Part shown: piece after piece, positions 1 to 64,000 of the stretch | Layout of the letters: each line of letters opens with the position of its first letter | Position numbering within the stretch: the first letter of the stretch is position 1 | NCBI RefSeq assembly: GCF_019331795.1 | Contig: NZ_JAHPZL010000004.1 | Span: 318,427 to 382,426, forward strand | Length of the DNA: 64,000 nt | DNA from: Austwickia sp. TVS 96-490-7B | GTDB lineage: Bacteria > Actinomycetota > Actinomycetes > Actinomycetales > Dermatophilaceae | Reading direction: 5' to 3' | The notes under the pieces: generated by a model | What the model was told of the DNA's origin: nothing | The model's database searches: none | Seen by the model: the letters and a program-made list of their open reading frames with translations, nothing else | Made by a program: the position numbers and the translations under genes

Positions 1-20
1 CTTGCACCGTCGTACCAACG

Positions 21-596
21 TCACCGGTGGGATAACGTGAGGTTGAGGTCGAGGACGTTGACACGAGGTGTGCCGAGGAAACCCCAGGATCGCCTGGTCG
101 TGTGGTCCGCGATCACAGCTCGCACCGATTCCACGTTGAGGTGACGAGCTCGGGCGACCCGGGGCGCCTGCCACAAGGCGTAGGCCACGCTGATGTCCGG
201 GTCGAGTCCCGACGCGCTGGCGGTTAAGGCATCGGCGGGGATGTCGGCGGGGGCGTCGGGATTGGCGTGGCGCAAGGCGTCCCGACGTTGTTGCACCGCC
301 TCCCGCTGTGGAGCCCCTACCGGGCTGAGGTTGGATCCGCCGGAGACATCACCGGCGTACCTGCTGGCTGACGGCCGCGACTGGAACCATTCATCACCGG
401 AGTTTTCTTGTCCGAGTAGGGCACTACCCACGATCCTCCCGTTATCCGTGACGGGCGAGCCAGCTGCTTGATCGCGAAACGCCGCCCAAGCCACGCCCGT
501 CATCACCAGCGGGTAGATCAATCCCAGGATGAGGCTTAACAGCGCAAACATTCGCAAGGCAGCGGTGATCTGCCGGGAGAAACCACGCATGGTCAT
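21..596 (-). CDS. kdpC: Potassium-transporting ATPase subunit C (KdpC)
   Basis: KdpC is the small, single-span subunit that stabilises the high-affinity K+ pump KdpFABC. The 191-residue protein has one N-terminal membrane segment (about residues 8-35) followed by an extracytoplasmic domain. The family signatures EWFQSRPSASRY, GGSNLSP and the C-terminal block with QAPRVARARHL are present. I place the start at the ATG at 596 because AAGGAG lies six bases upstream; an in-frame GTG at 611 is also possible. It is the last gene of kdpFABC, 21 bases after kdpB. Length is normal and nothing looks broken. Confidence 0.96.
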   Translation of the reverse strand: MTMRGFSRQITAALRMFALLSLILGLIYPLVMTGVAWAAFRDQAAGSPVTDNGRIVGSALLGQENSGDEWFQSRPSASRYAGDVSGGSNLSPVGAPQREAVQQRRDALRHANPDAPADIPADALTASASGLDPDISVAYALWQAPRVARARHLNVESVRAVIADHTTRRSWGFLGTPRVNVLDLNLTLSHR

Positions 597-617
597 TGTC
601 TTCTCCTTCACGCCGGA

Positions 618-2747
618 TCAGGACAGACCTGGCAGACCGGCGACCATCAGGTCGATGAGTTTGATCCCGACGAAGGGGGTGAGCACCCCGCCGAGTCCGT
701 AAACGATCAGATTCCGGCGCAGCAATGCCGCCGCTGACAGGGGCCGGTAGGCGACACCTTTGAGAGCTAAGGGAATCAGCATCACGATGATGAGGGCGTT
801 GAAGATCACCGCGGACAGGATCGCCGAAGCGGGGCTGTGCAGGTGCATGACATTCAGCACCCCGAGGCCAGGGAAGACCCCCATAAACATGGCGGGAATG
901 ATCGCGAAATATTTGGCGACGTCGTTGGCGATGGAAAAGGTGGTCAAAGCGCCGCGGGTAATGAGGAGTTGTTTGCCGATCGCGACGATCTCGATGAGTT
1001 TGGTGGGATTAGAGTCCAGGTCAACCATGTTGCCGGCTTCTTTGGCCGCAGAGGTGCCGGTGTTCATCGCGACGCCTACGTCAGCTTGAGCGAGCGCTGG
1101 CGCGTCATTGGTGCCATCTCCGGTCATGGCGACGAGTCGCCCACCGGCTTGTTCTTTCCGGATGAGGGCTAGTTTGTCTTCGGGGGTAGCTTCGGCGAGG
1201 TAGTCGTCGACTCCGGCTTCGGCGGCGATGGCGGCGGCGGTGAGTCGGTTGTCGCCGGTGATCATGACGGTGCGGATGCCCATGCGGCGAAGTTCGTCGA
1301 ATCGTTCGCGCATTCCGGGTTTGACGACGTCTTTGAGGTGGATGACGCCGAGGATACGGGTGGTCTCGTGGGGGTGGGTGTCGCGTTGGGCGACGACCAG
1401 GGGGGTTCCGCCGGTGGCTGAGATCTCTTCGATGACGTCGGTGAGACCTGCTGGGGTGCTGCCGCCGTGGTCGCTGACCCAGGTGGCGACGGCGCTGGCG
1501 GCGCCTTTGCGGATGAGTGTCCCGTCGGGTAGGTCGATTCCGGACATGCGGGTTTGTGCGGTGAACTCCACGAAAGTGGCGTGTGCGGGCGGGTCGTCGG
1601 TGGTGCCGATCAGGTCGATGATCGATCGTCCTTCGGGGGTTTCGTCGGCCCAGGACGATAGGTACGCCGCCCGGTTGGCTTGCTCTGGGGTGGCGTCGCC
1701 GAGGGGGATGATCCGGTCGGCTCGTCGGTTGCCGTAGGTGATCGTGCCGGTCTTGTCGAGGAGGAGCGTCGATACGTCGCCGGCTGCTTCGACGGCCCGC
1801 CCTGAGGTGGCGAGAACGTTGCGTTGCACCAGTCGGTCCATGCCGGCGATACCGATGGCGGAGAGGAGTGCTCCGATGGTGGTGGGGATCAGGCAGATCA
1901 GCAGGGCAACCAGCACGATCACGGGTTGGGGGCTGCCGCTGTAGTCAGCTGCTGGGGCGATGGCGGTGACGGCCAGCACGAAGATGATCGTCAGGGTGGT
2001 GAGCAGGATGGACAGCGCGATTTCGTTGGGGGTTTTTTGTCGGGAGGCGCCTTCGACGAGGGCGATCATCCGGTCGATGAAGCTTTCGCCGGGTTTGGTG
2101 GTGATGCGCACCACGATCCGGTCGGAGAGCACGGTGGTGCCTCCGGTGACGGCGCACCGGTCTCCGCCGGATTCGCGGATGACAGGTGCAGATTCTCCGG
2201 TGATGGCGGATTCGTCGACGGTGGCGACACCTTCGATGACGTCGCCGTCGCCGGGGATCACGGCGAAGGGTCCGCCAGCTTCGACGATCACGTGGTCGCC
2301 GACGGTGAGGTGGATGCCGGGTACCTGTTCGGTGCGTCCGTCGGGGAGCCGTCGTACGGCGGTGGTTTCTACTTTGGTGGCGCGTAGTGTCGCGGCTTGG
2401 GCTTTGCCGCGGCCTTCGGCGACGGCTTCGGCGAGGTTGGCGAAGAGGACGGTGGCCCACAGCCATAGCGTGATGCTGATGGCGAACGTGCTGGGGTGCA
2501 GCAGTGCGAGGACGCTGGTGAGGAGGGATCCCACCCACACCACGAAGACCACGGGGGATCGCACCACATGCCTGGGGTCGAGTTTCCTGGCTGCTTCGGG
2601 GAGTTGTCGCCACAGCAGCTGGCCGACATGCTCGGAGGAGTTGGTGTCGTGGTGGGGGCTGGTGCGGGGGTGGCGGTCAGGTCGGTGCGGTGTGGGGGTG
2701 TGCTGTGGGTGGTCGTGGTCGGTGGGGTGTCGGGTGGTGATGCTCAC
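618..2747 (-). CDS. kdpB: Potassium-transporting P-type ATPase subunit B (KdpB)
   Basis: KdpB is the ATP-hydrolysing subunit of the Kdp K+ pump. The 709-residue protein carries the P-type ATPase signatures: the TGES actuator loop (about residue 185), the phosphorylated Asp in DKTGTIT (about residue 330), a KGA nucleotide-binding motif, and [20 protein letters not shown] in the P domain. Hydrophobic segments lie near the N terminus, around residues 245-310 and in the last 120 residues. The first 40 residues are unusually rich in His, Pro and Asp, an addition not expected in the family; whether it binds metal is unknown. The GTG start overlaps the kdpA stop (GTGA), which points to translational coupling. 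Confidence 0.97.
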
Positions 2748-4393
2748 AGCGTTCCTTCCGCGATGGGTCCCAGCGCGAGGGCGGGGAAGAAGGTCAGGCC
2801 AGCGACGATCACTGCGATGCTGACGAGCAGTGTGACGAAGAGCGGGGTGTGGGTCGGCAGGGTGCCTGCAGTGATGGGGCGGGCTGGCTGCTGCGCGAAG
2901 GCCCCGGCTAGGGCGAGGGCGAGCAGAATGGGCAGGAATCGACCCACTGCCATGCAGGTCGCCAGGGTCAGGTTGTACCAGGGGGTGTCAGCGGATAGCC
3001 CGGCGAAAGCGGAGCCGTTGTTGTTCGCTGCGGATGCATAGGCGTACATGATTTCGGTGAGTCCGTGGGGGCCGGCGTTGGCGGTGGCGTTGCGGGCGGT
3101 TGGCAGGAGCAGGGACGTGCCGGTGCCGAGCAGGACCAGCGCTGGCATCACCAGGATGAATAGCGCCGTGTAGGTGATTTCACGGCGGCCGACGGTTTTG
3201 CCTAAGAGTTCTGGGGTGCGGCCCACCATCAGTCCGGCGACAAACACGGTGATGACCACGATGATCAGGGCGCTGTAGAGGCCGGTGCCGACTCCACCGG
3301 GGGAGATCTCTCCGAGGAGCATGTTGGTGAGGATGATTCCTCCGCCGAGGGGGCTGAAGGAGTCGTGGGCGGAGTTCACTGCCCCAGTGGAGGTGCCGGT
3401 GGTGACGGCGGCGAAAAGGACCGATCCGGGAATCCCGAAGCGGACTTCTTTACCTTCCATCGCTGATTGTCCGGTGCTGTTGAGGGCGGTTTCTGCCCAG
3501 GTGGTGAGGGCAAGGGAGATAAGGAAGAGCGTGGACATCAGGGCGAGCAATGCTCGTCCTTGGCGGAGGTCTCCGACGAGCCGTCCGTATGTCCGGGGCA
3601 GCGCGAAGGGGATCAGCACGATGAGCAGGATTTCAACGAGGTTGGTGACGGGGTTGGGGTTTTCAAAGGGGTGTGCTGAGTTGGCGTTGAAGAATCCGCC
3701 ACCGTTGGTGCCGAGCAGTTTGATGACTTCTTGGGAAGCGACGGGGCCGCCCTGGATGGTTTGTGTCCCACCGGTGAGGGTCTGCACGGTGTGGGGCGCG
3801 TCCAGGTTTTGTATGACACCTCCCGCGATGAGGGTGATTCCTCCGATGACAGCTAACGGCAGCAGAATCCGCCAGAGCCCCCGGGTCAAGTCGACCCAGA
3901 AGTTGCCAACATTGTCGGTGTCGTGACGAGCGAGACCTCGTACGACGGCGACGGCGACGGCGAGTCCGACGGCGGCACTGATGAAGTTTTGGACAGTTAA
4001 GCCGAGCATGTCGACGAGATAGCTAGCGCCACTTTCCCCTGCATAGCTTTGCCAGTTGGTGTTGGTGACGAAGGAGACAGCAGTGTTCAGAGCAGTGTCG
4101 AGGCGCATTCCGGTGCGTCCAGCTGACCAAGGTAGCCATCCTTGGGCCAGGATGAGCAGCCACAGTCCGATGACATTGACCAGCGAGAAGGTGAGGAGCG
4201 ATAGAGCATAAACGCTCCAGCGTTGTTCGCTGTCGGGGTTGATGCGGCACATTCGATAGAGAATCGTCTCTGGTCGACGGTGCCCGCTGTCGGTGAAGCT
4301 GCGGGCGACATAGTCACCGAGGGGGATGTGCGTCAGTGCTAGAGCCATCACCACTGCAGACAGCGTCATGACGGTCGCTGCGGTGTCGTTCAT
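2744..4393 (-). CDS. kdpA: Potassium-transporting ATPase subunit A (KdpA)
   Basis: KdpA is the K+-selective channel-like subunit of KdpFABC. At 549 residues it has the usual length, about ten membrane spans and the four degenerate selectivity-filter loops: [33 protein letters not shown] loop, [15 protein letters not shown] and [13 protein letters not shown]. The frame stays open further upstream to 4477, but the start is taken at the ATG at 4393 because it overlaps the kdpF stop (TGATG arrangement) and begins the conserved N terminus MNDTAATVM. It lies between kdpF and kdpB in one operon. Confidence 0.97.
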
Positions 4394-4479
4394 CAGAACT
4401 TCTCCGGGTGTACGAGGGCATACACCAGGTATCCGAGTAACGCGATTGCCAGGGACCCTGCCATCAGGTTTTCCCACAT
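4393..4479 (-). CDS. kdpF: Potassium-transporting ATPase subunit F (KdpF)
   Basis: This 28-residue single-span peptide starts MWENLMAGSLAIALLGYLVY and ends VHPEKF, the standard KdpF pattern of one hydrophobic helix followed by a short tail with HPEKF. KdpF stabilises the Kdp complex in the membrane. A GGAGAG ribosome-binding site precedes the ATG at 4479, and the TGA shares a base with the kdpA ATG. It heads the operon, so the promoter must lie between 4480 and 4702. Confidence 0.95.
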   Translation of the reverse strand: MWENLMAGSLAIALLGYLVYALVHPEKF

Positions 4480-4659
4480 AGGTGTCTCTCCGTTCGGCTG
4501 CTGCGGAGAGGTGGACATCCCTGCTGGGAGGTCAGGAGCTCCTATGTCGTCAGGGCCCGGTGGGGGTGAGCGCCAGCGGGGACTGCCACCTCTCGTTCAG
4601 CTGCTATGCCACTACTGGGAGAGAGGTGATCCAGTCGCGCTAACAAGGCACTGACGGGT

Positions 4660-4678
4660 CTTGACGGTTCCTTAACGG
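4660..4678 (-). promoter_or_regulatory. Candidate kdp control element
   Basis: About 180 bases upstream of kdpF, on the minus strand, is GTTAAGGAACCGTCAAGA followed by a further GTCAGTG. The spaced TTAAGG / GTCAAG half-sites resemble the direct-repeat layout of OmpR-family (KdpE-like) operators, but I cannot verify the consensus. No kdpD or kdpE gene lies in the window, so a regulator would act in trans. The region 4480-4702 otherwise shows only a long kdpF leader. Confidence 0.35.
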
Positions 4679-4702
4679 TCCAGGTCGATGCGTGGGGGTG
4701 CG

Positions 4703-5233
4703 CTACTGGTCTTGGATGCCTTGGGCAGGTCCGTAGCCATTCCATTGATGCCACATGTATTGCTGTTGCTGCCATTCCAGGTGTTCTTCCATTCGCAACT
4801 TGATCGCATAGGCAAAGATGAATGGGGCTGCCATCAGGAAAGGCGCGACAAAAAGAATCGGATCCACCCATGGATCATCTCGCACGAGGACGGCCCCGAT
4901 AAGTGCTATATCTACAATGACGCCACACCAGGCAATGATTTTTATTTGCAGATAACCTGCGCGGCGCGCTTCCAGCGACACCTCAGTCCCATGGCGGCGA
5001 AGGCTAAAGCAACACCATATCGCACCAACACCTACCAGAAAAACCACTATCATCAGAAAGTAGGAATGCTTGACATATAGTCGAACGATGGCAATGGCTT
5101 GAATCAAGACACCCAGTGTTGCCCAGGCGGCAGCGACGTTCATTGCAACCGTGGAGGCATGGTTGTTTCTCTTTATCACCTGAAAAGATATTTCAAATAG
5201 AAATGACCATATTACGATGGTCAAAATTAGCAT
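4703..5233 (-). CDS. Unknown four-span membrane protein
   Basis: I do not recognise a family. The 176-residue product has four hydrophobic segments (about residues 1-15, 28-50, 60-78 and 100-150, the last probably two spans). It ends in a soluble tail rich in Gln and Trp (EHLEWQQQQYMWHQWNGYG). The ATG has a good AAAGGA site eight bases upstream. It follows the next membrane gene by 49 bases in the same direction, so the two are probably co-transcribed. Base composition is visibly more AT-rich than the flanking kdp genes and codons such as ATA and TTA are common, a sign of possible transfer. Confidence 0.7.
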   Translation of the reverse strand: MLILTIVIWSFLFEISFQVIKRNNHASTVAMNVAAAWATLGVLIQAIAIVRLYVKHSYFLMIVVFLVGVGAIWCCFSLRRHGTEVSLEARRAGYLQIKIIAWCGVIVDIALIGAVLVRDDPWVDPILFVAPFLMAAPFIFAYAIKLRMEEHLEWQQQQYMWHQWNGYGPAQGIQDQ

Positions 5234-5282
5234 TAGTCAGTCCTTTTCTACGGGAAGGCAATTGCAACTTTAGCATGCGCTA

Positions 5283-5756
5283 TTAGTATGAGATTTCTTT
5301 GAGTCGTAGCTGCATGCTCGACCAAAGAAAGAACGCTAGACCCATCGATATTATTAAGATAACCAATAAACTTAGAGATGCGCCAATATTCTGGACGCTC
5401 ACGAGCATCAATAAACCCATGTTAGATGAAAACATAATGAGCATCGTCACCATCAGAGCAGCCATAGTATACGCCTTGACTTCACCGATATTATCTTTTC
5501 TAGGAGCTATATTAAATATAAATGTTGAAGAAATTTGAGCTATGGCAGAAATTTGAACTACAAAAGCTGCCGGAAGTGAGGCGGGAACAACTAGCGAAAA
5601 TATCATCATTTCAGAAACAATAAAGGTGATGACTGCGAGAATGATTCCCACCCTTGCGGCCTTGAGGCTATTAGCTCCTTTGATGTGAATGTATTTAGCT
5701 CGGATAATAAAAAGGAGAACTATATAAGCCAGAATGATCGATATTGCAGTTTCCAC
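5283..5756 (-). CDS. Unknown four-span membrane protein, AT-rich
   Basis: I do not recognise a family. The 157-residue product is almost entirely hydrophobic, with four predicted spans (about residues 2-20, 35-58, 65-85 and 95-150, the last region perhaps two) joined by short basic loops such as RAKYIHIKGANSLKAAR. The frame opens with GTG at 5756 and an AAGGA about 12 bases upstream. It is the most AT-rich coding stretch in the window. Size, topology and position match the gene that follows (4703-5233), so they may be diverged relatives or a two-part membrane complex; sequence identity is too low to see by eye. Confidence 0.68.
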   Translation of the reverse strand: METAISIILAYIVLLFIIRAKYIHIKGANSLKAARVGIILAVITFIVSEMMIFSLVVPASLPAAFVVQISAIAQISSTFIFNIAPRKDNIGEVKAYTMAALMVTMLIMFSSNMGLLMLVSVQNIGASLSLLVILIISMGLAFFLWSSMQLRLKEISY

Positions 5757-6073
5757 GGTGATGCCAATCCTTCTTTTATGCTCAACAAATTTAAGAGCGG
5801 GTAACTCCCGTCACGCATCATTCAGTTGAGGTATCCTAAGGGTTTATTCCAAGCCCGGTTCAGCTGCACAGCGTCGCGTTAGCCTTGGACATCATGAGAG
5901 TCAAGGCGCTATTCACTGAGGGCTGATACCCTCGGTAAGGATCTGATAACTTCGCAGTTCACAGGACCGTACAGCAAGATATTGACTTCAAAGCCATTCA
6001 AGAGGGAGCTATAACACATTCCTCACTGGTTCCCGCATGCGCCACATCTCGACATTCACCTTACAGGTGACGA
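5757..6073. other. Intergenic region, AT-richer than surroundings
   Basis: This stretch of about 320 bases lies between the start of the unknown membrane-protein pair (leftward) and the stop of the KdpD-like gene (also leftward). It should hold the promoter of the membrane-protein operon and the end of the KdpD-like transcript. I see no convincing gene, strong hairpin or repeat in it. Confidence 0.5.
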
Positions 6074-6826
6074 TCAGGCCACCGCGACCTGATCTGCCAA
6101 CAAGACCGCCACTTTCAGCTGATCCGCCGTTGCGCGAACCACTTTCGATGCCGCCACCAAGCGGAAATGCCCTAGCACTTCTTCGCCGCGTCGTACTGGG
6201 ATCGCCACGACACTGGTGGTCGGCAACCCAGATACTTCGACTTCGACGATGGCACTGTCGTGCATCACCACACCGGAATCCGTGACGACAGGCCACCCCC
6301 CGGCGGGCGCACCAGCGACGTACACGCACGAATCGACGGAAAGGATGCGTTGGATCTCTTGGCAGATAGCGGCACTTCGGTCTGCTCCGGTGGTCCCTTG
6401 TGGATCGACGCGCAACACCCCTAACACCCCGTCGACGTATCCCAAGCGGCGGGCAGCGGACTCAGCCTGACGCCTTCCCCGCAAAGCCAACTCGGTCACT
6501 GCCATCCCGACCACTACGAATAGCGCCGTCAAGGCGATGTCTTCGCCTTTGCCGATCCGGAATGTGAGATATGGCGGCACCAGAAAGTAGTCAAACCAGG
6601 CTGCTGCCGAGACTGCGGAGACCACCCCGCTGATGCGGTCGCCGGATGCCGCGAATGCCACCACAACCAGGGTTAGCAACAGCACATTCACTGCGGAATC
6701 GACAGATTCGCGCCACGGCCAGACAGCGACCGCGGCCAAAGCTGGTACGACGACGGCGGCGACTCGCCGGACCTCGTCACGCGCCCACCACGTCTTCAGC
6801 ACAGCGTCGATTGTCATGGATCCCAT
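6074..6826 (-). CDS. KdpD-like membrane/GAF sensor protein without kinase domain
   Basis: The 250-residue protein has four membrane spans (about residues 20-110) of the DUF4118 type found in the middle of KdpD. The conserved loop is FDYFLVPPYLTFRIGKGED. A cytoplasmic GAF-like domain follows (about 130-248). The N-terminal KdpD nucleotide/USP region and the C-terminal histidine-kinase domains are both absent. The frame ends cleanly, so this looks like a stand-alone sensor or regulator rather than a frameshifted KdpD. It lies 1.6 kb from kdpF, which suggests but does not prove a link to potassium or osmotic control. Start is the ATG at 6826; the ATG at 6817 is an alternative. Confidence 0.8.
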   Translation of the reverse strand: MGSMTIDAVLKTWWARDEVRRVAAVVVPALAAVAVWPWRESVDSAVNVLLLTLVVVAFAASGDRISGVVSAVSAAAWFDYFLVPPYLTFRIGKGEDIALTALFVVVGMAVTELALRGRRQAESAARRLGYVDGVLGVLRVDPQGTTGADRSAAICQEIQRILSVDSCVYVAGAPAGGWPVVTDSGVVMHDSAIVEVEVSGLPTTSVVAIPVRRGEEVLGHFRLVAASKVVRATADQLKVAVLLADQVAVA

Positions 6827-7079
6827 CGAACACCCGGGCGGTCAGCCACGGACCCCCTACCCCCTGACGAATCATCAGCGATGAGGCATCACCCGCAGCC
6901 ACCACCCACAGCCGGCCCACACCTCTTCCGCTATCCGGACGTCCAGCTCCCGGAATACGGGATGTCCAGCTCCCGGATGGCGATTGCCCGGCTCGCGGAA
7001 GACCTCCGATTCCCCTTGTGAACTGCAAATTCAGCAGACTAGCGTTGATATCAGCCGATTCACGAAGGAGGGGTAAGCC

Positions 7080-7607
7080 ATGCTGACCGGGTTCCTGATC
7101 ATCGGAGGCGTCGGGCTCGGACTCCTCCTCGTCTCGCTGGTCGTCGGCGAAATCTTCCACGGCGTCATCGACGCACTCATCCCAGGCGACGTCATCTCCG
7201 GGGCCGCCGTGGCGAGTTTCTTGTCCGCCTTGGGATTCATCGGCGCATTAGTCCTCACCCAGACCGAGAACACTGCATTGGCGACCGCGGCTGGCACCAC
7301 CGTCGGCCTGGGGCTGGCGGCCCTGGCGACGTGGATGACCCGCGTATTGATGCACGGTGACACGGCACACAATGTCAACCCCTCCGGGTTCATCGGCTTG
7401 CACGGCACGGTGATCAACCCCATCCCCACAGACGGATACGGGCAGGTCAGCATCATCGCTGAAGGTCATATCACCAGGCTCAACGCTCGCTGTGAGCAGC
7501 CCCTCGACCCCGGGCTCCCGGTCACCGTCATCGATGTCCTCTCCCCCACCAGCGTGCGGGTCATCGCCCGCGGCCCCATCCTGCCGGGCATCCCCAACGG
7601 CAACTGA
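7080..7607 (+). CDS. NfeD-like membrane protein with C-terminal OB fold
   Basis: The 175-residue protein has an N-terminal span, two further spans (about residues 40-90) and a C-terminal soluble beta domain beginning near VNPSGFIGLHGTVINPIPTDGYGQV, the pattern of NfeD/YqiJ proteins with an OB fold. Such proteins partner flotillins in membrane organisation, and a flotillin gene follows 160 bases downstream on the same strand. The ATG has AGGAGG-type sequence (gaaggaggggtaagcc) upstream. This is the paired YqiJ-YqiK-type module seen in many bacteria. Confidence 0.85.
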   Translation: MLTGFLIIGGVGLGLLLVSLVVGEIFHGVIDALIPGDVISGAAVASFLSALGFIGALVLTQTENTALATAAGTTVGLGLAALATWMTRVLMHGDTAHNVNPSGFIGLHGTVINPIPTDGYGQVSIIAEGHITRLNARCEQPLDPGLPVTVIDVLSPTSVRVIARGPILPGIPNGN

Positions 7608-7767
7608 CCTGCGCCGTACGGCGGCTCCCCCGACCACGACGAATAGCCCGAGCAACCGTCCCAGCTCACAAAGTCATCAGTACCTCTGAGCACGCCACCA
7701 TCCAATCCTGCGCTAGGGAGCCTCCATGCTCCGACCGCGACCACCACCCAGAAAGACAGGAAAAGTC

Positions 7768-9279
7768 ATGACCACCCCACTTCCCACGAGCGTCATCGCC
7801 GTCATCGGCATTGTCGTCCTCATCGTGCTCATCGGGCTTCTTCTCGCCCAGCGCTACAAGGTGGCTGGCCCCAACGAGGCATTTATCGTCACTGGTCGCC
7901 GTGGCAAAGCTGTCCGCGACGTGGAGACCGGTGCCATGTCCACCGACTTGTCCGGTCAGAAAGTCGTTATGGGTGGCGGTGTCTTTGTCATCCCCTTTGT
8001 CCAGAAATTGCACATCCTGGATCTTTCCAGTCGACGCATCCCGGTGCAGATCCGAGGCGCGGTCTCCGGCCAGGGCATCAAGCTCAACTTGGAAGGCGTC
8101 GCCCTCGTTAAAGTCGGTGGCAACGACGATTGCATTCGCGCCGCCGCGCAACGGTTCCTCGCTCAACAGCACGAGATTGAGACCTTCACCCAAGAAACAC
8201 TGGCCGGGTCATTGCGCTCCATTGTTGGTTCGCTGACTGTGGAGCAAATTATCCGCGACCGAGCGGCTTTTGCTCAGCGCGTCGCCGACGAGTCCGAAAC
8301 GTCCCTCACTGGGCAGGGGCTTGTCCTTGATACCTTCCAAATTCAGGACATCACCGACGACGGCAGCTACCTGCATGACCTGGGTCGCCCCGAAGCTGCC
8401 CGCAACGGTCAGACCGCAGCCATCGCCGAAGCCAACGCCCGTCAAGCTGCCGAACAAGCCCGCATCGCCGCTGAACAGCAGATCGCCGACTCCCAGCGTG
8501 CGCTGAGCCTGCGACAGGCAGAGATCAAAGCCGAAACGGACGCGGCCAGCGCAAAAGCTGCGGCCTCCGGCCCGCTCGCCCAAGCCGAACGGGACCAGGC
8601 CGTCCTCTCCGAGAAGGAAAAGGTCGCCGTCCGTCAGGCCGCATTGAAAGAACGGCAACTCGACACTGAGGTACGTCGTCCCGCCGACGCCGAACGGTAC
8701 CGCGTCGAACAGGACGCTGCTGCGCGTCGTAACGCCGCGATCGCTGAAGCTGAAGCGCGGAAAGCAGCCTCCATCGCGGCGGCCGAAGCCGATGCAGAAA
8801 AAGCCCGCCTCACCGGTGAAGCCGAGAAATCTCGCCGTACCGCACTGGCCGAAGCTGAAGCCATCGAAGGTGCCCGCCGAGGTGAGGCGGAGAAAGCCCG
8901 CCGCACCGCTGAAGCCGACGCCACCCGCGCTGAAGGTGACGCCCAGGCAGCGGCGACGCTGGCCATCGGCCATGCTGAAGCCGAAGCGATGAACGCACGC
9001 GCCGAAGCGTTCGCCCGCTACAACGAAGCCGCCGTGCTGCAGATGCTCGTCGAAGTGCTTCCGCAAGTCGCTCGTGAAGTCGCGGCACCAATGGCAGCCA
9101 TCGACAAACTCACCGTGGTCTCCACGGACGGGGCTGCCGCTTTGCCCAAGCAGGTCACTGACAACCTCGTCCAGACCATGGCACTGCTGAAAAACACCAC
9201 CGGAGTCGACTTGGAGTCTCTGGTCAAGAAATACGGCCAGTCATCGCCGAACCACGGAGACGCCGCATCCATCTCGTGA
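7768..9279 (+). CDS. Flotillin family (SPFH/Band 7) protein
   Basis: Flotillins are membrane-anchored scaffold proteins of ordered lipid domains. The 503-residue product has one N-terminal membrane helix (about residues 6-28), an SPFH domain (about 30-220, with GGGVFVIPFVQKLHILDLSSRRIPV), then about 200 residues of Ala/Glu/Arg-rich coiled coil (RQAAEQARIAAEQQ and many EAE repeats). A short C-terminal domain follows, with PQVAREVAAPMAAIDKL. The start is the ATG at 7768 with AGGAAAA upstream; the frame reads in from 7726. It follows the NfeD-like gene and is probably co-transcribed with it. Confidence 0.93.
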   Translation: MTTPLPTSVIAVIGIVVLIVLIGLLLAQRYKVAGPNEAFIVTGRRGKAVRDVETGAMSTDLSGQKVVMGGGVFVIPFVQKLHILDLSSRRIPVQIRGAVSGQGIKLNLEGVALVKVGGNDDCIRAAAQRFLAQQHEIETFTQETLAGSLRSIVGSLTVEQIIRDRAAFAQRVADESETSLTGQGLVLDTFQIQDITDDGSYLHDLGRPEAARNGQTAAIAEANARQAAEQARIAAEQQIADSQRALSLRQAEIKAETDAASAKAAASGPLAQAERDQAVLSEKEKVAVRQAALKERQLDTEVRRPADAERYRVEQDAAARRNAAIAEAEARKAASIAAAEADAEKARLTGEAEKSRRTALAEAEAIEGARRGEAEKARRTAEADATRAEGDAQAAATLAIGHAEAEAMNARAEAFARYNEAAVLQMLVEVLPQVAREVAAPMAAIDKLTVVSTDGAAALPKQVTDNLVQTMALLKNTTGVDLESLVKKYGQSSPNHGDAASIS

Positions 9280-9442
9280 CCGGACAGCGCCTCCTGGATG
9301 AGCTGACATGAGACGGCATGAGCTGGCGAGACAGTGGTGGGCGGCCGGAGCAATCTCCGGTCGCCCCCCACGACCTTTGCGATCTGTCCCTAGGCGCCGA
9401 CGACCCTCAACAACCAAAGAGAAGCGGCCCCGCGGCGACCTT

Positions 9443-10768
9443 TCACCCGTGGATCGGCAGGTCACCTTTCGGCGCGTCATACACCTCACGGTCCAGCAGG
9501 CCCTCTCGAGCCGCGACCACCACCGGCACCAGCGCCTGACCAGCCACATTGGTGGCGGTACGCATCATGTCCAAGATCGGATCGATGGCCAACAACAACC
9601 CGGCCCCGGCCAATGGCAAACCCAACGTCGACAAGGTCAACGTCAACATGACGATGGCGCCGGTCAGGCCGGCCGTGGCTGCGGAACCGACAACCGAGAC
9701 CAACACGATCAAGGCAAGCTGTGGCACTGACAAGTGCATCCCAAACACCTCAGCCACAAAAATCGACGCCAACGCTGGGTAGATTGCCGCGCAACCGTCC
9801 ATCTTTGAGGTCGCCCCAAAAGGTACGGCGAACGCCGCGTAATCCTTCGGCACGCCCAGTCGATCCACGGTGACTTCTTGGGTCAACGGCATCGTGCCCA
9901 CTGAGGATCGGGACACAAACGCCAACTGGATCGCTGGCCACGCACCCGCGAAGAAGCGCACCGGATTGAGTTTTGCAGCGAACATCAGCACTGCCGGGTA
10001 GAGCACCAACAACACCAGGAAGCATCCGACGTACACATCGACGGCAAACGTGGCTAGCGGGGCCAGCAAATCCCAGCCATACGTCGCGACAGCCTTACCG
10101 ATCAACCCGAGCGTCCCCAGCGGAGCCAACAGAATCACCCACCACAACGCTTTCTGGGTGATCTCCAAAGCAGCATCAACGACCGCAAGGAACGGTTCAG
10201 CTTTGTCTCCGACCTGCACCGCAGCGAGACCGACGACCACGCCGAGGAAGACGATCTGCAAGACGTTGCCCTGCACAAACGCACCCACCGGGTTGGTCGG
10301 GATGATGCCGGTGAGGAAGTCCGTCCACCCCCCGGCTTTCTCCGGGGCCTTCGCTGCCCCCAGATCAAGGCTGACGCCACGCCCCGGATGGGTGAGCAAA
10401 CCTAACGCCAGACCGATCAGTGACGACGCCAACCCCGTGATGGCGAACCACACCAACGTTTTTCCAGCCAGACGAGCCGCATTGGTGACACCGCGCAGGT
10501 GAGCAATGCTGCTGACCACTGCCGTGAAAACCAGCGGTGGGACAGCAAGTTTGAGGAGTTGCACAAACAACGAGCCGATGGTGCCCAAGGTCGTTGCCAA
10601 CCAGGTGATCTGAGCTTCCCGGGCGAGATAGCCCAGCACAACGCCCAGCGCCAGCGCGACGAGCACCTGGGTGGTGTAGGAGAGTCGGAATCGACGTCGC
10701 GATGGTGGAGACAGGTCGTCCCCGCCAGTGTCAGGAGCTGCGATGTCAGATGATGCGGTGGCGGACAT
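9443..10768 (-). CDS. Dicarboxylate/amino-acid:cation symporter (DAACS family)
   Basis: The 441-residue membrane protein belongs to the GltP/GltT/DctA family, which imports glutamate, aspartate or C4-dicarboxylates with Na+ or H+. Diagnostic features are the serine-rich hairpin motif SRSSVGTMP, the KMDGCA (family NMDGTA-like) motif and the final MMRTATNVAGQ block that binds substrate and cation. About eight spans and two re-entrant loops fit the normal fold and length. The ATG has AAGGAA eight bases upstream. It converges on the flotillin gene, with 163 bases between the two stops. Substrate cannot be settled from sequence alone. Confidence 0.93.
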   Translation of the reverse strand: MSATASSDIAAPDTGGDDLSPPSRRRFRLSYTTQVLVALALGVVLGYLAREAQITWLATTLGTIGSLFVQLLKLAVPPLVFTAVVSSIAHLRGVTNAARLAGKTLVWFAITGLASSLIGLALGLLTHPGRGVSLDLGAAKAPEKAGGWTDFLTGIIPTNPVGAFVQGNVLQIVFLGVVVGLAAVQVGDKAEPFLAVVDAALEITQKALWWVILLAPLGTLGLIGKAVATYGWDLLAPLATFAVDVYVGCFLVLLVLYPAVLMFAAKLNPVRFFAGAWPAIQLAFVSRSSVGTMPLTQEVTVDRLGVPKDYAAFAVPFGATSKMDGCAAIYPALASIFVAEVFGMHLSVPQLALIVLVSVVGSAATAGLTGAIVMLTLTLSTLGLPLAGAGLLLAIDPILDMMRTATNVAGQALVPVVVAAREGLLDREVYDAPKGDLPIHG

Positions 10769-11110
10769 GTTTTTCCTTGAGGTCTGGGTGCGGGTCAGGT
10801 GGGGCTGGTCAGCCCAGACAGATACACGCAGCCTGACGACGCAGGTCGACGTACCTGCGTTCGGTCAGGTTCCAGATGTTGGCCACGAAACGTGAACTTA
10901 CGCCCCTCGCCGGGTATTCCCCAAAGAGCCCACGCACCCCTACTCGGGTGCTGCCTGCCGCGACAGGACACCCCACCCCGGGTCTCACCGCACCGATCCC
11001 CGTCCGAGACGATGGTCTCGCCGGTCGCAAAGATCCCGGCACGGCGTCCTTGCCACCACCGGTGGGGACCTTACTGAATCGTTCATGGACACCCAGCGAA
11101 GGAGAACGCC
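10769..11110. other. Divergent intergenic region between symporter and antitoxin-like gene
   Basis: The 342 bases between the symporter (leftward) and the small antitoxin-like gene (rightward) must carry both promoters. Short inverted stretches such as GTCGACGTAC near 10850 are visible but no clear terminator, RNA gene or ORF with a good ribosome site is seen. The only strong signal is the GAAGGAG ribosome-binding site just before 11111. Confidence 0.5.
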
Positions 11111-11485
11111 ATGTCATTCCTCGAAGAATTCAGCAAAGTCGCCCAAAAAGCCCTGCAAGAAGCCGAGGTCGTCACCGCCAAGGCACGTCAGGCAGCAGGG
11201 GCGGCCGCCGACGCCCATCGCGACAAAATTGACGATTACATCGGCAAAGCTGGAACGTTCATCGACGAGAAGACCGAAGGGAAGTATCACCAGCAGGTCA
11301 TTAAAGCGCAGGACGTGGCAGGGAAGGGAGTCGACATCGTGGCCCAGCAGAAGTCCGCGACCATCCCGGACCGACCCGCAGCGCAGCCCAAAGATGACAG
11401 CGCCGACACCCCGCAGACCCCCCGTGACGCAGCGCCGAAAGCACCAGCTGAACCCGACCGGGAAGACGGATCTCCTACTGCCTGA
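11111..11485 (+). CDS. Rv0909/MT0933-type antitoxin-like small protein
   Basis: The 124-residue protein resembles the actinobacterial MT0933 antitoxin family: a helical, Lys/Ala/Gln-rich N-terminal half with the phrase DKIDDYIGKAGTFIDEKTEGKY and a following KAQDVAGKGVD. A disordered Pro/Asp/Ala-rich tail (about residues 85-124) follows. GAAGGAG precedes the ATG by six bases. No toxin gene lies beside it; the neighbours are a transporter and a glycosyltransferase-like gene. Many members of this family also occur without a toxin, so a role outside toxin neutralisation is quite possible. Confidence 0.65.
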   Translation: MSFLEEFSKVAQKALQEAEVVTAKARQAAGAAADAHRDKIDDYIGKAGTFIDEKTEGKYHQQVIKAQDVAGKGVDIVAQQKSATIPDRPAAQPKDDSADTPQTPRDAAPKAPAEPDREDGSPTA

Positions 11486-11833
11486 AGGGGCCTCACGTCA
11501 CGGCAGGATCGGCATCAGGGCCGCCCGCGACACGCCGACGACACACTGATCCGCCAAAAGATCCTGATCGCCGATCCTGCCACACCCGTTAACAGACGCC
11601 ACAGATGAAAAACTCCCGCTCGCAGCTCCGAAGCCACTCTTCCGGTCTCTGCCTTGACGCACAAGGAAGCCCGTCATCTTGTCTCATTCCGCAGGTGATG
11701 TATCGGACGACTGTCCTATTAGCCCGTATCATGACGGGGCGATAGCCGGTCATCGCGGTCGGTGGGGATCCCCAGTCCCGCGCGATCCGAACCGGACCCA
11801 CGACGACTGCGGGATGCTGCTGAGGTGATGCAG

Positions 11834-14770
11834 ATGGCGGGGATGCGACCCGACCGGGGAGAATCCGCCGATGCGGGCGCTCCCGACCAGCCCATGACAC
11901 GACGAGCCCGGCGCCACAACGCCGCGGAGTCAGAACCGCTCACCAGAGCTGAGCGGATGCGCCGAGAACGCATGGCCATGACCGAATCGTCCGGGGACCT
12001 CGGCGCCACCGAATCCTCATGGCCGGCTCAGGGGACGTCGTACGACTCCGGCATCTCCGGGTATGGATCGAGTTCTCCTTCCTACGGGTCGAGCAGCAGC
12101 TCTCCATACAGCTCCGGATCGCTCCCCACCAGCGGGTCCCCGTACGGCACCAGCACGTCCGACCCCACTTCGGCTGCATATCCGAGCGGCAGCAACCCGA
12201 GCAGCCCCTACAGCAGCCCCACACCCAGCACGCCGTACACACCCAGCTCCTATACCAGCCCCGCCACCACCTACCCCAGCAGCGGCAGCACTGGGAGCAC
12301 CACTGACACTGGGAGCACCACGGGCACAGGCAGCTCCTCGTACACCTCTGGGTCTACCTACGGCGCTGGCAGCGCGGATAAGAGTAGCGGCACCGGACTC
12401 AGCAGCAGCCCGAGTAGCCCCTACAGCAGCCCCACACCCAGCACGCCGTACACACCCAGCTCCTACAACAGCCCCGCCACCACCTACCCCAGCAGCGGCA
12501 GCACTGGCAGTACCACTGACACTGGGAGCACCACGGGCACTGGCAGTAGTGGCAGTTCGTCGTACAGCTCCGGATCACTGCCCACCAGCGGATCCCCGTA
12601 CGGCGCGAGCACACCCAGCACCACCCCCTCGGCGTACACCCCCAGCAGCCCCTACACCAGCCCCAGCTACAGCAGCGGAAGCTCCTCCAGTGGCATCGGC
12701 ACCTCCCCCTACTCCACGGGAAGCAGTTCCCCGTCAACACCCGCCACCACAAGCAGCCCCAGCTCCCCGCTGCCCGGCGTCGGCGGTGCGGGAAGCAGCT
12801 CACCGTACAGCTCCGGACCACTGCCCACCAGCGGATCCCCGTACGGCGCGAGCACACCCAGCACCACCCCCTCGGCGTACACCCCCAGCAGTCCCTACAC
12901 CAGCCCCAGCTACAGCAGCGGAAGCTCCTCCAGCGGCATCGGCACCTCCCCCTACTCCACGGGAAGCAGTTCCCCGTCAACACCCGCCACCACAAGCAGC
13001 CCCAGCTCCCCGCTGCCCGGCGTCGGCGGCGCGGGAAGCAGCTCCCCGTACGGCGGATACAGCCCTACACCGTCACGGAGTACGGCCGGGACCTTACCTG
13101 GAGTAGCAGGAACCCCGAGCGCCTCAACTCCGCCCGGAGGCTTCACCGCCACCCCCACTACCGGCGGGTTGCACTCCCAGGCGTTGGATCCCGGCCCGGC
13201 GGTCCCCTATAACTTGCCCACGAACACGATGCCGAAACTGAGGCGGACGTCGACAAACGCCCTGCCCACTATCGATGTCTCCCGACCAGCTGAACTCCCA
13301 GTGATCAGCGCGCCTCGTACGACGGGATTACCGGTAATCACGGTTCCCGGGGCGCCCCCGCTGCCCGTCATCGGCGCCCAGCCCACAGTGGAGATGCCAG
13401 TAGTGTCGCTACCCGCTTTTGACAAGGCGCATGGCGATCTGGATGCCCGTTCTTCCATGAACGCCCCCGTCGAAGGCAGGTCTGGGCGTCGCCGTACGGA
13501 CGACGACGCGGACGAACCATTGCGGGGCCGGTCCGAACGGTCCCGTAGTCGCCGACGGTCTGCTTTGGATCTGGATGTCGAAAACGATGAGCCAGTGGGT
13601 CGCCGGAGCAGCCGAGACCGTGACGCTAGCCGGGATCTGGAGGAGTTCGACGAGGCAGACGAGGTTGACACCACGCGCGACGGTCGCATTGCGCCATGGC
13701 ATTTAGGGCTAGCTGCGCTTTTCCTGGTCTTGCCGTGGATCATGCACGACGCGCTGTCACCAGCGGAGCAGCAAAGCTTGAAAGCTGCTCAACTCCCAGG
13801 CTTCCCCATCCGCAAGATTTCCATCACCACTGACGGCATCCTGGGCACCTACCACCTATTGCTGCATCCGCTGGTGTCGATGGTGCCGCCGATGATCGGG
13901 GCACGAGCCCTGTCAGTCCTGGGTTTTGCGGTCACCGTGAGTTTGGCCTGCCGGATCGGCAGACTCGTTGACGGGGCCAGAGGATTGGTGGTGGCCGGCG
14001 TGGTCACCATGATGAATCCGCTGCTGATTGGCGCAGCCGTGCAGGTCAAGCCATATACCTTAGCGACTGCGGTGGCCACGGCAGCCGTGCTGCGGGTGTT
14101 GCACATCGCCTTGGACCGTAAACCGGTCTCACAGTTGTGGTGGGTGACCTGGCTAGGGGCGCTAGCAGGCTATTTGCATTTCTTTGCCTTTTTGGCCCCG
14201 GTCGCAGCGGGGATGGGCATGGTGGTCCGACGACGGTCGATACGTCGACTACGGCATTCGTCGGGAATGTGGCCAGCGTTGACGGCTTTCTGCCTGATGA
14301 TGCCGGTGGGTTTGATCGCTTTAGTGCAGATCCAGCAGACCTCCGATTCGGCGCCGTTCTCGCCGATATCAGCGGTGGAAATGCTCGCAGCCGCTCTGGT
14401 CCGAGCGCCCGGGTTGAACTCGCCGCTGGGCCACGGGATTGTCTTGCTGGTCTTGTCCGCTTTCGGGCTGGGATGCCTGGTGATGATGGCGTGGTCTGCG
14501 CGCCGGTTGCGCCGCCCTGAAGAGTCCGCGGTCTTGACGATTGCAGTGTCCTGGCTGGTGCTGCCAAGCCTAGGTATCGTGGCCGCTTCAGTGCTGGTGC
14601 CGATGCTGGTGCCGGGGTATGTGACGGCGTCAGTCCCGGCGGTGGGTTTGTTAGCGGCGCTGTCGTACCGGTCGGCGCGCACCACTGGCATTGGGACCGG
14701 GCGCACTGTGGTCCTGGCCTACTTGATAGTGATGACTGTGGTGAGCTTGGCGTCGCTGGTGATCTGGTAG
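11834..14770 (+). CDS. Repeat-fused GT-C-like polytopic membrane protein
   Basis: This 978-residue protein has three parts. A short charged N terminus leads into about 400 residues of low-complexity Ser/Thr/Pro/Gly/Tyr repeats. A region with Val/Pro/Ile repeats (LPVISAPRTTGLPVITVPG) and a basic-acidic stretch (GRSERSRSRRRSALDLD) follows. The last 330 residues contain eight to ten spans resembling actinobacterial mannosyltransferase-like GT-C proteins, with TTDGILGTYHLLLHPLVSM and QVKPYTLATAVA recalling the loops LYYLLLHPW and QEARPYAL. No DD or DE catalytic pair is obvious, so transfer of a lipid-linked sugar is only inferred. I start at the ATG at 11834 because GAGGTG lies six bases upstream; the frame is open from 11762. 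A strong hairpin follows the stop. Confidence 0.75.
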   Translation: MAGMRPDRGESADAGAPDQPMTRRARRHNAAESEPLTRAERMRRERMAMTESSGDLGATESSWPAQGTSYDSGISGYGSSSPSYGSSSSSPYSSGSLPTSGSPYGTSTSDPTSAAYPSGSNPSSPYSSPTPSTPYTPSSYTSPATTYPSSGSTGSTTDTGSTTGTGSSSYTSGSTYGAGSADKSSGTGLSSSPSSPYSSPTPSTPYTPSSYNSPATTYPSSGSTGSTTDTGSTTGTGSSGSSSYSSGSLPTSGSPYGASTPSTTPSAYTPSSPYTSPSYSSGSSSSGIGTSPYSTGSSSPSTPATTSSPSSPLPGVGGAGSSSPYSSGPLPTSGSPYGASTPSTTPSAYTPSSPYTSPSYSSGSSSSGIGTSPYSTGSSSPSTPATTSSPSSPLPGVGGAGSSSPYGGYSPTPSRSTAGTLPGVAGTPSASTPPGGFTATPTTGGLHSQALDPGPAVPYNLPTNTMPKLRRTSTNALPTIDVSRPAELPVISAPRTTGLPVITVPGAPPLPVIGAQPTVEMPVVSLPAFDKAHGDLDARSSMNAPVEGRSGRRRTDDDADEPLRGRSERSRSRRRSALDLDVENDEPVGRRSSRDRDASRDLEEFDEADEVDTTRDGRIAPWHLGLAALFLVLPWIMHDALSPAEQQSLKAAQLPGFPIRKISITTDGILGTYHLLLHPLVSMVPPMIGARALSVLGFAVTVSLACRIGRLVDGARGLVVAGVVTMMNPLLIGAAVQVKPYTLATAVATAAVLRVLHIALDRKPVSQLWWVTWLGALAGYLHFFAFLAPVAAGMGMVVRRRSIRRLRHSSGMWPALTAFCLMMPVGLIALVQIQQTSDSAPFSPISAVEMLAAALVRAPGLNSPLGHGIVLLVLSAFGLGCLVMMAWSARRLRRPEESAVLTIAVSWLVLPSLGIVAASVLVPMLVPGYVTASVPAVGLLAALSYRSARTTGIGTGRTVVLAYLIVMTVVSLASLVIW
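12191..12548 (+). repeat. In-frame repeat A, two copies 213 bp apart
   Basis: Within the GT-C-like gene, 12191-12335 and 12404-12548 are nearly identical. Each encodes a Ser/Pro/Thr/Tyr segment beginning S-N/S-PSSPYSSPTPSTPY and ending in GSTTGTG. Mismatches are mostly silent or Ser/Gly changes. The 213-bp period is a whole number of codons, so gain or loss keeps the frame. Confidence 0.9.
12563..13048 (+). repeat. In-frame tandem repeat B, two 243-bp units
   Basis: Units 12563-12805 and 12806-13048 follow each other directly and differ at only a few bases. Each encodes 81 residues starting YSSG-S/P-LPTSGSPYGAS and ending SPLPGVGGAG. A partial earlier copy of the first 15 residues occurs near 12108. 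Unit length is a multiple of three. The near identity points to recent duplication or ongoing homogenisation. Confidence 0.92.
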
Positions 14771-14784
14771 TTATCGACATCACC

Positions 14785-14819
14785 AGGAGGGGGCGCCCCG
14801 CGCAGGGACGCCCCCTCCT
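14785..14819 (+). terminator. Hairpin terminator after the GT-C-like gene
   Basis: An 11-bp perfect stem (AGGAGGGGGCG / CGCCCCCTCCT) with a 13-base loop starts 14 bases after the stop codon. There is no long T tract, as is common in actinobacteria. A diverged copy of this hairpin occurs at 25869-25898. Confidence 0.8.
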
Positions 14820-14908
14820 CGCATACCCAGACCTCGTTCGTTCAGGCTGAGTAGGGCAGGATCAAGAGCTGACGTCTGCTAGCACCACCTGCCACCACCA
14901 CACCGCCG

Positions 14909-15655
14909 TCACCGACGTCCAGCCCTGTGACAGCCCCTCGTCACGTCTCTCGTGGCGGAGAAGGCGCGACCGCTCCGGGTGCAGTCGTCAAGACCAAGGT
15001 CGGCGATATTCCATTCGTAGGCCCGGATGACCGCCTGGACACGGTCACGGACGCCGAGTTTGGCAATCAGCCGAGCGAGGTGGGATTTCACCGTTGCTTC
15101 GGTGAGAAACAGGTTTTCCGCAATCTCTTTGTTGCTCATACCCCGAGTGAGGAGCTTGATGACGTCCATCTCCCGTTCGGTGATGAACCGAGCTGCGGGA
15201 GGAGGTGTGGGCCGCGTCTCCTCCCGAATCGCGCTGACTACATGGCGGACGACTTCAGGTGACAGGGTCTGCTCACCAGCGACGGCACGACGGATAGCCG
15301 CAATGATTTCTTCCGGCCGCGTGTCCTTGACCAGGTATCCCGAGGCCCCAGCACGCAGCGCAGCGACGACATAACGGTCAGTGGCGAAGGACGACAAGGT
15401 GAGGAGGCAGACGTCGGGGTGCGACTCGTGGATACGTTTCGTAGCCTCCACACCGTCCATGTACGGCATGTGCATGTCCATAAGGACCACATCTGGCTTC
15501 ACTTCGGCGACGAGTTTGGTGGCGCCCAGGCCGTCTGAAGCGGTACCTACCACTGCTAGGTCTTGGGCGGACTCCACGAAGAGTCGAAGCGCTTCAACGA
15601 CGAGCGAATCATCGTCCACGATGACGACACGGGTCAGAGTGTCAGAGGTAGGCAC
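14909..15655 (-). CDS. NarL/LuxR-family response regulator (intact copy)
   Basis: The 248-residue regulator has a receiver domain (about residues 8-125) with the acidic pocket DDDS, the phospho-acceptor Asp in VVLMDMHMPYMDG and the conserved Lys in GYLVKD. A LuxR-type HTH follows (about 155-218: FITEREMDVIKLLTRGMSNKEIAENL). It is divergent from the small ORF and histidine kinase at 15786-17188, its evident partner. Compared with the degraded second copy, which stops right after EWNIAELGLDD, this one runs 24 residues further (CTRSGRAFSATRD and beyond), probably by loss of the ancestral stop. It is likely to control the lanthipeptide genes nearby. Confidence 0.92.
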   Translation of the reverse strand: MPTSDTLTRVVIVDDDSLVVEALRLFVESAQDLAVVGTASDGLGATKLVAEVKPDVVLMDMHMPYMDGVEATKRIHESHPDVCLLTLSSFATDRYVVAALRAGASGYLVKDTRPEEIIAAIRRAVAGEQTLSPEVVRHVVSAIREETRPTPPPAARFITEREMDVIKLLTRGMSNKEIAENLFLTEATVKSHLARLIAKLGVRDRVQAVIRAYEWNIADLGLDDCTRSGRAFSATRDVTRGCHRAGRR

Positions 15656-15785
15656 ACAGGGAATGTAACGTACCTCTCACAAGCGTGACAGCAACTTCGC
15701 ATAATGGGTACAACAGCCAAATTGGACATGTGGCAAGCTGGAGACTGCCTCCCAAGCGTCTCGATCTCCATCTTGAAGGACTTGC

Positions 15786-16010
15786 ATGCACACCACGCGC
15801 CGAGCCCTCACTGTCAGCGCCTTTCCCAGCATGGGTCTCATCTCGTTCGGGGCGGCCCCCATGCACACTACTTCGCTCCTGGCGGCACCGACGGAGCACC
15901 CATTGACAGGGATCGAGGCCTCACACCAGGGCATCAACAGAGGATTAATGGCGCCACTTAATATCAAACTTTCCGCGGCTACTCCTCACATCCATCAGAT
16001 CTCTCGTTGA
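15786..16010 (+). CDS. Small secreted-type protein coupled to histidine kinase
   Basis: I do not recognise this 74-residue product. It starts MHTTRRALTVSAF, with two Arg followed by a hydrophobic stretch to about residue 24 ending in FGAAP, which looks like an export signal. The rest (about 48 residues) is polar and His/Thr/Pro-rich and has no Cys, so it is not a lanthipeptide precursor. AAGGA lies seven bases before the ATG. Its TGA overlaps the TTG start of the histidine kinase (TTGA), so kinase translation may depend on it. It could be a sensor partner or leader peptide; a chance ORF is the alternative. Confidence 0.45.
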   Translation: MHTTRRALTVSAFPSMGLISFGAAPMHTTSLLAAPTEHPLTGIEASHQGINRGLMAPLNIKLSAATPHIHQISR

Positions 16011-17188
16011 CAACGATGGCAAAAACCCTGACCATGAACCGACTCAATCCTATTGACGCTGCTTGGACTCTCCGAGTATTCCTCCTTGGGGGGGTGCTCT
16101 TGTCCTTCATCAGTGGGGCTGACGGTAGCATCGGCGATATCTGCTATAGCGCCACCACCCACGCCATCCCTGCAGTGGCAGTGTTCCGTGCGGATATCGC
16201 GAGCCTTTTGTTTATACCCCTTTTAATTATTAGCGCACCCCTCGACACAGCATTTGCGATTCTCTTGCCGCTGCTGATCCTCATGGCATTGGTCGCCAAC
16301 ACCCAGCCTCTCCGACGAGTCGCAGGCCTCGCCACTGCCGCTGTCGCATGGTTGGCAGTGGAGTTAGGTTTTGGGCAGCTTGATTTTTCCGCCAACATCA
16401 CCCCACTGTTTCTTATCTCGGTGGGAATTACACTCCAAGGCGTCCTCCTCCGTTTATCCATCCTGCAACGGCGGAAACAACAACACGAACTCGCAGAAGC
16501 GATGAAGCGCGCCGAGGCTGCCAGCGCTGGGGAACGACGACGCCTCGCCGGCGAATTACACGACATCGTCGCGCACGATCTCACCGTACTCACGATGCTC
16601 TCCACCATGGGACAGACTCTCGACGACACAGAGAAGATCAAAGATCATCTCAGCCGAATGGAATTAACGTCTCGGTCTGCCCTCGCAGATCTTCGGCGGC
16701 TGCTCGGTGCACTCGAACGCACGGAGGTACCTCCGGTCAGCCTAGGAACTTCCACCACCCGGCCCGACATCCGCGCCGTAGTGGACTCTGGCATCGAGGA
16801 ACTCACCCGCCTCAATTTTCCCACGTCACTCACATGCAGGGGAGAGCTAGATTCCATTCCACGTTCAGTCCAACACGCACTGCGGCGCAGCATTAACGAA
16901 ATGTTCGCTAACGTCACGAAGTACGCAGAGCCAGGTAGCCCTGTCGACATTGTCCTCGTCCTCACAACGGATGGAGTCACCCTGCGGATCACCAATGTCC
17001 CATCACCGATAGATCGCCGCACTGATTCCGGAGGAATGGGACTAGGCCTCAGCCACCTCCAAGAACAGGCAGAGTCGTTCAATGGCTCATTCCAGGCTGG
17101 CCTTGAGGGGCATCGATGGATATCCGAACTCTATATTCCGTTGCAACCCAACGAGACGGATGACGGCCGTCAGTCAAGTCCCCGGTAG
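16007..17188 (+). CDS. NarL-type sensor histidine kinase (intact copy)
   Basis: The 393-residue kinase has five or six N-terminal membrane spans (about residues 20-155), a HisKA_3 dimerisation domain with the phospho-acceptor His in RRLAGELHDIVAHDL (about residue 188), and a HATPase_c domain with the N box NEMFANVTKYAEPG and G box GGMGLGLSHLQEQ. It pairs with the divergent response regulator at 14909-15655. The TTG start overlaps the stop of the small upstream ORF; no ribosome site precedes it or the ATGs at 16016 and 16034, which favours coupling. A damaged paralogue lies at 24530-25517. Confidence 0.88.
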   Translation: MTTMAKTLTMNRLNPIDAAWTLRVFLLGGVLLSFISGADGSIGDICYSATTHAIPAVAVFRADIASLLFIPLLIISAPLDTAFAILLPLLILMALVANTQPLRRVAGLATAAVAWLAVELGFGQLDFSANITPLFLISVGITLQGVLLRLSILQRRKQQHELAEAMKRAEAASAGERRRLAGELHDIVAHDLTVLTMLSTMGQTLDDTEKIKDHLSRMELTSRSALADLRRLLGALERTEVPPVSLGTSTTRPDIRAVVDSGIEELTRLNFPTSLTCRGELDSIPRSVQHALRRSINEMFANVTKYAEPGSPVDIVLVLTTDGVTLRITNVPSPIDRRTDSGGMGLGLSHLQEQAESFNGSFQAGLEGHRWISELYIPLQPNETDDGRQSSPR

Positions 17189-17240
17189 TCGGGTAACGGA
17201 GAATATCGATCTCACGTCCTGACTGATCATCTCGACGAGT

Positions 17241-17333
17241 TGGAATCGGGTCCTCGCCGAACGCGACATCGTGACCTGGATCCAGAGCTGGAACCCCAAT
17301 CCGGAACCGTTCGTATGGACCAAAATCGCCGAC
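17241..17333 (+). mobile_element. IS630-family transposase, C-terminal remnant
   Basis: One frame reads WNRVLAERDIVTWIQSWNPN and continues PEPFVWTKIAD. This is the standard C terminus of IS630-type DDE transposases (pattern W-N-x-N-P-x-P-F-V-W-T-K-x-A-D). Nothing of the catalytic core remains, and homology stops where the exporter ATPase fragment begins. The remnant therefore marks an old insertion and deletion that removed the 5' part of the lanthipeptide operon. Confidence 0.75.
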
Positions 17334-17334
17334 G

Positions 17335-18147
17335 CTACGCTCGTACTCCCGCTACCTCGAAAAGCTCGAGGACATCCTCGGCACCGAGGTCGAGTCGACC
17401 AGCGGGTCGCGCACCGAGTTGGACAGCGGTGAGATACGACTCAAGAACCTGTCCTTCAGCTACGCCGGTGAGCCGCGTGCCGTGCTGGACGACATCAACA
17501 TGTCCATCGGCTCGGGTGACCTCGTCGCCGTCGTGGGCCAATCTGCTTCCGGCAAGAGCACCCTTGGCAAGGTCATCTGTGGCCTGTACGAGGCTGGTCG
17601 GGAGGCGGTCGAGATCGGTGGGCATCCCCTCGGCGACTACGACCGTGACGCCCTGCGCCGCCAGATTGGTTACGTGCCACAGGACGTCACGCTGCACAAC
17701 GGGACGATCCTCGAGAACCTCGCTATGGGCAGCGACCTCGACGAGGCCGAGATCGAACGTCGCTGCCGCCGGCTCGACTTCCTCGACTTCATCGAGCGCC
17801 TCCCCATGGGGTACCGCACGATGGTGGCCAATCTCGGAGCCAACTTCTCCGGGAGCCAGCGTCAGCGTCTCGCGATCGCCAGGGTGCTCCTGCGGTCTCC
17901 TCAGATCATCGTCTTCGGCGAGGCGACCAGCGCTCTCGATCAGCTCAACGAGCAGCGCGTCAATCGTGTCCTGCGCAGCCTGGGTTGTACGCGGATCATC
18001 ATCGCCCACCGCCTTGAGACGGTGCGCGGCGCCGACACCATCTACGTCATCGAAGACGGATGCGTCGTGGAGCAAGGCACTCACAACGGTCTTCTCGAGT
18101 CCAATGGGGTGTATTCGCTCCTCTACCGCCAGGGAGTCCCCGCATGA
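17335..18147 (+). pseudogene. LanT-type ABC exporter, ATPase-domain remnant
   Basis: The preserved part begins in the linker before the nucleotide-binding domain (SRYLEKLEDILGTEVE). It covers the whole ATPase: Walker A GQSASGKST, Q loop YVPQD, signature FSGSQRQRLAIA, Walker B IIVFGEATSALD, and switch His in IIAHRLET. LanT/NHLP-type exporters also need a membrane domain and usually an N-terminal Cys peptidase, and both are missing upstream, replaced by the IS630 tail. The Walker B Glu/Asp region reads FGEATS where FDEATS is expected, a change at the conserved Asp. The 3' end overlaps lanM (ATGA). A shortened protein could start at the TTG at 17419 but could not form an exporter alone. Confidence 0.85.
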
Positions 18148-20846
18148 CCGCCATCGGCACCCCGCTCACCCCTGTCGATGTCGACGCTGAACCCATCCGG
18201 ATCCAAACGGCGTTTGCGCCGCTGCTGGATGCGGTGACCGACCGGGTCACCGCATCCAGAGCGCCTCGGTACGTGCTGCCGGAAGGCGTCGCAGCCGGAC
18301 TGAGGGCTGTGATCCGCACCGATGTGACGATGGTGTGGATCCGCATCCTCGTCGAGGAGTTCCACCGTTTCCGAGAGGAACTCGGCCTTCCGGATTCTCC
18401 AGCGTCCACCACGGCGCTCCGCCGTTTCCACGAGGCGCTCCTCGACGGCGACTTCATTGACCGAGTGATCGGTGCCTGGCCGACCGCGGTCGGGCTCGTC
18501 GAACGCCGAGGCCGCTGGCACCGCGACGCCGCCGAGGAGATGTGGGCGGCGTGGCTTGCCGACCGGGACCGGCTCGTCGCCGCGGGCATGGTCTCCGCCG
18601 ATTTCGAGCCGGTCGCCGCACGGTTCGGTGCGGGCGACAGCCACCACCAGGCTCGCACCGTCATTATCCTCACCGGGGCCGACGACTCGAGGATCGTCTT
18701 CAAGCCCCGCGCCCCCGAGACGGACCTCATGCTCGTCGACCTGTTGGACCTGCTCGGGCGAACGTTCGGCGTGGACATGAGCCGGTGCGCCCCCCGTTCC
18801 CTGGCGGGAACGCAAGGGTGCTGGCAGGAGTTCATCGCCTCTCACGAACCGGTGAACCCCCAGGAGGTGCACGACTACTTCCTGCGGTTCGGCCTGCTCG
18901 CAGGTCTCTCTGGCGCCATCGGCGCCGGAGACCTGCACCACGAGAACGTCATCCTGCGTGGTGCATACCCGTGTGTCGTCGACAGCGAGACCATCCTCCA
19001 GGCACGTTTCATGCCACTCGATGGACGCCTCGCCAGCAGGATGCTGAACGCCGCGCAACGCTGCCCCGGGGCGACACTCATGTTGCCCGCCCGGGTCCGC
19101 AGGGGTGCGTTCGACATCTTCATCAGCGCCCTCGGAGTACCGTGGGTGCAGGTCTCCGATAAGGAGACCTTCGACATCGTCGACGACGGTACGGACGCAG
19201 TGCGCCTGGGCCGGATCAAGATCACCATGGAACTCGACGGCAACGTCGTCCGCCTCGGCGGTGAGCGGGTCGACCACCTCGACCACCTGGACACCGTAAT
19301 CGAGGGGTACCTGCTCGCGCAGGCGACGCTCACCGAGCACCTCGACGAGTACGTCGCCGCCCTCGAGTCGGCGCGCAACGCCCTCTTCCGCATCGTCCTG
19401 CGCCCCACACAGGTGTATGGCACCTTCGTCGACGCGTCCGTGCATCCTTCGGCGCTCGCGGATTCCGTCGAGAGGCGGCGTGTGCTGGGGCTTCTGAAGG
19501 ACGTCGATTACAACGACGAGGGACGCATCGGTGCACGTGAGCGCGCCGACCTGGAGGTTCTCGACATTCCCGCGTTCCACTGCTTCGGCGGCTCCACGCG
19601 CCTCGTTAGCGGGGGACAGGAGTTGTCGGGGGACTACTTCGTGCTCTCACCGGTTGACTCCGCTCTGCGCAGCCTGCATGAGTTCTGCGAACGCCCTGCG
19701 GCGTATCACCGGTTCCAGCTCGAGACGTCCTTGAACGAGTTGGCTGCCGGTCAGGACCGCCCCTATCCCTTCGCGATGTTGCGGTCCGCGTTCGTCGCGG
19801 GGCCACAGGCGACAATCGATCAGGTCTTCCACGTTCTCGACGCCGCCGGGGAGCGCGGCATGAACGAGCAAGGCGTCGAGGCGATCTCCTGGCTCTCGCA
19901 CCTCGGCCACGACGGCCTGGAGACCTACGAGATCGACCAGACCATGACCTTCCACGACACCGACGGCATCGCGGCCATGTTGTCGACGCGACATCCTGGA
20001 ACGGCTCTCGCCGCACAGTCCCTGGCGGCGCTAAGCCTCGTCCAGGTGCCTACAGGGACGACCCGGTGCTCGGTGCTCGCCGGCCCGGCGAGCACTCTCT
20101 TCATTCGTGGACGGGCCGTGCTCCCAGCACCCCCTGAGGCGCCCACGGAATCCACCGAACTCGACCTCATGGTCGGAACGGCAGGACTTCTCCTCGCCGC
20201 GGCACGGATGGCCGAGCCCGATCTCGCCTGGATTGCACGGGCTCGTGACCACCTCACCACCTGGACGCCCCAATGTGCCTGGAAGCGGCCCTGGTCGGAC
20301 CTCGCACACGGAATGATCGGGGTGGAATGGGCTCGATTCCGAGCCGCCCACACTCTCGGTGAAGACACCGGGCGCCTCGCAGCGGGACTGATCGCGGGGC
20401 TCGAGCACGCTGTGGAGGACTCGATGTACGGCGCAGCCTGGTGCTCCGGCGCTGCCGGGGGCCTCGTCGTCCTCGCGGACCTGCACGAGTCCGGACACGA
20501 CGTGCCCGCAGACTTGACCCGACGCCTGACCCGACGAGTCGCCACCGGCGGCCCCGGCGTCGTCGATGTCTCGGTCTGCCACGGCGTCGCCGGTCGGATC
20601 CAGGCGCTGCTGCGTGCAGAAGAGGGCCGGCTCATCACCGACGGCCGCGAACGTGCCCAAGAGCTGTGGCGCCGCTCGGCCGAAACAGCCCGCACAGAAG
20701 GAATCCAGACCGGTGCTCCGGGCCGGACGGCTATCCTCGAGTACTTCCTCGGCTGGGCGGGCGTCGCCGACACCGCCCACCGACTCCTCCACGGGGCAGG
20801 CCTTTTCGACGCCGTCTCCCTGATTCCACCGACGAAGGAGATCTGA
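18144..20846 (+). CDS. lanM: Class II lanthipeptide synthetase LanM
   Basis: LanM enzymes dehydrate Ser/Thr in a precursor peptide and then close thioether rings. The 900-residue protein has the dehydratase (DUF4135) half with [17 protein letters not shown] and the kinase-like [10 protein letters not shown] motif (near residue 264). Its LanC-like cyclase half keeps all three zinc ligands: Cys767 in AWCSGAAG and Cys812-His813 in SVCHGVAG. Length is typical and no stop or frameshift is seen. The start is the ATG at 18144, overlapping the exporter stop by four bases, although the frame is open from 18060. The gene looks functional while its precursor gene and exporter membrane part are gone, so it may be recently orphaned or act on a precursor encoded elsewhere. 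Confidence 0.94.
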
Positions 20847-20847
20847 C

Positions 20848-21726
20848 ATGGCCATCACCATCGACCACGTGTCGCTCGACTACGGCGAGTTCGCACTCAA
20901 GGACGTCACTTTTGACGTGCAACCCGGAGAGGTCGTCGGCTTTCTCGGCCCGAACGGTTCGGGTAAGTCCACCACATTGCGAGTCCTGCTCGGCCTCGAA
21001 CGCCCAGACAGCGGAACGGTCCTGATCGCCGGCCAGAGGTAACAGGACATCGGTCGTCCACTGCGGGTCATCGGTTCCCTCATCGACACCAATTGGATCA
21101 ACGGATCCCAGCGCACCCAGGACTATCTGTCGTGGCTAGCGGCGTCCAACGACCTCGACAAGGCCCGCATCCCGGAGCTGCTCGAACGCGTCGGCCTTGC
21201 CCACGTCCACAAGCGCAAGGTGTCGAAGCTCTCCCTTGGGATGCGGCAACGCCTGGGTATCGCGGCAGCGTTGCTCGGCGACCCGGCCTACCTGGTGTTC
21301 GACGAGCCGCTGAACGGGCTCGATCCTGAGGGCATCCGATGGGTGCGTAGGCTCCTCGGCGAGCTCCGCGACGACGGGCGGGCCATCCTGCTCTCTAGCC
21401 ACATCCTCGCCGAGGTCGCCGAGGTCGCCGACCGGGTCGCGATGATCTCCGACGGCGCCATCGTCGGATACGGCAGTCTCCCCGAGTTCGAGGGCGGCAT
21501 TGGCCTGGTCGCCGTAGTTTCTGATCCCGACCGGGCCGTCGCGGTCCTCATCGAGAAGGGGTACGAGGCCACGCACACAGGCACCCCCGAGGTCCTCGTC
21601 TCCGGGGACGCTCACGGGGGCGACGTGGCCCGGGCTCTCGTCGAGGCCGACATCACCTTCGAATCCATCGCCAAACGCGAGGGCGACCTTGAGAACGCCT
21701 TCTTCTCCCGCCTCGTCAAGAAGTGA
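20848..21726 (+). pseudogene. LanF-type immunity ABC ATPase with one nonsense codon
   Basis: The frame reads as a complete 292-codon ABC ATPase except for TAA at codon 65 (21040-21042). Before it come [15 protein letters not shown] and Walker [10 protein letters not shown]. After it, in the same frame, come QDIGRPLRVIGSLIDTNW, the signature LSLGMRQRLGIAAALL, Walker B YLVFDEPLNGLDP and the switch-region LSSHILAEV. The family usually has Tyr or a similar residue at the stop position, so a single substitution explains it. AAGGAG precedes the ATG and lanM ends one base before it. With the LanE/LanG-like permeases it would form a self-protection exporter. A sequencing error or readthrough cannot be excluded. 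Confidence 0.88.
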
Positions 21727-22487
21727 CCGGCATGCGCACTCTGCGCACAGAGCTGCGGAAAGTCGTCGCCTACCGGCTGCCGCTGTTCGTAGCCGTCGGC
21801 GCCCTGCTGCTCGTGGGGCTGTGGGACGTCACGATCCTGGCTCGGGGCCAGTCCGGCCTCAGGGCGATGGATTCCTCCCTCGCGTTCAGCGGGATCGTGC
21901 TTCCCACGGCGTGGTTCATCATCCCCATGCTCCTCGTCGGAGCCGACACCTGCGAGGGCACGTTGTGGCCCGCGCTGCACTCCCGGCCCGGAACCACTCG
22001 TGTGCTGATGGGCAAGGCGGTGGCCGCCGTGGTCGTCGCCGTCGTTACGGCCCTCCTGGCCGCGCTCATGCTTGCCGGGCTGACTCTCGTCACGTCCCAC
22101 GGAGCCCCCACCGTGGAGGTGCTTCCCGCCGTGATCGGACGTTTGCTCATCCAGGCCATGTTGTGCACAGTGATCGCCTTCTCGATCTACGTCCTCACCG
22201 GTTATCAGGGCGCATCGTGGATCATCCTCGGCCTCCTGGTGTGGATCCACTTTGTCGAACGGGTACTCTCCTCGGCGCTACCGGGCAACGCAGGAATGCT
22301 CGGGATGCCGTTCCGCCTCGTTGACTTCTGGATCCGCGGCAAGTGGAGCGCGACCATGCCTCAACTCGAGATGTTCGGCTTCGGCCCACTGGCCGTGTAC
22401 ACCGCCGCGCTCGCCGCGCTGGCGGCCGGCTCCTTCATCTTCTTCTCCGACAGCTCCGGGCGCACCTGGGGCAGAAAGCGCTGGTGA
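21723..22487 (+). CDS. LanE-type ABC transporter permease
   Basis: The 254-residue protein has six hydrophobic segments (about residues 18-38, 50-75, 95-125, 135-165, 170-190 and 215-240), the ABC-2-like permease layout of lantibiotic immunity subunits LanE/LanG. It starts MTGMRTLRTELRKVVAYRLP, the usual amphipathic helix before the first span. The GTG at 21723 overlaps the stop of the ATPase (GTGA); the ATG at 21732 is the alternative. It should work with the broken ATPase upstream and the permease downstream to export the lanthipeptide. Without an ATPase its function is doubtful unless readthrough occurs. Confidence 0.85.
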   Translation: MTGMRTLRTELRKVVAYRLPLFVAVGALLLVGLWDVTILARGQSGLRAMDSSLAFSGIVLPTAWFIIPMLLVGADTCEGTLWPALHSRPGTTRVLMGKAVAAVVVAVVTALLAALMLAGLTLVTSHGAPTVEVLPAVIGRLLIQAMLCTVIAFSIYVLTGYQGASWIILGLLVWIHFVERVLSSALPGNAGMLGMPFRLVDFWIRGKWSATMPQLEMFGFGPLAVYTAALAALAAGSFIFFSDSSGRTWGRKRW

Positions 22488-22491
22488 ACCC

Positions 22492-23334
22492 ATGTCCTTC
22501 ACCCTCGCGGACGGCCGCGGCGCCGACCGGTCGCCCACGGTCGAGAGCACACCGTGGGCGACCACGCTCCGCTGGATGCGCACCCTGGTCGTCAAGAACG
22601 GTCTTGCACCCATCCTTCTGCGCAGCGTCCTCGTTCCGATGCTGCTGTCCTTCGCCGGTGCCCTGTTCATGATGCTCGGGCCGGTGCCGATCCGGCCTGA
22701 CGCTGCAGGTGGTATCCCCGACCGCGACGTCGTGTTCCTCTTCCTCGGCTACATGCTCCTCGGCCAACTGGTGGTGATCGTATCCGGCGCGTGGCTACAC
22801 CTCCGGGATGTCCTCTCCCGGTCTCTGGGCGGCATCTACACCGCCGTCCCGGATCGTCGGGCCGTGACGCTCGGCACCGCCCTCGTGGCCGCCGTCGTCG
22901 GCGCACTGGGTGCGCTGGCGAGTGTTCTCACCGGCGTGGTGACGTTTATGGTCGTCGCAGGGGGCGATCTCGCCGCCACGATGAGTTCACCGCGAGTCAT
23001 GCAGATGCTACTCGGCCTCCCGTTCGGCGCCGCGATGCTCTCCGTCATCGCCGTCGCTGTCGCGGTGCTCGTGCGTCAGCCCATTGCAGCGGCCTGCCTC
23101 CTCGTCATCTGGGCCACCTACGGTGAAGACGCCGTCGGTCTCATCCCCGGTGTCGGCCCGGTGGTGAAGCTGCTGCTTCCGATCACCAACGGTCAGGCAG
23201 TCGCAGGCGCCCCGGGTGTCCAGGGCATCTCGGGTTCTTCCCTCGTTGCGGGACTGTGGATGGCGGTCCTCGCGGCGATCTCCGTCGTCGTCGCCGTCGT
23301 CGTCGAGCGCCGCCGCCGAGGCTGGGTCTCCTGA
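22492..23334 (+). CDS. LanG-type ABC transporter permease
   Basis: The 280-residue protein has six predicted spans after a polar N terminus of about 35 residues. The coupling-helix region is LRDVLSRSLGGIYTAVPDRR, and it ends in an Arg-rich tail (VVVERRRRGW). It follows the LanE-like gene by four bases, so the start is the ATG at 22492; the long open frame from 22252 is a shadow. Together with the preceding genes it forms the LanFEG immunity set. A perfect hairpin at 23361-23390 ends this operon. Confidence 0.84.
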   Translation: MSFTLADGRGADRSPTVESTPWATTLRWMRTLVVKNGLAPILLRSVLVPMLLSFAGALFMMLGPVPIRPDAAGGIPDRDVVFLFLGYMLLGQLVVIVSGAWLHLRDVLSRSLGGIYTAVPDRRAVTLGTALVAAVVGALGALASVLTGVVTFMVVAGGDLAATMSSPRVMQMLLGLPFGAAMLSVIAVAVAVLVRQPIAAACLLVIWATYGEDAVGLIPGVGPVVKLLLPITNGQAVAGAPGVQGISGSSLVAGLWMAVLAAISVVVAVVVERRRRGWVS

Positions 23335-23360
23335 CGACTCAGCCTCGGTTCTTGGAGCCC

Positions 23361-23390
23361 GTCGCCGCGCATCTCCGGGTGCGCGGCGAC
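23361..23390 (+). terminator. Hairpin terminator after the lanM-lanFEG operon
   Basis: A perfect 11-bp GC-rich stem (GTCGCCGCGCA / TGCGCGGCGAC) with an 8-base loop lies 27 bases after the last permease stop and before the GPP34 gene. Confidence 0.75.
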
Positions 23391-23471
23391 GCCACGGGGG
23401 CGGACCGTATCGCCTATGGGGCCATCCGATGGGATGAACCGCCAGCGGAAACGAGTACCTAAGCTGGCCCC

Positions 23472-24101
23472 ATGTTGATCTGCGAAGACGTCATGATCCT
23501 TCTCGCCGAACCACGCGGGATGATCGAGAACTGGGATGCGCGGCGACAGTGGAGTCTCACGGCCGGAGCCCTGTGTGACCTCGAAGAGCTCGGCGCCATC
23601 GCAATTGAAGGCAAGCAGGTGCGGGTGCTCTCCGAGCAGGCCACCGGTCACGCGGCCCTTGAGACAATCCTCACGCGCATCGTCGACCGACGCGATCGCA
23701 AGCTCCCCTCGATCCTGCGCGATTCCGCGGCGTGTCCGCTGGAGGACATCATCGAGGGGCTCTCCGCCCGAGGCGTCCTGGAATTGAAGAGCAAGAGCCG
23801 CTTCGGCCTGTTGCCGAGCCGATACACGGTAACCGACTCGACCGTGGAGAACAACTTGCGTGCCGCCATGACCAACACTCTCCACGGGCGTGGCAATCGG
23901 CACCATCTCAGCGTGCTCGCCATCATCAACAGCGTCGAGGTGGTCCACCAGGCACTCAAACACGAGGCCGCTGGCGTCAAGGACCGTGAGATCTCCGCCT
24001 TGCTCGAGGATGTCAAGGACTCCTCGACGATGATGTCGGCGCTGCGGTCCTCCACTCGTGGCATCGGCAGCGCCCTCCCCGCCATCGCCGGGGGCATGTG
24101 A
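23472..24101 (+). CDS. GPP34-family (Golgi phosphoprotein 3-like) protein
   Basis: The 209-residue protein fits the bacterial GPP34 family: an N terminus of the form M-L-I-x-E-D (MLICEDVMILLAE), the block WSLTAGALCDLEELGAIAIEG, and the later LPSRYTV and RHHLSVLAII-like helices. GPP34 proteins bind phosphoinositides in eukaryotes; the actinobacterial members are largely uncharacterised. It stands alone after the lanFEG terminator, with its own promoter probably in 23391-23471, and converges on the degraded response regulator. A role linked to lanthipeptide production or membrane protection is inferred from position only. Confidence 0.8.
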   Translation: MLICEDVMILLAEPRGMIENWDARRQWSLTAGALCDLEELGAIAIEGKQVRVLSEQATGHAALETILTRIVDRRDRKLPSILRDSAACPLEDIIEGLSARGVLELKSKSRFGLLPSRYTVTDSTVENNLRAAMTNTLHGRGNRHHLSVLAIINSVEVVHQALKHEAAGVKDREISALLEDVKDSSTMMSALRSSTRGIGSALPAIAGGM

Positions 24102-24143
24102 CCGCCGCGACCGGGCCGCGACTCGCGCACGCAAAGAAGGCAC

Positions 24144-24178
24144 CACGGTCACGTCCGTCCCCCACGGACGTGACCGTG
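24144..24178. terminator. Bidirectional hairpin between GPP34 gene and regulator remnant
   Basis: A perfect 15-bp stem (CACGGTCACGTCCGT / ACGGACGTGACCGTG) with a 5-base C loop sits between two converging genes and could end transcripts from both sides. Confidence 0.85.
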
Positions 24179-24203
24179 CGGAGGCGCCGCGCACTCTCGC
24201 GGA

Positions 24204-24518
24204 TCAGTCGTCGAGACCTAGCTCGGCGATGTTCCACTCGTGAGCGCGGATGATCGCCTGAACGCGGTCTCGCACGCCGAGCTTCGCGATGAGACGAGCA
24301 AGGTATGACTTCACCGTCGCCTCGGTGAGACCTAGAGCGTCCGCGGTCTCACGGTTGCTCATGCCGCGCCCGAGTAGCTTGATGACGTCCATCTCCCGCC
24401 CGGTGATGAACCGCGCCGCCATGGGCGGGGCCGACCGCTTGTCCTCGCGGATCGCATCGACCACGTGAGCGATCACCCCGGGTGACAACGTTTGCTCGAC
24501 CATGACAGTGCGGCGGAC
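24204..24518 (-). pseudogene. NarL-type response regulator, DNA-binding half only
   Basis: The sequence matches the C-terminal half of the intact regulator at 14909-15655: EQTLSPGVIAHVVDAIREDK, then FITGREMDVIKLLGRGMSN and the rest of the LuxR HTH. Homology ends at VRRTV near 24518, so the whole receiver domain with the phospho-acceptor Asp is missing. The open frame continues to 24677 only by running antisense through kinase sequence. It abuts the kinase remnant head to head, with no promoter left. Confidence 0.88.
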
Positions 24519-24529
24519 ATCGCCAGCGC

Positions 24530-25517
24530 CCTCTCTCCCACTTCTGGCCTTCAGCGCCGTAGGGGAGGCAGCGTTGGGAAGTCTCTTATCGCTGCTGATC
24601 CTCATGGCGCTCGTCGCGAACACACAACCCCTCAAATGGGTCATCGCGCTCGCGGTCGCATCCGTGGCATGGGGCACGGTGGCGTCGGCCTACGGTGTGT
24701 TCCGTCTCGACGGCGGCATTGCCGCACTGCTGCCGATCCTGGCGGGCGTCGTGTTACAGGGGGCCGTCTTGCGGTCGTCGCTCTTGCCACGCCGACTGGA
24801 GCGGAACGAACTCGCGGCTGCGGTCACCCGTGCCGAAACGGCCAGAGCAGCAGAGCGGCGGCGCCTCGCCGGTGAACTTCACGACATCGTCGCGCACGAC
24901 CTCACTATCCTGACGATGCTTTCTGCCACCGGGCAGAATCTCGACGACTCCGGAAGGTACAAACCACGTTCGCCCGCATGGTATCGACATCCCGGTCGGC
25001 CTTCCCCAAACTCTGCCAGCTCCTCGACGTGCTCGAACGAACGGAGGCACCTCCGGTCAGTGTGAGCGCCTCCACCACCCGCCCCGACGTCGGAGCGGCG
25101 CTGACCAGCGGCATCGAAGAACTCACGCGACTCGGATTCTCTCCGTCCCTCACATAGTTGGATGTGGTCCCCCGATCCGTGCAACACGGGCTGCGTCGAA
25201 GCATCAGCGGAATGCTCGCCAACGCCGCGAAATATGCAGAGCCCGGCACGCCCGTCGACATCGATCTCGCTCTCACCGCCGATGAGGTCGCCCTCCGAGT
25301 CGTCAACACGTCGTCGTCGACGGGTCAGATTCACGGACCAGAGAGAATAGGGCTTGGCCTGAACAACCTTCAGGAGCAGGCGGAGTGTTTCAACGGGACC
25401 TTCCACGCGGAACTCCGGCAGCATCGATGGGTCTCCGAACTGCGCGTCCCGTTGCAACCTCACGCGGCAGAAGCCGTCCGCAACCTTTCCACCTGGCCCG
25501 CCGAACAGATGTCATAG
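24530..25517 (+). pseudogene. NarL-type sensor histidine kinase, degraded second copy
   Basis: This is a paralogue of the kinase at 16007-17188. Homology starts mid-membrane domain (LLILMALVANTQPL in both), so about 80 N-terminal residues are lost. The His box LAGELHDIVAHDL is intact. Shortly after GQNLDD (near 24955) the frame shifts, continuing as FARMVSTSRSAF, and a TAG at 25155-25157 interrupts the linker before the ATPase domain. The last part (PRSVQHGLRRSISGMLANAA, IGLGLNNLQEQ) is readable to the stop at 25515-25517. Three independent lesions make function very unlikely. Confidence 0.9.
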
Positions 25518-25548
25518 CGAAACGAGCCCCATAGGGACACCCCCCGAC

Positions 25549-25722
25549 ACCGCCTGCCGCAACCAGCTCATCAACACCTGCCGCGCACCCGTCGAATGCG
25601 CCAACGCCCTGCTGAAATCCTCCTTCAAGGCCCTACGCCGCATCACCTTATGCCCCTGGAGAATCGGACACATCACCACCGTCGCCCTCATACTTTTAAC
25701 CACCAACGGCGGCTGCTGGTGA
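25549..25722 (+). mobile_element. IS5-family transposase, C-terminal remnant
   Basis: One frame reads ECANALLKSSFKALRR and ITLCPWRIGHITTVALILL, the typical C terminus of actinobacterial IS5-group DDE transposases (NALLKTTFKALRRVSLCPWRIG). Only about 58 codons remain, ending at TGA 25720-25722. It lies just after the dead kinase copy, at the right edge of the lanthipeptide island. Confidence 0.75.
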
Positions 25723-25784
25723 GAAAACCTCTCTCGGCGATGCCTTTCACTGAGCCAGCTATCAGACTAGACCGCATCTTTCTA

Positions 25785-25859
25785 AATCAGGGAACCAGAT
25801 GGGTCATTGTCCTGACCTATCTGTCTGTGATGATTTCGCTGTCCCAACTGATCCGCTAG
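25785..25859 (+). pseudogene. 3' remnant of a second GT-C-like gene
   Basis: The last codons read GTRWVIVLTYLSVMISLSQL and stop at 25857-25859. They match the last span of the GT-C-like protein ending at 14770 (GTGRTVVLAYLIVMTVVSLA), and the downstream hairpin is also similar. It therefore looks like the surviving 3' tip of a duplicate of that gene, cut off by the island to its left. The match is short (about 22 residues), so this is likely rather than certain. Confidence 0.55.
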
Positions 25860-25868
25860 ACCGTACGT

Positions 25869-25898
25869 GAGGGGGCGCCCCACTGGAGCATCCCCCTC
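25869..25898. terminator. Hairpin terminator between GT-C remnant and ohyA
   Basis: A 7-bp stem (GAGGGGG / CCCCCTC) sits nine bases before the end of the leftward ohyA gene. It shares GAGGGGGCGCCCC with the terminator at 14785-14819, in keeping with a duplicated gene end. Confidence 0.65.
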
Positions 25899-25906
25899 TC
25901 GCACCC

Positions 25907-27676
25907 TCAGAGAACGCCGGTGGAGCGCAAGAGGGGACCCAGGACTGTTCGGTCGAGGCCGCGGCGGATCACTGTGGGAGCCCACAGAGGTCGTCCGTCC
26001 CGGAGCCGGGACGCAGCCGTGAGCAGTACCCGTATGTCGTACACGCTGCCCCACACCTCGGGGACGCCACGGTCCACATCAAACAGCGTATAGACGGCTT
26101 CCATGCCGGTACGCACTGAGTATTCAGTGGTGAACACGGTGTCGCGGTCGGTGTGGGCAAATTGTCCGAGGAAGGCGAGGTTGACGCTGCCTGCGGGGAC
26201 GACATCGGGCCGGTCCGCACGGCTCCGAGGCATGAAGAAGGCGGTGATGAACGGCATCATGCAGGGCATGCAGACCGCTGAAGTGGCGGCCATCTCGTCA
26301 ATCTGCGCCGGAGGCACCCCGATGTGGTAAAGGAATTCGCGAGTGATTTCTTCGCCGGTGCAGTCTCGCATCGGTTTTTTCACATAATCGCCGGGGCGAT
26401 CAGTGAAGAGTCCGTAGATCCAGATGACTAGTTTGTCAGCGGGTTGAGCTGCAAAATGGGGTTGGCGGTTGATGGTCCAGGACATCATCCAAGAGGAATC
26501 ACGGACAGTGACAATGCCGCCGGTGGTCACTCTCCCCTCAAAAGGATTCCGTTGGCAGATCTTCTCCAGGTACGGCGGGATACGATCGTCGAGGGTGGTC
26601 AGCGTCGCTGATTCCCAGTTAGTCAGTTGGGGGTCGCTGCAGAACTTTTCGGGATGGCCGAAGGACTCATCTTGACGGGCCATGTTTTTCCACAGGCTCC
26701 AGATGCCATCGTCGTGGATGCGCGCGTCAAGGGCTGGGGCTTGGTGATGGTCGCCCCAGGTGGAGTTTTCCACGCACGATCCGTTAGTGACGAAGACCAC
26801 GTCATTCTCGGTGAGGTCGATGCCGCCGGGGAATCCGTTGCGGGTCCATTCGATCCGACGAGCCATCTTGCGCAGCGGTGCAGTGGGGTCGCCTGGTACG
26901 GCGGTCTTCTCAACGAGGACGTTGGTGACTCGGGTGTCGTATTGGAAGGTGACGCCTTGGTCTTGCAGCCAGGTCACCAGGGGCAGGATGAGCGACTCGT
27001 ACTGATTATATTTGGTGAATTTGAGCGCGGTGAAATCGGGGAGACCACCAATGTGGTGAATAAAACGTTGAAGATAGAGCTTCATCTCCAGCGCACTGTG
27101 CCATTCTTCAAAGGCAAACATTGTGCGCCAGTAGAGCCAGAACGTGGAGTCCAGGAAGTCCCGCCCAAGGACGTCAGTGATCTTCAGATCAGCGAGGTCT
27201 TCATCCCGGGTAAAAAAGAGTCGACCAATATCAAGTTGAGCCCGAGTGGTGAGGTCGAATCGGCCATCGGTGCGACCGTCTCGACCTTGGTCTTTGGTGG
27301 CTCGCATGAGGGAGTAGTTGGGGTCATCCTTATTGAGCCAGGAGAACTCGTCGAGGACAGATGCACCGGGGGTTTCCAGTGAGGGAATGGATCGGAAGAG
27401 GTCCCAGAGACACTCGAAGTGCTCTTCCATTTCGCGCCCCCCACGAATGAGGAATCCTTTGCCTGGATCCACGATGCCGTCGCAGGCCCCTCCAGATAGT
27501 GGTGAGGCTTCGAGGATGGTGATGCGGTGCGGGTCTACTTGGGCATCTCGGATGAGGAATCCGGCAGCAGCGAGTGAGGCGAGTCCGGCGCCGACAAGAT
27601 GGGCAGATGCCGTGTCAGCGCGATGGGATTTGCGGGGTCGAGCAAAGGCTTCGTAGTTTCCGCTGCTGTAGTACAC
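25907..27676 (-). CDS. ohyA: Oleate hydratase (MCRA family, FAD-dependent)
   Basis: Oleate hydratases add water to the double bond of oleate to give 10-hydroxystearate and are linked to detoxifying host or environmental fatty acids. The 589-residue protein has the FAD-binding motif VGAGLASLAAAGFL (about residues 28-41), the conserved ILEASPLSGGACDG and GGREMEEHFECLWDLF blocks and FEEWHSALEMKLYLQRFIHH. Length is normal. The GTG at 27676 has GGAAGGA seven bases upstream. It is divergent from a TetR gene that probably controls it. Confidence 0.95.
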   Translation of the reverse strand: MYYSSGNYEAFARPRKSHRADTASAHLVGAGLASLAAAGFLIRDAQVDPHRITILEASPLSGGACDGIVDPGKGFLIRGGREMEEHFECLWDLFRSIPSLETPGASVLDEFSWLNKDDPNYSLMRATKDQGRDGRTDGRFDLTTRAQLDIGRLFFTRDEDLADLKITDVLGRDFLDSTFWLYWRTMFAFEEWHSALEMKLYLQRFIHHIGGLPDFTALKFTKYNQYESLILPLVTWLQDQGVTFQYDTRVTNVLVEKTAVPGDPTAPLRKMARRIEWTRNGFPGGIDLTENDVVFVTNGSCVENSTWGDHHQAPALDARIHDDGIWSLWKNMARQDESFGHPEKFCSDPQLTNWESATLTTLDDRIPPYLEKICQRNPFEGRVTTGGIVTVRDSSWMMSWTINRQPHFAAQPADKLVIWIYGLFTDRPGDYVKKPMRDCTGEEITREFLYHIGVPPAQIDEMAATSAVCMPCMMPFITAFFMPRSRADRPDVVPAGSVNLAFLGQFAHTDRDTVFTTEYSVRTGMEAVYTLFDVDRGVPEVWGSVYDIRVLLTAASRLRDGRPLWAPTVIRRGLDRTVLGPLLRSTGVL

Positions 27677-27857
27677 GACGTGTCCTTCCGTGGAGCGCCG
27701 AGCTGGCGTCGCCGTAGCTGTGGTCCCAGCGAGAATACCTCTTTCGGAGTCCGCTCCGCTTTAGATTGCGGTTGTCGCAGCCACGGCCAAGCCGCCCCGG
27801 CGGCCACTCAAGGCCCCGATACGCTGGGAGTTCATCGGATCCACGAGGTGAACCAGA

Positions 27858-28601
27858 ATGCAGACAGCCCCCATGCCCACTTCCGGACCTCCGGAGACCC
27901 ACCCCGCCCCACCGACAGAGGGTCGCCGAGAGCGCAACAAGCGGCTCAAGGCGGAGGCCATTTTGGCCGCAGCGGAAGACCTCTTTCGACACCACGGATA
28001 CACTGCCGTCACCACCCAGCAGATCGCCGAAGCAGCACAGGTATCCAATGGCAGTCTTTTCCGCTTCGCCGGCACTAAAGCGGACCTGTTGATTCGGGTG
28101 ATGGAGAGCCGCCTTCGGCTGGGCCGTGAACAAGGCTTACAGATGGCCAGGAGCGGAGCTGACCCTGTCGAGGCGATCATCGCGCTGCTGCACCCGATCG
28201 CTGAAACCGGGATGCCCCACCCTGAAGTCGTCGTGGCCTACCAGCGAGAACTGCTGTTCGCGGAGGCTCCAGAGCGCGGCGCCGAATTGGATTCAGTCGA
28301 AGCCATGGAGGCAGCAATCCGGGAGGTTCTCACGATCGAGCGCCCCGGATACGACGAACAGACCGTGCACTTCGCAGCGTTCACGATCTATTCGACGATC
28401 TATATGGATCTCGTTCGAGTCAGTGTGGGGCGAGCGTCAGCGCAGGACTTGCCGCGACGGCTTCGGGCGACGATTCGGACCTTGCTGGACACGCTGATCC
28501 CCGCGAAGGAGGGAATGGTGTCAGCAGCAGACCCGGCCCGAGTGCCGCAGCGCAGCTCGACGGGTTCCGCGCCGGGTCAACGCTCCACAGTGCGCACGTA
28601 G
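27858..28601 (+). CDS. TetR-family transcriptional regulator
   Basis: The 247-residue regulator has a disordered N terminus (residues 1-25), a TetR HTH (about 30-75: AILAAAEDLFRHHGYTAVTT, then QQIAEAAQVSNGSLFRFAG), and a helical ligand-binding domain. It is divergent from ohyA across 181 bases, so it most likely represses ohyA in response to fatty acids; that is inference from position. Its 3' end overlaps the end of the convergent kinase gene by 25 bases. Confidence 0.9.
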   Translation: MQTAPMPTSGPPETHPAPPTEGRRERNKRLKAEAILAAAEDLFRHHGYTAVTTQQIAEAAQVSNGSLFRFAGTKADLLIRVMESRLRLGREQGLQMARSGADPVEAIIALLHPIAETGMPHPEVVVAYQRELLFAEAPERGAELDSVEAMEAAIREVLTIERPGYDEQTVHFAAFTIYSTIYMDLVRVSVGRASAQDLPRRLRATIRTLLDTLIPAKEGMVSAADPARVPQRSSTGSAPGQRSTVRT

Positions 28602-29542
28602 CGTTCGCCGACTCGATTCGCCCATCCGTGGGCGGCGAAGGAACGCAACAGGTCGAGAGCGTTTTGTACGACGCGGAGATCGGTGGCGCCGCCAGATGCA
28701 CGGGTCGCGGCAGCCAGGATGAGTTGTTGATAGTCATCGCTGCCGCTGACCAGACCTCCGCAGAAGAGCCAGCTGGCCGCGGCGGGGTGACTGAGGAAGC
28801 GGGCGGAGGCAGCGAGTGCGGCTTCGACGTCGGCGACTGCGGCAGTGATGATCTCGGTGGCCACTGGGTCGTGGTCGTCGGTCCAGGCGGTGGTGACGGC
28901 GGGGGCGAGTCCGGCGAGATGTTGTTTGGGGTGTGCCGTCTCGCCGAGTGTGCGGGCGAGGTGGAGGGTGTCGGCGTCGTTGAGGTTCGCGTGGGTGGTG
29001 ATGGTGGTGGCGGGGCCGCGTCCGTCTGCGGCGCGGACCATCGCGATGAGGGCTCGTTTGCCGAGGTCGACGGCGGCGCCTTCGTCGCTGGCGAGCCATT
29101 CGACGCCACCGACACGGGTGAGGGAGTCAGTGGCGTCGCGGGTCCAGAAGGCGCTGCCGGTGCCGATGATGGCGGCGACGGTTTCAGTGCCGGGTGCGCC
29201 ACTGAAGAGCAGTGGTGCGACGTCGTTGACGAGGTGGATAGTGCCGTCGTACTGGTGGGTGATCGCCAGGGATCGGAATTGGGCGGCGAGCGTATCGGCG
29301 GAGGTGTCGTCGAAACCTGCGGTGGCGATGTAGGTGGCGGTGACGTGATGTTCGGCGACGCGGGCGATGAGTGCGCTGTAGACGTCGAGGGCTTCGTCGG
29401 CGGATCTGCTGGCGGTGTTGGCGCTCCCGAAGGTTTCGGTGAGGGCTGGGGTGGTGCCATGCCAGATTTCGAGTCGGGTGTGGGTGCCGCCGCAGTCGGC
29501 GACGGCGTACGACGTCGGGGGTGCCTCGGAGGGTGCGCTCAC
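28577..29542 (-). CDS. BadF/BadG-type ATPase, N-acetylglucosamine kinase-like
   Basis: The 321-residue protein is an ASKHA-fold sugar kinase of the BadF/BadG/BcrA/BcrD group, which includes N-acetylglucosamine kinase. The phosphate-1 loop is VADCGGTHTRLEIW near the start, a second nucleotide motif is AAIIGTGSAFWTRD and the adenosine motif is FCGGLVSGSDDY. SDEGAAVDLGKRAL matches the SDEGSGYWLG-type loop of GlcNAc kinases. The likely role is phosphorylation of amino sugars from cell-wall recycling, but the substrate is not proven. Confidence 0.85.
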   Translation of the reverse strand: MSAPSEAPPTSYAVADCGGTHTRLEIWHGTTPALTETFGSANTASRSADEALDVYSALIARVAEHHVTATYIATAGFDDTSADTLAAQFRSLAITHQYDGTIHLVNDVAPLLFSGAPGTETVAAIIGTGSAFWTRDATDSLTRVGGVEWLASDEGAAVDLGKRALIAMVRAADGRGPATTITTHANLNDADTLHLARTLGETAHPKQHLAGLAPAVTTAWTDDHDPVATEIITAAVADVEAALAASARFLSHPAAASWLFCGGLVSGSDDYQQLILAAATRASGGATDLRVVQNALDLLRSFAAHGWANRVGERYVRTVER

Positions 29543-29624
29543 GGCATTGATTCTCTCTCGTCAGAGGGGGTGGTGTGGTGCGGCTGGTGGGGTACGGCGA
29601 GCTCGCGGGGAACCCGACAGTCAG

Positions 29625-29646
29625 ATTGTGCACAATTTAATTGCGT
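29625..29646 (+). promoter_or_regulatory. Operator-like motif before the DoxX gene
   Basis: The motif is ATTGTGCACAA, one T, then TTAATTG and CGT. It contains the 12-bp palindrome ATTGTGCACAAT. The same 22 bases with two differences occur in the same orientation before gpx (41977-41998). The form resembles MarR/OhrR-family operators. Confidence 0.65.
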
Positions 29647-29700
29647 ACACTGGGATCGAGCCCATTGGTCCACCCTCGACACCTCGAAGGAAAACACCTG

Positions 29701-30132
29701 ATGAAACCGTACGTACGCCTCCTTGCCCGCATCCTGCTCGGCGTCTTTTTGATGTCAGCTGGGTACAGTCACATGACCAGTGCCCGGATGGAGTTCCAGG
29801 CTCAGGTCCCCGACTGGTTCCCGATGGACAAGGATCTGGTGGTGATCCTCTCCGGGATCGTCGAGATGACCCTGGGCGCTGCGTTGATCTCCGGCTTCCG
29901 CAAGCAGATCGTCGGGTTGGCAGCTGCTGCTTTCTTCATCGCGATCTTCCCGGGCAACATCGCCCAGTTCATCGAGGGCAAAAATGCTTTCGGCCTGGAC
30001 TCCGACCGCGCCCGCGCCATCCGACTGCTGTTCCAGCCGCTGCTGGTGCTGTGGGCACTGTGGGCCACTGACGCCTTCCCGGTGATCACCCAGTGGTGGA
30101 AGTCCCGCAAGGCAGGTGCCAGCCAGAGTTGA
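29701..30132 (+). CDS. DoxX-family membrane protein
   Basis: The 143-residue protein has four spans (about residues 6-22, 45-65, 70-90 and 100-125) and the DoxX pattern LARILLGVFLMSAGYSHM and IVEMTLGAALI. DoxX proteins in actinobacteria are linked to oxidative and thiol stress, and the shared operator with gpx supports this here. The start is the ATG at 29701 with AAGGAAAA upstream. A perfect hairpin follows the stop. Confidence 0.88.
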   Translation: MKPYVRLLARILLGVFLMSAGYSHMTSARMEFQAQVPDWFPMDKDLVVILSGIVEMTLGAALISGFRKQIVGLAAAAFFIAIFPGNIAQFIEGKNAFGLDSDRARAIRLLFQPLLVLWALWATDAFPVITQWWKSRKAGASQS

Positions 30133-30140
30133 GACGGCAG

Positions 30141-30179
30141 CGCCGTCCTCGACAGTTACTTCTCCCGTCGAGGACGGCG
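30141..30179. terminator. Bidirectional terminator between DoxX gene and gluD
   Basis: A perfect 13-bp stem (CGCCGTCCTCGAC / GTCGAGGACGGCG) with a 13-base loop overlaps the 3' end of gluD and serves two convergent genes. Confidence 0.85.
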
Positions 30180-31106
30180 CGTGAACGCCCGCTCCACACC
30201 ATGCTCAGCCCGGACCGCACCGTGAGTCGCTGGTTCGCCGGGCTCACCGACACCTTGGAGGACCGTCGGCGCTGCCGCAGTCATCGGACCGGATGCCCGC
30301 CGCTTCAGTCGCTGCTCCAGCTGCTGCGCCAGCCACATCAACACATAGTTGGCGAGGATAAACAGCAGTGCTGCCACCAGATACGCCGGCACGGTGTTGG
30401 CATAGGCCGACCCCATCGTGCGCGACCAACTCATCAGCTCAGGGAACGTGATCGCCACTCCCAGCGCGGAGTCTTTAAGCACCACGATCAGCTGACTCAC
30501 CAGAGCTGGAAGCATCGCGGTCAACGCCTGAGGCAGCTGGACGACCCGCAATGTCTGCCAAGGAGTCAGCCCCACTGACAGGCCCGCCTCGGCTTGGCCG
30601 CGAGGAAGACCGTCCACCCCGGAGCGGACCAATTCGGCGATAACCGAGCCGTTATACAAGGTCAGCGCGGTCACCACCGCAGCCAAGGGCGCATATTGGC
30701 TGTCCAAGACTCCCCGGGCAAAGAACCCGAAGTAGGCAAATACCATCATCAGCAAGACCGGAACGGCGCGGAAGAATTCGACGACGACCCCGCAGAACCA
30801 ACGGATGGGGACGATCGGGGACATTCGCCCCATTCCGAAGAGCACACCAAATAGTCCGGCGAACACCACGGAGAGCACCGTCGCCCGGAAGGTGCCGATG
30901 AGACCGGGGATGAGGTAAGCACCCCAGGCTTCAGCGGTAAGGAAGGGCCGCCACAAGTCGGGGTCCAGCTGGCCGGCCGCAGCAAAACGCTTCCCGATCA
31001 GCGCCAACAGCCCCACAGTCAAGGCTGCCCCGATCACGGTCATGGCCGCATGGCGACGGCGCGCCCGTGGCCCGGGAGCATCGAAGAGAAGGTTCTGGGT
31101 GCTCAT
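30156..31106 (-). CDS. gluD: Glutamate/polar amino-acid ABC transporter permease GluD
   Basis: The 316-residue inner-membrane permease has an N-terminal cytoplasmic tail, five to six spans and the His/Glu/Gln family coupling loop beginning SGVDGLPRGQAEAGLSVGLT, with TPWQTLRVVQLPQA. The C-terminal tail of about 45 residues is Pro/Arg-rich. It starts four bases inside the end of gluC (ATGA overlap) and is last in the gluABCD operon. Confidence 0.9.
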   Translation of the reverse strand: MSTQNLLFDAPGPRARRRHAAMTVIGAALTVGLLALIGKRFAAAGQLDPDLWRPFLTAEAWGAYLIPGLIGTFRATVLSVVFAGLFGVLFGMGRMSPIVPIRWFCGVVVEFFRAVPVLLMMVFAYFGFFARGVLDSQYAPLAAVVTALTLYNGSVIAELVRSGVDGLPRGQAEAGLSVGLTPWQTLRVVQLPQALTAMLPALVSQLIVVLKDSALGVAITFPELMSWSRTMGSAYANTVPAYLVAALLFILANYVLMWLAQQLEQRLKRRASGPMTAAAPTVLQGVGEPGEPATHGAVRAEHGVERAFTRRPRREK

Positions 31107-31765
31107 CGCTTCACCGCCAGTTTCTGCGACAACGTGGTCGTCGCGATGCCGATGGGCAAGGTCAGCAGGACAAACACCATCGCGAAGAGGAGGAACGTCG
31201 GCATACTCGCCCCTTCGTTTTCCGTGATTTTCGACAGGAGTCCGGCGCAGTCTGCGACACCGATCACCGCGACGACGGTGGTGTTTTTAATCAACGCGAT
31301 CAGTGTCGACCCGAGCGGCGCGACAGCTCCACGGAAGGCTTGCGGCAAAATGACCTGGGTCAATGATTGGCTAAACGTCAACCCAATCGCCCGGGCCGCT
31401 TCGGCTTGACCTATGGGCACCGTATTAATCCCGGACCGTATGGCTTCACAGACGAATGAGGCGTGATAGACGGCCAGGACCACCGTGGCCCATCGGAAGG
31501 CGTTGGTCGACACGTCGGGACTGAGTTGCAGTCCCAGGATGAATGCGGCGCCAAGGATGCTGAACACCATCAGCAAGGTCAACGGGGTGTTGCACACCAC
31601 TGTCACGAATGCCGCACCGACTCCGCGGAGCACCGCCGCCGGTGAGACCCGAAGGACCGCCACGATCGTGCCGATGATCAGCGCTCCGATCGCCGAGAAC
31701 ACCGATAGTTGGATGGTCACCCAGATGGCGGCCCAGACGTCGTATTTCGCCAAGATCTCCCCCAT
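31103..31765 (-). CDS. gluC: Glutamate/polar amino-acid ABC transporter permease GluC
   Basis: The 220-residue permease has five spans and the family coupling loop SGINTVPIGQAEAARAIGLT, followed by QVILPQAFRGAVAPL. It forms the membrane channel with GluD. It lies 84 bases after gluB. No ribosome site of note is seen beyond the GAGG near the ATG. All features are normal. Confidence 0.9.
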   Translation of the reverse strand: MGEILAKYDVWAAIWVTIQLSVFSAIGALIIGTIVAVLRVSPAAVLRGVGAAFVTVVCNTPLTLLMVFSILGAAFILGLQLSPDVSTNAFRWATVVLAVYHASFVCEAIRSGINTVPIGQAEAARAIGLTFSQSLTQVILPQAFRGAVAPLGSTLIALIKNTTVVAVIGVADCAGLLSKITENEGASMPTFLLFAMVFVLLTLPIGIATTTLSQKLAVKR

Positions 31766-31849
31766 CGCTGCACCTCCTCGAGGGGTTGGGGCGGTACGGC
31801 GACGGCGGGTGCCTCGGTGGCGCTGCCGTCGCCTTCACGCCAAATGTCG

Positions 31850-32674
31850 TCAGGAACAGGGATCGGGGGTCGGCGGATTGCCTTCACCCGGGGAGTAACC
31901 GGCCGCGCCGAGATTGGAATCGACGATCCGGCGCCATTCACCATCAGCGATCATCTGTGTGATCGCGTCAGTGAGCTTCGTGCACAGTGCGGTGTCACCC
32001 TTCTTCAGCCCAATGCCATACCGCTCTTTGGTGAAGGGTTTCCCGACGAGTTTGACCTTGCCTTTGTAGTGGTCCTGCGCGGCGTATCCCGCCAGGATCG
32101 TGTCATCCGTGGTCAACGCATCGACGGCGCCAGCCGTCAAACCAGCGACACACTCGGAGTACGTCGAAAAGTTCTGCAGGTTGACCCCAGAAACCTTCTT
32201 TGCGATCTGTTGGGCGGACGTCGATCCGGTGACTGAGCAGAGCTTCTTCCCAGCTAGATTGCCCGTGCCATCGATCGTAGAGTCCGCCTTGACCAGAAGA
32301 TCTTGACCAGCGATGAAGTAGGGCCCCGCGAAGGACACCTTCTTTTTGCGAGCGTCGGTGATGGAGTAGGTCCCCACGATGAAATCAACCTGGCCGGTGC
32401 TGATCAGTGTCTCGCGTTGCGAGCTGGGCGCTTGAACCCAGGTAATGCGCGACTCCTCGACGCCAAGTCGCTTCGCCACTGACCGAGCAACGTCCACATC
32501 CATCCCGGTGTAGCGGTAGCCCTGTTTGAGGCCAAGGCCAGGCTGGTCGTACTTAATTCCGATCTTAAGGCGGGGTCCGTCAGAGGGGTCCGAGCCGAGT
32601 GCGCTGCACGCACCCAAGCCCAGAGTCAAGGTCGCCGCCGTAGCGACAACCACGGTGGTCCGGCGTGGGCTCAT
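31850..32674 (-). CDS. gluB: Glutamate-binding lipoprotein GluB
   Basis: The 274-residue solute-binding protein has a lipoprotein signal with lipobox LGAC (Cys about residue 23), so it is anchored to the outside of the membrane. The domain is the SBP_bac_3 fold: GYRYTGMDVDVARSVAKRLG, GQVDFIVGTYSITDARKKKV and SFAGPYFIAGQDLLVK. It feeds GluC/GluD. The actinobacterial gluABCD system imports glutamate; a related polar amino acid cannot be excluded. Confidence 0.92.
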   Translation of the reverse strand: MSPRRTTVVVATAATLTLGLGACSALGSDPSDGPRLKIGIKYDQPGLGLKQGYRYTGMDVDVARSVAKRLGVEESRITWVQAPSSQRETLISTGQVDFIVGTYSITDARKKKVSFAGPYFIAGQDLLVKADSTIDGTGNLAGKKLCSVTGSTSAQQIAKKVSGVNLQNFSTYSECVAGLTAGAVDALTTDDTILAGYAAQDHYKGKVKLVGKPFTKERYGIGLKKGDTALCTKLTDAITQMIADGEWRRIVDSNLGAAGYSPGEGNPPTPDPCS

Positions 32675-32701
32675 CCGTCATTACTCCCTAGTCGTGACCG
32701 G

Positions 32702-33451
32702 TCAGTGGGTGAGGATCTTGCCGAGGAAGTCCTTGGCACGGTCCGACTGAGGTTGAGTGAAGAACTCTTCGGGAGTGTTCTGCTCGACGATCTGGCCGTC
32801 GGCCATAAACACCACTCGGTCAGCAGCCCGACGCGCAAAACCCATCTCGTGGGTGACCACCACCATGGTCATCCCCGATTGCGCAAGCTCAGTCATGACG
32901 TCGAGGACCTCGTTGATCATCTCTGGGTCCAGTGCCGACGTGGGCTCATCGAAGAGCATGATCTTCGGTTCCATCGCCAGGGCGCGAGCGATGGCGACGC
33001 GCTGCTGCTGTCCGCCGGAGAGCTGCGCGGGCAGCTTGGCGGCCTGATGCGCGACACCGACCCGTTCCAGGAGCTCCAAAGCCCGTTTCTCGGCATCCGC
33101 TTTGGCCACCTTGCGCACCTTGATCGGCCCCAGCGTGACATTGTCCAGGATCGTCTTATGAGCAAAAAGATTGAACGATTGGAAGACCATACCCACCTCA
33201 GCGCGCAGCTGAGCGAGAGCTTTTCCTTCTTCCGGAAGTGGCGCGCCGTCGATGGTGATGGAGCCCGATTCGAAAGTTTCCAACCGGTTGATGGTGCGGC
33301 ACAAAGTGGACTTCCCTGAGCCGGACGGACCGATGATAACGATCACTTCACCTTTATGCACCGACAGATTGATATCCCTGAGCACATGCAGGTCGCCGAA
33401 GTGTTTGTCGACATGACTGATCTCCAAGAGGGGAGTCGGCTCGTCGGCCAT
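32702..33451 (-). CDS. gluA: Glutamate ABC transporter ATP-binding protein GluA
   Basis: The 249-residue ATPase has Walker [11 protein letters not shown] loop VFQSFNLF, signature [17 protein letters not shown], Walker [14 protein letters not shown] and switch His VTHEMGF. It is the first gene of the operon. The start is the ATG at 33451, where [11 protein letters not shown] begins and GAAGGAG precedes; the open frame to 33511 is upstream sequence. Confidence 0.94.
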
Positions 33452-33581
33452 GGCAGTCTCCTTCGTCGCCGTGGAATGCCCAGAGCGGGCGATCAACACC
33501 TCGCACCACACCGATGGCGGAATGGCGCGTGACGGCCTGATGTCGACGTTCTGGTCGACAGGGCCTCCGCTCAGGAATGGC

Positions 33582-33616
33582 GTGAGGTTACTCCCTGAAT
33601 GTTGCGGTGAGGTTAC
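33582..33616. promoter_or_regulatory. Direct repeat GTGAGGTTAC in the gluA upstream region
   Basis: GTGAGGTTAC occurs at 33582-33591 and 33607-33616, 25 bases apart. It lies in the 413-base gap (33452-33864) between gluA and the divergent HTH gene, and could be an operator for either. The rest of the gap shows no gene. Confidence 0.35.
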
Positions 33617-33864
33617 ACAGTTGAGTGAATCCGCAGCAGGAGTCGACGTACTGACCTTGTATGTCCTGAGCGAGCCGACAGCACATCACTCCACTCACCA
33701 CTCCGACAACTACTTGCCGAATCGTTGAGCACTCTCCATGATGAGGCCATGAATGAGCGCCGCTTCAGCGCCGTCGCCCAGACGACATCCTGGCCCGTCG
33801 ACGTCAGCACCTTCTTCGCCCCGATGGCCGCTGTCGGGGCATCCCTCCTACGACACCAAGACCG

Positions 33865-34197
33865 ATGACATCCCGCACCCCCGACCTTTCGCCACTGGCC
33901 AGTGCGCGCCACCGCCTCGACGAGGTCATTCATTCTCCGGTCCGCTTCGCGGTCATGTGCGCTTTGAACAGTGTCGATGCCGCCGACAATGCCACGCTGC
34001 GGGAGCAGCTCGACCTGAGTTATTCCTTGCTCGGCAAGCACGCCGCGATCCTGCACGAAGTCGGCTACCTGCGCATCGACAAATCCTTCCTGGGAACAAC
34101 GGCCTGTACGTCGTACCGGCTGACCCGACTAGGACGGCGTGCCCTGCACGATCACCTTGAAGCTTTGGACGTGCTGGTGAGGGGCCTGGCACGGTAG
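33865..34197 (+). CDS. Small winged-helix transcriptional regulator
   Basis: The 110-residue protein is a single winged HTH of the HTH_34/ArsR-MarR-like type: HSPVRFAVMCALNSVDAADN, then ATLREQLDLSYSLLGKHAAI as recognition region, and a wing FLGTTACTSYRLTRLGRRAL. No metal-binding Cys pair or ligand domain is seen. Its nearest downstream genes are deoC and its partners, but an own target or the divergent gluABCD operon is as likely. A similar protein is encoded at 40973-41383. Confidence 0.82.
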   Translation: MTSRTPDLSPLASARHRLDEVIHSPVRFAVMCALNSVDAADNATLREQLDLSYSLLGKHAAILHEVGYLRIDKSFLGTTACTSYRLTRLGRRALHDHLEALDVLVRGLAR

Positions 34198-34302
34198 CTC
34201 CGCCGCCAGCGTGACGGTCACCGCCACCCCATCGGTGCCGACCTGCAACGGTGACCTGCAACAACACCCTCCGCTACGACTCAGCACTGCCACCAGTCGG
34301 TG

Positions 34303-34331
34303 TTGACGGGTCTGACTGCGCACCCTAGATT
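34303..34331 (+). promoter_or_regulatory. Promoter of the deoC operon
   Basis: TTGACG (34303-34308) and TAGATT (34326-34331) are separated by 17 bases, a good vegetative-sigma promoter. Transcription would start near 34338, leaving a leader of about 260 bases before deoC. Confidence 0.6.
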
Positions 34332-34356
34332 GTGGAACATCTGACATATTCATCAC

Positions 34357-34368
34357 GAACACATGTTC
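34357..34368 (+). promoter_or_regulatory. Candidate operator downstream of the deoC promoter
   Basis: GAACACATGTTC has arms GAACA/TGTTC; a further half-site GGAACAT lies at 34334. Its position just after the predicted transcription start would suit a repressor of nucleoside catabolism. The bound protein is unknown. Confidence 0.4.
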
Positions 34369-34596
34369 CCCAAGGTGGAGTATGGCTTGATCCTGTGATG
34401 TCGCCCGCGACACATGCCGTGCCCCCACCCGGGCGTTCCTTTTCCCGCTCCCGCACCGGAGGATGGAGATCAGGAGCAGGCCCCCGTCGACACCTGAAGA
34501 CCGTCGCCGCGACCCGCACCACCAGACACAGGCCCACAGCCCACCAGCACCACCCCGGACAGCCGGGGACAGCACGCTCACGAAGGAGAGCCCAGG

Positions 34597-35253
34597 ATGC
34601 CCACCCGTTCCGATGTCGCCACCCTGATCGACCACACTCTGCTCAAGCCGGAGGCCACCCCCGCCGACGTCGAAGCGCTCCTCGCCGAGGCCGCAGACCT
34701 GGGCACCTACTCGGTGTGCGTCTCCCCCAACATGCTCCCGGTGACTCCCGTCGGTGACGTCAAGATCGCCACCGTATGCGGCTTCCCTTCTGGCGCGCAT
34801 CACAGTGAGGTCAAGGCGGCCGAAGCTGCGCGTTCCGTCGCTGACGGCGCCGACGAGGTTGACATGGTCATCAACCTGTCCCAGGCCACCACTGGAGACT
34901 TCGACGCCGTCGAAGCTGATATCCGCGCCGTCCGCGCCGCCGCGCCCGCACCCGTGGTGCTCAAAGTCATCATCGAATCCGCCGCATTGACCGACGAGCA
35001 GATCGTCGGCTGCTGCCGTGCCGCTGAAGCTGCCGGGGCCGACTTCGTGAAAACGTCCACCGGTTTCCACCCCGCCGGGGGTGCCAGCGTGCACGCCGTC
35101 TCCCTGATGGCTCGCACCGTCGGCGGCCGCCTCGGCGTCAAAGCCTCAGGCGGTATCCGCACCACCGAAGCCGCCTTGGCCATGATCGACGCGGGCGCGA
35201 CCCGCCTCGGCTTGTCCGGTTCTCGCGCCGTTCTGGAAGGCCTGCAGGCATGA
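34597..35253 (+). CDS. deoC: Deoxyribose-phosphate aldolase
   Basis: DeoC cleaves 2-deoxyribose-5-phosphate to glyceraldehyde-3-phosphate and acetaldehyde in the cytosol. The 218-residue protein has the N terminus [11 protein letters not shown], catalytic-region Asp/Lys in VLKVIIESA, the Schiff-base Lys in [13 protein letters not shown] and the phosphate loop [14 protein letters not shown]. The ATG follows GAAGGAG. It overlaps the next gene by four bases (ATGA), forming an operon for nucleoside sugar use. Confidence 0.96.
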
Positions 35254-36929
35254 ACGGCACCCTCATCGCTCAGGCTCGGGAATGGATCGGACAAGACCCC
35301 GACCCGCAGACCCGGGACGAGCTGACCGCCCTGATCAATCGGGCCGAGAACGGTGACGATCAGGCGGTCGCCGACCTGGAGTCCCGCTTTGCCGGACCGC
35401 TGACCTTCGGCACGGCCGGTTTGCGCGGTGCGGTCGGTGCTGGACAGACCCGCATGAACACTGCTGTAGTCACCCAAGCCACCGCCGGATTGACCCGCTA
35501 CTTGCTCGACACCGTCGGAGAGCGGCCCCGCATCGTCATCGGATGTGACGCCCGCCGCGGATCCCACGAGTTCCGCACCGCCGCGGCTCAGGTCGTCGCC
35601 GCTGCTGGCGCAGTCCCGATGCTGCTGCCCGAGCAACTGCCCACCCCGGTCACTGCCTACGCCGTACGAGCATTGAACGCAGACGCCGGAGTCATGGTGA
35701 CCGCGTCACACAACCCCCCTGCCGATAACGGGTACAAGGTCTATCTCGGGGGCCGAGCCGCTGACGGGGACGGTTGCGGTGTCCAGATCGTGCCACCCGC
35801 TGACGCGGAGATCGCCCGACGTATCGCCGAAACTCCCGGCGCCGGGGCCATTCCGCTCAGCGAGGACGGCATCGAAGAGGTGCCGATGCAGGTCGTCGAG
35901 GACTACGTCACCCGAGCTGCCGCGTTGCGTGGCAGCACCCAGCCCGCTGCCGCCCGCATCATCCTCACCCCGATGCATGGTGTCGGCGGCGCCACCGCCC
36001 AGGAAGTCCTGCGGCGCGCCGGTTTCACCGACGTCCACATCGTCGCCGAGCAGGCCGACCCCGACCCGACGTTCCCCACGGTGCCTTTCCCCAACCCGGA
36101 GGAACCCGGCGCAATCGACCTGGCTCTGCGACTGGCTGCCGACGTCGATGCCCACGTGGTCATCGCGTTGGATCCGGATGCCGACCGCTGCTCGGTCGCC
36201 ATCCCGCTGCGAGCGGATGGGACCTGGCGTCAACTCACCGGCGACGAAATTGGCGCCATCCTGGGCGAACAAGCCGCCGCAGACGCCAGCAGGGAAGGCG
36301 ACACCCTGGCCTGCTCCATCGTGTCGAGTCGGTTGTTGGCCCGGATCGCAGCAGCTCATGGACTGCGCCACGCGGCCACGCTCACCGGCTTCAAATGGAT
36401 CGCTCGGACCCCTGACCTGCGTTTCGGCTACGAAGAAGCGATCGGCTACTGCACCGATCCCACAGCGGTCCGAGACAAAGATGGCATCACCGCTATGGTG
36501 CGAATCGCCTCCCTCGTCGAGGACCTCCTCGCGCAGGGGCGCACTCTGGAAGATCTCCTGGACGATCTCGCCCGGGCCCACGGCCTGCACGCTACGGCAC
36601 CACTCAGTTTCCGGGTCACCGACCTGTCGCTGATCAGCGATGCGATGGCACGGTTGCGTGCCCAGGCCCCGGTCGAGTTGGCTGGCTCACCTGTCGTGGA
36701 GGCCCGGGATCTCGCGGAGGGAAGCCCCGAGCTGCCACCGACCGACGGGCTGCTCTACCTGACCGACGCTGGTGACCGGGTCATCGTGCGTCCTTCTGGG
36801 ACCGAACCGAAGCTGAAGTGCTACCTGGAAGTTGTCCTTCCGTGCGGCCAGGGTGACATCCCGCACGCGGATGCTGCGGCACGCCTGGAACGGATCAAAG
36901 CCGACATGACTCGCGCCCTGGCGTTCTAA
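35250..36929 (+). CDS. Phospho-sugar mutase (phosphopentomutase/PGM2 type)
   Basis: The 559-residue enzyme belongs to the alpha-D-phosphohexomutase family. The phosphoserine loop is [18 protein letters not shown], the metal loop [14 protein letters not shown], the sugar loop [10 protein letters not shown] and the phosphate loop [14 protein letters not shown]. Members of this length group with PGM2 interconvert ribose- or deoxyribose-1- and 5-phosphate as well as glucose phosphates. Placement between deoC and deoD makes phosphopentomutase the likely role: it links the nucleoside phosphorylase product to DeoC. The ATG overlaps the deoC stop. Confidence 0.92.
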
Positions 36930-36962
36930 AGGACTACCCCTCCCACTCCGTCCACTCAACGT

Positions 36963-37004
36963 GGGCTCCGCTGACCTCCCGCAGCCCGGAGATCAGCGGA
37001 GCCC
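36963..37004 (+). terminator. Internal hairpin between phosphomutase gene and deoD
   Basis: A perfect 12-bp stem (GGGCTCCGCTGA / TCAGCGGAGCCC) with an 18-base loop lies in the 96-base gap. It may end or attenuate the deoC transcript before deoD. Confidence 0.7.
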
Positions 37005-37025
37005 CCATCTCTTCTTGGAGCGTTC

Positions 37026-37742
37026 ATGAGCACCGCCAGCACCCCCCACATCCAGCCCGGCGACGTCCCCATCGCCGAGCGCATCCTGTTGCCAGGTGAC
37101 CCGTTGCGGGCCAAGTTCATCGCCGAGACCTACCTCGACGATGTGGCCTGCTTCAACACTGTTCGCAACATGCTCGGCTTCACCGGGACCTATCAGGGCA
37201 TCCCGGTCTCGGTGATGGGCACCGGGATGGGCATCCCCTCGATCTCCATCTACACCTACGAGCTGATCCACTTCTTCGGCGTAAAAACCCTGATCCGGGT
37301 CGGGTCTTGTGGCGCCATGCAGCCGCAGCTGGACTTGTACGACGTGGTCATCGCACAAGGCTCCTCCACTGACTCGCAGTATCTGGCGCAGTTCAACCTG
37401 CCTGGCACCTTCGCTCCGCTCGCGTCGTACCGGCTGTTGGAACGCGCCAAGCAGGCCGCTGACCGCGCCGAGCAACGCTGCCATGTCGGCAATGTGCTGT
37501 CCAGCGACGTCTTCTACAGCGCTGACACTGATGCACTGTCCCGCTGGGGCAAGATGGGCATCCTCGCAGTGGAGATGGAATCAGCTGGCCTCTATGCCAA
37601 CGCCGCAGCCGCTGGTGTCGACGCACTGGGCATTTTCACAGTCAGCGACCACATCCTCACCCACGCGCAGACCACCCCGCAGGAACGCCAGACTGCGTTC
37701 ACTGGCATGGTCGAGATCGCTCTGCAAACGGCAGTGTCCTGA
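37026..37742 (+). CDS. deoD: Purine-nucleoside phosphorylase (DeoD type)
   Basis: DeoD splits purine (deoxy)nucleosides with phosphate into base and (deoxy)ribose-1-phosphate. The 238-residue protein has the phosphate loop LLPGDPLRAKFIAE, RVGSCGAMQ, EMESAGLYANA and the catalytic Asp in TVSDHILTH. It is the hexameric, low-molecular-mass form of normal length. TTGGAG precedes the ATG by six bases. It completes the deo salvage set. Confidence 0.96.
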   Translation: MSTASTPHIQPGDVPIAERILLPGDPLRAKFIAETYLDDVACFNTVRNMLGFTGTYQGIPVSVMGTGMGIPSISIYTYELIHFFGVKTLIRVGSCGAMQPQLDLYDVVIAQGSSTDSQYLAQFNLPGTFAPLASYRLLERAKQAADRAEQRCHVGNVLSSDVFYSADTDALSRWGKMGILAVEMESAGLYANAAAAGVDALGIFTVSDHILTHAQTTPQERQTAFTGMVEIALQTAVS

Positions 37743-37748
37743 GCGTCC

Positions 37749-37791
37749 GAGAAAAGGGTGACGACCGAAAAGAGGGCGTCACCCTTTTCTC
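37749..37791 (+). terminator. Strong terminator after deoD
   Basis: A perfect 15-bp stem (GAGAAAAGGGTGACG / CGTCACCCTTTTCTC) with a 13-base loop begins seven bases after the deoD stop. Confidence 0.92.
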
Positions 37792-37910
37792 TGGTGCCTC
37801 TTTCCTCCGACGGCGCCGCTCACCCCCTGGAATGTGATAGATGCGAGCAGAAATCAGCTCACCTCCAGCCACCTATGCTGCGCATTGACAATCATCGATT
37901 GATCCCAGCA

Positions 37911-38606
37911 TCATCGGGTGCGCTCAAACTCCAGCACTCGTGGGAACAGCACATTGTTTTCTTTGTGAATGTGTTCATGCACGTCAGATTCCATCGCCTC
38001 CAGCCGCTTCAGCATCGCCCGGCACGACGGACAGGCGTCGTCGGGGGCAGCGAAATCGCCGGTCGTGGCTCGGATCCTGCGGAGCAGGTCACCGGCGACA
38101 TCATGCTCGCTGAGCATGTGGGTGATGGGACCGACAAGACTGCCAGGGAAGATCGGCTCCGCACCCGGAGTGGCCAGGGCGATGATCGACGGAAACAGAA
38201 TGCGCTCTTCCTTGGCCAGGTGACTAGCCAAGTCAGTGGTGAGAGATTCATAGTCGGCGGCGACCTGAGCCAATTCGGGATGCCGTTCACTGTGGACACC
38301 AACAACCAGGTCGATCAACTCACCGAGGCTAGGCATTTCATCCCACAGATAACGGTGGTGGACATCAATGATGTGCCGGGCGAGTTGAGCGATGTCGAGT
38401 TCCTGCCAGGTCGGTGTTTCACCGGTGTGAGGCAGGTCAAGGCGGTCGACGAGTTCAGCCGGATCAATCCCCGCTTCCAGGCATGCCGTTTCAAGGGTGC
38501 GCTCGCCGTGGCAGCAGTAGTCGAGCCGATATTCCTGCAGGATGCGACTACGTCGAGGGTCTTGGGTGACGAGGTCGCCGAGCGTGGCGGTGGGGTCGAG
38601 GGTCAT
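37911..38606 (-). CDS. ric: Iron-sulfur cluster repair di-iron protein (RIC/YtfE/ScdA)
   Basis: RIC proteins repair Fe-S clusters damaged by nitric oxide or peroxide. The 231-residue protein has the N-terminal ScdA domain (LGDLVTQDPRRSRILQEYRLDYCCHGERTL) split as usual by the conserved DYCC motif, and a hemerythrin-like domain with di-iron ligands in HIIDVHHRYL, HLAKEERILFP, MLSEHDVAGD and HEHIHKENNVLFPR. The ATG at 38606 overlaps the stop of the Rrf2 regulator gene; the open frame further upstream is regulator sequence. It forms a two-gene NO-stress operon. Confidence 0.94.
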   Translation of the reverse strand: MTLDPTATLGDLVTQDPRRSRILQEYRLDYCCHGERTLETACLEAGIDPAELVDRLDLPHTGETPTWQELDIAQLARHIIDVHHRYLWDEMPSLGELIDLVVGVHSERHPELAQVAADYESLTTDLASHLAKEERILFPSIIALATPGAEPIFPGSLVGPITHMLSEHDVAGDLLRRIRATTGDFAAPDDACPSCRAMLKRLEAMESDVHEHIHKENNVLFPRVLEFERTR

Positions 38607-39022
38607 GACTGGGCTCCCTTGCGTGGTGGTGAGGGTGGGACGGCGGGGGTGGCCGCCAGGTGGGAGGTGAGGGTGTCCCGAGCGGCGGACCAGGCGTGGT
38701 GGAGACGGCACTGCGTCCCGGCATCGCAGGGGTGGTTTTCGACGATGCAGCGGCCCGTGGCGGTGGGTCCGTCCACGGCCTCGACGACGTCAAGGACACT
38801 GGCATGCGCGGCAGCGTTGGTGAGGGCATAGCCGCCGGTAGGCCCAGGCTCAGAACGCACCAGGCCCACTTTGACGAGGGGGCCAATGATCTGGGGCACG
38901 AATCCGACGGTGGTATCGAGGGCCGTGGCGAGGTCGCCAGCTTTGACGCGCCGACCTGGCGGTGCCAGACAACTCATGGCCCGCACCGCCAGCCCGGCTC
39001 GTCGCGTCACCTCAAGTCTCAT
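38603..39022 (-). CDS. Rrf2-family regulator, NsrR-like
   Basis: The 139-residue protein has an Rrf2 winged helix (VTRRAGLAVRAMSCLAPPG, then VGFVPQIIGPLVKVGLVRSE with wing GPTGGYAL) and three Cys in CIVENHPCDAGTQC, the spacing expected for an NsrR-type [4Fe-4S] or [2Fe-2S] NO sensor. Coupling to ric (ATGA overlap) supports NO-responsive repression of ric and itself. The start is the ATG at 39022, GTG at 39028 being possible; no clear ribosome site is present, so the message may be nearly leaderless. Confidence 0.88.
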   Translation of the reverse strand: MRLEVTRRAGLAVRAMSCLAPPGRRVKAGDLATALDTTVGFVPQIIGPLVKVGLVRSEPGPTGGYALTNAAAHASVLDVVEAVDGPTATGRCIVENHPCDAGTQCRLHHAWSAARDTLTSHLAATPAVPPSPPRKGAQS

Positions 39023-39088
39023 AGTCACAGACTAAAGGTTTTGCGGCACGGCAGCGAGGAGTCACAAGCCGCCGTACCGACGCCACCC

Positions 39089-39745
39089 TCACATCAGGTG
39101 ATCGCGCTCCGCGCCGATCGTCGTGGAATCTCCATGCCCGGTGTGCACCACCGTCTCCTCGGGGAGCACCATCAACCGTTCCTGAATGGACTGCACAATC
39201 AGCGGTTTGGACGAGAACGACCGCCCGGTCGCACCCGGGCCACCAGCAAACAACGTGTCCCCGGTGAAGACCACCCCGAGCTCCGCCGCATGAAAACACA
39301 GGGCGCCTGGGGCATGCCCCGGGGTATGCAGGGCGCGCAGGTCAATCCCACCGATCGAGATCACCTGTCCATCTTCAAGATTCGCATCCCAGTCCAGACC
39401 GGGGTGGGTCAGCTCCCACAACGGCCGCTCAGCAGGATGCAACCAGATCGGAGCCCCCGTCGCGGCGCGAAGCTGCGGCGCCACCCGCACGTGATCGTCG
39501 TGCGCATGCGTGCACACAATCGCCCGCAGCTCCCGGTCACCGACCACCGATAAGATCGCCGCCACATCGTGGGGAGCATCTAACACCACACACTCCCGGT
39601 CGTCGCCGATCACCCACACGTTGTTGTCGACGTCGAAGGTTTCCCCGTCGAGGGTGAAGGTGCCCGAGGTCACCCCATGATCGATGGGTCCGGTACGTCC
39701 CGCCGCCGCACCGATCCCATCGCCGTACGGCGTGCTGGCGCTCAC
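39089..39745 (-). CDS. MBL-fold metallo-hydrolase, glyoxalase II-like
   Basis: The 218-residue enzyme has the metallo-beta-lactamase motif THAHDDHV (HxHxDH, about residue 77), then [12 protein letters not shown], a metal Asp in [13 protein letters not shown] and the last His in HTGHGDST. It starts four bases inside the end of mscR (ATGA). This pairing with the mycothiol-dependent formaldehyde dehydrogenase is widespread in actinobacteria. The inferred role is hydrolysis of the S-formylmycothiol or related thioester made by MscR. Confidence 0.9.
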
Positions 39746-40830
39746 AGGACCACCACCGAACGCAGCACCTCACCGTGGTGCATCTTCGCGAACGCTGCTT
39801 CCACATCTCCCATACTGATCGTCTCGGTGACGAAAGCGTCCAAGTCCAGGCGCCCCTGACGATAAAGGTCGATCAACATCGGGAAATCCCGCTCCGGTAG
39901 GCAATCGCCGTACCAGCTGGACTTCAACGACCCACCCCGACCGAAGACGTCGATGAGCGGAATGTCCGGAACTGTCATTTCCGGAGTGGGGACCCCAACC
40001 AAAACCAATGTGCCCGCCAAGTCCCGGGCATAAAACGCCTGCTTCCAGGTCTCTGGGCGACCCACCGCGTCGATGACCACATCTGCGCCGAACCCGCCGG
40101 TGAGTTCCTGGACTCGTGCAACCAGGTCGACATTGGCGCTGTTCACCGTGTGCGTCGCGCCAAGATCTGAAGCCCACTGCAACTTTTTATCGTCCAGATC
40201 CACCGCGATGATCGTGGTGGCCCCCGCCAATGCGGCCCCCGCGACCGCAGCGCATCCCACCCCACCACAGCCGATGACGGCCACCGACTGGCCGCGACGG
40301 ACACCACCGGTGTTCATGGCCGCACCCAGACCGGCCATGACACCACATCCGAGCAGACCCGCCGCTGCAGGCGCCGCAGCGGCATCCACTTTGGTGCATT
40401 GACCTGCTGCGACCAGGGTCTTTTCGATGAATGCACCGATCCCCAACGCCGGGGTGAGCTCAGTGCCATCAGTGAGCGTCATCTTTTGAGTGGCGTTATG
40501 GGTGGCAAAGCAATACCAGGGTTCGCCTCGTTTGCAGGCCCGACAGCTGCCACATACGGCCCGCCAGTTCAACACGACATAGTCACCCGGGGCGACATCA
40601 GTGACATCGGGGCCCACCGCCTCGACCACACCGGCAGCCTCGTGACCGAGGAGGAAGGGAAACTCGTCGTTGATGCCGCCCTCGCGATAATGCAGATCGG
40701 TGTGGCAGACACCGCACGCCTGGATGGCCACGACGGCCTCTCCTGGCCCTGGATCCGGCACGATCACCTCGACGAGTTCGACCGGTGCGCCTTTGCTACG
40801 GGCGATGATGCCTTTGACGGTGCTGGGCAT
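39742..40830 (-). CDS. mscR: S-(hydroxymethyl)mycothiol dehydrogenase (MscR)
   Basis: MscR oxidises the formaldehyde-mycothiol adduct with NAD and also reduces S-nitrosomycothiol, so it protects against formaldehyde and NO. The 362-residue zinc alcohol dehydrogenase has the catalytic zinc ligands in [14 protein letters not shown] and GHEAAGVVE, the structural zinc Cys cluster [15 protein letters not shown], and the NAD fold [14 protein letters not shown] with VDLDD. The ATG at 40830 is preceded by AAGGAG. Its presence implies that the host makes mycothiol. Confidence 0.94.
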
Positions 40831-40972
40831 GCGGAGCTCCTTGTTCTGTCGCGGGGATACCACCCAGTCAACTTGCCTGGCAGGTTTTTTGCCAGAGATG
40901 ACGCCTCTCAGGTGGTGTCACAGCAGGTCACCCTCCGCCGACTCTCTTTCCGCTGCGGCAACTCATGTGAGG

Positions 40973-41383
40973 ATGGACCCCGTGCCCGCGCCGCTGTTTG
41001 ACCCCGTGGTCCACGAACCCACCCGAATGCGCCTGTGCGCTCTGCTGATCCCCAGCGATACCCGGGACTTTTCCTGGCTTCGCGACGAACTGCAGATCGC
41101 CGATTCGACGTTGAGCAAACACGTATCCGTGCTGCGCCGTGTCGGCTATGTCGAAACGACCCGCCGCCGTACTCACGGCCGCGACCGCATGCAGGTCGCT
41201 CTCACCGACATCGGACGCGCCGCATTCTGCGGACATGTCGCCGAGATTCAGCGCCTCGCTCGAGTGGTCCGCCGCGCCGAAGGTCACCGATCCCGTCGTA
41301 CGGCGAACTCATCTGCCCTACCTTCAGTACCGGTCCCGCAGCCCGGCACGCCGAGCGCCTCCGTCGCCGCCCGGCGTGGGTGA
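40973..41383 (+). CDS. Winged-helix transcriptional regulator
   Basis: The 136-residue protein resembles the small regulator at 33865: a winged HTH (HEPTRMRLCALLIPSDTRDF, then ELQIADSTLSKHVSVLRRVG and wing TTRRRTHGRDRMQVALTDIG) with a longer Ser/Pro/Ala tail (about residues 105-136). It is divergent from mscR across 142 bases and may regulate it. The start is the ATG at 40973; the open frame further upstream is not coding. Confidence 0.8.
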   Translation: MDPVPAPLFDPVVHEPTRMRLCALLIPSDTRDFSWLRDELQIADSTLSKHVSVLRRVGYVETTRRRTHGRDRMQVALTDIGRAAFCGHVAEIQRLARVVRRAEGHRSRRTANSSALPSVPVPQPGTPSASVAARRG

Positions 41384-41448
41384 GGGAGACGGCGCGGAGG
41401 AGGTGCGTCCGGGGCGGGTGCGGGGATGGCTTGCCTGGTGATCCCCGG

Positions 41449-41934
41449 TCAGGCCTGGGCGAGCGCGGCTTCGATGTCGGCGCGAAGAGCTTCAGGCTTG
41501 GTGATCGGGGCGTAGCGGTCGATCACTTTGCCGTCGCGTCCGACGAGGAATTTGGCGAAGTTCCACTTGATGCCGCCGGTGATGGTGCCGCGTTTTTGGG
41601 ATTTGAGCCAGGCGTAGACGGGGTGGGTGTCGGGTCCGTTCACTTTGACCTTGTCAAACATCTGGAAGCTGACGCCGTAGTTCTTGGTGCAGAACTCGCC
41701 GATCTCGTCGGCGTCTCCGGGTTCTTGGCCGGCGAACTGGTTGCAGGGGAAGCCGAGGATGGCGAGACCTTGTTCGGCGTACTCCTCGTGAAGTTGTTGC
41801 AGTCCTTCGAGTTGGGGGGTGAGTCCGCACTTGGAGGCGGTGTTGACGACGAGGACGACCTTGCCGGCATAGTCGGCGAGGGATTTTTCGGTGCCGTCGA
41901 GAGCGGTGGCGGTGAAGTCGTGAAGGGTGGACAT
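41449..41934 (-). CDS. gpx: Glutathione peroxidase-family protein (Cys type)
   Basis: The 161-residue protein is a thioredoxin-fold peroxidase with the signature NTASKCGLTPQLEGL (active Cys, not selenocysteine), the second motif LGFPCNQFAGQEPG and the Trp of the catalytic triad in IKWNFAKFLV. Gln and Asn of the active site are present. In mycothiol-producing bacteria such enzymes usually draw electrons from thioredoxin or mycoredoxin. The ATG at 41934 has GGAGAG upstream. An operator shared with doxX lies about 50 bases before the start. Confidence 0.94.
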   Translation of the reverse strand: MSTLHDFTATALDGTEKSLADYAGKVVLVVNTASKCGLTPQLEGLQQLHEEYAEQGLAILGFPCNQFAGQEPGDADEIGEFCTKNYGVSFQMFDKVKVNGPDTHPVYAWLKSQKRGTITGGIKWNFAKFLVGRDGKVIDRYAPITKPEALRADIEAALAQA

Positions 41935-41976
41935 GGTGCTCTCCTTGGGATATCTGATACGTCCGTTAAATATTTC

Positions 41977-41998
41977 ACACAATTAAGTTGTGCACAAT
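41977..41998 (-). promoter_or_regulatory. Operator-like motif before gpx
   Basis: On the minus strand: ATTGTGCACAA, one C, then TTAATTG and TGT. It differs at two of 22 bases from the motif before doxX (29625-29646). TTGTGCACAA is a perfect palindrome, and CACAA/TTGTG arms flank TTAAG. MarR/OhrR-like. Confidence 0.65.
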
Positions 41999-42033
41999 AC
42001 TTAGGTGGGGCCCTTCCTGCTTCAGCCAGCAAC

Positions 42034-42076
42034 GACGAGGCCGGGACGGGGTCACGCACCCCCTCCCGGCCTCGTC
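42034..42076 (-). terminator. Terminator after the PLP-enzyme gene
   Basis: A perfect 13-bp stem (GACGAGGCCGGGA / TCCCGGCCTCGTC) with a 17-base loop lies 16 bases past the stop of the leftward PLP gene and upstream of the gpx operator. Confidence 0.88.
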
Positions 42077-42092
42077 CGCACCTGAGATGAGC

Positions 42093-43613
<1,521 letters not shown>

Positions 43614-43744
43614 CGAGGTTCGCTCCTGCCTGCCGAGCCGCCGGGAATGGCGTCAGATTTATCTTTCCCCAAAGTATCCGCTCTTGTCAGCATACTTGCC
43701 GCAAAGTCCCGTAATGTGTCCGATACGTGGACTGTGCGGATGGG

Positions 43745-45996
<2,252 letters not shown>

Positions 45997-46162
45997 GGGT
46001 GGTCCTTGGGTACGGCGGGTGGGCATGTCGTCCTGGCGGCGTGGGGGTGGGTCTCACGTCGGTGTGGGTGCGCTTGCGGGGCTGCGTCGTCGCAGGGCTG
46101 CGTGGTGGCGCAGCGGGTGCTGTGGTGTCCTGTCGGCGTGGCCTGACTGAACCTAAGCGATC

Positions 46163-46183
46163 ACATGCATGATACATACATGT
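46163..46183. promoter_or_regulatory. Inverted repeat upstream of the MarR-exporter operon
   Basis: ACATG and CATGT arms enclose CATGATACATA, giving a near-palindrome of 21 bases between the LLM gene and marR. The spacing fits a MarR-type operator. It lies about 165 bases before the chosen marR start. Confidence 0.45.
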
Positions 46184-46225
46184 AATTTCAGGTCGCGCGG
46201 ACCCCCTCCCCCGCCGTATCGATGA

Positions 46226-47326
46226 TCAGTGGTGATCGTGCCGCCCGAAGAGGCGGAAACCGCCACGGTTTTCGTCGTGTCGGCCCTCGTCCCGGCTGGC
46301 ATCGTGCCCGCTCGGGTGAGTCCCGACCCCGCGGAGTTCCGGGATCACCGCTCGTTCAAAAAGGTCGACACCGCTGAGGTCGTACGCCGCTTCAGTGAAC
46401 TGACACATCGCGTAGGTCAACCCGTTGGCACGCAGCGCGAAAAGCTCCTCGACGACCTGCTCCACCGGTCCCACCAAAGGTTGCCCAGTCAGCGCATGGA
46501 CCTGCTCGGTGGCGAGATCGTGGGACAGCCCGGCACCCACCAGATGGTCGTGATACCAGTCGAGACGGGACCGGACTTCTTCCTCATCCCGACCGATGAC
46601 CACGTCGTATTCGGCGGCGCGGGTGATCTCATCGACATCTCGGCCGTCCTGGTGGCATCGATCGTCCAGGGATTCACCCCAGGCAGCGAACGCTTCCGGG
46701 GCAGTGGGCAGAATCACCGCGTCACCGTGGCGGACAGCCAGTTCCACCATCCGATCGTGATCGGCGACAAACCACATCGGTACGCCGGGCCCAGTCTGAG
46801 CGGCGGTGCCATCTTGCAATGGCACCGGCAACGTCATCGCCGCCCGTAGCGGTCCGCGGTCGATACGACCCTGTGTCCACGCCTGACGCAGCACTTCGAT
46901 GCCTTCTTCGAGGGCGTCGACCCGTTCGTCGCTGCTCGGGAATCCATGACCGTAGGCCCGCCATTCTGGTTCGTGGCCGTTGACACCGAAACCGAGGTCC
47001 AGCCGACCTTCGGAGATGACATCGACGGTGGCAATGGTCTTGGCGAGAGTCGCGGGGAATCGATGAGGCAGGCAGGTGCTGAGCACCCCCAGCCGGACTC
47101 GCCCGGTGACCGCGGCGAGCGCGGCGGTCACACTCCACGCCTCGTGGGTGGGGGCGGGTGCCGCCAGCGGTGCAGCGTGGAAGTGGTCATCGATCCACAC
47201 TGCGGTCCAGTCGTCGCTGGAGTCGGCACGACGGGCCAAACCGGCCATCACTCCCCAATGCTGCTCAGGGTCGATCCCGAGCAGGTCCAGGCGGCGTCCT
47301 TGGGGGATGTGCAGGCCGAATCGCAT
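46226..47326 (-). CDS. LLM-class (luciferase-like, probably F420) oxidoreductase
   Basis: The 366-residue protein has the bacterial luciferase-like TIM barrel: MRFGLHIPQ at the start, AVWIDDHFHA, LGVLSTCLPHRFPATLAKTI, VDVISEGRLDLGFGVNGHE and the flavin/F420 loop PMWFVADHDRMVEL. Actinobacterial members commonly use F420, but FMN cannot be excluded. The last 35 residues are rich in His, Arg and Asp and unlike the family core. Substrate unknown. Confidence 0.86.
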   Translation of the reverse strand: MRFGLHIPQGRRLDLLGIDPEQHWGVMAGLARRADSSDDWTAVWIDDHFHAAPLAAPAPTHEAWSVTAALAAVTGRVRLGVLSTCLPHRFPATLAKTIATVDVISEGRLDLGFGVNGHEPEWRAYGHGFPSSDERVDALEEGIEVLRQAWTQGRIDRGPLRAAMTLPVPLQDGTAAQTGPGVPMWFVADHDRMVELAVRHGDAVILPTAPEAFAAWGESLDDRCHQDGRDVDEITRAAEYDVVIGRDEEEVRSRLDWYHDHLVGAGLSHDLATEQVHALTGQPLVGPVEQVVEELFALRANGLTYAMCQFTEAAYDLSGVDLFERAVIPELRGVGTHPSGHDASRDEGRHDENRGGFRLFGRHDHH

Positions 47327-47407
47327 CGCGGTCTCCTGGGTCGTCGTCGACTCCGTGGTATGGAGTCACGCTAGCGCCCACCAGGGACGATATGGGGTCC
47401 TAGGGCC

Positions 47408-47935
47408 TCATGACGTGGAGGCGCGACGCTCTCGGAGGGCACGTCCTTTGGCGTGAGCGGCGTCGCGCAGGTCATCTTGGAAGGTGACCATGCGTCGACG
47501 TACCTCGGCGGCGCGGCCAGGGTCGCTGGTCGAAGCGCCAATGATGCGGGCAGCGAGAAGGCCAGCATTGCGAGCCCCGCCGATGGAGACGGTGGCGACG
47601 GGGACTCCGGCAGGCATCTGCACAATGGACAGCAAGGAGTCGATGCCGTCGAGGTGCGCGAGAGGCACGGGGACACCGATGACGGGGAGCGGAGTGACAG
47701 CGGCAAGCATTCCAGGCAGGTGAGCCGCTCCCCCAGCGCCGGCGATGATGACATGGAGGCCGCGGTCAGCGGCGGCGCGACCGTAGTCAATCATGTCGGT
47801 GGGCATGCGATGCGCGGAGACGACGTCGGCCTCGTAAGGGATAGCGAATTCGTCAAGGGCAGCGGCGGCGTCGTGCATGACCGGCCAGTCACTGTCGCTG
47901 CCCATGACGATCCCGACGAGGGGTGCGATTTCCAT
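47408..47935 (-). CDS. purE: N5-carboxyaminoimidazole ribonucleotide mutase (PurE)
   Basis: PurE moves the carboxyl group of N5-CAIR to give CAIR in purine synthesis. The 175-residue protein has [41 protein letters not shown] and PVIGVPV, the full class I set. The start is the ATG at 47935; the open frame upstream to 48055 covers the gap and purK end. It follows purK by 31 bases in a purK-purE operon. Confidence 0.95.
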
Positions 47936-47966
47936 TGAGGGCCTTTCTGGTGCGGTGAGGGTGGGA

Positions 47967-49145
47967 TTAGCTCGTGACGATGCCAGCGAGGTAGTCGCAG
48001 GCGTGACGGGCACGTTCACGCAGATCAGGTAGGTCATCGCCACAGACGTTGACATGACCGATTTTGCGGCCAGGCCGGACGCGTTTGCCGTAGAGGTGCA
48101 TTTTCAAGCCCGGGTCGCGGGCAAAGAGATGCCGGTACGTCGAGTAGAGCTCGTCGTACCCGTCACCACCGAGCACATTGCCCATGACGGTCCACGACGC
48201 ACGGGGACGGGGGTCGCCGAGGGGCAGGTCGAGGATGGCACGCAGATGTTGTTCGAACTGGCTGGTGATGGCCCCATCAATGGTCCAGTGACCGCTGTTA
48301 TGAGGGCGCATGGCCAGTTCGTTGACGACGTACGTCGGCTGGTGGTGACCCTCAATCTCGAAAACTTCCACAGCCATCACCCCGGTGACTTGAAGTTCAC
48401 CGGCGATGCGTAGCGCGTCATGGGTGATGAGAGCCGCGAAATGCGGATCAAGGTCAGGCGCGGGAGCAATGACTTCAGTGCAGATCCCTTGTTCTTGCAC
48501 GGTTTCCACGACCGGCCAGGCAGCGGCTTGACCGGAGGGACTGCGGGCGAGTAGCACGGCCAGTTCCCGCCGGTGGTCGACATGAGCTTCGGCGAGGAGT
48601 CCGTCCGGCCCGGCAGTGGCGAGCCAGTCGAGAGCCTCCTCAGGAGTGCGGACGAGCCGGACCCCTTTCCCGTCGTACCCGCCGCGAGGTGCTTTGAGGA
48701 CGATCGGCCAGCCGGCGCGCTCCCCAAAGGCGGCCAGTTCGGCGGGTGAGGTGATCTGCGCCCACAGCGGGCAAGGAATGCCTAACGCGTCGAGACGGCG
48801 CCGCATGGCGAGTTTGTCTTGTGCGTAGCGAAGCGCCTCAGGATGGGGGTGTAGCGGGATTCCGTCGGCGAGGAGAGCAGCTAGGACTGTGGCGGGGACA
48901 TGTTCGTGGTCGAAGGTGACGACGTCACACTGCGCCGCGAACGCTCGGACGGCGTCCAGGTCGTCATGGGTGCCTAGCGGCGCGGAGGGGACGACGAGAG
49001 CGGCGGGATCGTCGTGACCTTCTGCGAGGACGGAGAGTTGAATCCCCAGTCCGACGGCGGGTGGGGCGCACATCCGAGCGAGTTGGCCGCCGCCGATGAT
49101 GCCGACGACGGGGAAACCTCCGGGAGCGCGTTGGGGGATGCTCAC
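47967..49145 (-). CDS. purK: 5-(carboxyamino)imidazole ribonucleotide synthase (PurK)
   Basis: PurK makes N5-CAIR from AIR, bicarbonate and ATP, the substrate of PurE. The 392-residue ATP-grasp enzyme shows [11 protein letters not shown] at the N terminus, [10 protein letters not shown], the ATP loop [17 protein letters not shown] and the metal-binding [21 protein letters not shown]. Length is normal. Confidence 0.95.
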
Positions 49146-49171
49146 CGGGCCAGGCTAACGAGGTGCACCAG

Positions 49172-50224
49172 TCAGGGTTGACGGGGCGTGTCGCCTGCTT
49201 CGAGTGTGGGTTCGGCGGCGGACAGGAATAGCGCAAAAACGACCGGATATCCCTGGACCAGTTCCAGTCGGCCGCCGTGACTTTCGGCAAGATCCCGGGC
49301 AAGTCCAAGACCCAGGCCCGTGCTTTTGGTGGACACGCTGCGTTCAAAAATATGCGGCGCGAGTTCGGGTGAGACGCCGAGGCCCTGGTCGGAGACTTCG
49401 ACCACGACTGATGGCCCGGAACGTCGGGCGTCGATCCGGACGAGGCCCTTGCCGTGGACCAGGGAGTTCTCGATGAGGGTGGACAGGATCTGCGCGAGTG
49501 CGACGGGTGTGGTGATCAGGCGCAAGCCTCGTTCGCCGCTGACTCGCACGGTGCGTTGCGCCGATTCGAAGGCGGGCATCCACTCTTGTTGCAGACGAGC
49601 CAGGACGGCATCTAGGGAGGTGGGTGCGGAGGCTGCTGGGGAGTGGGTGCGGGAACGGGCCAGCAGAGCATCGACGGTGGCGTTGAGTCGTTCTACCTGG
49701 TCAATAGCGATGTTGGCTTCTTCGTGGGCGACGTCAAGATCGTCAGTGAGCGAGATTTCTTCGAGGCGCATGAGCAGCGCGGTGAGCGGGGTGCGCAGTT
49801 GATGGGAGGCATCGGAGGCGAAATCCCGTTCTGAGGACAGCGAGGTGAGCAGTTGTTGGGCGCTGCTGGCTAGGACAGCGGAGACTCGGTCAATTTCCTC
49901 GATACCGCTGCGGATTCGCTCGTAACGGGCGTCGCCAGCACCGAGCCGTTCAGCTTGTTCAGTGAGGCGCTGCATGGGTTCGATAAATCGAGTGGAGGCT
50001 CGGTTGGCCAACGCGAGTCCGACAGCGCAGGCCATGATCGCCAGGACCAGCGCGGCCAACAGCACCCACCAGGGTGCAATGACTGGGGGTGGCACCCCGT
50101 AGAGCGCGTCCCGGTCAAGGTGATGCTTCACGGCGATGGTGAGCAGCACCGTGACCGGGACGAAGAAGACGATGAGGCCGACGAATCCCGACGTGATCGC
50201 CGACCGCATCAAGAAACGGCGCAC
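49172..50224 (-). CDS. Sensor histidine kinase (HAMP, OmpR-partner type)
   Basis: The 350-residue kinase has two membrane spans (about residues 10-32 and 48-70) with a very short extracytoplasmic loop, a HAMP segment, a HisKA domain with the phospho-acceptor His in ASDASHQLRTPLTALL, and HATPase_c (N box ALAQILSTLIENSLVHG, G box DQGLGV, GLGLGLARDLAESHGG). Its small sensor loop suggests detection within the membrane. It follows the response regulator by three bases. Signal unknown. Confidence 0.92.
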   Translation of the reverse strand: MRRFLMRSAITSGFVGLIVFFVPVTVLLTIAVKHHLDRDALYGVPPPVIAPWWVLLAALVLAIMACAVGLALANRASTRFIEPMQRLTEQAERLGAGDARYERIRSGIEEIDRVSAVLASSAQQLLTSLSSERDFASDASHQLRTPLTALLMRLEEISLTDDLDVAHEEANIAIDQVERLNATVDALLARSRTHSPAASAPTSLDAVLARLQQEWMPAFESAQRTVRVSGERGLRLITTPVALAQILSTLIENSLVHGKGLVRIDARRSGPSVVVEVSDQGLGVSPELAPHIFERSVSTKSTGLGLGLARDLAESHGGRLELVQGYPVVFALFLSAAEPTLEAGDTPRQP

Positions 50225-50227
50225 CGG

Positions 50228-50908
50228 TCAGCCCAGTCCGTCGAGCCGTTCGAACCTGAAGCCGACTCCGCGCACTGTGGTGATGTAGCGGGGTCGCGCT
50301 GCGTCGTCGCCGAGTTTGCGGCGGAGCACCGAGACGTGCATGTCGAGGGTTTTCGTGGAGCCGAACCATTGGGTGTCCCAGACTTCACGCATCAGTTGCT
50401 CCCGGGAGACCACTTTGCCCTGTTCGCGGACGAGAACTCGCAACAAGTCGAATTCTTTAGCGGTGAGTTGGAGTTCTTCGTCGTTCATGTAGGCGCGACG
50501 TGCCTGGGCGTCGATGCGCACCCCGCCATCTTCATCCGCTGGGGCACCGGGGGTACGCCGTAAGAGGGCTCTGACGCGGGCCAGGAGTTCGGCCAGCCGG
50601 AACGGTTTGGTGACGTAGTCGTCAGCGCCGGCATCGAGTCCGACGACGGTGTCGACTTCATCGGCGCGGGCGGTGAGGATGAGGATGGGGGCGGTGCGTC
50701 CTTCGGAGCGGAGGCGTCGACATACTTCGAGCCCGTCCATGGAGGGCAGGCCGAGGTCCAGGATGACCAGGTCGGGGTTGTCCTGGGCGGCGCCCAAGGC
50801 GCGCAGTCCGTCGTCGGAGACCACGACGTCATAACCTTCACGCCGTAATGCTCGCGCCAAGGGTTCGCTGATCGCCGGATCGTCCTCGGCCAGCAGCACT
50901 CGGATCAT
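50228..50908 (-). CDS. OmpR/PhoB-family response regulator
   Basis: The 226-residue regulator has a receiver domain with acidic pocket AEDDPA, phospho-acceptor Asp in LVILDLGLPSMDG and Lys in DDYVTKPF, plus a C-terminal winged helix (LTAKEFDLLRVLVREQGKVV, with KTLDMHVSVLRRKLG and TVRGVGFRFE). It pairs with the kinase just downstream. Targets are not visible from sequence. Confidence 0.94.
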   Translation of the reverse strand: MIRVLLAEDDPAISEPLARALRREGYDVVVSDDGLRALGAAQDNPDLVILDLGLPSMDGLEVCRRLRSEGRTAPILILTARADEVDTVVGLDAGADDYVTKPFRLAELLARVRALLRRTPGAPADEDGGVRIDAQARRAYMNDEELQLTAKEFDLLRVLVREQGKVVSREQLMREVWDTQWFGSTKTLDMHVSVLRRKLGDDAARPRYITTVRGVGFRFERLDGLG

Positions 50909-51035
50909 GGCGTCATCCTAGGGCGAAGTGCCTCTTCAGGACGGTTGATCGAAGAGCAACCTTCGATCTGAATGCGATTGATTGTCAATATTGTTCGCTG
51001 AGAAGCGCAGCGCCGATGGTCCCTTCGAGGCGGGG

Positions 51036-51833
51036 TCACGCCCCAGGCCAGCGAGGTGGGCGTTTTTCGACGAACGCGGCGACTCCTTCGGCCCGGTCGG
51101 GGCTGTTCGCGGTGGCCCGCCAGCAGGCGTCCTCAATCTCAAGTCCCGCAGGCAGATCCGCGCTCATCCCCATCCGGAGGGCTTTCTTGGCGTGTCGGGT
51201 GGCGACCGGACTGTGGCCCGCGATGTCACGGGCCAGAGCGAGCGCAGTGTCACGGGCAGCCCCAGGCTCGGTCAGCATGTCGATGAGTCCTTGCTGGTGA
51301 GCTCGGGTGGCGTCGATGCGTGCTGCGGTGAAGATCGTCAAGGAGGCGGCGGCGGCGCCGACACGGCGCGTCAGGAGTTGGGTGCCCCCACCCCCGGGAA
51401 TGACCCCGACGGACACTTCGGGCAGACCGATGGTGGCTGCGCTGGAGGCGACGATCGTGTCGCAGGACAGCGCGATTTCATAGCCCCCGCCCAGGGCATA
51501 TCCGTCGATAGCGGCGATGGCTGGCATGGGCAGGTCCAAGACGCTGCGGTAGGCGGCTCGGGTCACCGGTCGTTGCCGCATCAGGTCGGTGTCGGTGAAG
51601 GTGTGTCGTTCTTTCAGGTCGGCACCGACGCAAAACGCCCGCGGATGGCTGCTAGTGATGACAACGGCCCGGACGGTGGGATCTGCAGCCAGGGTCGTGG
51701 CGGCCGCGGTGAGTGCGAGGGCCATGTCGGTGGAGATGGCATTCATGGCGTCTGGACGGTCTAGGACAAGTTCAGCGACGTGGTCGTCCGGTCCATGCCG
51801 TCGCAGGGTGACATACGAGGGGTGCTCGCTCAC
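51036..51833 (-). CDS. Enoyl-CoA hydratase/isomerase family protein
   Basis: The 265-residue crotonase-fold enzyme has the oxyanion-hole motifs SHPRAFCVGADLKE and AIDGYALGGGYEIALSCD and the catalytic-region segment GLPEVSVGVIPGGGGTQLL, with a Glu at the usual general acid-base site. It would hydrate enoyl-CoA in fatty-acid breakdown. The GTG start overlaps the stop of the cyclase gene (GTGA). Confidence 0.9.
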   Translation of the reverse strand: MSEHPSYVTLRRHGPDDHVAELVLDRPDAMNAISTDMALALTAAATTLAADPTVRAVVITSSHPRAFCVGADLKERHTFTDTDLMRQRPVTRAAYRSVLDLPMPAIAAIDGYALGGGYEIALSCDTIVASSAATIGLPEVSVGVIPGGGGTQLLTRRVGAAAASLTIFTAARIDATRAHQQGLIDMLTEPGAARDTALALARDIAGHSPVATRHAKKALRMGMSADLPAGLEIEDACWRATANSPDRAEGVAAFVEKRPPRWPGA

Positions 51834-53125
51834 TGGTCCTTCTCCTGGTCTCGTCGCAGGGGCGCTGGCCATGGGAACGTTCTGGGAGGGAAATGACTGG
51901 TCAGCTTGGTGTTGCTCGAGGCGCGGGGTCGGGGCGGGGGCGGCAGGTCATGGGTGGACCTGACGACATAGGCCCGGGTCGGCCCCAAGCCGCGTAGTTC
52001 TCGGGCGCGCAGTGGAATCAGACGGAATTCGTCCCGGTCGGTGAGCCCGCGGGCGGCTTCACTGTCGCTGAGGATCGTGCCGGGTCTAGCGAGGGAGGTA
52101 AGGCGGGCGGCGCGATTGACGGTGGTGCCGAACAGGTCACCGAGCCGGGAGACGACGGGACCTTGGGCCAGGCCGATCCGCAGGGCAGGGAGGGCACGGT
52201 CAGTGCGGGCAGCCTCAATCAGTGCCAGTCCAATTCCGGCGGCAGCATAAGCATCTTGGCAGGAAAACAGGACTTCATCACCGATGGTTTTCACGAGGCG
52301 ACCGCCGTAGGCGGAAATGACATCTGAGGTGGTCACTTCGAACCGTTGGACGAGTTCACCGACTTCACTGTCGGTGAGCTTGCGCACGGTATGGGTGAAT
52401 CCGACCATGTCGGCGAATCCGACGATGCTGCCGTGGTGGGGGCATCGGGAGGGCCGATCGTGGTTGTCGATGTGGGTAAGCGCGGTCGCCAAATGTCGTC
52501 GCCAGGCATGCAGCAGCAGGGGTTCCAGGTCGGGGGCGATCCGGGCCATCAGGTCGGCGGTGTTGACGCTACCGTCGGCGTCGCCGTGCTCATGGACCAT
52601 GTCGCTGAGAGCTTGGGCTGACCATACGGCGAGCTGATCGCAGCTTCGGGCCAGAGCCCGAGTCAATGACAGCGCCGTGTCCTCGTCGAGTGGTCCGTCC
52701 TGAACGAGGGCAGCGATACGGGCGAGAGCTTCGACGTCGGCGTCGCTAAAGGCGATGTCATCGTCGCCGACCTGCGGGAATCCCAAGGCCCGCCAGTAGC
52801 GTCGCGCCCATTGCCGAGAGACGCCAACGGCGGCGGTGGCTTCAGTCGGAGCGTAAAAGCGTTCACCGACGAGGGTTTCGTCGAGGCCGTCGTCGAGGGC
52901 TTCAGGCGGGCTCTGTCGACCGATCGCTAGCAACGGGGTGGGGTGGGTGCGGCGCGGCCCGCCGGGAAGGAGATGCCGTCCCGGTTCGACGGTACGACGC
53001 CCAACCCGCCCCGTGGTGGGGCGGGTGCCGGACGGATGGGGCGGCGCAGGCACAGGTCGCAGCGCCGCCGGCGTACGGTCTGGGTGCGCCGCCGGCGTCC
53101 GCATGGCGCCGCTGCCCCTCGTCAT
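51830..53125 (-). CDS. Class III adenylate/guanylate cyclase with regulatory domain
   Basis: The 431-residue protein has a Pro/Arg-rich N terminus, a helical cyclase regulatory region (FYAPTEATAAVGVSRQWARR onward, about residues 85-230) and a C-terminal CHD domain. Metal Asp residues sit in VGFADMVGFT and KTIGDEVLFS, and the transition-state Asn/Arg are in GTTVNRAARLTSLARPG. It therefore looks active, most probably making cAMP. The start at 53125 (MTRGSGAMR) is chosen for its position seven bases after birA; the ATG at 53104 is possible. No ribosome site is clear. Confidence 0.88.
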   Translation of the reverse strand: MTRGSGAMRTPAAHPDRTPAALRPVPAPPHPSGTRPTTGRVGRRTVEPGRHLLPGGPRRTHPTPLLAIGRQSPPEALDDGLDETLVGERFYAPTEATAAVGVSRQWARRYWRALGFPQVGDDDIAFSDADVEALARIAALVQDGPLDEDTALSLTRALARSCDQLAVWSAQALSDMVHEHGDADGSVNTADLMARIAPDLEPLLLHAWRRHLATALTHIDNHDRPSRCPHHGSIVGFADMVGFTHTVRKLTDSEVGELVQRFEVTTSDVISAYGGRLVKTIGDEVLFSCQDAYAAAGIGLALIEAARTDRALPALRIGLAQGPVVSRLGDLFGTTVNRAARLTSLARPGTILSDSEAARGLTDRDEFRLIPLRARELRGLGPTRAYVVRSTHDLPPPPRPRASSNTKLTSHFPPRTFPWPAPLRRDQEKDQ

Positions 53126-53132
53126 GGACTGA

Positions 53133-53972
53133 TCATGCCTGACTGGTCGGTCGGGTGGGAGTCGCTCGCCGTAGATGAATAACGTCTCCGGCAGCGAAGG
53201 AGCGGCGGGCACCATCGATCATCACGACGATTTCCCCACCGCGGGAGACATCCACGGCCTCCCCTTCGACAACGATGCCGTCGGGCAGGTGTACTTGTAC
53301 GTCGCAACCGATGGTGGTGCAGGCGGCACGATAGTCACGGCGGAGTTCGTCGAGGGTAAGCCCCCCGGCGTACCACGGTCCGTGCAGGTCAGCTATCTCG
53401 TGGGCGAGAGCCACGACGACATCCGCGGGGGCGTGACGTTCATGGCCGGCAAGGGTCAGTGAGGTCGCTGCCGGGACGGGGAGTTCCTCGGGGCTCAGGT
53501 CGAGGTTCACGCCAATGCCGATGACGGCGACGGCGATGCCACTATCGGTGGCAGGTGTTGCTTCGCAGAGGATTCCGCAGACTTTCCCCCACCGACCGTG
53601 AGGTTCACGGGCCAGCACATCGTTAGGCCATTTGAGGGCAAAACTGTCAGGGCTACCGGTCACACGCCCCAGCGCCCGGGTGACGCCCAGGCCGGCAATC
53701 AAGGAGAGCCACCCCCACGAGGCAGGATCCTTGGCCAGCGGCACGGTGAACGACACGGCGACGGACGCGCCGGCGGGAGATTCCCAGCTGCGAGTGTGAC
53801 GACCGCGCCCGTGGGTCTGGTGTGGGGTGGTGACGACTCGCCAGGGGCGGGGGTCGGCAAGGGCCGCAGCATTGGTTGATCCGAGCTGCGCTGGGCAGCT
53901 GACTTCGCGCCAGGGGGTGCGGTCGGTGATCAGGGCGTGACGTAAGGGGTCTTCACTCAGCTCCATGGGCAT
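53133..53972 (-). CDS. birA: Biotin-[acetyl-CoA-carboxylase] ligase
   Basis: BirA attaches biotin to carboxylase carrier domains. The 279-residue protein has the catalytic domain motifs [25 protein letters not shown] and [10 protein letters not shown], and a C-terminal SH3-like domain ending in [10 protein letters not shown]. It lacks an N-terminal HTH, so it is a pure ligase. The start is the ATG at 53972 (MPMELSED), with 53966 as alternative; the long frame to 54299 is antisense to accD. It is divergent from the carboxylase beta gene with only 24 bases between. Confidence 0.93.
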
Positions 53973-53996
53973 GGCGTCAAGGCTAGGCTCTCCGCC
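53973..53996. promoter_or_regulatory. Compact divergent start region of birA and accD
   Basis: Only 24 bases separate the two start codons. GGCTAGGCT and its complement supply a TAGGCT/TAGCCT -10-like hexamer for each side about ten bases before either ATG, and no ribosome site is present. Both messages may be leaderless. Confidence 0.4.
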
Positions 53997-55613
53997 ATGA
54001 GCGACGCCGCCACGACCGGGACCACTCCGGAGCAGCCTGATCTGCACACGACGGCCGGTAAGTTGGCCGATTTCCGTCGACGGAGCGACGAGTTGCTCCA
54101 TGCGGGCTCCGCAAGAGCGGTAGAGAAACAGCACGCCAAAGGCAAAAAAACCGCTCGTGAACGCATCGATCAGCTTCTCGACGAGGGAAGTTTTGTCGAG
54201 CTGGATGGCCTTTCTCGTCATCGCTCCACCAACTTTGGCCAGGAGAAAAATCGCCCGTACGGCGACGGGGTCGTCACCGGCTATGGGACCATCGATCACC
54301 GTCCGGTATGTGTGTTCGCCCAGGACTTCACTGTTTTCGGCGGATCATTGGGCGAGGTGTTCGGGGAGAAGATCGTCAAGGTCATGGATTTGGCGTTGAA
54401 GATCGGATGTCCCGTGATCGGAATCAATGATTCTGGTGGCGCTCGCATCCAGGAGGGAGTCGCCTCACTTGCCTTGTACGGCGAGATTTTCCGCCGGAAT
54501 GTTCATGCTTCAGGGGTGATCCCGCAGATCAGCTTGATCATGGGTCCGTGCGCTGGTGGCGCAGTGTATTCTCCAGCGATCACTGATTTCATCGTGATGG
54601 TGGATCAGACGTCACATATGTTTATCACTGGCCCTGACGTGATCAAGACTGTCACCGGCGAGGATGTCGCCTTCGAAGACCTGGGTGGGGCGCAGTCCCA
54701 CAACACGAAGTCAGGCGTGGCGCACTATGCCGCAACCGATGAGGATGATGCTCTCGATTACGTTCGTGAACTGTTGTCATATTTGCCGCAGAACAACCTG
54801 GAAGAAGCTGTCGTCTACGAGTTCGACGAGGAACCTGAGGTGACCGTCGAGGACGAGGCATTAAACACGTTCATCCCAGATGCAGCGAACTCGCCGTATG
54901 ACATGCACACTGTCATCGAGACGGTGGTGGATGACGGCGCTTTCACTGAGGTCCATGCCTTGTTCGCACCGAATATCATCGTCGGTTTCGGTCGGGTGGA
55001 GGGACGCAGTGTTGGCGTCGTTGCGAATCAGCCGATGCAGTTCGCTGGCACGCTCGATATAGATGCCTCAGAGAAAGCAGCACGGTTCGTGCGGACCTGC
55101 GATGCCTTCCATATTCCGGTGCTGACGTTCGTGGACGTCCCGGGCTTCCTTCCCGGGACGGACCAAGAGTGGAATGGGATTATTCGTCGCGGCGCTAAGT
55201 TGATCTTTGCGTATGCCGAAGCGACGGTCCCGTTGGTCACGGTGATCACGAGAAAGGCGTACGGCGGAGCTTACGACGTGATGGGGTCAAAGCATCTGGG
55301 CGCGGACGTGAATTTGGCCTGGCCGACAGCGCAGATCGCAGTGATGGGCGCTCAGGGCGCGGTCAACATTTTGTATCGGAAGCAGTTGGCTGAGGCGGTG
55401 CAGCAGGGGCGTGACGTGGAGGCTGCTCGGCGAGAGTTCATTGAGCAGTATGAGACGACGCTGGCTAATCCTTATGTCGCGGCGGAACGCGGATATATCG
55501 ACGCAGTGATCGAACCGGCACAGACTCGTGTCCAGGTGATCAGGGCATTGCGAGCGTTGCGATCGAAGTCGGAGAAGTTGCCGCCGAAGAAGCACGGCAA
55601 CATTCCGCTGTGA
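53997..55613 (+). CDS. accD: Acyl-CoA carboxylase subunit beta (propionyl/acetyl-CoA)
   Basis: The 538-residue carboxyltransferase subunit has the crotonase-like halves with [20 protein letters not shown], the oxyanion loops [11 protein letters not shown] and [12 protein letters not shown], and in the second half [14 protein letters not shown] and [13 protein letters not shown]. It transfers CO2 from biotin to acetyl- or propionyl-CoA to feed fatty-acid synthesis. It resembles AccD5/PccB; substrate choice cannot be read with certainty. The epsilon subunit follows. Confidence 0.95.
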
Positions 55614-55665
55614 CGGGCATGTTGTGGGGTGGGCGGTGCTGTCCGGTGGGTCATGGAGGTCTGTG

Positions 55666-55887
55666 ATGAGTGACGTCGTATCTGCTCAGGACGATGTGTT
55701 GTTCCAGGTGGTGCGCGGTGCGGTGGACGCTGAAGAATTGGCGGCGCTCACTGTGGTGCTGTTAGCACTGCTGCGCGGCGACCAGACGAGTCCGAGTTCG
55801 TCGGCAAAGGGGTGGAGCAGACCGTCAAGGTCGTTCAATGTCGGAGCGGCCCGGGGCGCTGGCTGGGGTGCTCAGGTCGGCGGCTGA
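55666..55887 (+). CDS. accE: Acyl-CoA carboxylase subunit epsilon
   Basis: The 73-residue protein matches the small actinobacterial epsilon subunit: VLFQVVRGAVDAEELAALTV followed by VLLALL and a Pro/Ser/Arg-rich tail with Trp. Epsilon stabilises the alpha-beta carboxylase complex. The ATG at 55666 has GGAGG upstream; it lies 52 bases after accD. Confidence 0.88.
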   Translation: MSDVVSAQDDVLFQVVRGAVDAEELAALTVVLLALLRGDQTSPSSSAKGWSRPSRSFNVGAARGAGWGAQVGG

Positions 55888-55983
55888 GCTGCTCCGCTCT
55901 AGCACGGGCGAGCCTGACGCGGTAGGGAATCGACGGTTTCGCGTTTCCCCGTTCAGTAGCGACTGTTGCGGTACGTTCGTGGG

Positions 55984-57657
55984 GTGACCTCTTCCATCGT
56001 TTCTTCTCGTCAGTTGACTGCCGCCGATCGTGTTGCTGAGGAGTACGTCGATCGGTTGGTGGAGTTGAGCCCGTTGATGGCCACCCAGTTGGGTTTGCCG
56101 GGCCGGGAGGATGAGTACGACGATTTCTCCCCGGAGGGATTGGCGGCGTTGTCGGAGTTACGCCGGGATGTCCTGCGTCGCATCGGGACGGTCGAGATTG
56201 TGGACGACGTTGACCGGGTGACGGTAGAGGCGATGCAGGAACGGTTGGGCTTAGAAGAAGAGGTTCATGACGCCGCATTAGATCTGGCGTCGATGAACAA
56301 CTTGGCCAGCCCGATGCAGATGATTCGCGATGCATTGGATTTGATGCCGACGGACACCCCCGAGCAGGTCGAGTTGCTTGCTCGGCGGATGCGGGGGATT
56401 CCGCGGGCCTTGGAGCAGTGGGATGAGTCACTGCATGAGGCTGCGCGTCGGGGACGGCAGCCAGTGTTGCGACAGGTGTTGACCTGTCAAGAGCAGGCCC
56501 GTGAACTCGCTGGCGAGGAAGGGTATTTCGCTGGGTTGGGCACGTTGGCCAAGGGGGATGAGCGGCTGCTTCGTCTCGTAGAAGACGCTACGAGCGAGGC
56601 ACGTCGGGGATACGCAGAGACGGTGACCCGCCTCGATGCGTTATCTCGGATCGCGGTTGACCGGGATCCGGTGGGCCGGGAGACCTATGAACTGTGCTCT
56701 CGGATTTTCCTGGGCACACGGATCGATTTGGCGGAGACCTACGCCTGGGGCCAGGAAGAGTTGGCACGTATCAAGAAGCAGATGGGCGCCGTCGCCGAGC
56801 TCATCCGTCCGGGGGCTTCCCCTGCGGAGGCGGCAGCAATATTAGATGAGGACCCAACGTACCGTTTGGAGGGGACGCAGGCTCTGCAGGAGTGGATGCA
56901 ACGTACGGCGGATGCTGCCGTCGATGCGCTGGCGGAGAAACATTTTGACATTCCAGAGCCGGTACGTCGCATCGAGTGTTGTATCGCACCGACGCAGAGC
57001 GGCGGGATTTATTACACGGGTCCGTCGGATGATTTTTCACGTCCGGGTCGAATGTGGTGGTCGGTGCCGAAGGGCGTCACGTCGTTTGGGACATGGCGTG
57101 AGCTGACCACTGTTTATCACGAGGGAGTCCCCGGGCATCATTTGCAGGTGGGGCAGACAGTGTTTCGATCAGAGCTGTTGAACCGGTGGCGGCGCTTGAT
57201 GGCCTGGACTTCCGGGCACGGCGAGGGATGGGCCCTGTACGCGGAGCGTCTCATGGAGGAGCTGGGATTCATGGAAGATCCCGGTAACCGGCTGGGGCTG
57301 CTCGATGGTCAGTCGATGCGCGCAGCTCGGGTGGTGCTGGACATTGGGCTGCATTGTGGTCTTGAGGCGCCAGCTGAGGTGGGTGGGGGATCGTGGAATT
57401 ACGCCAAGGCGTGGGAGTTCTTGAACAGTCATGCCCAGATGGCGGAGGGGTTCTTGCGGTTCGAATTAGACCGGTATTTGGGCTGGCCTGGGCAAGCTCC
57501 GTCGTACAAGATCGGTGAGCGTCTGTGGTTGCAGCTACGTGACGAGGTGCGTGCTCGTGAGGGTGCGGCCTTCGATCTGAAGAGGTTCCACCGTCAGTCT
57601 CTGGACATTGGTGGGGTCGGACTGGACACCTTGCGTAAAGCTATCCTGGCCCAGTGA
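55984..57657 (+). CDS. DUF885-family zinc peptidase-like protein
   Basis: The 557-residue protein belongs to DUF885, whose members have a gluzincin-like motif; here it is TVYHEGVPGHHLQVGQ (HExxxHH type, about residue 382), with the downstream SGHGEGWALYAERLMEELG that supplies the third ligand. No signal peptide is present, so it is cytoplasmic. GTG at 55984 is the likely start (MTSSIVSSR). Peptidase activity is inferred from the family. Confidence 0.88.
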   Translation: MTSSIVSSRQLTAADRVAEEYVDRLVELSPLMATQLGLPGREDEYDDFSPEGLAALSELRRDVLRRIGTVEIVDDVDRVTVEAMQERLGLEEEVHDAALDLASMNNLASPMQMIRDALDLMPTDTPEQVELLARRMRGIPRALEQWDESLHEAARRGRQPVLRQVLTCQEQARELAGEEGYFAGLGTLAKGDERLLRLVEDATSEARRGYAETVTRLDALSRIAVDRDPVGRETYELCSRIFLGTRIDLAETYAWGQEELARIKKQMGAVAELIRPGASPAEAAAILDEDPTYRLEGTQALQEWMQRTADAAVDALAEKHFDIPEPVRRIECCIAPTQSGGIYYTGPSDDFSRPGRMWWSVPKGVTSFGTWRELTTVYHEGVPGHHLQVGQTVFRSELLNRWRRLMAWTSGHGEGWALYAERLMEELGFMEDPGNRLGLLDGQSMRAARVVLDIGLHCGLEAPAEVGGGSWNYAKAWEFLNSHAQMAEGFLRFELDRYLGWPGQAPSYKIGERLWLQLRDEVRAREGAAFDLKRFHRQSLDIGGVGLDTLRKAILAQ

Positions 57658-58352
57658 CGAGCTCCGTTCAGCTGGTTCTGGCTTCAGCTTCTCCTGCTCG
57701 CTTAGCGACACTACGAGCTGCTGGGGTGTCCCCTACGGTGCAGGTCTCTGGGGTCGATGAGGCCGCTATCGTGCGGCAGGAGCGTTCCCAACGTGGCGAG
57801 TTGTCACCAGCCGAGGCGGCGTTGGTGTTGGCGCGCGCCAAGTGCGAAGACGTGGCGTCACGCTGGATCAGTGAGGTAGGACTTCCCGGAGGGCTTAGGT
57901 CAGACAGGACCGCTTCTGCGACTGATGCCCGGGTGCTGGTGTTGGGCTGTGATTCGCTGTTCGAAATGGACGGCGTGGCGTATGGCAAACCAGGGTCCGC
58001 AGCTGAGGCCAAAGCGCGATGGCACTTGATGTCTGGCAGCCAGGGAGTGCTGCACACGGGACATTGGCTTGTTGACGTATGTGCTGGAGATCAAGCTGCC
58101 GTGGGGCTCATTGTCAGTACGACGGTGTCGTTCGTCGAGGTGACTGATGCTGAGGTATCAGCCTATGTGTCTACCGGTGAGCCGTTAGCATGCGCAGGCG
58201 CCTTCACCATTGATGGCTTGGGTGCTGCTTTTGTATCCGGGGTCAACGGTGATCACCATAATGTTGTAGGGGTGTCCATCACCGGATTACGGTCCATGGT
58301 GGCAGAACTGGGTATCTCATGGACAGAACTCTGGTCCGCACACAATCAGTGA
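57654..58352 (+). CDS. maf: Maf family nucleotide pyrophosphatase
   Basis: Maf proteins hydrolyse non-canonical or methylated nucleoside triphosphates and affect septation. The 232-residue protein has the N-terminal VLASASPARLATLRAAGV, the acidic DSLFEMDGVAYGKPGS (catalytic Asp, with Lys) and the CAGAFTIDGLGA motif. A stretch of about 25 residues around SEVGLPGGLRSDRT looks inserted relative to most homologues. The GTG start overlaps the preceding stop (GTGA). Confidence 0.92.
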   Translation: MTSSVQLVLASASPARLATLRAAGVSPTVQVSGVDEAAIVRQERSQRGELSPAEAALVLARAKCEDVASRWISEVGLPGGLRSDRTASATDARVLVLGCDSLFEMDGVAYGKPGSAAEAKARWHLMSGSQGVLHTGHWLVDVCAGDQAAVGLIVSTTVSFVEVTDAEVSAYVSTGEPLACAGAFTIDGLGAAFVSGVNGDHHNVVGVSITGLRSMVAELGISWTELWSAHNQ

Positions 58353-58454
58353 TGTGTATCAATCAGTGATGTGCGTTACCTCCGCCATGTGGAGCCACAG
58401 CCAACTGAATGCATGTATGCCTAACTGAAATCAGAAGGAGTGTGACCAGATAAA

Positions 58455-58491
58455 ACGAAAGCCCCTGGAGATGATCTCCAGGGGCTTTCGT
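58455..58491. terminator. Strong rRNA-operon terminator
   Basis: A perfect 17-bp stem (ACGAAAGCCCCTGGAGA / TCTCCAGGGGCTTTCGT) with a 3-base loop, followed on the minus strand by TTTTATC. It ends the rrn transcript and can also stop maf transcription from the other side. Confidence 0.93.
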
Positions 58492-58500
58492 GAATGTTTG

Positions 58501-58618
58501 TCCGGCGGCGTCCTACTCTCCCACACCGTCTCCAGTGCAGTACCATTGGCGCTGAAAGGCTTAGCTTCCGGGTTCGGAATGAGACCGGGCGTTTCCCTTT
58601 CGCTATGACCGCCGTAAC
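58501..58618 (-). rRNA. rrf: 5S ribosomal RNA
   Basis: The minus strand reads GTTACGGCGGTCATAGCGA at the 5' end, CCCGGTCTCATTCCGAACCC in the middle and GAGAGTAGGACGCCGCCGGA at the 3' end, the standard actinobacterial 5S sequence, about 118 bases. Ends are placed by comparison with known 5S and may be off by one or two bases. Confidence 0.95.
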
Positions 58619-58695
58619 GTTGTCGTACTTATCAACAGTCCTCACACTGTTTTGACAGGGTGTGAGGGTTCCCGTGGGTGTTGATGTTCCGGGAA

Positions 58696-58725
58696 CTATA
58701 CAGTGGACGCGAGGATCTTTATGTG
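58696..58725 (-). other. 23S processing stem, 3' strand
   Basis: CACATAAAGATCCTCGCGTC on the minus strand, continuing CACTGTATAG, can pair with the segment before the 23S 5' end (61833-61858), forming the precursor stalk cut by RNase III. Confidence 0.75.
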
Positions 58726-58727
58726 TC

Positions 58728-63750
<5,023 letters not shown>

Positions 63751-63989
63751 AATTTAGAAAACACTCAACCAGCCACAAAAACATTGCGACCAGCCAAGAT
63801 CCCAGCCCCAAACCAAAAAACCCTAACCCCACTCACGTGAAGCCAGAGCCGAATTGACTTGAAACCAACAAACAATTGGCATCGATTTCGGCACGCTGTT
63901 GAGTTCTCAAGAATCAGTTACCGCTTCGCTTTCAGCCTTTCAGCTTTCCGCTCGGCGACTTCTCTAAGTTATCCTTCCAGCTGAGCGAG
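63751..63989 (-). other. rRNA operon leader with processing stem and antitermination-like box
   Basis: The leader contains GATTCTTGAGAACTCAACAG (minus strand) followed by CGTGCC, at about 63890-63915. This is the actinobacterial boxA-like/processing element and pairs with 61990-62010. No gene is present. Confidence 0.75.
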
Positions 63990-63995
63990 TGTCAA
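63966..63995 (-). promoter_or_regulatory. rRNA operon promoter
   Basis: On the minus strand TTGACA (63995-63990) and TAACTT (63971-63966) are 18 bases apart, a strong vegetative promoter of the type seen before actinobacterial rrn operons. Further promoters may lie outside the window. Confidence 0.75.
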
Positions 63996-64000
63996 ATCCG

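Follow-up and report, generated by a model that had tools for sequence, protein, structure and literature searches.

Why should a LanM gene remain whole in a lanthipeptide island whose other parts are broken? The question was raised by a window of 64,000 nucleotides, the whole stretch of DNA analysed here, from the draft genome (58 contigs) of Austwickia sp. TVS 96-490-7B. A sequence-only reading had described a decaying class II lanthipeptide island whose LanM is intact, and the domains, the invariant residues and the broken neighbours all agree with that description. The LanM gene (18144-20846, + strand) has an intact frame of 900 aa, whose product contains both domains that define the LanM class, DUF4135 (PF13575, 215 bits, cut-off 29) and LANC_like (PF05147, 57.5 bits, cut-off 23.2), and narrowly misses the cut-off of the NCBIfam LanM family TIGR03897 (294.9 bits, cut-off 304). 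In a 6-row alignment K187, D263, H265, N268, D280, C767, C812 and H813 all lie in invariant columns. We take the first five to be the kinase-type residues and the other three to be the zinc ligands (Cys-Cys-His), and on these assignments the enzyme keeps its kinase-like motif and all three ligands, as had been claimed. If expressed, it is predicted still to dehydrate and cyclise a beta-type precursor. No other LanM was found in the assembly; in the wider collection of genome contigs, a search with the window LanM sequence alone gave no relative, and an alignment query was used instead.

Our tree of 60 LanM rows, built by a quick method with a midpoint root, placed the window LanM within a 30-row clade of M2 enzymes (support 100), apart from the M1 enzymes. 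It scored 238 and 203 bits with the M2 enzymes of Streptomyces and Lactococcus but 53 and 40 bits with their M1 enzymes. Its position is also that of a LanM2, directly 3′ of lanT, as its start overlaps the stop of the lanT remnant. The lacticin 3147 operon of plasmid pMRC01 is ordered A1-A2-M1-T-M2, and its LanM2 is orthologous to the window LanM (203 bits, 23% identity). Compared with this operon, the window has no A1, A2 or M1, its LanT is reduced to the ATP-binding part, and lanF-E-G follow M2 where pMRC01 has a reductase gene. A complete two-peptide cluster in the same A1-A2-M1-T-M2 order is present on the plasmid of Streptomyces sp. NBC_01431, which among plasmids matches the window LanM best (31% identity); a flavin-dependent oxidoreductase gene, for which the window has no counterpart, follows M2 there. 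The order was complete in 19 of the 24 loci of the genome collection, and in two wider stretches, L087 (same family) and L088, selected for having the best LanM scores outside the genus. The top solved-structure match of the window LanM was LicM2 (PDB 6st5, E 9.8e-35), the lichenicidin enzyme, which is distant in sequence. Lichenicidin is described as a two-component lantibiotic with two LanMs (PMC3951391). Judged from gene order and sequence relationship, the ancestor of the island is of the two-peptide, two-LanM kind, like lacticin 3147, and the surviving synthetase is its LanM2.

A related locus was found in Austwickia chelonae LK16-18 (G002), on C1 at about 141760-151660, with 78% DNA identity and at a chromosomal site other than that of the window. 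It is colinear with the window from lanT to lanG, with the same order T-M2-F-E-G (T being the ATP-binding part in the window) and the same transposase tail upstream. Its lanM2 is preceded by lanA1, what is left of lanM1, and a lanT of full length. This lanA1 scores above the cut-off of NF000539, the plantaricin C family (34.5 bits against 29), resembles A1 of pMRC01, has its best plasmid match in the NBC_01431 cluster (57% identity), and matched 15 plasmids, both of the two examined carrying the complete A1-A2-M1-T-M2 order. It had been suggested that a related strain might hold an intact version; G002 does supply lanA1 and the full lanT, but its locus is damaged elsewhere. In contrast to the window, lanT and lanF are whole there and lanM2 is split in two frames, while lanA1 is fused, out of frame, to a lanM1 that lacks its head.

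The loss of the membrane and peptidase parts of the window's exporter, noted earlier, was confirmed: ABC_tran is the sole transporter domain of the lanT remnant (17419-18147, + strand), where a full LanT would have C39 peptidase, membrane and ATP-binding domains. Its left end is explained by the G002 stretch L014, which the window matches (blastn) at 9761-9851 and then at 13392-19390. The upstream match ends at 17349 and the lanT match begins at 17348, defining a deletion junction at 17347-17350. On its left side lies a transposase tail (17258-17349, + strand), presumably of the IS630 type, which shares 78% identity with L014 9761-9851, a segment that in G002 lies upstream of lanA1. The window tail had no Pfam match, and one frame of the G002 element matched DDE_3 below the cut-off (24.7 bits, cut-off 28.6). 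By comparison with G002, a single deletion would have fused this tail at 17349 to lanT and would have taken lanA1, lanM1 and the peptidase and membrane parts of lanT with it; lanA2 was probably lost as well.

Transposase tails had been noted at both sides of the island. This holds for a DDE_Tnp_4-type tail at the edge (25558-25719, + strand; PF13359, 20.3 bits, below the cut-off of 24.8), but the IS630-type tail is within the island, between the kinase gene and lanT.

The remaining lanT part shows decay of its own. At 60 otherwise invariant columns it has four window-only changes, against none specific to G002 and 0 or 1 in each of 24 others, and the motifs that we take to be Walker A, the signature and Walker B are each changed at one otherwise invariant residue. 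The immunity ATPase gene lanF (20848-21726, + strand) contains the nonsense codon reported before, a TAA at 21040-21042 in a frame otherwise open; the part 3′ of it scored 133.4 bits with galliderm_ABC (TIGR03740), below the full-length cut-off of 309.75. The lanF orthologues of G002 and of a further relative, G001, are uninterrupted. LanF is followed by open frames for a lanE-like permease (21723-22487, + strand; identity 78% to G002, 52% to G001) and a lanG-like permease (22492-23334, + strand; 66% and 57%), neither with a family match in Pfam or NCBIfam, so that of the LanFEG set both permeases are open and LanF carries a stop. A gene for a GPP34-domain protein (23472-24101, + strand; PF05719, 85 bits) follows lanG here and in G002; the G002 match breaks off at codon 68.

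Two regulator pairs flank these genes, one of them destroyed as had been stated. Pair 1 consists of a NarL-type response regulator (14909-15655, − strand; Response_reg and GerE) and a histidine kinase (16007-17188, + strand; HisKA_3), both with open frames. The only near copy of this kinase among the four genomes of the genus is that of pair 2 (57% identity), the next matches being much weaker. In pair 2 the response regulator (24204-24503, − strand) has lost its receiver and is reduced to the GerE DNA-binding part, with 73.5% DNA identity to pair 1 over 325 bases; the pair 1 regulator extends 24 codons beyond the point where this copy stops. The pair 2 kinase (24532-25478, + strand) lacks its front and lies in two frames with one TAG. 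A promoter scan gave one site, against 1.4 expected by chance, and is uninformative.

Such damage could in part be an artefact of assembly or sequencing, the real strain having a whole cluster. The 58 contigs of the draft and a lanF stop of one codon in an otherwise open frame would fit this, but the deletion junction is internal to a 382-kb contig, the residue changes in the lanT motifs are as expected for real decay, and neither lanA nor lanM1 nor a C39 domain turned up when the whole assembly was searched. Moreover, independent breakage is seen in G002, whose genome was sequenced by PacBio and corrected with Illumina data at about 368-fold (PMC6256576). We regard an artefact as very improbable.

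The absence of a visible precursor gene was upheld by every search. Six-frame searches of the window with profiles of 21 alpha and 22 beta precursors, all from outside Austwickia, gave no lanA (best E 3.4 for alpha, 0.44 for beta); the same alpha profile recovered the G002 alpha precursor at 1.6e-16. The match at E 0.44 was rejected as lanA, being in another frame and overlapping the kinase gene. Whole-genome searches with alignments of 12 and 13 sequences, of the kind the sequence-only reading had proposed, likewise revealed no precursor of the A1 or A2 type (best E 0.143 and 0.363); the G002 match of this alpha-type search (5e-21) is not an independent control, a G002 row being in the alignment. 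None of the genus's four genomes yielded a lanA2. The idea that the window's genome has an intact cluster at another place was also rejected, as searches gave one LanM only, with no LanM1 match and no C39 exporter. Of the parts of a functional two-peptide cluster, neither the alpha and beta precursors nor LanM1 nor a full LanT was found.

Our analysis of relative rates bears on the age of the lesions. Changes specific to the window and to G002 numbered 8 and 6 in the lanT part, and 10 and 13 in lanF. Since the broken genes of the window show no excess change, the lesions look recent and the integrity of LanM needs no special function; by a rough estimate that rests on assumed rates, they are likely too recent for LanM breakage to be expected. 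The intactness of LanM, formerly called unexplained, thus has a simple and likely answer. Pairwise dN/dS values (0.14-0.35) mostly reflect the time before the damage and were not used to decide.

LanM2 might instead be kept by selection, for an unrecognised precursor encoded elsewhere or for another role, in which case a non-C39 transporter would serve for export. The enzyme is whole, no catalytic or zinc residue is missing, and it has one window-only change at 58 invariant columns (two more are common to G002; other rows have 0 to 2). Its end branch in the 60-row tree is 0.13, against 0.24 for the G002 database copy, a split enzyme starting with some residues from another frame, and one relative-rate comparison gave 28 changes against 42 in G002 (p 0.12). 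With the other outgroup, however, the window LanM changed as much as the frameshifted G002 copy (34 vs 33), and selection is not clearly seen by relative rates; the window's genome, moreover, has no match to either precursor type or to C39. The four window-only changes in lanT against one in LanM speak in part against the recency reading and hint, at small numbers, that LanM was constrained for longer than LanT. Streptomyces noursei has a complete M2 behind a short beta-leader-like ORF, with no M1, T or A1 in the stretch examined. We consider retention by selection quite improbable, and give a very slight chance to the idea that LanM2 can outlive its operon here, as in S. noursei, as a free-standing enzyme, freed of its former partners and acting on a different, unrecognised small peptide.

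We therefore hold it highly probable that the island represents what is left of a lacticin 3147-type two-peptide operon. A deletion, deduced from the sister locus, would have joined a transposase tail to lanT, taking away the front of that gene together with lanA1 and lanM1, and LanM2 is likely whole only through the recency of the damage. Because LanM2 would be without substrate and exporter, a lantibiotic is presumably not made now.

The relatives do not share one truncated arrangement, which would have spoken against decay; G001 and G002 are broken in different places, and where the damage lies differs among all three genomes that carry the locus. In G001 (C25, L054) lanF-E-G orthologues, lanF being whole, stand behind a C-terminal stub of LanM2, with no further lan gene within the 15 kb examined. 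The genes that flank the window's island are close together in G001 and G002, and nothing between them matches LanM, lanE or lanG. As its chromosomal places differ and its presence is patchy, the locus would have moved between sites by transfer or transposition. In G001 and G002 lanF is whole and the synthetases are broken or lost, whereas in the window one synthetase is kept and lanF is broken; three genomes of one genus broken differently, and partly complementarily, point to repeated, independent loss. The case is one of ordinary cluster decay whose parallel history is unusually clear. A whole LanM met in a genome scan should not be read as evidence of lantibiotic production, and the Austwickia loci offer a natural series in which the death of lantibiotic clusters can be studied.

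The LanM encoded in the window (18144-20846) was found to belong to the M2 branch. It scored 238 bits to M2 and 53 to M1 of the Streptomyces sp. NBC_01431 plasmid, and 203 bits to M2 and 40 to M1 of the Lactococcus plasmid pMRC01. A tree built from 60 LanM rows by a quick method, with a midpoint root and some long branches, placed it inside a 30-row clade (support 100) that consists of M2 enzymes and near relatives; the M1 clade, which contains the lanM1 remnant of A. chelonae LK16-18 (G002), was separate. Its top solved-structure match was LicM2, and its closest protein relative came from Austwickia chelonae. The island is of a known kind, a class II, two-peptide lantibiotic operon.

Among 24 loci found with the LanM alignment in the genome collection, 19 had the complete order of alpha precursor, beta precursor, first synthetase, exporter and second synthetase (A1-A2-M1-T-M2). 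Of the five short of it, one has A2-M1-T-M2 on a contig that starts directly ahead of A2 (L032), one has M2 without T (L025), and the remaining three are L036, L038, and L039. The complete order was also present in both plasmids examined and in both genomes viewed more widely (L087, from the same family, and L088), which were picked for the best LanM scores outside the genus. T and M2 lie within a single open frame of 1678-1683 residues in three loci (L017, L018, and L035). Clusters with two LanMs and two precursors, among them a case of LanT fused to LanM (about 1600 residues), are described in Streptomyces in the consulted part of a genome mining study (PMC3951391), and the modification proteins of lacticin 3147 are given as LtnM1 and LtnM2 in an excerpt of PMC1858699.

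Several further arrangements were seen. The LanM2 of Streptomyces noursei (L025, 9432-12553) is complete and preceded by a short ORF whose leader is of beta type and whose end carries two Cys, and the fetched stretch has no lanM1, lanT, or lanA1 match. L088 (genome G390) carries an additional LanM (13982-16998), with an A1-like frame directly upstream, next to its complete set. A frame in L007 (3902-4171; genome G114, same family) resembles a beta precursor, with E 2.2e-5 in a search of a small set, and lies upstream of a same-strand LanM. The beta-precursor match of Streptococcus henryi (L033, 4429-4644) has a stop within its leader part.

In the window, whose genome (G000) is a draft of 58 contigs, the island begins with the response regulator of pair 1 (14909-15655, minus strand), followed by its histidine kinase on the plus strand, both with open frames. 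The regulator extends 24 codons past the end of its copy into unrelated sequence, perhaps owing to a rearrangement near the island's left edge. To the right of the kinase is a transposase tail, which we take to be of IS630 type, and then the lanT remnant, LanM, lanF, the two permease genes lanE and lanG, a GPP34 gene, pair 2, and a DDE_Tnp_4-type tail. Of the transposase tails that the sequence-only reading placed at both sides, the right one is indeed the last part of the island, but the left one lies inside it, between kinase and lanT. The damage described in that reading was confirmed. Only the ATP-binding part of lanT remains, lanF is interrupted by a stop (21040-21042), and pair 2, a diverged copy of pair 1 (DNA identity 73.5% over 325 bases, 69% over 689, and 78% over 65), lacks most of the stretch between the matching parts.

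Comparison with G002 indicated what was lost. A single blastn match joined window 17348-23337 to 13392-19390 of L014, the G002 stretch with the lan locus (78% identity), and window 17258-17349 matched 9761-9851 of L014. Between these two G002 stretches lie lanA1, the lanM1 remnant, and the first ~443 of 709 lanT codons. The G002 lanA1 resembles A1 of lacticin 3147 and, at 34.5 bits, exceeds the cut-off of 29 for the plantaricin C family model. G002 supplied a precursor gene, a whole lanT, and a whole lanF, but not an intact locus: the core of lanA1 stops early and its frame continues out of step into lanM1, which lacks the kinase-like part, and lanM2 is split over two frames. The GPP34 match in G002 ends at codon 68, adjoining an element, presumably IS3-like, that also lies left of the locus. 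A further genome of the genus, G001, has a 98-residue LanM2 stub with whole lanF, lanE, and lanG, so that no truncation common to all relatives was found. In a family search of 186 genomes, the lanE protein was present in three (G000, G001, and G002), and a LanM of at least 69% identity only in G000 and G002.

As in the sequence-only reading, no precursor gene was found. Six-frame searches of the window with profiles made from 21 alpha and 22 beta precursors, none from Austwickia, gave no precursor (best E 3.4 and 0.44, respectively); the same alpha profile recovers the alpha precursor of G002 (E 1.6e-16). When the whole G000 genome was searched with alignments of 12 alpha and of 13 beta precursors, none turned up either (best E 0.143 and 0.363). 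The G002 hit at 5e-21 in this alpha search is not independent, since that alignment contains the G002 row, and the beta alignment gave no hit anywhere in the genus, which leaves the beta search without a positive control there. No lanM1 or C39 match was found in G000 either. A precursor unlike any known one may lie elsewhere in the genome.

The genes on either side of this region in the window, which we take to be oleate hydratase and a dicarboxylate symporter, have matches ~1.9 and 1.1 kb apart in G001 and G002, respectively, and the space between those matches contains nothing that resembles LanM, lanE, or lanG. In the window, two more genes (11111-11485 and 11762-14770) separate the symporter from the island, so the difference at this site exceeds the lan genes. 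The G002 lan locus lies at 0.14 Mb and the counterpart of these flanking genes at 3.47 Mb. We infer that the lan locus reached its site by transfer or transposition. By eye, the codons before the island's right edge (25796-25859) resemble the end (14700-14770) of the Ser/Pro-rich membrane gene 11762-14770, which would place the island between two versions of that gene's tail. This gene has no Pfam match, and its Ser/Pro/Gly-rich front half contains long imperfect direct repeats (12095-13054). An rRNA operon at 58500-63749, near the contig end, may have caused the assembly to break at that point.

With an outgroup, the amino-acid changes that fall on the branch to the window were counted against those on the branch to G002, and the two did not differ significantly in any of the five genes: 8 against 6 in the lanT part, 34 against 33 or 28 against 42 in the main piece of LanM and 7 against 8 or 10 against 5 in its front piece (depending on outgroup), 10 against 13 in two summed pieces of lanF, 14 against 14 in lanE, and 25 against 25 in lanG. 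The broken lanT and lanF of the window therefore show no excess of change, in a test weakened by counting only sites where the outgroup agrees; under assumed rates, a tenth of the branch without constraint should have added roughly 33 non-synonymous changes to the two genes. By a similarly rough estimate, LanM without selection over a fiftieth of the branch would gain less than one stop. Recent damage would leave LanM intact, and the enzyme is likely whole because there was too little time to break it. Pulling the other way, four of 60 positions that are otherwise invariant have changed in the window's lanT remnant alone (none in G002 alone), three of them in what we take to be Walker A, the signature motif, and Walker B, and in LanM the count is one of 58. 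Constraint may thus have been lifted from LanT earlier than from LanM, with numbers too small to decide.

With precursor and exporter not found and the immunity ATPase broken, the gene content suggests that the island most likely does nothing now and that no lantibiotic would be made. The stop of the lanT remnant and the start of LanM overlap, so a transcript extending through both, if there is one, could still allow LanM to be made. In a thin search of open-access papers, none of the Austwickia matches listed had a title or abstract start on the subject of lantibiotics, and the name Austwickia did not appear among the matches listed when lantibiotic terms were added, in PMC10027976, or in the consulted part of PMC3951391. 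The interest of the locus is that three genomes of one genus carry it broken in different ways.
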